26,066 nucleotides of DNA from the IMG/VR virus record IMGVR_UViG_3300011113_000375, positions 1 to 26,066 of that record, one strand, 5' to 3'. The notes beneath the pieces are model-generated. The model saw only the letters and a list, made by a program, of their open reading frames with translations. It made no database searches and was not told the DNA's origin. The translations under genes and the position numbers were made by a program. How positions within the stretch are numbered: the first letter of the stretch is position 1; each line of letters begins with the position of its first letter. This document shows, piece by piece, positions 1 through 26,066 of the stretch. The DNA is from a virus.

Positions 1-1
1 T

Positions 2-658
2 ATCACACCGGTTTATTTGAGATTGAAATCAAAAGAGTATGAAAATCTTATGGGTGAATATTATGAATGGTATGATAAAAACCCAGATGAGTCTTCATCA
101 CTTACAGTTCAGTTTTCAAAACTAATGAAAGTTAGAAAGGTAATCGCAAATGAAAAGGCAAATCAAACTATAGAATTTGCCGAAAATATTTTAGAACAAG
201 GAAAGAAAGTTATTATATTCACAAACTTCACAGACACACTACAAACCATATACCAACATTTTGGAAAACAAGCCGTTTATCTTGACGGTAGTTGTAGTAA
301 TGCAGTTCGTCAACAAGCCGTAGACTCATTTCAAAATGATGAAAAAATTAAAGTATTTGTTGGTAACTTGAAGGCAGCCGGGGTTGGTTTAACTTTAACA
401 TCCGCAGAAGTTGTAATCATGAACGATTTATCTTTTGTACCTGCAGAACACGCACAGGCGGAAGATCGAGCATATAGATATGGTCAAAAATCTAATGTAC
501 TTGTATATTATCCTTTGTTTGAAAATACTATAGAGGGTGTAATATATGATATTCTAAATAATAAAAAACAAATTATACGTACTGTAATGGGAGACCAAGA
601 AAATAATAATTTTGGTGATGTTGCAGAAGAAATTTTAAATCTAATTAATAAAAGGTGA
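2..658 (+). CDS. SNF2-type DNA helicase/ATPase, C-terminal part (cut by window edge)
   Basis: The reading frame is open to the left edge, so only the C-terminal part is present; the TTG at 17 is an internal Leu codon, not a convincing start. The visible part is a helicase C-terminal (RecA2) domain of the SNF2 superfamily: a beta strand with KKVIIFTNF, then YLDGS, motif V-like AAGVGLTLTSA, and motif VI-like QAEDRAYRYGQ, matching the SNF2 hallmark Q-x-x-DR-x-x-R-x-GQ with the arginine finger. SNF2-like ATPases translocate on duplex DNA. In large phages they are thought to act in replication, recombination or DNA remodelling, as UvsW and other SF2 enzymes do in T4. The Walker A half lies outside the window, so activity cannot be judged. 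The next gene starts 22 nt downstream. Confidence 0.88.
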   Translation: MTPVYLRLKSKEYENLMGEYYEWYDKNPDESSSLTVQFSKLMKVRKVIANEKANQTIEFAENILEQGKKVIIFTNFTDTLQTIYQHFGKQAVYLDGSCSNAVRQQAVDSFQNDEKIKVFVGNLKAAGVGLTLTSAEVVIMNDLSFVPAEHAQAEDRAYRYGQKSNVLVYYPLFENTIEGVIYDILNNKKQIIRTVMGDQENNNFGDVAEEILNLINKR

Positions 659-680
659 TATTTATTTAAAAAAAATAAAT

Positions 681-1106
681 ATGCCAACAAAATTAGACCA
701 AAGTCAGGTAGATGGATTACCAGAAGAAATACAATCTTTAGATTCGATAGACGTTTCATTAGAGGCTAAAATATCAACTGAAGATTCTCAAAACGATCAA
801 GTAGACTTAAATTTACAAAATCAAATAACTGATTTACAAAATGCGGTTTTAAATTTAGTTTTCGGAAATTCATTATATGTGAGTTTAGATCATGACACTT
901 TAACTGCAATGTCACCGACTCAATTTCCAATTATAGTTATGTCTACAGTTTGGGAGTGGTTTTTAGATGATCAATCTATATATGGTGCGAATTTAAGTAG
1001 TTATACAGCAACAACAAGTGGTTTTTATAAAGCAAAAGTAACATACACCACTCAATTAGGAATTAAAGAAATTCAGTCAGACCCAATTTTTGTGTCATTA
1101 ACATAA
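681..1106 (+). CDS. Small virion-like protein: helical N-terminus plus Ig-like C-terminal domain
   Basis: I do not recognise a named family. Residues 1-65 are Asp/Gln/Leu/Ser-rich and look helical or coiled-coil, with regularly spaced hydrophobics (IQSLDSIDVSLEAKI, LQNQITDLQNAVLNLVF). Residues 68-141 read like a phage Ig-like beta-sandwich: a strand with a Trp pair (VWEWFLDD), then SGFYKAKVTYTT, and a final strand ending PIFVSLT. A trimerising helix followed by an Ig-like module is common in accessory head, tail or fibre proteins, so a virion surface role is inferred. TATTTATT at 659-666 and an A-rich leader with no clear Shine-Dalgarno precede the ATG. The next gene starts 13 nt downstream, suggesting co-transcription. 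Confidence 0.6.
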   Translation: MPTKLDQSQVDGLPEEIQSLDSIDVSLEAKISTEDSQNDQVDLNLQNQITDLQNAVLNLVFGNSLYVSLDHDTLTAMSPTQFPIIVMSTVWEWFLDDQSIYGANLSSYTATTSGFYKAKVTYTTQLGIKEIQSDPIFVSLT

Positions 1107-1119
1107 ATAAAAATAAATT

Positions 1120-1446
1120 ATGAAAATAGTAAAAAGATTGTCAGAAAGAGACATGTCTAGATTAGTTAGACGAGTTATTAAAGAAGATGAAATGGATTTG
1201 AGTCCTGTTAATAAACTTGGTGAAATTGAAGGTGTGTCAGAAATACAAGGTTGTGGAGGAGACAAGTTTGATGCCAACATGTGTTTATCAAATGCCATGG
1301 ATACTCTATCATTTAACAAATTTGTAAAAGAATTTTTTCCAGCATTTCAAGGAGTTGCTCAAGTAACTAAAACCGAAATACCAACCTCACAAATGGATCT
1401 TCCAACAATGGCAGAAGGAAGAGTCAGATATAGAGGAAGAAGATAA
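1120..1446 (+). CDS. Small protein with basic N-terminal virion-tag-like motif
   Basis: This is a 108-residue protein of unknown function. The N-terminus (KRLSERDMSRLVRRVIKEDE, residues 5-24) is a short basic amphipathic helix ending in acidic residues. It contains two (L/I)-x-E triplets (L7-S-E9 and I20-K-E22), the consensus cut by T4-type prohead proteases. I recall similar tags at the N-termini of phage head or virion proteins, and a related segment occurs inside the large protein encoded immediately downstream (residues 361-374). The rest has two Cys (GCGG, NMCLSNAMD) and an Arg-rich C-terminus. A role as a packaged or processed head protein is inference. The gene ends 24 nt before a strong rho-independent terminator, so it probably closes the transcript from the helicase side. 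Confidence 0.6.
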   Translation: MKIVKRLSERDMSRLVRRVIKEDEMDLSPVNKLGEIEGVSEIQGCGGDKFDANMCLSNAMDTLSFNKFVKEFFPAFQGVAQVTKTEIPTSQMDLPTMAEGRVRYRGRR

Positions 1447-1470
1447 TAGTATCATCGAATTAAATTTAAA

Positions 1471-1500
1471 AAACCCCATAATAAAAGTGGGGTTTTTATT
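1471..1500 (+). terminator. Rho-independent terminator after the small tag-bearing gene
   Basis: The arms AAACCCCAT (1471-1479) and GTGGGGTTT (1487-1495) form a stem with a 7-nt A-rich loop, followed by a T-rich tract (TTTTTATTTT). It lies 24 nt after the stop codon at 1446. Confidence 0.85.
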
Positions 1501-1508
1501 TTATAGAG

Positions 1509-1516
1509 TATTTATA
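1509..1516 (+). promoter_or_regulatory. TATTTATA octamer upstream of the 697-residue protein gene
   Basis: TATTTATA lies 4 nt before the ATG at 1521, in the same orientation as the gene and just after a terminator, so new initiation is needed here. The same octamer precedes four other genes in this window. Its function is not established; if it is a promoter element the transcript would be leaderless or nearly so. Confidence 0.4.
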
Positions 1517-1520
1517 GTCA

Positions 1521-3614
1521 ATGAATGTTAAAGTAAAACATATTAAATGTGATATGTCTGATGACGCAATTAAGTTGTCTAATGAATTTATCAAGTACTT
1601 ACAAAAACATTTCCCACTTAAAAATGATGTGGGCATTGTCTTTACCGGTGAAAGAATTGGTGAAATGTCAACAGGAAGTAGAAATTCAAAATCAGTTATT
1701 AAAGTTTTCACAAAAAAAAGAATTAATAGGGACATATTAAGGACATTAGCACATGAATGGATTCATGAATGGCAAATGACCACAAAAGGAAAAAAACCAA
1801 CTGGGGATATCGGAGGTCCAATTGAAGACGAAGCAAATGCCAAAGCGGGATCTATTTTAAAAATGTTTGAAAAAGATCACCCGATTAAAGAACCTTTAAT
1901 GTATGAATCTTTAACAAAAAAAATCAACATATTAAACGAACAGATTTTACTGACCGAAAAAATAAATATTCATGAAGAGTTCATAAATGAAATGACAAAA
2001 ATTGGTATTGAAAAATTACCGTACTCATATTCGGCAATCAAACAATTTGTTGATCCGGAAACTATGGATATTCATTATAACAAACATTATAAAACTTATG
2101 TTAAAAAACTTAATGACGCTCTTAAAAATAATAAAAGAAAATATGAAGATCTGGAGGAGATTATAAGATCTATAAGTTTATATGACACAAAAGTTAGAAA
2201 TAACGCCGGAGGTGCTTTTAATCATGCATTATTTTGGAAAATGCTGTCACCAACAAAACAATTACCAAAAAAGGAAATTTTAAATAAAATCAATCAGGAA
2301 TTTGGAAACATTAAAAAAATGAAAGACAAATTTAATGAGGTTGCTTTGGATCGTTTCGGTTCTGGGTGGGTATGGTTGGTTTTAACAAAAAGTAATAAAT
2401 TAAAAATCATGTCCACACCAAATCAGGATAACCCTTTGATGAATATTATAAAAGGTGGTGGGTATCCTTTATTAGGTTTGGATTTATGGGAACACGCATA
2501 TTATTTAAGATATAGAAACAAAAGAGATCAATATATTAAAAATTTTTGGAACAGTGTAAATTGGGAATTTGTCAACGACCTGTTTGTTTCCAAAACAAAA
2601 AAGAAATTAAACGAAACATATTTAAGAACATTACTTAAAGAAGATACTGAACAAGATTTAGATCTTAAAAACAGAATGAAACGGGAACTTCAAAAAATTA
2701 GATTAATTCCGTTAGACAGCGAAGCTGCTGTTGACGCAATTAACAATATTATAACAAGTTCTGTTGACCGAGGATATCTAAATTATGATAGAACTTTGAT
2801 GGGACTTATGTCATTAGATTTGAATAATGTTTCAGAAAGGTCTCGATATAGATTTAACAATTATTTTATTAGATGGGTAAAAAGTAAAACAAGAGGATAT
2901 GACTTTGAGGCTCTTATTACCGGACTACTTGGTGGTGAAATGGCAGCCTCATTAAATTCACCGTTTGATGTTATCTCAAAATTTGGAGACAAACTTTCCT
3001 GTAAAGTTGTTAGAAATACTAGTGAAAAAATATCCTTAAAAAGTGTTCGTAGGTCTGTGGAGTTGTTTATTAAAAACTATACTGGAAGTGATGAAAATAA
3101 GGCAATTCTTATGGATTTAGCCAAATATCCAAACTTTGTTGATTTAGTTTTAAGACATGAAAACCAAGACATTAAAAATATTGGTGAGGACTTATTGGGC
3201 AATCTTTTAAGTGAAATTACCGGAATGCTTGTTGGTGTTCCTAATCCATCAACTTATCAAATTGAATTATTTTATTTTGATAAAGACTCTCTTATTAACG
3301 CCGCCAAAATACCTGATATGTTAAAAACAGGAAAACAAAGCGGATCACAAACAATAACTTTTTCATCTAAAATATTAAAAATACAAGATGTAAATGTTGT
3401 TAAAGGGGCAATTCAGTTTCCTAATATATCACTTCAAGAATATAGTGACTTTTTAATTGGTGATGAAAACACACAAGAAATATTAAATTTATTTGACTTG
3501 TTTGGAAAAAAATATGGTGTAGACAACCTTGGATCAAATATACCACAAGACATTATTCGCGATTTATCCAAGAATCAAAGATTCAAGTTAGACTTGAAAA
3601 GGTTGTTAAAATAA
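1521..3614 (+). CDS. Multidomain protein: HExxH metallopeptidase-like domain, Mn-type superoxide dismutase, C-terminal nuclease-like domain
   Basis: This 697-residue protein has three clear parts. Residues 1-125 carry a zinc-peptidase signature, H78-E-W-I-H82, with a candidate third ligand in EDEAN (E102/E104), as in gluzincin/ImmA-like peptidases. Residues 160-355 are a full-length Fe/Mn superoxide dismutase. All four metal ligands are present: H185 (DIHYNKHY), H235 (AFNHALFW), D321 and H325 (DLWEHAYY). Y193 and the Mn-type residues Gly-Gly before H235 and Q302 (TPNQDNPLM) are also present. Residues 375-697 are unassigned, but E463 (DFEALITGLLGG), D483 and S493-C-K495 resemble a PD-(D/E)xK nuclease core with Ser in place of the second acidic residue. 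The linkers at 128-155 and 361-376 are rich in (L/I)-x-E triplets, suggesting proteolytic separation. A SOD inside a phage structural-gene block is unusual. The SOD call is firm; the peptidase call is probable and the nuclease call tentative. Confidence 0.88.
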   Translation: MNVKVKHIKCDMSDDAIKLSNEFIKYLQKHFPLKNDVGIVFTGERIGEMSTGSRNSKSVIKVFTKKRINRDILRTLAHEWIHEWQMTTKGKKPTGDIGGPIEDEANAKAGSILKMFEKDHPIKEPLMYESLTKKINILNEQILLTEKINIHEEFINEMTKIGIEKLPYSYSAIKQFVDPETMDIHYNKHYKTYVKKLNDALKNNKRKYEDLEEIIRSISLYDTKVRNNAGGAFNHALFWKMLSPTKQLPKKEILNKINQEFGNIKKMKDKFNEVALDRFGSGWVWLVLTKSNKLKIMSTPNQDNPLMNIIKGGGYPLLGLDLWEHAYYLRYRNKRDQYIKNFWNSVNWEFVNDLFVSKTKKKLNETYLRTLLKEDTEQDLDLKNRMKRELQKIRLIPLDSEAAVDAINNIITSSVDRGYLNYDRTLMGLMSLDLNNVSERSRYRFNNYFIRWVKSKTRGYDFEALITGLLGGEMAASLNSPFDVISKFGDKLSCKVVRNTSEKISLKSVRRSVELFIKNYTGSDENKAILMDLAKYPNFVDLVLRHENQDIKNIGEDLLGNLLSEITGMLVGVPNPSTYQIELFYFDKDSLINAAKIPDMLKTGKQSGSQTITFSSKILKIQDVNVVKGAIQFPNISLQEYSDFLIGDENTQEILNLFDLFGKKYGVDNLGSNIPQDIIRDLSKNQRFKLDLKRLLK

Positions 3615-3624
3615 GACAACGCGA

Positions 3625-3632
3625 TATTTATA
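3625..3632 (+). promoter_or_regulatory. TATTTATA octamer upstream of the neck protein gene
   Basis: TATTTATA lies 13 nt before the ATG at 3646, on the coding strand, in the short gap after the preceding stop codon. It is the same octamer as at four other gene starts. A promoter or translation-leader function is inferred only from position. Confidence 0.4.
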
Positions 3633-3645
3633 AAAAAAACATCTT

Positions 3646-4770
3646 ATGTCTATTATTAGTGAACCAGAAAGATCAAATCTTTATAAAAAAGTACGTCATG
3701 TACTTGGTGCTCCTTTAAGAAGTATCGAATTAGAAGATGAACAAATGGATACCCTTTTAGAATTTTCTATTGATGAGTATTCACAATACGTACAAGATTG
3801 GTTAATTGAGTCCCAGTGGACTGCACTTAACAATTTGGATTTAGACACACAATCACTAGCAAAGGCATTTACAACAAGAAGTTTAGATTATGAAACAAGA
3901 TATACGTATGCGTATTCAAAAATAGTTGGATTACAAGCCGGTGGAGACTGGGTACTAAAAAAAGATTATGTACAATTAGTTCCGAACCAACAAATTTACG
4001 AAATACCAGCACATAGAGAACTTAACGAAGTTTTATGGTTTACACCAGCAACTATGAATAATATGTTGTTTGACCCATGGGCTTTCGGTGGTATTGCTGG
4101 TGGAGGTATTTCAGGACCTGCAGGGTATGCACAAGTTGGTAACTTATCTGGTAGTTACTTTTTGATGCCAGCATTTGATATGTTACTTCGAATGCAAGAA
4201 ATTAACATTCAAAGAAGAATTATTGCGGGAGACTTAACTTATCGTGTTACAGCACTTCCTGGTGGTAAAAAAGCACTTCACTTGATGAATACACCTGGTG
4301 GTAAATTTGATTTTGGTAATTCAACACTTATGAAAGGTAAAGTATGGTATTGGTATTATGATACAGAGGGTTCAGACAGAGACAAATGTTTGGCTGACAA
4401 CCCCGACATTATTAAAATGCCTTCCGATGTTCCTTTTGATAAAATGAGTTGGGAAGACTTAAATAATCCGGCTCAGGTGTGGGTAAGAAGATGGTTTATT
4501 GCATATTGTAAAGAAACGTTATCCAGAGTAAGAGGTAAATTTAGTGGTAATTTAAAAGCACCAGATGGTGATTTGACAATGGATTACCAGTCATTAGCCA
4601 CCGAAGCAAAGGATGAAAAAACAAAACTCATAGATGAATTAATAGGTGCGGAAGGAAGGTTAACAAGGTTGAAGCCTGAAAAGGTTATGGAAAGAGAGGC
4701 GTTGTTGGCTGAAAACCTAAATAAACAGCTCAAGTTTAGAGCAATGCCTAGACAAATCTATGTAATATGA
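3646..4770 (+). CDS. Neck protein, T4 gp13-like
   Basis: This 374-residue protein has the layout of myovirus neck proteins. An N-terminal helical region (residues 1-95) includes the acidic IELEDEQMDTLLEFSIDEYS. A beta-rich middle contains LVPNQQIYEIPAHRELNEVL, and a C-terminal helical segment W279-VRRWFIAYCKETLSRVRGKF-S300 matches the recurrent pattern of an aromatic/basic helix ending in R-x-KF-S-G before a proline/aspartate-rich turn. T4 gp13 and gp14 complete the head and join it to the tail. The pattern match comes from memory of T4-like neck proteins, so the exact gp13 orthology is probable rather than certain. The stop codon overlaps the start of the next gene (ATGA), implying translational coupling. 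Confidence 0.65.
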   Translation: MSIISEPERSNLYKKVRHVLGAPLRSIELEDEQMDTLLEFSIDEYSQYVQDWLIESQWTALNNLDLDTQSLAKAFTTRSLDYETRYTYAYSKIVGLQAGGDWVLKKDYVQLVPNQQIYEIPAHRELNEVLWFTPATMNNMLFDPWAFGGIAGGGISGPAGYAQVGNLSGSYFLMPAFDMLLRMQEINIQRRIIAGDLTYRVTALPGGKKALHLMNTPGGKFDFGNSTLMKGKVWYWYYDTEGSDRDKCLADNPDIIKMPSDVPFDKMSWEDLNNPAQVWVRRWFIAYCKETLSRVRGKFSGNLKAPDGDLTMDYQSLATEAKDEKTKLIDELIGAEGRLTRLKPEKVMEREALLAENLNKQLKFRAMPRQIYVI

Positions 4771-5138
4771 TAAGAATTGAAAACGTAACTCCAAGAAAAA
4801 ACATTGTGAAATATCAAACACAACACTATGTTGAACCAAAGGTGATCATTCAAAAACCTCACGAACTTCATAAAATAATTTCAGAATCTGAATATACGGT
4901 CGGTGATGAAACTTTATTAATTGTTAAAGATGTTGATCAGTCTGAAATTTTATTGAATTCACAGGTTAATCAAAAAGTTTACATTAAATCTCTAACAAAT
5001 GTAATTGTCAAATCAGATGTTGGTTCGATTGATGATGACTGGGACGAACTTCTATTAGAAAAAGGAGCATCTGTTCTTTTTCAGTTTGTAGAAGGTAACT
5101 GGTATATACTATCTTCTGATGGTATGAAATTTTCTTAA
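4767..5138 (+). CDS. Small beta-rich virion-like protein
   Basis: This 123-residue protein starts inside the stop codon of the neck gene (ATGA overlap). It is predicted to be almost entirely beta: alternating hydrophobic strands (TLLIVKDV, KVYIKSLTNVIVKSD), then a turn, and a C-terminal strand pair FQFVEGNWYILSSDGMK. That last motif, an aromatic strand followed by W-Y-I-L-S-S-D-G, is typical of phage fibre or decoration modules that end a beta stack. I recognise no named family. Coupling to the neck gene points to a structural role. The gene ends 4 nt from the end of the convergent DNA polymerase gene, with no visible terminator between them. Confidence 0.6.
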   Translation: MIRIENVTPRKNIVKYQTQHYVEPKVIIQKPHELHKIISESEYTVGDETLLIVKDVDQSEILLNSQVNQKVYIKSLTNVIVKSDVGSIDDDWDELLLEKGASVLFQFVEGNWYILSSDGMKFS

Positions 5139-5142
5139 AAAT

Positions 5143-7926
5143 TTATTTAACGTATTTTTTCATTTCGGGGTCGGCCAATTCATACATATGATAAGGGCTG
5201 ACCCCGACTTTTTTCCAGTAAATCATTTCTTCATTTGATATCTCCATAACATCTTCTAACTTGTCTTGATCGCCCTCATCAAATGGTTGTCCATTAATTA
5301 GTTCACATTGAACTTTTGTAAAGAATGGTCTTTCTTCTGGGTTCTTAACTAATAAAGCATTTCTCACCTCTTGTTTAAACACAACAAGTAATGGTTCTAC
5401 TCGTTTGTTAAAAGTTGTGATTGCCCGTTGAATATTGTACTGACCTTTCATAGTTGGGTTACTTTCAAGATCTAATGGATCAATACGGTAACAATTAAGT
5501 TGTATGATAGAGTCCAAGTTTTCAGGAATGGGTCCACCGTAAGTATTAATATGTTCTTCAGACCATCCTTTTTTTGGTTTATTAACTTTTTGAACATCAC
5601 CATGTGAAGCCTTACTACCGTTGTTTACATAAAAGATTACATCACCAAGATTTACATTAAGACCTTCATTAATTGCAAGTTCCATATGAGCTTGACGAGA
5701 CATTAAACTTCCTGCCTTTGTTGTTTGTTTACTACGTGTAATATAATCATCAATACTTTGTTTAACTTTTGCCTTGTTCGCAATATCAATTAAAGGAATG
5801 TCTTGATCAAATATTCTTTGTAAATATTCATAATACCACTCAACAAATTCTTGTCCCTTACCATCTAAAAGAAGTTTAATTGCTTTATCTAAAAATGTCT
5901 CAATATATTTTGGCATTTTCTTTGACTTGATTGAGTTTCCGGTAAGTTTGATTTTACCTTTAGCCGTGATAAGAGCGTAGTTTTTTCTAGCCAAGTTAAT
6001 ACACGCTGGCCATTGACCATCGGTATCAAGAGCCATTTCACCTCTCATTGACATATCATTAAACTCCATTACATCCGCTTCTTCACCAACATATTCTTTA
6101 CCCTCAACAACTTTCCAGTTTAAACCTTTACCGATATATTTTCGATCTTCCACATTTTCAGGGACCGAAAAGTTAATACCATCCGTATCCATTACAAGTG
6201 GTGTGTATCCACGATCCATAAAGAAGTTAATCATCATACGAAGATACTGACGACCTGTACAAGTAATCATTTCACCTTTGTCCATATCACCCCAATGAAA
6301 AACTTGTGGGGCAGATAACGCACCGAACATCGAGTTGATGAAGATTTTAATTGGTAATTGTTTACGGTCATAAGAAGTTGATTTCTTTTTATCTATCGAC
6401 GCATATTCCTCGGCAAGTTGTTTGTATTTAATACGAGTGTTACGGAAGTAAGATAATAAACCTTTCATTGCTCCTGTTACATCACAATCAGGAAAAACAT
6501 CATGAACTAACTGAATGGATGGGTATAGAGACGAGTAGTCAAGTTTTAATACGTTCTTGGAGTATCCGGTTCTAATAAGACGAGAAAGTCCTCCTACAAA
6601 GTTTCTTTTCTCACCTTTTTCAGGAATTGCCAATTTATGTTTATAAGACCAAGCCAACATCAACATTTTCCATAATGTTGCGGTACCCATTGTTGAAACT
6701 CTTTCGTATGTTGTGGGAAGAAGGGACGCCAACAAAAATGAACCTTGGTTGAATTCTTCGTCAACAAGTAGAGTTTCCTCAAGGTCATCGTCAAGATAAC
6801 GCTCAATAATGTCGTCCCCCTTTGTTTTAATGTAAACATTAGAATGTCTTTCACAAACATCATCAATCTTTGGATCTATACCTACTTTTTTGTACTTACC
6901 ATTTTCAATATTCAACCAATACTCTTCTTTATTTCTATACATAGATCCGATCTTGTCGTGATCAACGTACACCCGGTCAGGAGCCTCAAGTTCAAGATAT
7001 TTTGTTATATACTTCAAACCAGCTTCTTTGATGTTTGAATTAATTGCTTGTGCTCGTCGTACTGAATGTAAAATATCAATTATGTTATATCCCCACATTT
7101 GAGTTTGAGTAAACTTCTCCACCTCGTTTGCAAGTTTTAACATTGATTCTTTTTGTGAAATTGTTTTTTCACGGTGTAGTGATGTTGCAACTCTTTTAAT
7201 ATCAAGATTTAAGATTTTACATCTTTCATAAATCCAGTACCAGTCAAAGTTGAATGAGTTATACCCTGAAATAATTGATGGTTTGATTTCATCTATTACT
7301 CTAAAAAATTCAGTTATACCTCGTCTTTCTTCATCTTCGTTTGTACACTCGATAACTTTTTGAAACCCTTTATTTGTTTTAAGACCGATCATGAAAATTC
7401 TACCATCTTTGGGTTCTAAAGATGTGGTCTCAAGGTCAAATACAAGTCTTGTAATGTCATTGTATTCTTCAAATCCTTTGAATAATCTTTTTTCTTTCGA
7501 GATGAGGTATTGTTCAACTGGGGGTAACATAAGAATTTTTTCTTTAAGTTTTTCTCCCCACGGGTCAAGTCCACCATCTCTGAAAAATTGTGTAAGAGCC
7601 CTATAACCCTTTAATGACTTAACCATGAATGTCAAACCATTTTCTAACCTTTCGTTGTTATCGGTTCTTAATTTTTCAATCATGATACCATATTTTGTCA
7701 TGGCCTCTTTTTGTAATGCTTTAGAACCAGAATAAAAATTCAGACCACGTAGGTCACCCACCCACGCAAATGCAATTAAACTGTCTCTTTGGATTTGTTT
7801 TCCCTTACCTGGTACTTCTTTGATTTTGTAAATGTGGTCGGATTGATAGTCAAATTCTACCGACACAATATATTCTTCAGGGTCGTTTCCCTGTAGGAAA
7901 CTTTCAATTTCTTCTTGTGATATCAT
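5143..7926 (-). CDS. Family-B DNA polymerase, T4 gp43-like replicative enzyme
   Basis: This 927-residue protein is close in length to T4 gp43 and has all diagnostic motifs in order. The 3'-5' exonuclease has Exo I D164-L-E166, Exo II N223-SFNF-D228 and Exo III Y377-LDD-D381. The polymerase has motif A D463-YSSLYPS, motif B K527-IFINSMFG with N531 and G535, and motif C MDTDGINF, where D580 and D582 are the catalytic pair (the usual YGDTDS varies here). A KKMPKY motif follows. Both active sites look intact, so this should be the proofreading replicative polymerase. It stands alone on the minus strand between plus-strand genes and has its own promoter and leader hairpin. No insertion, intein or split was seen. 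Confidence 0.97.
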   Translation of the reverse strand: MISQEEIESFLQGNDPEEYIVSVEFDYQSDHIYKIKEVPGKGKQIQRDSLIAFAWVGDLRGLNFYSGSKALQKEAMTKYGIMIEKLRTDNNERLENGLTFMVKSLKGYRALTQFFRDGGLDPWGEKLKEKILMLPPVEQYLISKEKRLFKGFEEYNDITRLVFDLETTSLEPKDGRIFMIGLKTNKGFQKVIECTNEDEERRGITEFFRVIDEIKPSIISGYNSFNFDWYWIYERCKILNLDIKRVATSLHREKTISQKESMLKLANEVEKFTQTQMWGYNIIDILHSVRRAQAINSNIKEAGLKYITKYLELEAPDRVYVDHDKIGSMYRNKEEYWLNIENGKYKKVGIDPKIDDVCERHSNVYIKTKGDDIIERYLDDDLEETLLVDEEFNQGSFLLASLLPTTYERVSTMGTATLWKMLMLAWSYKHKLAIPEKGEKRNFVGGLSRLIRTGYSKNVLKLDYSSLYPSIQLVHDVFPDCDVTGAMKGLLSYFRNTRIKYKQLAEEYASIDKKKSTSYDRKQLPIKIFINSMFGALSAPQVFHWGDMDKGEMITCTGRQYLRMMINFFMDRGYTPLVMDTDGINFSVPENVEDRKYIGKGLNWKVVEGKEYVGEEADVMEFNDMSMRGEMALDTDGQWPACINLARKNYALITAKGKIKLTGNSIKSKKMPKYIETFLDKAIKLLLDGKGQEFVEWYYEYLQRIFDQDIPLIDIANKAKVKQSIDDYITRSKQTTKAGSLMSRQAHMELAINEGLNVNLGDVIFYVNNGSKASHGDVQKVNKPKKGWSEEHINTYGGPIPENLDSIIQLNCYRIDPLDLESNPTMKGQYNIQRAITTFNKRVEPLLVVFKQEVRNALLVKNPEERPFFTKVQCELINGQPFDEGDQDKLEDVMEISNEEMIYWKKVGVSPYHMYELADPEMKKYVK

Positions 7927-7950
7927 AACTTATTTGTTTGGTGTATTCGC

Positions 7951-7968
7951 TGTCGAATTAGGTCGACA
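7951..7968 (-). promoter_or_regulatory. Leader hairpin ahead of the DNA polymerase gene
   Basis: The coding strand reads TGTCGA, loop CCTAAT, TCGACA, a perfect 6-bp stem with a 6-nt loop, 24 nt before the polymerase ATG and inside the leader of the predicted promoter. In T4, gp43 represses its own translation by binding a hairpin near its ribosome binding site. This hairpin could play the same part, but its sequence is different and the link is inference. Confidence 0.4.
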
Positions 7969-7985
7969 TTTACCTTTCCTTCTTA

Positions 7986-8014
7986 AGTATAATTGATTAT
8001 TATTCAAATGTCAA
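7986..8014 (-). promoter_or_regulatory. Sigma70-type promoter for the DNA polymerase gene
   Basis: On the minus strand a perfect -35 box TTGACA (8014-8009) and a -10 box TATACT (7991-7986, one mismatch to TATAAT) are separated by exactly 17 nt. This lies in the divergent gap about 60 nt upstream of the polymerase start. It is the best promoter match I noticed in the window. The predicted transcript starts near 7979, just ahead of the hairpin. Confidence 0.7.
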
Positions 8015-8041
8015 AACAAAATTACCCCCTATTTATTATAA

Positions 8042-8602
8042 ATGGAAAATAAAAAACTTTTAAATTTTAAACTAAAAATTCTTTTAAATGAGCTTGAAAT
8101 ATTAGAGTTGAACGAAATTTATGCCGAAGAATTTTCAAATACCTACAAAGGAAAATTCATGGAGGATGTTGCTAAATTATCTGAAGACAACCCAACAACA
8201 ACTGGAGATACAAAAGATCAAAAATCTCAACTCAAAGAAACTGAAGTCTATGAGGTGACAGAAGAGGAAAAACAAAAAATAAAAATTGTCTACAGAGAAA
8301 TCGCAAAAAAATGTCATCCGGATAAGGTAAACGATTCTTATTTAAATAATATGTACATGCAAGCACATGTAGCATATGATAAAAATGACTTATTAACTTT
8401 ATATAGAATATGTCAAAAATTAAACATGGAAATTGAATTAGATCAATCTTACATAGACCTTCTTCAAAGAATTGTTAATGTCAAAAAACAAAAATCAGTG
8501 ATACTTGAAACCTCATTTTTATGGCTTTGGGTTCATGCTAAAACTAAAGAGGAAAAAGAATCTTTAATAATACAATATATAAATCAGTCAAAAAATTTAT
8601 AA
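8042..8602 (+). CDS. J-domain (DnaJ-like) protein
   Basis: This 186-residue protein has a central J domain. A helix with IKIVYREIAKK leads into the H92-P-D94 tripeptide that activates Hsp70 ATPases, followed by a helix III-like segment (YMQAHVAYDKNDLLTLYRIC). Residues 1-70 are charged and helical; residues 125-186 form a further helical tail with Trp-rich FLWLWVHAKT. There is no G/F region, zinc finger or client-binding domain, so it is a stand-alone J protein that could recruit the host DnaK to a phage assembly or replication step. The start is preceded by TATTTATT (8030-8037) 4 nt upstream. The downstream DUF2827 gene starts 2 nt after the stop. Confidence 0.82.
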   Translation: MENKKLLNFKLKILLNELEILELNEIYAEEFSNTYKGKFMEDVAKLSEDNPTTTGDTKDQKSQLKETEVYEVTEEEKQKIKIVYREIAKKCHPDKVNDSYLNNMYMQAHVAYDKNDLLTLYRICQKLNMEIELDQSYIDLLQRIVNVKKQKSVILETSFLWLWVHAKTKEEKESLIIQYINQSKNL

Positions 8603-8604
8603 AA

Positions 8605-9807
8605 ATGAAAAATTTAAAAATTGGAGTTACTCTGGCTTTAAAATCTCATAAAGAATCTATTTGGACAAATGGAATGAAACAAAATGTTTTAATGTTTGTA
8701 CATATGTTAAAGAACTCAAAAAACAATTACCAAGTTTGTATTTTAAATACAATCGATTTAAAGGAAGATAAGGACCCGAAACCAAACTATCTTGATGATA
8801 TAGACATTTATTTCTTTGACGATAAATACATGGAGATGGATCTAATCTTTATGATGGGAGCTCAAGTTCATGAATCTAAAATATTAAAATTTAAAGAAGA
8901 TAAAAATAAAAGGTATGTTGCATATAAATGTGGTAATAATTACATACTTAATACTGAAAAAGTTTTATTTGAAGAAAACACAAAAAAATATATTGAGTAT
9001 GAAACCACTTTTGATGAGGTGTGGTATATACCACAACAACATGAAAATAATTATGGGTTTTTTAGGACAGTGTATAGAACTGAATCTATAATGGTTCCTT
9101 TTATTTGGCATCATAAGTTCATTTTAAATAGTGTAAAAGAAATTGAAAAATCTTTTAAAGAAGGAAAATATAAGAAGGGTTATAAGTATGTTCCTAACAA
9201 AGAAAGAAAAACTATAGGTGTGATGGAACCAAACATTAATATTGTAAAATATGCCTTAATCCCATCTTTAATCGCCGAAGAATCTTACAGAACTGATATC
9301 GGTAAGGAAAAAATTGACGCTTTGATGATCACAAACGCGGAAAAGTTGAAAACTAATTATGAGTTTATGGCAATCATTAAAACTTTTGATTTGTATAAAG
9401 ACAATAGAATATCTGCGGAATCCAGATATCAAACAGCATTTATGTTAACTCAACATTTAGATGTTCTTATTTGTCACCAAGTTATGAACCCATTAAATTA
9501 TTTATATTTAGATGCTGCATTTTTAGGTTACCCAGTAATACATAACGCAGAACTTTGTAAAGATCTTGGTTATTTTTATGAAGGTTCGGATACCCTAACT
9601 GGATCTAAATTATTAAATTATGTTCTTACTGAACATGACAATCACATACTAGAATATAATGAAAAAAATGATGAAGTTCTTCAAAGATATCACGCCGATA
9701 ATGAAATGTTGGTTGAAACTTATGATAAAATGATACTCAATCTGTTTGAGGGGGGGAATAAACATTTAATATATAATCCACAAACAAATTTATACGATAA
9801 TCTATAA
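8605..9807 (+). CDS. DUF2827-family glycosyltransferase-like protein
   Basis: This 400-residue protein matches the DUF2827 family as I recall it: N-terminal SIWTNGMKQN (residues 18-27), DLIFMMGAQ, DEVWYIPQQ, EPNINIVKYALIP (208-220), the LICHQVMNPLNYLY segment and GYPVIHNAELCKDLGYFY near the C-terminus. The family occurs in bacterial polysaccharide clusters and has a GT-B glycosyltransferase-like layout; the donor and acceptor are not known. Here it follows the J-domain gene by 2 nt and is closed by a terminator, so the pair looks like one small transcript. It is separate from the larger sugar-transfer operon at 16.3-23.7 kb but may serve the same fibre or cell-surface modification. Confidence 0.78.
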   Translation: MKNLKIGVTLALKSHKESIWTNGMKQNVLMFVHMLKNSKNNYQVCILNTIDLKEDKDPKPNYLDDIDIYFFDDKYMEMDLIFMMGAQVHESKILKFKEDKNKRYVAYKCGNNYILNTEKVLFEENTKKYIEYETTFDEVWYIPQQHENNYGFFRTVYRTESIMVPFIWHHKFILNSVKEIEKSFKEGKYKKGYKYVPNKERKTIGVMEPNINIVKYALIPSLIAEESYRTDIGKEKIDALMITNAEKLKTNYEFMAIIKTFDLYKDNRISAESRYQTAFMLTQHLDVLICHQVMNPLNYLYLDAAFLGYPVIHNAELCKDLGYFYEGSDTLTGSKLLNYVLTEHDNHILEYNEKNDEVLQRYHADNEMLVETYDKMILNLFEGGNKHLIYNPQTNLYDNL

Positions 9808-9810
9808 AAA

Positions 9811-9840
9811 AAAGAGTCCCGGAGGACTCTTTTTTTTTTG
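9811..9840. terminator. Bidirectional rho-independent terminator between convergent genes
   Basis: AAAGAGTCC (9811-9819) pairs with GGACTCTTT (9824-9832) around a CGGA loop. There is a T run on the plus strand and an A run on the left arm, so it can stop transcription from both sides. It sits between the stop codons of the DUF2827 gene and the 754-residue fibre gene. Confidence 0.93.
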
Positions 9841-9860
9841 GTTGTTAGTTAAACAATAGA

Positions 9861-12125
9861 TTACGCAACTACGTTACCAGCAAATTGTACAGAAGAACCA
9901 AGTTTTGGTGCTGTTACAAAATCGATTCGAACTGTATTTGGATTTGCGGCAATATTAGTGACTAAAGTATAATCATCACCGGCTTTTTGTAGTAGACCAT
10001 TCAAGTATACAAATTCAGTATTTACCACTAAAACACTGCTTAGTGGGAACTGTTTATTTGTTCCATCAACAGATCCTGTAGTTCCTACTTTTCCAAAATC
10101 AGATGCATTGATTGCTGAGATTTCAGCCGCTAATGATGCGTCGGCAGTAGATCTAGCAACTTCTTCAGTAGACACTCTTGATGTTAATGATGTATCGGCA
10201 GATGATCTTGTAGATTCTTCAGTAGCAATTCTAGACGACAATGACAACTCTGCAGATCCTAAAGCAGTATTCAAAGATGCGTCACCAGATACTCTTGAAG
10301 ATGCTTCAGTTGAAATTTCAGTAGATAATGATGATGCTAAAGATGCGTCACCAGAAACTCTTGAAGATGCTTCAGTTGAAATTTCAGTAGATAATGATGA
10401 TGCTAAAGATGCGTCACCAGATGTTCTTGAAGATGCTTCAGTTGAAATTTGACTAGACAAAGATGTTGCTAAAGATGCGTCGGCAGAAGTTCTTGTAGAT
10501 TCTTCAGTTGATACTCTTGTAGTTAAAGATGTATCGGCAGATGCTCTGTTAGATTCTTCTTGAGACAATCTTGTTGCTAAAGACGCATCGGCAGAAGCGT
10601 TGTTAGAGATTGTTACTACGATAGATGCGTCAGCAGATGCTCTTACAGATTCTTCAGTAGATACTCTTGTAGTTAAAGATGCATCACCTGCGATTCTTGC
10701 AGATTCTTCAGCAGATACTTCAGCGTCTAAATAGTTAACGATAGATGTATCGGCAGATGCTCTGTTAGCTTCTTCAGTTGATACTCTTGTAGTTAAAGAT
10801 GCATCACCTGCGATTCTTGCAGATTCTTCAGCAGATACTTCAGCGTCTAAATAGTTAACGATAGATGTGTCAGCAGATGCTCTGTTAGCTTCTTCAGTTG
10901 ATACTCTTGTAGTTAAAGATGCGTCTCCTGCGATTCTTGCTGATTCTTCAGCAGATACTTCAGCATCTAAATAGTTAACGATAGATGTATCGGCAGATGC
11001 TCTGTTAGATTCTTCTTGAGACAATCTTGTTGCTAAAGACGCATCGGCAGAAGCGTTGTTAGAGATTGTTACTACGATAGATGCGTCAGCAGATGCTCTT
11101 ACAGATTCTTCAGTAGATACTCTTGTAGTTAAAGATGCATCACCTGCGATTCTTGCAGATTCTTCAGCAGATACTTCAGCGTCTAAATAGTTAACGATAG
11201 ATGTATCGGCAGATGCTCTGTTAGCTTCTTCAGTTGATACTCTTGTAGTTAAAGATGCATCACCTGCGATTCTTGCAGATTCTTCAGCAGATACTTCAGC
11301 GTCTAAATAGTTAACGATAGATGTGTCAGCAGATGCTCTGTTAGCTTCTTCAGTTGATACTCTTGTAGTTAAAGATGCGTCTCCTGCGATTCTTGCTGAT
11401 TCTTCAGCAGATACTTCAGCATCTAAATAGTTAACGATAGATGTATCGGCAGATGCTCTGTTAGATTCTTCTTGAGACAATCTTGTTGCTAAAGACGCAT
11501 CGGCAGAAGCGTTGTTAGAGATTGTTGCTACGATAGATGCGTCAGCAGATGCTCTTACAGATTCTTCAGTTGATACTCTTGTAGTCAAAGATCCGTCTCC
11601 TGCGATTCTTGCAGATTCTTCAGTAGATAATCTTGTAGTCAAAGATGAATCAGCAGCAGTTCTTGTAGATTCTTCGTTTGATACTCTTGTGTTGATCGAT
11701 CCTTCAGCAGTAGACAATGAAGTAGATGCTGCTGCCGCAACAGATGCGTCACCTGAAACTCTTGCAGATGCTTCAGTAGAAACTGCGTTTGATCTGTCAA
11801 CGATTTCTGTTGATAAGTTAGATGCGATAGAACCTTCAGCAGATGTTGCTCTTAATACTTCTGCGTCCAAATCACTCTCTAAAGATGCGTCACCTGAAAC
11901 TCTTGCAGATGCTTCAGTAGAAACTGCGTTTGATCTGTCAACGATTTCTGTTGATAGGTCACTAGCTAATTCACCTAAAGCTAGGTCAACATTTGTAATT
12001 GACGGTGGAAACGAAGTGCCGGTAAACGCAATGTTTCCAGCGTTAATACCCGATGGATTGTAAATTTGTGGACTATTAAGTAATAAGTCCGATTGCAAGT
12101 CCAATACTATTTTAGTATTTGCCAT
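9861..12125 (-). CDS. Long repetitive tail-fibre shaft protein with C-terminal beta domain
   Basis: This 754-residue protein has a short unique N-terminus (residues 1-50) and then about 625 residues of Ser/Ala/Asp/Glu/Thr-rich repeats of the form STEES-x-R-x-x-x-DASL-x-x-R-x. The composition and spacing fit an extended trimeric coiled-coil or triple-beta fibre shaft. Within it a 40-residue unit (RASADTSIVN YLDAEV ... STEEAN) is nested in a 152-residue super-repeat. Residues 676-754 form a compact C-terminal domain (GSVDGTNKQF, EFVYLNGLLQKAGDDYT, APKLGSSVQFAG). The same domain occurs twice in the 243-residue protein encoded upstream in the same direction. A long tail fibre role is inferred. 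The repeat copies are nearly identical at DNA level, so fibre length may vary between isolates. Confidence 0.82.
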   Translation of the reverse strand: MANTKIVLDLQSDLLLNSPQIYNPSGINAGNIAFTGTSFPPSITNVDLALGELASDLSTEIVDRSNAVSTEASARVSGDASLESDLDAEVLRATSAEGSIASNLSTEIVDRSNAVSTEASARVSGDASVAAAASTSLSTAEGSINTRVSNEESTRTAADSSLTTRLSTEESARIAGDGSLTTRVSTEESVRASADASIVATISNNASADASLATRLSQEESNRASADTSIVNYLDAEVSAEESARIAGDASLTTRVSTEEANRASADTSIVNYLDAEVSAEESARIAGDASLTTRVSTEEANRASADTSIVNYLDAEVSAEESARIAGDASLTTRVSTEESVRASADASIVVTISNNASADASLATRLSQEESNRASADTSIVNYLDAEVSAEESARIAGDASLTTRVSTEEANRASADTSIVNYLDAEVSAEESARIAGDASLTTRVSTEEANRASADTSIVNYLDAEVSAEESARIAGDASLTTRVSTEESVRASADASIVVTISNNASADASLATRLSQEESNRASADTSLTTRVSTEESTRTSADASLATSLSSQISTEASSRTSGDASLASSLSTEISTEASSRVSGDASLASSLSTEISTEASSRVSGDASLNTALGSAELSLSSRIATEESTRSSADTSLTSRVSTEEVARSTADASLAAEISAINASDFGKVGTTGSVDGTNKQFPLSSVLVVNTEFVYLNGLLQKAGDDYTLVTNIAANPNTVRIDFVTAPKLGSSVQFAGNVVA
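10531..11540 (-). repeat. Nested tandem repeat: 456-bp super-repeat containing 120-bp units
   Basis: Two nearly identical 456-bp copies (10531-10986 and 10987-11442) and a partial third (11443 to about 11540) lie in frame inside the fibre gene (456 = 3 x 152). Each holds three 120-bp units (40 residues) plus a 96-bp variant unit. The third 120-bp unit of each copy carries the same silent differences (for example gcgtctcctgcg against gcatcacctgcg), so whole 456-bp blocks were duplicated recently. Confidence 0.9.
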
Positions 12126-12165
12126 AACTTAAAAAATTAAAATTGATTTATTAAACTTGAAAAAA

Positions 12166-12402
12166 CTATTTGTTATTATATATGAAATTTTTCAAGTTCT
12201 TTATTGCGTTTGTGTACGCCAAAGGTTCACATGAACCATTTTCCGATAAATAATCATTCACATCTTGTAGAAGATCCGGTGTCTCATTAAATTCAAAATT
12301 AGATTTAAATTTAGTTTTAATTACTGAATACTTGTGACCTCTAACCTTCAAATAGGCTGTTAAATATAAATCCGAAGTTACATATTTGATATCTTCACTC
12401 AT
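12166..12402 (-). CDS. DUF5659-like small protein
   Basis: This 78-residue protein fits the DUF5659 pattern as I recall it from phage genomes: an N-terminal TSDLYLTAYLKVRGHKYSV segment, a short strand region, an acidic DLLQDVNDYLSENG helix, and a C-terminal Ala-x-x-Asn-Ala-x-x-Asn-Leu-Lys-x-x-Ile-Tyr-Asn signature. The function of the family is not known; it may be a small regulatory or scaffold factor. The gene sits between fibre genes and is preceded by TATTTATA on the coding strand and an A-rich leader, so it may be expressed as its own unit. Confidence 0.72.
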   Translation of the reverse strand: MSEDIKYVTSDLYLTAYLKVRGHKYSVIKTKFKSNFEFNETPDLLQDVNDYLSENGSCEPLAYTNAIKNLKNFIYNNK

Positions 12403-12416
12403 CTTTTTTTTCTTTA

Positions 12417-12424
12417 TATAAATA
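12417..12424 (-). promoter_or_regulatory. TATTTATA octamer upstream of the DUF5659-like gene
   Basis: On the coding strand TATTTATA lies 14 nt before the start codon at 12402, in the AT-rich gap after the 243-residue protein gene. It is one of five such placements in the window. Confidence 0.4.
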
Positions 12425-12464
12425 GTTTTATTTGTTTAAAAAATACGTTTTTTTTTATTTTTTT

Positions 12465-13196
12465 TTAGTTATATCTGTATGAACACAAAATAGAACTTCC
12501 TAATGGTGGTGCATAGTTGAAAGTGATTGTATCTCCAGATATTGTATAATCATTCAAAACTCCACTTTCCATTAATAATCCATTCAAATATAAGTGTTCA
12601 CTATTTGTTTTTGGAGTGAAAATTAAACTAAATACAGTATTAACTCCATCAATTGCTCCACTTGGAACTTCATTATCCATAAAGTTTATGTCAGAATATG
12701 TTCTATATGAGGATATTAATCTACTTCCGTTTAGTGGTGGACTATTAAAAGTGATTGTTTTTCCCGATATTGTGTAATCATCACTAATTCCTTCGTCTTG
12801 TAATAGTCCATTGTAATAAACGCTTACAGATCCTAACTCTGGTGTGTATGTTAAATTAAAAACTGTATTTACGCCATCAACAGGACTTAACACCTCTTTA
12901 TCAACAAATCCGGATGCTGATGGTGTTGGTGGACATTCACAACTAGATTTTAAAACTAAATCTGAATCTGTAATACCGGTATAATACCAATACTCGATAA
13001 CACCAGATGAAGACGAGGTATAACGACCACCGGAAAATGTTGTACTTCCTGATAATACACCAACCGTTAAACCTACAACACGAAACGCAACATCAATTGC
13101 TAAATTTGCTTGTGTGGTCGAAGAGTAAGGTCCATATCTGTTATCGAGGATCTTGGGAGCTAAAGGACTTAAATTATCGTTGATTATTATTGCCAT
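12465..13196 (-). CDS. Tail/fibre-associated protein with duplicated beta domain
   Basis: This 243-residue protein has three parts. Residues 15-83 form a small module with R-x-x-G-L-T-V near FRVVGLTVGVL and a C-terminal W-Y-x-x-G-I-T-D-S-D-L segment, similar in layout to the N-terminus of the neighbouring 498-residue protein. Residues 97-168 and 170-243 are tandem copies of one beta-sandwich domain with DGVNTVF, YNGLLQ or LNGLLM, DYTISG-x-TITF and P-L-x-x-S. That domain is also the C-terminal cap of the 754-residue fibre. The stop is followed by AT-rich DNA, and the start is separated by only 2 nt from the upstream 498-residue gene. A virion adaptor or tip role is inferred from domain sharing. 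Confidence 0.7.
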   Translation of the reverse strand: MAIIINDNLSPLAPKILDNRYGPYSSTTQANLAIDVAFRVVGLTVGVLSGSTTFSGGRYTSSSSGVIEYWYYTGITDSDLVLKSSCECPPTPSASGFVDKEVLSPVDGVNTVFNLTYTPELGSVSVYYNGLLQDEGISDDYTISGKTITFNSPPLNGSRLISSYRTYSDINFMDNEVPSGAIDGVNTVFSLIFTPKTNSEHLYLNGLLMESGVLNDYTISGDTITFNYAPPLGSSILCSYRYN

Positions 13197-13198
13197 TA

Positions 13199-14695
13199 TT
13201 AAAACAGTCCGTTACCAAGTGTTATAGTGTTTAAGGAAGTGGCATAGTTTCCTAAATAGATATAAAAATTTACATTGTTCCAATATCCAATCTCACTTGA
13301 AACTGGGTTTGAAACTCCAACATCAAATAAACTTGATGATGACATTAATCCTTTATTATCTGAAGCAACGTACCATTGTGACTTTAGACCATATGATGCC
13401 AAATGAGCAAACCATAAAAATTCTGTTGTTGCGTTATATGTGATTGTTAAGTTTGAATTTGCGGCAGATAATACTTTATTTGCGGTACCACCTGTAATTG
13501 CATCAACTATAGATGAAATTGTTGGCTCAACATTTGTTTTACCATAATAATATGGATATATACCTGTTATAGTTTTTGTTGATGATTCAAATAAGGTACC
13601 TGAAGATTGTGGGGCGTTTACCGATCTAACTTGTGAAGGTCGAACATCCAAAGAACCTTTATTATTATTTTTTGGTAAACCAGAAGAATAATTACCTCGA
13701 CCTTTATAAGTAGTGGAAGAAGATGTTGATCCGCTTGGAATTACAAAACTTTCAACAAAAGTTAACTCGTAAGTATAGTTTGGGTTATTAGGATCTGAAT
13801 ATCCAAACTGACTTGGTATATTAGTTGTGACGGCACTTATTGGGGATGTTGTTGAACTTAAAATTGTTGATGAGTTTCTAACAATATCTAAATACGTAAA
13901 TTCACCAGCATCATTTTTAGTTCCAATTGTAGTAATTGTGTTATTATATGTGCTACCAATCTCAAGGGTTGTGTTTGAATTACTTATTGTTATTGTAGGT
14001 ATTGTATAGGTTGGTTGTTGAGTTGGAAATAATAAATCATCGAATAATGAAACAAATGTCTTACCAGATAACGTTGATACAGTTGTTCCAACCGATAAAC
14101 CACCAACTTGAGATGCCATTGCTAAATTTGGATCAAGTAATGTATCATAACTTGTGTATAAAATACTTGAATCAATTCCAAGACCTGTATTCGCAGATAC
14201 ACTTACCGAAGAAGAAAATCCGGTAATTGATATGTTTTGTCCGTAGTTTGTATATAATTCTAATGTGGATCCAGATGCATTGTATGTTCCTCCGGTTATG
14301 TATGTGTCGGTAAGACCTGTTATTGTTATTGTACCTCCAGATGCTTTTGTTAATACTAAAGTTTGAGATACATAATCTAAATAACCACCAACAATTTCAT
14401 TTGATGTGATCGCCGATTGTGAAACAGTGTAAAGGTATATTTGTTCCCAGTCACTTATTGTAAAAGTCCAAAAATCGTTTTTTAATTTATAATATTTTTC
14501 TCCTCCTCCGACACCGACAATCATTCCGGGTCTTCTTCTTTCATACGATATAAAGTCTAAATCAGATTCAGTATCCACGTTTCTTAAACCGTCAACTCCG
14601 TAAATGGGGTCAATAACCGCATAAGTATCTAGGGAATCCATCGGTGATATAAAACCCATTATACCTACACCACCGAGTGTACTAAAATCTGCCAT
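13199..14695 (-). CDS. Large tail/baseplate structural protein
   Basis: This 498-residue protein has an N-terminal module (residues 20-85: SLDTYAVIDP, then YERRRPGMIVGVGGGEKYYKL and W-containing DFWTFTISDWEQ) that resembles a short adaptor domain seen in large phage tail proteins. The rest is Ser/Thr/Asn/Gly-rich and beta-stranded (for example GLTDTYITGGTYN, LLFPTQQPTYTIP, and an Ig-like segment with KNDAGEFTYLDIV). A Tyr/Trp-rich C-terminus (FLWFAHLASYGLKSQWYVA) follows. No catalytic motif was seen. The gene is packed between two other virion genes, 2 nt from the downstream one. A tail or baseplate surface role is likely; the exact position in the particle is not known. Confidence 0.65.
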   Translation of the reverse strand: MADFSTLGGVGIMGFISPMDSLDTYAVIDPIYGVDGLRNVDTESDLDFISYERRRPGMIVGVGGGEKYYKLKNDFWTFTISDWEQIYLYTVSQSAITSNEIVGGYLDYVSQTLVLTKASGGTITITGLTDTYITGGTYNASGSTLELYTNYGQNISITGFSSSVSVSANTGLGIDSSILYTSYDTLLDPNLAMASQVGGLSVGTTVSTLSGKTFVSLFDDLLFPTQQPTYTIPTITISNSNTTLEIGSTYNNTITTIGTKNDAGEFTYLDIVRNSSTILSSTTSPISAVTTNIPSQFGYSDPNNPNYTYELTFVESFVIPSGSTSSSTTYKGRGNYSSGLPKNNNKGSLDVRPSQVRSVNAPQSSGTLFESSTKTITGIYPYYYGKTNVEPTISSIVDAITGGTANKVLSAANSNLTITYNATTEFLWFAHLASYGLKSQWYVASDNKGLMSSSSLFDVGVSNPVSSEIGYWNNVNFYIYLGNYATSLNTITLGNGLF

Positions 14696-14718
14696 TTAGA
14701 AATTTTACATATTGTATA

Positions 14719-16326
14719 TTATCCACATAACCACAGGTCAACTTGCGCGTTTGTTGAAACCCATGTTCTGTATACTTTATAAATATGGCTATTTCCAAAA
14801 ATGTCAACGATAGTTACATCAGGTTTGTTGATTATAGGAACGACAAATCCATTACATCCACTAACACTATTTCTAAACTGAATTGGTTGATTCATTGAAG
14901 ATGGAATCAAAATAAACACGTAACCAGGACCGGCATTTACATCTAAATAAATGTTAACAGAATCAACAGATTGAATGGTTTGAAGTAGTGTTTCATCTCC
15001 TGGATCAAATTCACTAGAAGTTAGTTTACCAAAATATAATGTTGGTGTAACAGGTGCGGAAGGTGATGGGGTTGGTGTAGGTGTTGATGTTGGTGTAGGA
15101 GTTGGTGTAGGTGTTGATGTTGGTGTAGGGGTTGGAGTTTCTGTAGGTGTGGTAGTTGGTGTTGGTGTAGGAGTTGCAGTTGTAGTTGCGGTAGGTGTCG
15201 GTGTAGGAGTTGCAGTTGTAGTTGCGGTAGGAGTAGGGGTAGGTGTTGGTGTTTGTGTTGCAGTAACACTTGGTGTTGGTGTTTGAGTAGGTGTTGGTGT
15301 TGGTGATGAACCTGGAGATGCGGTAGGAGTAGGTGTTGGTGTATTTGTTGGAGTAACTGAAGGTGTTACCGTAGGAGTTGGCGTGTTTGTTGGAGTTACT
15401 GTGGGTGTAGGAGTTGGAGTAGGGGTTGTTGTTGATGTAGGAGTTGGAGTAGGGGTTGTTGTTGATGTAGGAGTTGGTGTTGGTGTAGAAGTAGGAGTTG
15501 GAGTTGGTGTAGGTGTTACATCAATTATTATTTGTTCATTAACTATTGTCCCGGTTGGAATACCAGTAGTTTGTAAATTAGAATAATAAATGTTTGATGT
15601 TATACTTGAAAAAGGATAATCTATTATTGTTTCTGTAGATCCGGTTGTAGAACCTGGTGCAACCGTAATTGATTCTGGAATTTGAATTGTGCCCCCAGAA
15701 AAATCTTCGACGTTTATTGTAAATTCAACAGTACTTTCATTTGGTAATGAATAGTTGTAAGATATGTTTGATTGTAGAATTATAGACCCAGAAGTAATTA
15801 CGGTTATTAAAGTTGCGGAGAATGGAGATAAAGTAGTTGTTGTAGTTGTTATAGGTGGTACATAACAAATTGTTGTTGTTGTGGTTGTAACCGGACCAAC
15901 TGGTTTTGTATTACAACAAGGATATTCAACAACATAACAATTATTATCATAAGTCAAATCATCACAAACAAAACTTTCTTGTATGTTAATAAATAATCTA
16001 TCTCTAATAGGAAGAATTAAAGTACCTTCATAATTTACAATAATAAACTGACCTTCATATCTTCCAGGTTTTTTTGTTTCAAAATTCGAAAATTGATAAA
16101 ATATATAATATTCAGGTTCCGCATTAGGATCCATGAAAGTTTTATTAACTAATCCTGCGGGTTTGTTTTGAATTTTTGGAATTCCAGTTTCAATATCAAC
16201 CATAGAGAAGAATATTGATGATTCTTCCAAAAGTTGCATGAATTTATTATAATCACTTCGTCCATCCTTAACAACTTGCATTTTAAGCAACGGAAGCGTC
16301 GCGTTCTTTTTGATATAAAATTCCAT
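14719..16326 (-). CDS. Virion surface protein with long Thr/Pro-rich mucin-like tract
   Basis: This 535-residue protein has an N-terminal folded region (residues 1-140: [39 protein letters not shown]) consistent with a tail-associated beta domain. It then has CC-containing and hexathreonine segments ([18 protein letters not shown]), an Ig-like region (about 168-265), a 160-residue Thr-Pro/Ser-Pro tract (about 268-428) and a C-terminal domain with [12 protein letters not shown]. The tract would be extended and surface exposed. Thr/Pro-rich stretches of this kind are acceptors for O-linked sugars in mucin-like proteins. The next two genes upstream encode sugar transferases (an HtrL/GT-A fusion and a GT60-like GlcNAc transferase). 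TATTTATA and an AAAAAGGA-like site precede the start. Confidence 0.68.
15043..15522 (-). repeat. Low-complexity Thr/Pro-coding repeat tract
   Basis: About 480 nt of short GGTGTT/GGAGTA-type repeats (plus-strand reading) encode 160 residues of mostly Thr-Pro and Ser-Pro. Codons vary between copies, so it is not one pure microsatellite, but it is likely to be unstable by slippage. The apparent Val/Gly-rich plus-strand reading frame here is a shadow of it. Confidence 0.88.
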
Positions 16327-16339
16327 TAATCCTTTTTAG

Positions 16340-16347
16340 TATAAATA
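16340..16347 (-). promoter_or_regulatory. TATTTATA octamer upstream of the Thr/Pro-rich protein gene
   Basis: On the coding strand TATTTATA lies 13 nt before the ATG at 16326, followed by an AAAAAGGA segment that could act as a weak Shine-Dalgarno. Same octamer as at four other gene starts. Confidence 0.42.
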
Positions 16348-16353
16348 TACTAT

Positions 16354-18018
16354 TTAACATTCTTTTCTTAAATCCGCATCGTAAAAATCAAATCTATTGT
16401 GTTCAGTCGGAGTTAAAAGTAATAAACCTGGTTTTAAATTACCCTTAATCATTTCTTGAAAATTATACGACATTAAAGTTTGTTCGTATGGAAAATCAAA
16501 TTTTTGTTTGATATAACATTTGTAATTACCTTCTTTAGACATGAGTATTGGCCAATTAGAAAGGTATATTTCACCAGAAACATATGGAACTCCATCTAAA
16601 GATTTTATATGTTTAAACTCAATACAGGGTGCGTTTGGGTCATAACCAAAAGAAGGTAATTTATTTTTTTCAGGCCAATGTTTTTCTCTAAATGATTGTG
16701 GAACATTATACCAAGCCCATTGTGTTTGATGTGAACCAAAAAATTCTGTAAAGTTTAATTTAAGAAAATCAAAATTTTCTTTTTCCATAATTTTTATTGT
16801 TTTATCAAATAAGTTTTTTACATATCTGTTAAAACCATTCTTACAGACCAAATCTTTGGAATAAGTAAAAATCATGTCATCTTCAAAAAAATAATAATAA
16901 CTCAAACTATCTTCATTATTAAAGTGCTCGGCAATAAATTGTCTACCTCCGGTTATACCTATATTATCTTTTTTAATATGTTCAAAATCATACAGTTTAC
17001 ATAAGACTTCATATTCTTTTGTGGTAGAAAGATCTGTAGAATTATTAAGTAGATATTTTTTAGTTTTACTTAAAAAATTAATATCATAATCAATCATGGA
17101 ATTTATTAATGACTCAAATTGTTTTGGAGAATTAAATGTAATAACGTATAAACCAACATCACCTCCTCCATTAAAATTAACTTCTTTATTTTTAGAATAT
17201 ATTTTTGTGGTTGAGTTTTTAAGACTATCAAAATACCGATACATTAAACCATCAGATTCTATTAAAGAATAATTAATCAATTCTGGATATTGATATAAAA
17301 GAATTGTAAACAAAGATTCTTCCGTCCCCATCAAACCATAACCCAATGTATTAATTAAAATATTATAATATAATGTGTTCATAGTTGTTATTGACTCCTT
17401 ATCACCACCAAAAAAACCACCTCTTGTAACCATGTCGGGTTTACTGTTTGTCATTTGACACATTTTATCAAAAGAAAATCCATGAACCTCGGTATGTGCC
17501 TCATAAGGAAAACAAACAAAATAAAATTTATTGTTTTGTGTTTTTATGTTTTGTAGAACTTTATCTTCAGTAAAATAACCTTTATGTACTGTATTTGTTA
17601 AACCAGCATCAATCCAAAATAATGAATTAGAATTAAACTTATCTAAAATTTTGGCGTCATGTAATAAAAACATTTTTGACATCACCAACGGGTTATAATA
17701 CTCTAATTTGGCTTGTGTAGATTCTTTTAACCACCCCACCTGATTATACCAATCAGGATTTGTTCTTACTTTTTGTATTAGGTTAAAATATTCATTATTT
17801 GTGAACCAACTCAAATCTTTTTCTATAAACTGTGTATTACTTTCATTTCGTATTTTAAAAACAAATTCTTTTAACTTATGATCTCCAAATATGATCATAT
17901 TATTTTCTACCTCTAATAGTTCAGAAAATTTCGACAAGTAGTAGTCAAAATTTCTTGACCAACCTTCTTGAAGGTTAGATCTACCTATATCCCATAAACC
18001 AGTTACTAATGTTATCAT
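16354..18018 (-). CDS. Bifunctional glycosyltransferase: HtrL/YibB-like domain fused to a GT-A domain
   Basis: Residues 1-265 match the HtrL/YibB (WlaTC-like) family: an N-terminal ITLVTGLWDIGRS, a conserved W-x-x-x-F-x-Y-Y start of the first helix, MIIFGD, and the active-site-like LFWIDAG (133-139), followed by FYFVCFPYEAHTE. The family is linked to LPS outer-core or capsular sugar transfer. Residues 289-554 start a second nucleotide-sugar fold (GLYVITFNSPKQFESLI) with a DxD-like E379-D-D-M382, an acidic metal-binding motif of GT-A enzymes, and a C-terminal Trp/His-rich region. The fusion suggests two successive transfers. The gene begins 113 nt downstream of the GT60-like gene and precedes the Thr/Pro-rich protein gene. 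Confidence 0.78.
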   Translation of the reverse strand: MITLVTGLWDIGRSNLQEGWSRNFDYYLSKFSELLEVENNMIIFGDHKLKEFVFKIRNESNTQFIEKDLSWFTNNEYFNLIQKVRTNPDWYNQVGWLKESTQAKLEYYNPLVMSKMFLLHDAKILDKFNSNSLFWIDAGLTNTVHKGYFTEDKVLQNIKTQNNKFYFVCFPYEAHTEVHGFSFDKMCQMTNSKPDMVTRGGFFGGDKESITTMNTLYYNILINTLGYGLMGTEESLFTILLYQYPELINYSLIESDGLMYRYFDSLKNSTTKIYSKNKEVNFNGGGDVGLYVITFNSPKQFESLINSMIDYDINFLSKTKKYLLNNSTDLSTTKEYEVLCKLYDFEHIKKDNIGITGGRQFIAEHFNNEDSLSYYYFFEDDMIFTYSKDLVCKNGFNRYVKNLFDKTIKIMEKENFDFLKLNFTEFFGSHQTQWAWYNVPQSFREKHWPEKNKLPSFGYDPNAPCIEFKHIKSLDGVPYVSGEIYLSNWPILMSKEGNYKCYIKQKFDFPYEQTLMSYNFQEMIKGNLKPGLLLLTPTEHNRFDFYDADLRKEC

Positions 18019-18083
18019 TATTTTAATATTTCTAAATTTTGAAATGGTTTGAAAAAAAATTTGTTATGTAAAAATTTTTATCT

Positions 18084-18107
18084 CCAGTTTTAATATTTCT
18101 AAACTGG
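18084..18107 (-). other. Hairpin in the gap between two glycosyltransferase genes
   Basis: CCAGTTT and AAACTGG pair as a 7-bp stem with a 10-nt loop in the 112-nt gap (18019-18130). On the minus strand it is followed within 6 nt by AAAAATTTTT, so it could be a weak terminator after the GT60-like gene. Part of the loop and arm (ttttaatatttctaaa) is repeated at 18021-18036 just before the start of the next gene, so a spaced leader repeat is an alternative. Confidence 0.4.
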
Positions 18108-18130
18108 TGTCTTATTACCAATTCCATATA

Positions 18131-19375
18131 TTATAACTGTCCTGTAATTCTATCGCACCAACCTTTTGATTTACTGTAAGGCCAAACAACCCAGTAAGTT
18201 GGTTTAATGTTTGTTATGAATTGTCTCCATATTTTACAATACCCGTCAGGGTCTGATTTCATATTTCTGATTTCAGATTCGGTTGCGTCTTGTCTAAAAA
18301 TTGTTTCATCTTTCGAATTGTGAAATGCTACAACCCAAAACTCATAATCATCTTCAGGTACTAATTTATGTGTTATATCAATACAGTGTTTAAATATTGT
18401 TGAAAAACTATTTTTCCAATCTTCCTCATTTTCAAAATCATAAGGATTTGGTGGGTATTGTTTGTCTATTGTATATTGTTGAACCGATCTATTTTCAAAT
18501 CTAATTCCAGCATATTTTTCGTAGTCTTGAACCGTTCTTTCTTTACCGAATCCATATTTTAAATCACCATCAAATTTTTCACCATCAACCCCAAGTATTC
18601 TTCTGTTTTTAGAATGTGATGAAATATTTTTTGTGTACCAGGTTGAATCATCGTCCCACTGTTTAGTTCTACCTTTTCTTGTATATTCATGCCAGATCAA
18701 AACTTTATGTGGGTGAAAAAGATCATAACCATGTGTAAACGCTCTAACAGCAATTGAAATTTCTTCACCATGGAAATAGTATTCTGGATCATGTTGAACC
18801 TCAACAGAAAACTCCCCTAATGTAAAACAAAAATGGGCGGAATAAAATCTTGATCTAATTGGTCCATTTAAATCTTTCCACCCTGGTATTACTTCCGGTA
18901 AAAAAAATACAACACCCTCTGGTGTAAATCTGTCGAACGCCATTCTCCATGGTTCGTTAACTCTACCTTCAGGATAAGTTTCTGGGTCAAATGAAGAAAC
19001 ATAACCGGTTAAAAGAGGTTTTGGGTGACCCTGTTTTTGTAGGTCTACTAACATATTAATAAACTCTTCATCCCAGTTTTTTTCAAATCTCATGTGAGAA
19101 TCAATTTGAAGTGTATATGTTTCTCCACTATAAAGTTGTTGTACTTGGTTTCTTGCCCAACAAACACCTGTGGATTCTGTGTATAAAATATCTAATATTC
19201 TAAATCTACTATCATTTCTATAGTCTTCTAAATTATCAAAATTGTCTTCTGGATGATATTGTCTTGCAATACCAAATCTTAAATTTTCTGGGTACTTTGC
19301 AGTTTTTAAAATACTTTTGATGGTGGGAATAAGTTGTGGATCCCGATATGATGCGATTTGAATAAATATTGTCAT
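18131..19375 (-). CDS. GT60-like polypeptide GlcNAc transferase
   Basis: This 414-residue protein matches the GlcNAc-transferase family that includes Dictyostelium Skp1 Gnt1 and trypanosome mucin-type O-GlcNAc transferases (CAZy GT60). It has an N-terminal IQIASYRDPQLIPTI, an ENLRFGIARQ segment, GVCWARNQVQQLYSGE, and the metal-binding QIDSHMRFEKNWDEE (I91-D-S-H-M-R-F97). A later HGEEISIAVRAFTHGYDLF block follows. Enzymes of this family add GlcNAc to Thr or hydroxyproline in proteins, so a phage or host protein acceptor is plausible. It starts 16 nt after the small virion gene, at the foot of a hairpin covering its usual ribosome-binding region. The family call is strong; the acceptor is unknown. 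Confidence 0.88.
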   Translation of the reverse strand: MTIFIQIASYRDPQLIPTIKSILKTAKYPENLRFGIARQYHPEDNFDNLEDYRNDSRFRILDILYTESTGVCWARNQVQQLYSGETYTLQIDSHMRFEKNWDEEFINMLVDLQKQGHPKPLLTGYVSSFDPETYPEGRVNEPWRMAFDRFTPEGVVFFLPEVIPGWKDLNGPIRSRFYSAHFCFTLGEFSVEVQHDPEYYFHGEEISIAVRAFTHGYDLFHPHKVLIWHEYTRKGRTKQWDDDSTWYTKNISSHSKNRRILGVDGEKFDGDLKYGFGKERTVQDYEKYAGIRFENRSVQQYTIDKQYPPNPYDFENEEDWKNSFSTIFKHCIDITHKLVPEDDYEFWVVAFHNSKDETIFRQDATESEIRNMKSDPDGYCKIWRQFITNIKPTYWVVWPYSKSKGWCDRITGQL

Positions 19376-19376
19376 A

Positions 19377-19396
19377 GTTAGTTAAAAATAACTAAC
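19377..19396 (-). promoter_or_regulatory. Hairpin abutting the GT60-like start codon
   Basis: GTTAGTTA and TAACTAAC form a perfect 8-bp stem with a 4-nt loop. On the coding strand it ends one base before the ATG at 19375 and includes the stop codon of the upstream 73-residue gene. The place where a ribosome-binding site should be is thus inside the stem, suggesting translation control or coupling to upstream translation. Confidence 0.55.
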
Positions 19397-19613
19397 ATTC
19401 GTAATAATTAAATATTTCACAATTGTTAGAGTCGATAAGTTTTATTAATAAAGAATCGACGTTATTTAACGGATATACAGGTTCGAACGTAAAAGATGGG
19501 GGTATTGTAGTACCACCAGAGACTAAAAAACAGTAAGTATTTGTTACATCACATACATATACATCATATGGTGATGTACCCGAAACACCTGATATTGTGA
19601 TTTGATGTGGCAT
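19392..19613 (-). CDS. Small virion-like protein
   Basis: This 73-residue protein has four Cys (YVCDVTNTYC, NNCEIFNYYEC) and a short beta-rich pattern (ITISGVSGTSPYDVYVCD, then SFTFEPVYPLNNVDSLLIK). I recall similar paired small proteins in marine and flavobacterial phages, but cannot name a family with confidence. It starts 2 nt after the 74-residue gene stops, so the two are translated in tandem. The disulfide-like Cys pattern and position between fibre genes suggest a small structural or decoration protein; this is inference. Confidence 0.6.
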   Translation of the reverse strand: MPHQITISGVSGTSPYDVYVCDVTNTYCFLVSGGTTIPPSFTFEPVYPLNNVDSLLIKLIDSNNCEIFNYYEC

Positions 19614-19615
19614 AA

Positions 19616-19840
19616 TTATCTTGGTACGTGTAAAACATTAGGACAATCTGGGGAGTCAACCGGTAAAATTGTGTAGTAACCAAAAGGTTCTTGTGGTGGA
19701 TACAACATACCGGGTTCAAATAAAAAAGGAATTGTAATAACACCAAGGTTTATAACTATATCTGTTGTGTCAGGATAAAATAAAACATTTGCATCTTGAC
19801 CATTATAATTATTACTTTCTATTAAAATCGATTGACTCAT
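19616..19840 (-). CDS. Small virion-like protein, partner of the 73-residue protein
   Basis: This 74-residue protein is beta-rich: SILIESNNYNGQDANVLFYP, then INLGVITIPFLFEPG, and a C-terminal YGxYxIL-like segment (FGYYTILPVDSPDCPN). It resembles small tail-surface proteins of large phages, but no function is known. It directly follows the nucleotidyltransferase gene and precedes the 73-residue protein by 2 nt. TATTTATA and an AAAAGGT site lie upstream, giving the best Shine-Dalgarno-like leader in this part of the operon. Confidence 0.6.
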   Translation of the reverse strand: MSQSILIESNNYNGQDANVLFYPDTTDIVINLGVITIPFLFEPGMLYPPQEPFGYYTILPVDSPDCPNVLHVPR

Positions 19841-19846
19841 TACCTT

Positions 19847-20326
19847 TTACATATAAATATGATTTGAAGTGGATTGTGAGATAATTTTTAAAACGTCTTC
19901 ATGTAAAATTGGATCTATCGAGTTTTTCCAGGAATCATTTTGAATTGCTAAGCAATTTCTAACACCTTTAACAGAAATAGTAGAAATTGTGGTTGGTGAA
20001 ATATGTTCTTTTATTTCTATGTCGTCGGTGTATCTAAAATTGAAAGATTCAATATCTGGTATTATTTGAACTACAACATCATCACCTTTTTCGTTATGAT
20101 ATTTTTCAATCATTTTTTTTACAGTTTCGGAACCAAAAGGTGTTGAATTTGAAATCTCTACATCTTTAACCAAAATTAACACTGGAACTCCATCGGATAA
20201 CAACCTGTTTACCATTGCAATGTGACCAAGATGATAAGGTTGGAATGTACCAACGATCATCGCTCTTTTATTTTTTTCATAGTTTCTTTTAAAACCTCCG
20301 TGAAATTTAGAATCCCAGTTTTCCAT
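19847..20326 (-). CDS. Nucleotidyltransferase (HxGH, cytidylyl/adenylyltransferase-like)
   Basis: This 159-residue protein has the Rossmann-like nucleotidyltransferase signature GTFQPYHLGH (residues 26-35), whose HxGH (H32 and H35) binds the nucleotide triphosphate. It also has an ILVKDVEISNSTPFGSETVKKM segment that fits a loop of this family. The usual C-terminal ISxTxIR is changed to something like ISTISVKGVRN, so its exact chemistry is uncertain. Likely reactions are NMN adenylyltransfer or CMP/AMP activation of a sugar or polyol phosphate. In this operon, activation of a sugar donor for the neighbouring transferases is the more attractive option, but NAD synthesis cannot be excluded. Its ATG shares one base with the stop of the upstream GT9-like gene (TAATG-type overlap). 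Confidence 0.8.
   Translation of the reverse strand: MENWDSKFHGGFKRNYEKNKRAMIVGTFQPYHLGHIAMVNRLLSDGVPVLILVKDVEISNSTPFGSETVKKMIEKYHNEKGDDVVVQIIPDIESFNFRYTDDIEIKEHISPTTISTISVKGVRNCLAIQNDSWKNSIDPILHEDVLKIISQSTSNHIYM
19852..19859 (-). promoter_or_regulatory. TATTTATA octamer upstream of the 74-residue protein gene
   Basis: On the coding strand TATTTATA lies 11 nt before the ATG at 19840 and inside the 3' end of the nucleotidyltransferase gene. This internal position could give extra expression of the two small virion-like proteins. Confidence 0.4.
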
Positions 20327-21216
20327 TATTTTAAAATTTTAGTCATGTCAAAAATATTTGTGTCTAACATAGGACACTCGTGTGTAACTCCATTAAAGTT
20401 GTAATCAAAAAGATAACTGTCTGGTAATCTAAAGTTTTCTGGTAATTTAGCAACTATATTTTCATGTAGTTTATAACCAAACAACTCTGGTGAAGTACCA
20501 ACCCAAAGTACTGTTGAAGGTAAATTCATGGCGGCTGCGGCATGTTGCAAACATGAATCAATTAAAATTCTTTTTTGAGCGTAGGCCAAAAGTGAAAACA
20601 ACTCCATGTTTGGCATCGGACCAAAATGAGCCTCAACATTTTGTAAAACGTTAGATTGATCTCGACATATTTGAATTATGTGATACTTTGTTGAAAAATG
20701 ATTTACTATGTTTTGAGCAACGTCAAATGGTATGTCCCTAGTCCAAGAGTATGTGTACTGTTGTTCTTGAAGTGGTCCTCCATTTGTTTGTAAAACCATT
20801 ACGGGTTTATCTCTAAACCATTTACCGTGTGCAATTTGTTGTTGTCTAACATTATAAACTAATTGTGGTTGCTCGTTATTATACTTCAAATCATACAATT
20901 TACACCAGTTCAAAAGTAAATGAAGTTTTTTATTTATGTGATCTGAAGTAAAATAAGGTTCATGTTTAAAAATAAGACTGTCTTTATCTTTTATATAATC
21001 GTCATAAAAATAAGGTGTTAAACCAATTCTATAAACCCTACTAACAAAATTTAAATTTATAAAAATTTCAGGATAACCACAAACAATAATTAATTCTCTG
21101 TCTGGGTGGTTATTTTTAATACATTGTGCAACCGCAGTTGCCAATACATGTTTTCCTAAACCACCTTCAATGTGGAATATAGAATATTTTTTTTCTTTTT
21201 GTTTTTCCATTTTCAT
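20326..21216 (-). CDS. GT9/heptosyltransferase-like glycosyltransferase
   Basis: This protein has a GT-B two-domain layout. The N-terminal SIFHIEGGLGKHVLATAVAQ is the glycine loop of ADP-heptose:LPS heptosyltransferase-like enzymes. A C-terminal ILIDSCLQHAAAAMNLPSTVLWVGTSPELFGY corresponds to the donor-binding segment with D-S-x-x-x-H-x-A-A. The reading frame runs back to an ATG at 21252, but that would overlap the upstream gene by 23 nt. The ATG at 21216 follows an A-rich leader like those of the other operon genes, so I chose it; a further ATG lies at 21210. It may transfer a heptose or similar sugar, extending or starting the glycan made with the TibC-like enzyme upstream. Confidence 0.78.
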   Translation of the reverse strand: MKMEKQKEKKYSIFHIEGGLGKHVLATAVAQCIKNNHPDRELIIVCGYPEIFINLNFVSRVYRIGLTPYFYDDYIKDKDSLIFKHEPYFTSDHINKKLHLLLNWCKLYDLKYNNEQPQLVYNVRQQQIAHGKWFRDKPVMVLQTNGGPLQEQQYTYSWTRDIPFDVAQNIVNHFSTKYHIIQICRDQSNVLQNVEAHFGPMPNMELFSLLAYAQKRILIDSCLQHAAAAMNLPSTVLWVGTSPELFGYKLHENIVAKLPENFRLPDSYLFDYNFNGVTHECPMLDTNIFDMTKILK

Positions 21217-21229
21217 AATTATATTTTTT

Positions 21230-22135
21230 TTATTTTGTTTCTTCAATAGCAAGATTTATTTTTTCTATGACCATTTGTGGTGTAATCGATAAATGACATT
21301 CATTTTCTCTATTTGTATTTTTAAAGATCGGGCAATCCGATTTTATATTTGGAAATATATTAAAACATCCATTACAAACATTTAAATTTTCGACTCTATA
21401 ACAATCGAATTCGTTTTGTCTTTTTGTAAAATTTGATAACATTACCACCGGAACTTTATATGCCCATGCTAACCATGAAAGTCCAGAGGATAAACCAACA
21501 AAAAATCTTGATTCATTCAAATGTGAAATTGCAACACCCAAGTCATCATGTCCATGAAATCCATAAACATTTTTTAAGTTTAAAGTGTTTTCATATGAAA
21601 TATTATAAACCTCAAAACCACGTTCATTTAAATAATCTACAACATATTGCCAACCACCCTTATAGTTCCATTGCGAAATGTATTTTATTGTTTCAGGACC
21701 TATTGTTATTTTTTTAGGATTAACGTTTCGTTCAAAAGGCACAACAGGACAATGACCCGGTTTTAAATATTGTGGCAATTGCATTGTGTCTTTAACCGCA
21801 TAAAACATTCCTCCCGTTGTGTGAGACATATTATCTTTATCATATCCGATATCCAAAAGTTTGTCTATTTGTAAAAACTTGTCATTCATTGCTGAAACAA
21901 ATTCATAATCAGACCTATGTGATTTTAATAAGTGAGGAAAAAATGTTGTAACCCAAACAAATTTTGGTTTATGATATTCCATAAAAGAATCCATAAAAGA
22001 TGAAAAACAAATTGTATCACCTAAACAAAAAGAATCGAAATGTAATAATAATTCTTTTCCTTCATAGTTTGTTATATTAGGATCACGTTGATTATATTTT
22101 AATAATTCGTGTTCTTCGTAATGCCTTTTAACCAT
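21230..22135 (-). CDS. TibC/BAHT-like autotransporter O-heptosyltransferase
   Basis: This 301-residue protein matches bacterial autotransporter heptosyltransferases such as TibC: a central SQWNYKGGWQYVVDYLNERG (155-174), the near-invariant GLSSGLSWLAWAYKVPVVML (214-233) and NEFDCYRVEN. A C-terminal four-cysteine cluster C254-x-x-C257, C268 and C280 follows. In TibC the equivalent cysteines bind iron needed for its ring-shaped assembly. These enzymes add heptose from ADP-heptose to Ser residues in the strand-loop-strand repeats of beta-helical adhesins (AIDA-I, TibA). A phage copy next to beta-repeat fibre genes is unexpected. Its ATG overlaps the stop of the upstream GT-A gene by 8 nt, indicating one operon. 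The family call is firm; the acceptor is inferred. Confidence 0.88.
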   Translation of the reverse strand: MVKRHYEEHELLKYNQRDPNITNYEGKELLLHFDSFCLGDTICFSSFMDSFMEYHKPKFVWVTTFFPHLLKSHRSDYEFVSAMNDKFLQIDKLLDIGYDKDNMSHTTGGMFYAVKDTMQLPQYLKPGHCPVVPFERNVNPKKITIGPETIKYISQWNYKGGWQYVVDYLNERGFEVYNISYENTLNLKNVYGFHGHDDLGVAISHLNESRFFVGLSSGLSWLAWAYKVPVVMLSNFTKRQNEFDCYRVENLNVCNGCFNIFPNIKSDCPIFKNTNRENECHLSITPQMVIEKINLAIEETK

Positions 22136-22910
22136 TTTTTAATTTTATATTAAATTTATTTTCAACTTCAACCACATCGTAATATTTACAAGGTCGGCCA
22201 GGCATCAAAGCTTTTTTTCCATATTCCCAAGAATTAAAATAATCCACCAAAAAAGAAATTTCAGACTCAAAATTTTTCTTGGCCGATGAATTGTTTAATT
22301 TTTTAAATATATTATTTCTCACATAACTTAAATGGTGCATTTCTATTTCTTCTCTAGTAAATATTTTACAATTACCAGGTTCCATTTTTCTAGTTGGGTC
22401 AACAATCACAGGAAACTTATTTTTACCAAATAATACATTTTTTCTTATTTTATATATCAATGGCACATAATATGTTTCCTTGGGCTCAATTCTATATATT
22501 GGTTTATTATAGTACGTAATCATTTGACAAACTGACGAATCATAATCACCATCAGTCACAATTTTTTTCATATTTCTAAACTCGTCAATATTATAGTATT
22601 CGTCAGTGTCAATTGACATATGATGGGTACATCCATTTTTAATTGAAAGTTCTAAACCTATGTTTCTTTTTTTTAATTCATTTGTACTACCTACGATATC
22701 TGTTGGCGTATACTTGTAAGTTTCATCAATAAGACCAGAAGATTTTAAATCTTCAAGTAACAAAATTAAATTTTCATCACAACTATGTCCAAAATTAGAA
22801 ACAGTTTGATAGACAACACTTATGTAATCCACCTCACCACGTATTTGTTTTATTGACCCTTCTAATAGTTCTTCACCATCAAAAACATTGTAACTTAAAC
22901 CTAATTTCAT
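22128..22910 (-). CDS. GT-A glycosyltransferase (GT2/GT92-like)
   Basis: This 260-residue protein has a GT-A layout: a start like GLSYNVFDGEELLEGSIKQI, a TNELKKRNIGLELSIKNGC helix and the metal-binding D101-T-D103 in HHMSIDTDEYYN. A later acceptor-side EMHHLSYVR segment follows. DxD motifs bind the metal and nucleotide sugar in GT-A enzymes. The family looks like GT2 or GT92-type transferases of bacterial glycan clusters; the sugar is not predictable. It overlaps the upstream GT8 gene by 4 nt (ATGA) and the downstream TibC-like gene by 8 nt, so all three should be translated together. Confidence 0.8.
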   Translation of the reverse strand: MKLGLSYNVFDGEELLEGSIKQIRGEVDYISVVYQTVSNFGHSCDENLILLLEDLKSSGLIDETYKYTPTDIVGSTNELKKRNIGLELSIKNGCTHHMSIDTDEYYNIDEFRNMKKIVTDGDYDSSVCQMITYYNKPIYRIEPKETYYVPLIYKIRKNVLFGKNKFPVIVDPTRKMEPGNCKIFTREEIEMHHLSYVRNNIFKKLNNSSAKKNFESEISFLVDYFNSWEYGKKALMPGRPCKYYDVVEVENKFNIKLKNG

Positions 22911-23650
22911 ATTTTTTTTAATTTTAATATTTTAGAATAAACATCAAACCAATATTTTTCTTGCCAAATAGTTCCTTCTTCTAAAAACACCAGGGGTTTA
23001 TTTTGCCAAGGTTTTTTTACAATAAAGTGAAGTATTTTTAAATACTTTGGAAGACCTGTGTTTTGAAAAATTTGTTTTGAATATGTTTTTAAATAATTGT
23101 ATTCTATAGGGAGTGGGGTAATCACATCACTAAAATAATAATCAATAATGTCTTGATCTAAATGTTCTGTTATACCATAGATTGTTGTTAAATGAATAAG
23201 ATGGTCGGTTATTTCTTTTTTAAGATATTTTTTTCCAATCACCATAACTCCGGTGTTGTATTGATCTATATATAACTCTCTAACAGCACCAAAGTCTTCT
23301 TTAAAATCTATTAAATAGTCCAGATTACCCATCACCACAACATCACTGTCTAAAAATATTATTTTATCTAAAAAGTCTAATGAAAATATTTCATACTTAC
23401 TATAATCACCAAAAGCAACTTGACCTTCTTGTAGTTGTTTTAATTTGTCATATTTTTTGGTATCATAGTTCATTAATGTTATGTTAGAGTAAATCTTTTT
23501 TGAAACTATTAGATCATCCTCCGTCAAATCATTACTAATTAAATAAAAGGGAATATTTTCATTTATTATTCTTGGATTAGTATCAATCAATGATTTTAAC
23601 ATCACCTCATATCCGACCAAGTATTCTTTGTTACATATACTTACAAACAT
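22907..23650 (-). CDS. GT8-family (glycogenin-like) glycosyltransferase
   Basis: This 247-residue protein has all the marks of GT8 retaining transferases: a metal-binding D101-S-D103 in KIIFLDSDVVVMGNLD, YNTGVMVI (131-138), an LDQDIIDYYF segment, and ILHFIVKKPW (H209, KPW 214-216), which contacts the diphosphate. GT8 enzymes use UDP-glucose, UDP-galactose or similar donors. It is the first gene of the sugar-transfer operon, starting after a terminator that follows the beta-roll fibre gene. Its stop overlaps the next ATG by 4 nt. The small size and intact motifs indicate an active enzyme. Confidence 0.88.
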   Translation of the reverse strand: MFVSICNKEYLVGYEVMLKSLIDTNPRIINENIPFYLISNDLTEDDLIVSKKIYSNITLMNYDTKKYDKLKQLQEGQVAFGDYSKYEIFSLDFLDKIIFLDSDVVVMGNLDYLIDFKEDFGAVRELYIDQYNTGVMVIGKKYLKKEITDHLIHLTTIYGITEHLDQDIIDYYFSDVITPLPIEYNYLKTYSKQIFQNTGLPKYLKILHFIVKKPWQNKPLVFLEEGTIWQEKYWFDVYSKILKLKKI

Positions 23651-23690
23651 ACATTTAAAATAATAAATTAAGACTAAAAGTGTATAAAAT

Positions 23691-23717
23691 AAAAAAACCC
23701 CACTTAAATGTGGGGTT
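23691..23717 (-). terminator. Rho-independent terminator after the 674-residue fibre gene
   Basis: On the minus strand AACCCCAC and GTGGGGTT pair around a short ATTTAA-type loop, followed by seven T residues. It lies just past the fibre stop codon at 23733 and separates that gene from the glycosyltransferase operon. Confidence 0.88.
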
Positions 23718-23732
23718 ATTGTTAAAATAATT

Positions 23733-25757
23733 TTATTGAGACCATCTAGCTCTACATTTCCATGATACGGAATCTGAAGCTAAACCAGTCACCTGAAGTA
23801 TTACTCTTGCCGGTGATGTTGTGTAAGTTAGATTTGCGGTAACACCACCTGGGAAAGTTGAATAACTTAAGTTTGTCGTTGGAGCTAAAGATAATTGTGA
23901 AAGAACTGAAGATCCGTCAACAAGATAAGCTGAAGTAAATTCTTGTGATAATCCTGAAGATACTAATGACGTATCAAAGGCATTACACCATACTTTTACA
24001 TTTGTAACCCCACCCGCTAGTTCACCTGTAGAATTTTCGATTTTAATTATTTCAGTTGGGGTTGCGTCATTAGTAACTAACGTAGCGGTTGTATATTTGT
24101 AACCGTTAACAACAACACCAGTATCTGTAGAACCAGTTGTTCCAAGTGGATTATCAATTGTTGTTAATTTAATTTCTTTAGTGGACATTTGTATATTGCT
24201 TTGTGTCACCAAATTGTCTCTAACTTGTACTGAAATTGAATTATTTTGTTGGTCATAAACACTATCTACAGTATCTCCACTTGCCGCTGTTTGCATAAAT
24301 ATTTGAGCACCTAACCCAGAATCATTTACACTCATATTACCTTGAGTATTTTCAGAAATGATTGCCGTTGATGTGGTCATTACAATGTTTCCACCTGTAA
24401 GTGGATCAACTGCAATTGTTTGTGCTAATGATGGTGTAGATCCGGTTAAATCATCACCAAAGACAACTAAACCTGCGGAAGTAATTCCTAAATTAGAAAT
24501 TGAAGTTCCTGTGGATACATTTTGAATGTTCAAATAAGGAACGTAAACCGTGTCACTATCGTTTCCAATAATTCCAGAACCACCAATAATCGCTGAATTT
24601 GTTGCATTTAATGTAGAACTATTAGAAATTATATAAGATGAATCACCACTAACAACGTTATTATTACCTACTGCGAATGAACAGTTACCATCAATAAAGT
24701 TTCCATAACCTCCAGCAACTGTTGAGTTATATTGTAAAACAGTATTAAACTGACCTCCAGCGATTGTAGACCCATCAAGAATTACAGTGTTTTCAGAACC
24801 ACCACCTATTGTACCGTATGTTGCCAAGTTATCATTACTAAAACCTCCACCGATTACTGACATGTTTGATAGTACAGTATTTAATCTACCACCACCAATA
24901 AAAGAAAGTGATCCTAATGCTAAATTGTTAAATCCTGCAACAATTGATGAACTATCGGCGTCTAACGTATTGTACAAACCACCACCAATAAAACCATAAT
25001 TTGATTCAATAGTGTTGTTTTGACCAGCACCAATAATCGCACATTCAGAATTAACTGTGTTATAGTTACCACCAACTATTGTTGATACTGAACATATTAC
25101 CGTGTTATCTTTACCACCACCTATGAATGAAAATTCACCAAGGGCTTCATTAAAAGAACCACCATGAACACCAGAACATAAATTATTTGCGATGTTAGAA
25201 AATCCACCAGTAACAATTGAATTAAGACTAGATGCAGTATTATTACTACCGCCACCTATAAAGCTATACTGACCAGATGCTGTATTTAAACATCCACCTA
25301 CAATACTAGAGTTAACATCAGTTGCCGAATTTAGATAACCACCAGAAACAACAGAACAACCACCAGTCGCATCATTCAAACAACCTCCACCTATTGTGGA
25401 TACTAAACCAGACGCAAAATTTGTTGTACCTCCGTTTATCGTTGCATTACCTGCAATTACTGTGTTTCTAAAACCACCATTTATCGATGATAAAACACCA
25501 GTGGTTGTATTACAATAACCACCACCTATGTTTGAATAACATCCTGTGGTTGTGTTTCTTCTACCTCCATCAATGTTTGATAAATACCCGATATTTGTGT
25601 TACAATAACCACCAGAAATTATACCATACTTTGATAAAGAAGTGTTTCCAAAACCACCTAATACCACTGAATTTGGCCCTAAAGCCTTATTATTATATCC
25701 AGTTCTTACTGTTGTGCTAGGACCACCTACCGGATCGTCAATTATTACAAAAGCCAT
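23733..25757 (-). CDS. Beta-roll fibre protein with 15-residue YadA-like repeats
   Basis: This 674-residue protein has about 23 tandem copies (residues 19-363) of a 15-residue unit with consensus GG-x-x-N-T-x-x-x-x-x-S-x-I-x, for example GGCLNTASGQYSFIG. The spacing resembles the left-handed beta-roll repeats of YadA/Hep-Hag trimeric adhesin heads. A short region around 380-400 (NATNSAIIGGSGIIGN) ends the stack, a VYVPYLNIQN segment follows, and the rest is a beta-rich C-terminal part ending with WKCRARW. At least ten repeats carry a Cys, which is unusual for this fold. It is likely a trimeric tail fibre. The Ser/Thr-rich, strand-loop-strand repeats make it a candidate substrate for the TibC-like enzyme downstream. 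Confidence 0.82.
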   Translation of the reverse strand: MAFVIIDDPVGGPSTTVRTGYNNKALGPNSVVLGGFGNTSLSKYGIISGGYCNTNIGYLSNIDGGRRNTTTGCYSNIGGGYCNTTTGVLSSINGGFRNTVIAGNATINGGTTNFASGLVSTIGGGCLNDATGGCSVVSGGYLNSATDVNSSIVGGCLNTASGQYSFIGGGSNNTASSLNSIVTGGFSNIANNLCSGVHGGSFNEALGEFSFIGGGKDNTVICSVSTIVGGNYNTVNSECAIIGAGQNNTIESNYGFIGGGLYNTLDADSSSIVAGFNNLALGSLSFIGGGRLNTVLSNMSVIGGGFSNDNLATYGTIGGGSENTVILDGSTIAGGQFNTVLQYNSTVAGGYGNFIDGNCSFAVGNNNVVSGDSSYIISNSSTLNATNSAIIGGSGIIGNDSDTVYVPYLNIQNVSTGTSISNLGITSAGLVVFGDDLTGSTPSLAQTIAVDPLTGGNIVMTTSTAIISENTQGNMSVNDSGLGAQIFMQTAASGDTVDSVYDQQNNSISVQVRDNLVTQSNIQMSTKEIKLTTIDNPLGTTGSTDTGVVVNGYKYTTATLVTNDATPTEIIKIENSTGELAGGVTNVKVWCNAFDTSLVSSGLSQEFTSAYLVDGSSVLSQLSLAPTTNLSYSTFPGGVTANLTYTTSPARVILQVTGLASDSVSWKCRARWSQ
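24669..25703 (-). repeat. 45-bp repeat array encoding beta-roll units
   Basis: About 23 tandem 45-bp units encode the 15-residue repeats. Unlike the 456-bp fibre repeat, the units differ widely in DNA and protein sequence, so the array is old or selected for diversity rather than freshly duplicated. Confidence 0.85.
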
Positions 25758-25770
25758 TTTTTTATTTTTT

Positions 25771-25799
25771 TTAAAAACCCCCTCGGTTAAAAGGGGGTT
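25771..25799 (-). terminator. Rho-independent terminator after the partial right-edge gene
   Basis: On the minus strand AACCCCCT (25792-25799 complement) pairs with AGGGGGTT (25776-25783 complement) around an 8-nt loop, followed by a run of five T. It lies 12 nt after the stop codon at 25812 and 13 nt before the next fibre ATG. Confidence 0.85.
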
Positions 25800-25811
25800 G
25801 AGTTTATTGTT

Positions 25812-26066
25812 TTATTGCCATTTAATGTGTAAAGAAGTGTTAGTTCCGTTTCCATCATTTGTACATCTGTAAATTGCGCCTATTGGTAAAGACGCTAAAT
25901 TAGTTTCTGTTGGTATTGAATTTACAATAACGTGAGTTAAAGCAAGTCCACCACCATTAACTAATAGGTTATTTACGTGAGTCGTGTATGAACAAGTTGA
26001 TGTAATGTTACAACCAATAATACTTGAGTAAACACATGTTGCTTTGTTTGAATTTCCACCTAAAAT
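25812..26066 (-). CDS. Beta-roll fibre protein, C-terminal part (cut by window edge)
   Basis: The minus-strand frame is open from the right edge to a TAA at 25812-25814, giving 84 residues of a protein whose start lies outside the window. It begins with ILGGNSNKATCVYSSIIG, the same GG-x-x-N-x-A-x-x-x-x-S-x-I-x-G repeat as the 674-residue protein, and continues into a C-terminal part with LPIGAIYRCTNDGNGTNTSL and IKWQ. That ending resembles the tail of a fibre domain. The two genes are therefore paralogues or tandem fibre modules, each closed by its own terminator. Confidence 0.75.
   Translation of the reverse strand: MLGGNSNKATCVYSSIIGCNITSTCSYTTHVNNLLVNGGGLALTHVIVNSIPTETNLASLPIGAIYRCTNDGNGTNTSLHIKWQ

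Follow-up and report, generated by a model that had tools for sequence, protein, structure and literature searches.

The internal head proteins of phage T4 (IPI-III and Alt) bear short N-terminal capsid-targeting propeptides, constitute a non-core cargo that varies between related phages and are injected, and the prohead protease gp21 cuts after L/I-X-E (PMC9026906). Polyvalent proteins, described by Iyer et al. in 2017 (PMC5512222), are multidomain, frequently include a zincin, are encoded in a late-gene context by virion genes and are inferred to be injected; the word "superoxide" is absent from that paper, which is not known to describe units bordered by [L/I]-x-E. Superoxide dismutases (SODs) are known from freshwater phages (PMC6802176) and from PA5oct-like Pseudomonas phages, and a SOD is listed among the packaged proteins of the giant virus Megavirus chilensis in a review (PMC9405923), but the latter is an unrelated Cu,Zn enzyme of a eukaryotic virus. 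Finally, the MuF polymorphic toxins of temperate phages are phage-encoded proteins that combine a constant N-terminal part with a variable C-terminal part.

We analyzed a 26,066-nucleotide (nt) stretch of viral DNA (IMG/VR record IMGVR_UViG_3300011113_000375, here called the window), in which a single gene joins a peptidase-like domain, a SOD, and a nuclease-like tail. This protein appears to share with the T4 internal proteins the [L/I]-x-E cut rule, short propeptide-like segments and a variable non-core cargo, and gp21 and gp23 homologues occur in its relatives; whereas T4 encodes one cargo protein per gene, several folded units with internal tag-like linkers lie here in one precursor, and one of them is a SOD. 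With the polyvalent proteins it has in common disparate enzymatic domains in one polypeptide and, judged from synteny, a late-gene context. In contrast, the Fe/Mn-type SOD of the PA5oct group stands alone, is about 25% identical, and was not seen fused to a peptidase or a nuclease-like tail, and the MuF toxins have other constant domains, while the tail here is apparently flanked by protease sites. A literature search for a phage SOD polyprotein found none, an absence that is weak evidence. Since phage SODs are already known, it is the peptidase-SOD-tail arrangement, and not the SOD itself, that is new; a first, sequence-only reading of the locus was aware of no precedent for it. The features of the locus are as follows.

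1120-1446 (+): small protein with the N-terminal tag MKIVKRLSERDMSRLVRRVIKE (1120-1185), which is common to the N termini of many related-phage proteins; candidate capsid-targeted internal protein
1469-1497 (+): terminator-like hairpin 5' of the SOD-protein gene; not above chance (count of 1 versus 1.6 in shuffles)
1509-1515 (+): TATTTAT element, 5 nt 5' of the ATG; candidate late promoter or leader signal
1521-3614 (+): putative peptidase-SOD-nuclease-like polyprotein of 697 amino acids (aa), from the open reading frame (ORF), Pfam and PDB matches and homologues
1521-1904 (+): N-terminal zincin-like metallopeptidase domain, aa 1-128, with H78-E-W-I-H82 at 1752-1766 and the third-ligand candidate E104 at 1830-1832
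1905-1991 (+): linker 1, aa 129-157, rich in [L/I]-x-E; the last, I155-N-E157 (1983-1991), stands directly before Met158
1992-2588 (+): Mn-type SOD domain, aa 158-356, with ligands H185 (2073), H235 (2223), D321 (2481), and H325 (2493), from Pfam, PDB, and conservation
2589-2654 (+): linker 2, aa 357-378, with LNE (2607-2615) and LKE (2634-2642); absent from tail-less homologues
2643-3611 (+): exchangeable tail of type C0, aa 375-697, predicted restriction-endonuclease fold, with E463 (2907), D483 (2967), and S493-C-K495 (2997-3005)
3646-4770 (+): neck or head-tail adaptor protein (phrog_211), conserved 3' neighbor from PHROG match and synteny, with TATTTAT 14 nt before its start

A peptidase-SOD gene beside the neck gene

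The ORF starts with ATG and contains zero internal stops. Also encoded in the window are the end of a helicase, two small proteins, the neck protein, a protein of 123 aa, and, on the opposite strand, a family-B DNA polymerase. On the minus strand, a run of glycosyltransferase-like genes (16354-23650) and a GTFQPYHLGH-containing nucleotidyltransferase-like protein (19847-20326) were recognized by eye, and proteins with ESARIAGDASL-type repeats, TPTPTP-rich stretches, and GGGxxNTAS-type repeats (9861-12125, 14719-16326, and 23733-25757) are perhaps fiber related.

IMG/VR scans with the peptidase part yielded 4 and then 324 relatives, of which the best 80 were used, and a scan with the SOD part yielded at least 544, again with the best 80 used. 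After removal of duplicates, this first survey comprised 94 distinct complete proteins carrying both peptidase and SOD, and the full-length homologues included L001 (91% identical) and L002 (58%). These 94 one-frame proteins rule out a sequencing fusion of separate genes, one of the two explanations that the sequence-only reading had set against itself; separate versions of some parts do occur elsewhere. The family represents an uncultured, mostly lake-water lineage of T4-like phages. A cultured close relative of the lineage, and with it a virion proteome, was looked for and not found; in this search, the nearest neck homologue, that of Microcystis phage Mel-JY01, was 23% identical. The order helicase, SOD protein, neck was kept in almost every locus of sufficient length. 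When the search was started from the neck gene, a SOD lay upstream of it in 74 of 80 loci, the remaining six having other ORFs there, and seven of the ORFs at neck loci consisted of SOD and tail without the peptidase but with the linkers retained. The adjacent helicase gene has an apparent intein at its Walker A site (after GLGK, ending VTHNTTS) in L001 (2189-5134) and L002 (2583-5489), which is absent from L003 and L004.

The TATTTAT element was found within 40 nt upstream of 63 of 71 distinct SOD genes, mostly 4 to 7 nt before the ATG, where the background is 0.02 per 40 nt. The same element stands before the neck gene, a gp21-like protease gene, and many genes for tagged proteins; genes with TATTTAT more often have at least two [L/I]-x-E motifs among residues 1 to 30 than other genes do (odds ratio, 3.7; P = 2e-8). 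The element is a candidate late promoter or leader signal of the lineage, and, read as its reverse complement, it matches most of TATAAATA, the late promoter of T4. In the window, TATTTAT occurs shortly before the start codons at 681, 1521, 3646, 8042, and 16326 (the last on the minus strand); in related genomes, it is enriched ahead of virion and tag-protein genes.

The SOD domain proposed from the bare sequence, a full Mn-type enzyme in mid-protein with all four metal ligands, was borne out, and the agreement is well beyond chance. Pfam identified Sod_Fe_N at aa 164 to 243 (E = 6e-22; 78 bits versus a gathering score of 27) and Sod_Fe_C at aa 249 to 353 (E = 4e-39; 133 bits versus 20.9), and the top PDB match was the Mn-SOD 5a9g (E = 1.5e-61). 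H185, H235, D321, and H325 are invariant in 99/99 aligned homologues, as are the second-shell residues H189, Y193, Q302, W283, W323, E324, and Y328; Q302, in NQDNPLM, is the glutamine of the Mn type. Between the window and L001, dN/dS was lowest in the SOD (0.018), followed by the peptidase (0.036) and the tail (0.047). The invariant catalytic residues, together with a dN/dS of about 0.02, rule out a degenerate SOD, the other objection raised beforehand. We infer from these comparisons that the unit is of Mn type, retains an intact active site, and would be enzymatically active.

The HExxH peptidase-like domain predicted in front of the SOD was likewise recovered, with H78, E79, H82, and E104 invariant in 100/100 homologues. 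It gave weak matches to named families (DUF6055 most frequently, SprT-like, M76, M78, and M91; best E, 7e-5). Relatives of this domain were also encountered elsewhere. In cyanophage S-SRM01 (MW015081.1; L185, about 5932-6330), a stand-alone homologue lies between a pyrophosphatase and a cytidyltransferase gene. Another lies at the end of a contig from a Flavobacteriales metagenome-assembled genome with chromosomal genes (L225, 1-234); because this relative comes without a SOD, the lead to Flavobacteriales only hints at the host phylum.

[L/I]-x-E motifs at the joints

The joints between the units are the principal result of the analysis. The motif in front of the SOD is positioned with precision. 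It abuts Met158 in 98/98 alignable homologues, where position 155 is only Leu or Ile and position 157 only Glu, while residue 156 is free (I, N, L, M, T, V, or A, giving INE, LLE, IAE, ITE, LVE, and others). Behind the SOD, an [L/I]-x-E falls within 35 aa in 63/63 tailed proteins versus 0/35 tail-less ones, and the latter stop just where linker 2 would start. The density of the motif was 0.074 in linker 1 and 0.053 in linker 2 versus 0.0086 in the rest of the same proteins, a value exceeded by the median of 0.015 for all genes of two related genomes. Counts reached 336 versus 194 ± 12 in shuffles for linker 1 and 114 versus 41 ± 5 for linker 2, bearing in mind that the motif is short and also fits amphipathic helices and that the homologues counted are kin rather than independent samples. 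Windows of 40 aa with at least three motifs made up 2.7% of those in the two related genomes, versus 83/98 for linker 1. Because the joints resemble prohead-protease cut sites, the protein is probably packed into the head, cut, and delivered into the host at infection.

The most credible alternative, which we nevertheless regard as unlikely, is an ordinary auxiliary metabolic gene, whose uncut three-domain product would shield the infected cell from reactive oxygen species (ROS), the linkers being flexible joints. Freshwater-phage SOD genes have been read as ROS defense (PMC6802176), PA5oct-like phages have stand-alone SODs, and linker composition alone yields 194 of the 336 motifs, all of which agree with an uncut protein. 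However, composition does not sit easily with a motif fixed before Met158 in every alignable homologue around a free middle residue or with a second linker that comes and goes with the tail, and the near-universal adjacency to the neck gene and a 5' element common to virion genes also speak against an uncut metabolic enzyme.

It is still less probable that the peptidase domain cuts its own precursor, whether inside the head or once injected, as has been proposed for the metallopeptidases of polyvalent proteins. The zincin is the commonest domain of these injected proteins, for which autoproteolysis is suggested (PMC5512222), and the complete homologues of the first survey carry a peptidase domain. 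Yet the seven SOD-tail ORFs without peptidase keep their linkers, including an [L/I]-x-E or a variant of it before the SOD, and the motif is that of gp21 and not of any known zincin.

The exchangeable tail

What follows the SOD varies across the family: at least four unrelated tail domains occur, as does a small additional module, D3, and some proteins have no tail at all. Among the complete proteins of the first survey, 28 had type C0, 13 had C1, 8 had C2, and 9 had D3 with or without C1, while 35 were tail-less; another type, C3, was seen in loci reached through the neck gene. About 60% of the family has a tail and about a third lacks one. L003 and L004 illustrate the exchange: the 7 kb leading to linker 2 are 98.8% identical, the tails are unrelated, and identity resumes, at 97.8%, with the neck gene. 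When tail types were mapped onto the tree built from the constant part, at least 20 changes were counted versus a minimum of 5. By these comparisons, peptidase and SOD are the constant part and the tail is a swappable cassette. A toxin arrangement, in which the variable tail would act against competitors and peptidase and SOD would serve as its delivery part, shares with the MuF toxins a constant N-terminal part with a swapped C-terminal part and so has a phage precedent (PMC12226406), but it is the least probable explanation, as a MuF or other delivery domain is absent, a catalytically intact SOD would be an odd delivery part, so many family members are tail-less, and no immunity gene was noticed beside it.

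The AlphaFold2 model of C0 (pLDDT, 85) has its best structural matches in 3ndh (Z, 8.9), Eco15I (8.2), and NhoI (7.9), followed by HinP1I, MspI, PvuII, and EcoRV; nearly all top rows are restriction enzymes or Hjc, with a Foldseek E value of just 1e-3. We take 3ndh, a restriction endonuclease with DNA, to be ThaI. In the model, E463 lies in a helix, D483 beside a strand, and S493-C-K495 in a strand, which is the PD-(D/E)XK order. The E463, D483, and S493-x-K495 features singled out in the sequence-only reading were exact and are invariant in 27/27 C0-type proteins. The catalytic set acidic-D-(D/E/Q/N)-x-K is incomplete, as all 27 have S493-C-K495, and serine is not a usual substitute for the (D/E) of (D/E)xK. 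Eco15I and NhoI have QxK where (D/E)xK is expected (PMC11347163). By the model, the C0 tail has a restriction-endonuclease fold, which agrees with its description as nuclease-like; because Ser replaces (D/E), we do not class it as an active PD-(D/E)XK nuclease, and its role may be DNA binding or that of an atypical nuclease.

The C1 model (pLDDT, 70) shows a weak likeness to I-Ssp6803I, SPARDA, and Hjc (Z, 5 to 6.5) and keeps D..QVK; in alignments alone, C2 retains D..ExK and C3 has D..QIK or QVK. Pfam on C0, C1, C2, and C3 and PHROGs on single representatives gave no usable match, nor did PHROG for one representative of D3. A match of the C0 profile to a small tag protein was weak, left the active-site region uncovered, and was set aside.

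Several parts also occur unfused. C3 is fused to the SOD in some phages and is a separate gene at the same slot in others, with a VLSE-type [L/I]-x-E aligned at the boundary in most; the likeness of linker 1 to the propeptides of separate C3 proteins was just marginally above shuffles. C1 is likewise found as a separate gene at this slot, with [L/I]-x-E in its leader. D3 stands alone beside the SOD gene, beginning MKIIITE followed by S, and in other phages is a tail unit behind INE followed by S. Given these natural splits, we argue that the parts work separately. D3 is a domain of roughly 100 aa (KWLNKEFGDLTP...WLEETYNLRG) that was observed both in tandem genes beside the SOD gene and as a tail unit (L058, L060, L065, L067, L119, and G001 3560-3886).

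Tag proteins and the proposed head-cargo role

Neither gp21 nor gp23 was seen in the 26-kb window fragment; both are known from relatives. Among nine relative contigs, most of them fragments, the gp21 protease (PF03420; E = 1e-23) was present in four and gp23 (E = 1e-64) in five. The gp23 of the relatives has five [L/I]-x-E motifs in residues 1 to 60 and six in the other 569, the first segment ending LINE60 directly before ATSE. The related contigs G001 (304 kb) and G002 (291 kb) encode many proteins with an N-terminal MKKVIRLTESDLTRIVRRVIKE-like tag. In 34 of 35 tag proteins found by the first half of the tag, the tag ends in [L/I]-x-E, at or close to a common position, and in the remaining one it ends in VxE; tag-like units lie inside a multiunit protein directly 3' of gp23. 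A second tag style, MKKFIITEEEKxRILGMHK, was observed besides the LTESDL tag at the N termini of several G001 and G002 proteins. In the SOD precursor, a tag before the N-terminal unit is absent, which weighs against a head-cargo role.

At a probability of about two in three, we consider the protein to be a late-expressed head cargo polyprotein that is cut by the prohead protease and injected. The architecture, its conservation, the swapping of cassettes, the placement of the motifs, the free-standing parts, and the gp21 and gp23 homologues in relatives are directly supported by sequence; from them we infer packaging, cleavage, injection, activities, and targets. The precursor would consist of a zinc-peptidase-like unit, a Mn-SOD unit and, often, a swappable tail, usually with nuclease-like features, and its linkers would act like the T4 capsid-targeting propeptides to bring it into the prohead. 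There, a gp21-type protease would cut after [L/I]-x-E, releasing the tail as a protein of its own and a SOD that starts at Met158. The parts would be enclosed together with the DNA and pass with it into the next host cell, where the SOD would clear superoxide in the vulnerable first minutes of infection and the peptidase and tail would act on host or competitor targets. The likely benefit would also include the removal of superoxide in the capsid during sunlit transit. Such a role would be of the kind envisaged in the sequence-only reading, in which a packaged SOD could guard phage DNA or the newly infected cell against oxidative damage. The three-part description given at the outset is thereby kept as regards a SOD between peptidase-like and nuclease-like domains, but the protein is probably a precursor polyprotein and not one three-domain enzyme, and the packaging in the head considered at that time is now the best-supported reading.

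More tentatively, and at somewhat short of an even chance, the whole lineage may use such modular cargo. In each genome, many proteins would be destined for the head by a tag ending in [L/I]-x-E, and precursors would be strung together from modules (peptidase, SOD, D3, and several nuclease-like folds) that phages exchange like beads; an active SOD would then be an injected anti-ROS factor, possibly directed against an oxidative host response, alongside nucleases.

To our knowledge, this would be the first case in which processing signals have led to the proposal of a phage SOD as cargo packed in the head. By the head-cargo reading, capsid targeting of the T4 type would have come to include entire polyproteins, and the [L/I]-x-E-ended tag would provide a sequence rule by which the proteins that this large uncultured lineage of phages probably injects could be catalogued. 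It also makes testable whether phages carry their own antioxidant defense into the cell at infection.

Follow-up and report, generated by a model that had tools for sequence, protein, structure and literature searches.

Glycosylation of phage virions is known from few cases. In mycobacteriophages, glycans on the capsid and tail tube are attached by phage-encoded glycosyltransferases (GTs) and act as a shield (cited in PMC12619734 as Freeman 2023). Xanthomonas phage XacN1 has also been reported to have glycoproteins (PMC5852040). The Moraphages, which are large aquatic metagenomic phages, have four core glycosyltransferase groups as described in the accessible part of PMC12619734, and that part does not propose fibre decoration. 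Outside phages, the closest described enzymes are the autotransporter heptosyltransferases of the BAHT family (TibC/AAH; TIGR04414), which combine a common fold with the catalytic base Asp-110, a four-cysteine iron finger and Trp-305, and whose genes lie beside a repetitive beta-solenoid-type surface protein. Enzymes of the TibC type pass heptose to Ser and assemble as a dodecamer. The characterised TibC-type enzymes are protein-directed and the K230A mutant of TibC is deficient in sugar binding (PMC4358343); the TibC iron finger contacts the beta-helix acceptor (eLife 03714, PMC4358343).

Here we present an analysis of a 26,066-nt stretch of DNA (hereafter the window) from a large freshwater phage, in which a row of sugar-attaching enzymes is encoded beside a repetitive surface fibre. 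This linkage, which often extends to genes for sulfate-attaching enzymes, is maintained in related phages and suggests that such phages decorate their fibres with sugar chains. The candidate acceptors are fibre and baseplate proteins, accompanied by TibC-like, PF11397 and sulfotransferase genes, unlike the capsid and tail tube glycosylated in the mycobacteriophages as cited above. A preliminary description of the window knew of no such phage system, which is too strong in view of the mycobacteriophage and XacN1 reports.

Organization of the locus

All genes of the region lie on the minus strand. Downstream of the beta-roll fibre gene (23733..25757) are five packed genes that overlap by 1-23 bases. 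They encode a GT8 glycosyltransferase (22907..23650; PF01501, E 2.4e-19), a GT-A-type protein (22128..22910) in which a DxD-like motif, SIDTDEYY, can be read from the sequence, a short TibC-like protein (21230..22135; TIGR04414, E 1.5e-34; 4rap, E 4e-17), a GT9-like protein (hereafter GT9b; 20326..21252; phrog_8954, E 3.4e-9) and an NMNAT/CTP_transf-like, that is, adenylyltransferase-like, nucleotidyltransferase (19847..20326; PF01467, E 1e-5; TIGR00125, E 2.5e-7). This agrees with the gene list of the preliminary description, with the qualifications that the GT9 match is weak (PF01075, E 0.007) and that the GT-A-type gene has no Pfam match and, among the fetched relatives, matched only the window itself. 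GT9b is read from a TTG start, and its real start may sit slightly inside. The operon described as directly downstream of the fibre holds as far as gene order and overlaps are concerned. However, a strong terminator-like hairpin (23696..23717, minus strand; 8-bp stem with 5 GC pairs, followed by a T tail) separates the fibre from GT8, so the fibre and the cassette are probably not on one transcript. No tRNA or Rfam match was found in the window.

The beta-roll fibre

The putative acceptor is a fibre of 674 amino acids, composed of 21 exact 15-residue units with the consensus GGxxNTxxGxxSxIx and of additional degenerate ones; the earlier count of about 23 strand-loop-strand repeats is fair when the degenerate end units are included. 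Self-identity is 0.34 at a lag of 15 residues, compared with about 0.06 at most unrelated lags, and 1000 shuffled versions of the sequence contained at most one unit. Profile matches are weak (YadA_head, E 0.043; LbR_Ice_bind, E 0.063), and profile searches gave no match to AIDA-type, TibA-type or other acceptor repeat models. The fibre is presumably a virion protein. The C-terminal end of a second beta-roll fibre, with GG..N/S.I repeats, lies upstream (25812..26066, minus strand) in an ORF that runs off the window, truncated where the contig ends; in relatives, roll fibres occur as a tandem pair. An enrichment of Ser/Thr in cassette-adjacent roll fibres was considered and rejected (3.89 versus 3.93 per unit), and Ser/Thr positions are alike in roll fibres adjoining the cassette and away from it.

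The TibC-like protein

The structure model of the TibC-like protein superposes best on TibC itself (4rap; Z 24.9, 287 residues aligned, rmsd 3.0), the best other GT9 chains scoring Z 18-19.6. Its cysteines 254, 257, 268 and 280 align with the iron-finger cysteines 339, 342, 358 and 370 of TibC, and all four are kept in 17/17 members of the short TibC-like clade, as is Asp-110 (TibC numbering, used hereafter for conserved positions); Trp-305 is also retained. The donor pocket, by contrast, is altered throughout the clade. Lys-230 is replaced by Ala or Ser in all 17 members, whereas it is Lys in 96/97 bacterial sequences; Arg-286, which contacts the adenine, is Ala, Ser or Val in 17/17 as against Arg in 94/97; and Thr-226 is Ile or Leu in 15/17. 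The N-terminal beta-barrel (TibC residues 1-97) is absent, the profile match beginning at position 78 and ~25 residues preceding the catalytic domain, and the beta-hairpin thumb region is 8 residues shorter. The TIGR04414 score of 119.6 bits lies below the curated cut-off of 200 bits.

The protein is TibC-like in fold and catalytic base and, as had been claimed, has the four-cysteine cluster, but its donor-pocket residues do not support the designation heptosyltransferase: the active site is incomplete, a result that the preliminary description had itself named as refuting its proposal, and the protein is not a canonical heptosyltransferase. The substitutions, the missing barrel and the short thumb indicate that the donor sugar is probably not ADP-heptose. 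Residue conservation was assessed with an alignment query that returned 505 distant relatives and was used only for this purpose; the single TibC-like sequence gave no match when used as query against bacterial genomes. Three residues before the Lys-230 position the short clade has gained an invariant Lys, and the conserved Lys-151 of the TibC-like protein is a candidate counterpart of Lys-230. The substitutions open a concrete way to probe donor and acceptor selection by TibC-type enzymes.

Co-occurrence with roll fibres and sulfation genes

A 15-residue roll fibre is present in 15/15 contigs that carry the short TibC-like clade and in 3/32 related contigs that do not; further contigs gave 4/4 and 3/19, respectively, so that the pooled counts are 19/19 and 6/51. 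The short TibC-like gene is usually directly downstream of the roll fibre. TibC-type domains are also widespread in long multi-domain phage GTs, mostly without roll fibres, so a fibre acceptor cannot be predicted from homology to TibC alone. A tree-based test of the TibC/roll association on the GT60-like tree was not significant, being underpowered with 3 informative independent pairs, and few independent events underlie the association.

GT9b, rather than the TibC-like gene, accompanies beta-roll fibres most consistently. It occurs in 19 of 50 contigs, 17 of which have a 15-residue roll; in the remaining two, a 22-residue roll fibre lies at a distance of 4-6 genes. The adjacency recurs in several orders (roll-GT9b-sulfotransferase in L267, sulfotransferase-GT9b-roll in L268 and convergent in L230), and GT9b lies by a roll fibre without the short TibC in G046, G061, G065 and G070. 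The proposed co-occurrence of TibC-like and beta-roll genes is borne out for the short clade, although GT9-like and sulfotransferase genes track roll fibres in more phages. GT9b is usually accompanied by a sulfotransferase (PF13469, E 4e-20, 73.5 bits against a gathering score of 27) and an APS-kinase-like gene (PF01583, E 8.4e-19, 68.5 bits against 21.1), which points to fibre decoration, often with sulfation. The nucleotidyltransferase is paired with the APS-kinase-like gene in relatives, and the family phrog_10255 aligns at its start with the APS-kinase-like protein and at its end with the nucleotidyltransferase. The 26-kb window itself has no sulfotransferase or APS kinase gene, and no sulfotransferase was found in its closest relative (G001, 91 kb). 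In one genome, a further roll cluster lacks GT genes.

A second glycosyltransferase module

Two glycosyltransferase-type genes and a Thr/Pro-rich protein, overlooked in the preliminary description, lie further downstream on the same strand. The first gene (18131..19375) encodes a GT60-like member of PF11397, 'Glycosyltransferase (GlcNAc)' (E 7.6e-68, 230 bits against a gathering score of 21; phrog_24687, E 5.5e-164). We take PF11397 to correspond to CAZy family GT60, with protein targets, and the product is likely a protein-directed glycosyltransferase. The second (16354..18018) encodes an HtrL_YibB-type protein of 554 amino acids (PF09612, E 7.3e-21), with its C-terminal half unassigned; its PDB match to NLRC4 (E 0.016) was taken as chance. 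Both genes are present at 78 loci, which also have a variable interval that includes GT10 and rhamnosyl-O-methyltransferase-like genes.

The third gene (14719..16326) encodes a putative baseplate-anchored, mucin-like protein, in which a BppU-like N domain (residues 1-136; AF2 pLDDT 80.5, family alignment) is followed by Thr tracts and a TP-rich region. The top PDB matches of the modelled N domain are phage baseplates (6v8i, 9m8o and 4v96, Z 8.0-8.7; 3uh8, Z 7.2), which are modest values, Ig-type domains scoring 7.2-7.5, and no Pfam baseplate family matched in 27 members of this protein family. A BppU-like/TP protein lies within three genes of the GT60-like/HtrL pair in 67/78 loci. The head is followed by Thr tracts and TP arrays in many relatives and stands without a TP array in many others. 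Exclusive clustering of TP-rich proteins at the GT60-like locus was considered and ruled out, as they are scattered in another genome.

Proposed function and alternatives

On balance we favour, though without strong conviction, the reading that the region of this large T4-like aquatic phage is a locus for virion decoration, and infer its activity, acceptors, sugars and benefit as follows. Module A (GT8, GT-A, TibC-like, GT9-like and nucleotidyltransferase genes) would act during virion production and most likely attach short glycans, O-linked through Ser/Thr, to the adjoining beta-roll fibre. The TibC-like protein retains the solenoid-contacting iron finger, and its donor is probably not ADP-heptose. 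In most relatives, sulfotransferase, APS-kinase-like and adenylyltransferase-like genes would provide for sulfation of the glycan, whereas the lineage of the window lacks sulfation genes. Module B (the PF11397 GlcNAc-type transferase and the HtrL/YibB-type protein), the conserved core of the lineage, would most likely glycosylate baseplate or fibre proteins, the adjacent BppU-like Thr/Pro-rich protein being the best candidate. The benefit may be shielding from proteases or of receptors, or altered adsorption. Self-decoration of the fibre, as first proposed, is partly supported: co-occurrence, adjacency and the TibC fold and iron finger speak for it, and the incomplete active site, the missing acceptor-repeat match, the unchanged Ser/Thr positions and the closer tracking of roll fibres by GT9b count against it. 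The favoured reading is likewise weakened by the small number of independent events, by the roll cluster that lacks GT genes, by the terminator-like hairpin and by the scattered TP-rich proteins. A more specific version, in which a phage-specific TibC branch with a rebuilt donor site works with the GT9-like partner on beta-roll fibres and phage PAPS-type enzymes in most of the lineage turn the product into a sulfated glycan coat, is possible but doubtful.

If decoration is correct, conserved fibre-linked cassettes of protein-directed GTs and sulfation genes would allow many large aquatic phages to alter the chemistry of the surface that they present to the receptor, which would affect adsorption and host range as well as their resistance to proteases or grazing. 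In contrast to the BAHT enzymes, the altered TibC-like protein has an acceptor candidate with 15-residue roll repeats rather than AIDA-type ones, and the phages that encode it carry additional GTs and, in many cases, genes for sulfation.

The cassette could instead modify a host or cell-surface polysaccharide, in receptor masking or superinfection exclusion, with the fibre nearby through co-evolution with host receptors. Surface polysaccharide loci, too, typically contain GT9, GT8, GT10, O-methyltransferase, sulfotransferase and carbamoyltransferase genes, and similar gene sets are listed in papers on sulfated bacterial capsules. We nevertheless regard this as unlikely: the annotated neighbours examined include no WecA/PglC-type lipid-linked initiator, flippase or polymerase, and PF11397 is presumably associated with protein targets. 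The protein-directed activity of characterised TibC-type enzymes (PMC4358343) and the reported XacN1 glycoproteins (PMC5852040) also argue against it. Modification of DNA bases appears very improbable; phage GTs that glycosylate DNA are known (Pyle 2024, as cited in PMC12619734) and the DNA polymerase gene of the lineage lies near the module, but no base hypermodification genes were recognised among the genes examined, and the genes to which the GTs are linked encode fibres, a sulfotransferase and baseplate-type proteins.

Two further readings concern the acceptor and the donor. That the mucin-like baseplate protein is the main acceptor of all the enzymes and the beta-roll fibre a mere neighbour would fit the conservation of the PF11397, HtrL-type and BppU-like/TP genes as a group and the TP arrays of many relatives; we hold it to be improbable, since many other heads lack the array, TP proteins are scattered, and it is the roll fibre that the GT9-like and TibC-like genes follow. 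True O-heptosylation of the fibre with host ADP-heptose, the original proposal, has only a slim chance of being correct: against the close TibC fold, the conserved Asp and cysteines and the adjoining repeat candidate stand the loss of Lys-230, Thr-226 and Arg-286, the missing barrel, the shortened thumb and a fibre that matches no acceptor-repeat family.

Relatives of the core module

The PF11397 protein is 47.5% identical to ORF334 of XacN1, and the corresponding genes of XacN1 and of Stenotrophomonas phages RAS14 and CM1 are 44-48% identical. XacN1 and RAS14 also have an HtrL-type gene. They differ from the window in that neither has a 15-residue roll fibre match and their loci have no TibC-like or GT9b neighbours; the XacN1 interval holds a NodU-type carbamoyltransferase. 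XacN1 is thus a cultured relative with the core module, and its proteomics data are deposited (PXD008065). In the window, two small minus-strand ORFs lie between the nucleotidyltransferase and the PF11397 gene. The 73-aa ORF (19392..19613) resembles, by eye, TP-rich protein heads at L050 3259 and L037 9087. The 74-aa ORF (19616..19840) resembles, also by eye, other Thr/Pro-rich heads (L003 12888 and L018 3640) and stops where the TP array of the relatives starts.

Organization of the glycosylation genes

The preliminary description had listed a beta-roll fibre and adjacent glycosylation genes, a gene list that ORF and profile evidence bears out. The roll fibre (23733–25757, minus strand, as are all genes in this section) has a clear 15-residue period with 21 exact units, shuffled sequences giving at most 1 unit. 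The GT8, GT-A, TibC-like, GT9-like and nucleotidyltransferase genes (module A, 19847–23650) resemble a translationally coupled operon, with overlaps of 1 to 23 bases between them, and a terminator-like hairpin sits between this set and the fibre. Overlooked had been a PF11397 'GlcNAc' glycosyltransferase (18131–19375; E 7.6e-68) and an HtrL_YibB-type protein (16354–18018; E 7.3e-21), here termed module B, and a Thr/Pro-rich protein (14719–16326; TP-rich protein) encoded directly downstream of the latter.

A TibC relative with an altered donor site

By structure comparison, the TibC-like protein has the fold of TibC (Z 24.9 over 287 residues; 18–19.6 for the next solved GT9 structures), without the N-terminal barrel and with a short thumb. 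Among the features taken for testing from the TibC paper (PMC4358343; TibC numbering), Asp-110, Trp-305 and all four iron-finger cysteines are retained, and Thr-226, Lys-230 and Arg-286 are altered. In an alignment of 181 relatives, among them bacterial sequences, long phage sequences and a short phage clade, position 230 holds Lys in 96/97 of the bacterial set and in 64/66 of the long phage set, but Ala or Ser in 17/17 members of the short clade; all 17 have a Lys three residues earlier, where the others have mostly Ala or Ser. The TibC mutant K230A is sugar-binding-deficient (PMC4358343), and the protein should therefore not be filed as a heptosyltransferase. It would act as a TibC relative for which a different donor, or a rebuilt donor site, is more likely. 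The proposed 'TibC/BAHT-like heptosyltransferase' with a four-cysteine cluster stands as to fold and cysteines, but 'heptosyl' is not supported by the donor-pocket residues.

TibC-type domains also occur inside multi-domain phage glycosyltransferases of great length (up to 1497 aa; loci L019 3238–7731, L037, L039, L012 and others), which have no roll fibres nearby and keep the canonical Lys-230.

Linkage to roll fibres and sulfation genes

Of 47 related contigs with lengths of 60 kb or more, 15 contain a member of the short TibC clade, and a 15-residue roll fibre is present in all 15 of these versus 3 of the 32 others; the contigs are mutually related, and a tree-based co-occurrence test holds three informative pairs only. 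A second contig set gave 4/4 with short TibC versus 3/19 without. Where the position is visible, most contigs have the cassette immediately downstream of the roll fibre; in contig G015 the adjoining fibre has a 22-residue roll repeat instead, and in a marine-type relative (L197) the roll fibre is several genes away. The GT9-like gene occurs in 19 of 50 de-duplicated contigs, 17 with the 15-residue roll and two (G028, G058) with a 22-residue roll fibre close by. Four contigs (G046, G061, G065 and G070) have GT9-like and sulfotransferase genes near a roll fibre without the short TibC-like gene; since gene order and orientation vary among such contigs, the linkage does not reflect a single fixed arrangement. 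The 304-kb phage contig G021 (regions 175–200 kb and 259–265 kb) has two GT9-like and sulfotransferase pairs flanking roll fibres, and also a second roll-fibre cluster without glycosyltransferases.

In most relatives the GT9-like gene is followed by a sulfotransferase (PF13469, E 4e-20) and an APS-kinase-like protein (PF01583, E 8.4e-19), in a stretch that also holds the nucleotidyltransferase family of the window and a DUF2061 protein. The first part of phrog_10255 (230 positions) matches the kinase-like protein and its last part the nucleotidyltransferase, which suggests that the two belong to one pathway; beside a sulfotransferase, PAPS supply is the natural reading, NMNAT-type chemistry being a possible alternative. 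The window holds the nucleotidyltransferase alone of this set, and a sulfotransferase was not found in 91 kb of its closest relative.

Virion glycosylation by phage glycosyltransferases is already known, in mycobacteriophages (as cited in PMC12619734) and in XacN1 (PMC5852040), and PMC12619734 describes large aquatic phages with several core glycosyltransferases. What appears new is that a TibC branch with an altered donor site, a GT9-like partner and sulfation genes are combined next to a fibre; a limited search of open papers did not find this combination.

Module B and possible acceptors

The PF11397 and HtrL-type genes occur together in 78 loci, with 0–7 variable genes between them, including GT10 fucosyltransferase-like and rhamnosyl O-methyltransferase-like genes and, in Xanthomonas phage XacN1, a NodU-type carbamoyltransferase. 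The XacN1 locus is preceded by genes for the baseplate wedge and for a 3313-residue protein; proteomic analysis of this phage is reported to have identified at least two glycoproteins, which the authors suggest are produced by its own glycosyltransferases (PMC5852040).

In our judgement the most likely reading, if far from a certain one, is that the cassette decorates fibre and baseplate proteins of the virion. Of this, the gene families, folds, residue changes and linkage are shown; the roll fibre and the TP-rich protein would be exposed on the virion and would serve as acceptors, and the choice of sugars and the resulting benefit are inferred. That the enzymes instead modify the host surface seems rather unlikely. 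Residues 1–136 of the TP-rich protein fold like the N domain of phage baseplate upper proteins; Thr tracts and an extended Thr/Pro array (TP array) come next. This protein is a good, if unproven, candidate acceptor for module B; against this, the array is missing from many relatives that have the head, and TP-rich proteins are scattered in one genome. Glycosylation chiefly of this protein is unlikely. True heptosylation is improbable given the altered donor-site residues, and DNA modification is the least probable of these alternatives.

Two tandem ORFs (19392–19840, minus strand; 73–74 aa) resemble the heads of relatives' Thr/Pro-rich proteins and end exactly where the TP arrays of those proteins start; the arrays look like modules gained and lost.

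Other genes in the window

The window, a complete IMG/VR record of 26,066 bases, is a piece of a larger virus, its close relatives being contigs that reach 300 kb or more and largely share its gene order. It encodes several fibre-type proteins, a DNA polymerase B (5143–7926) and a head-tail adaptor-like protein (3646–4770). A 697-aa protein (1521–3614, plus strand) contains a complete Fe/Mn superoxide dismutase (PF00081, E 6e-22; PF02777, E 3.7e-39) flanked on its N-terminal side by a part in which a zinc-peptidase-like HEWIHEW motif occurs, and on its C-terminal side by a part without domain assignment. Beside a DnaJ-like ORF, the product of 8605–9807 (plus strand) strongly matches DUF2827 (PF10933, E 3.4e-94) and is possibly one more glycosyltransferase-type protein. 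Adjoining other fibre-type ORFs, a 754-aa protein (9861–12125, minus strand) built of repeats such as ESARIAGDASLTTRVSTEE is probably a coiled fibre.
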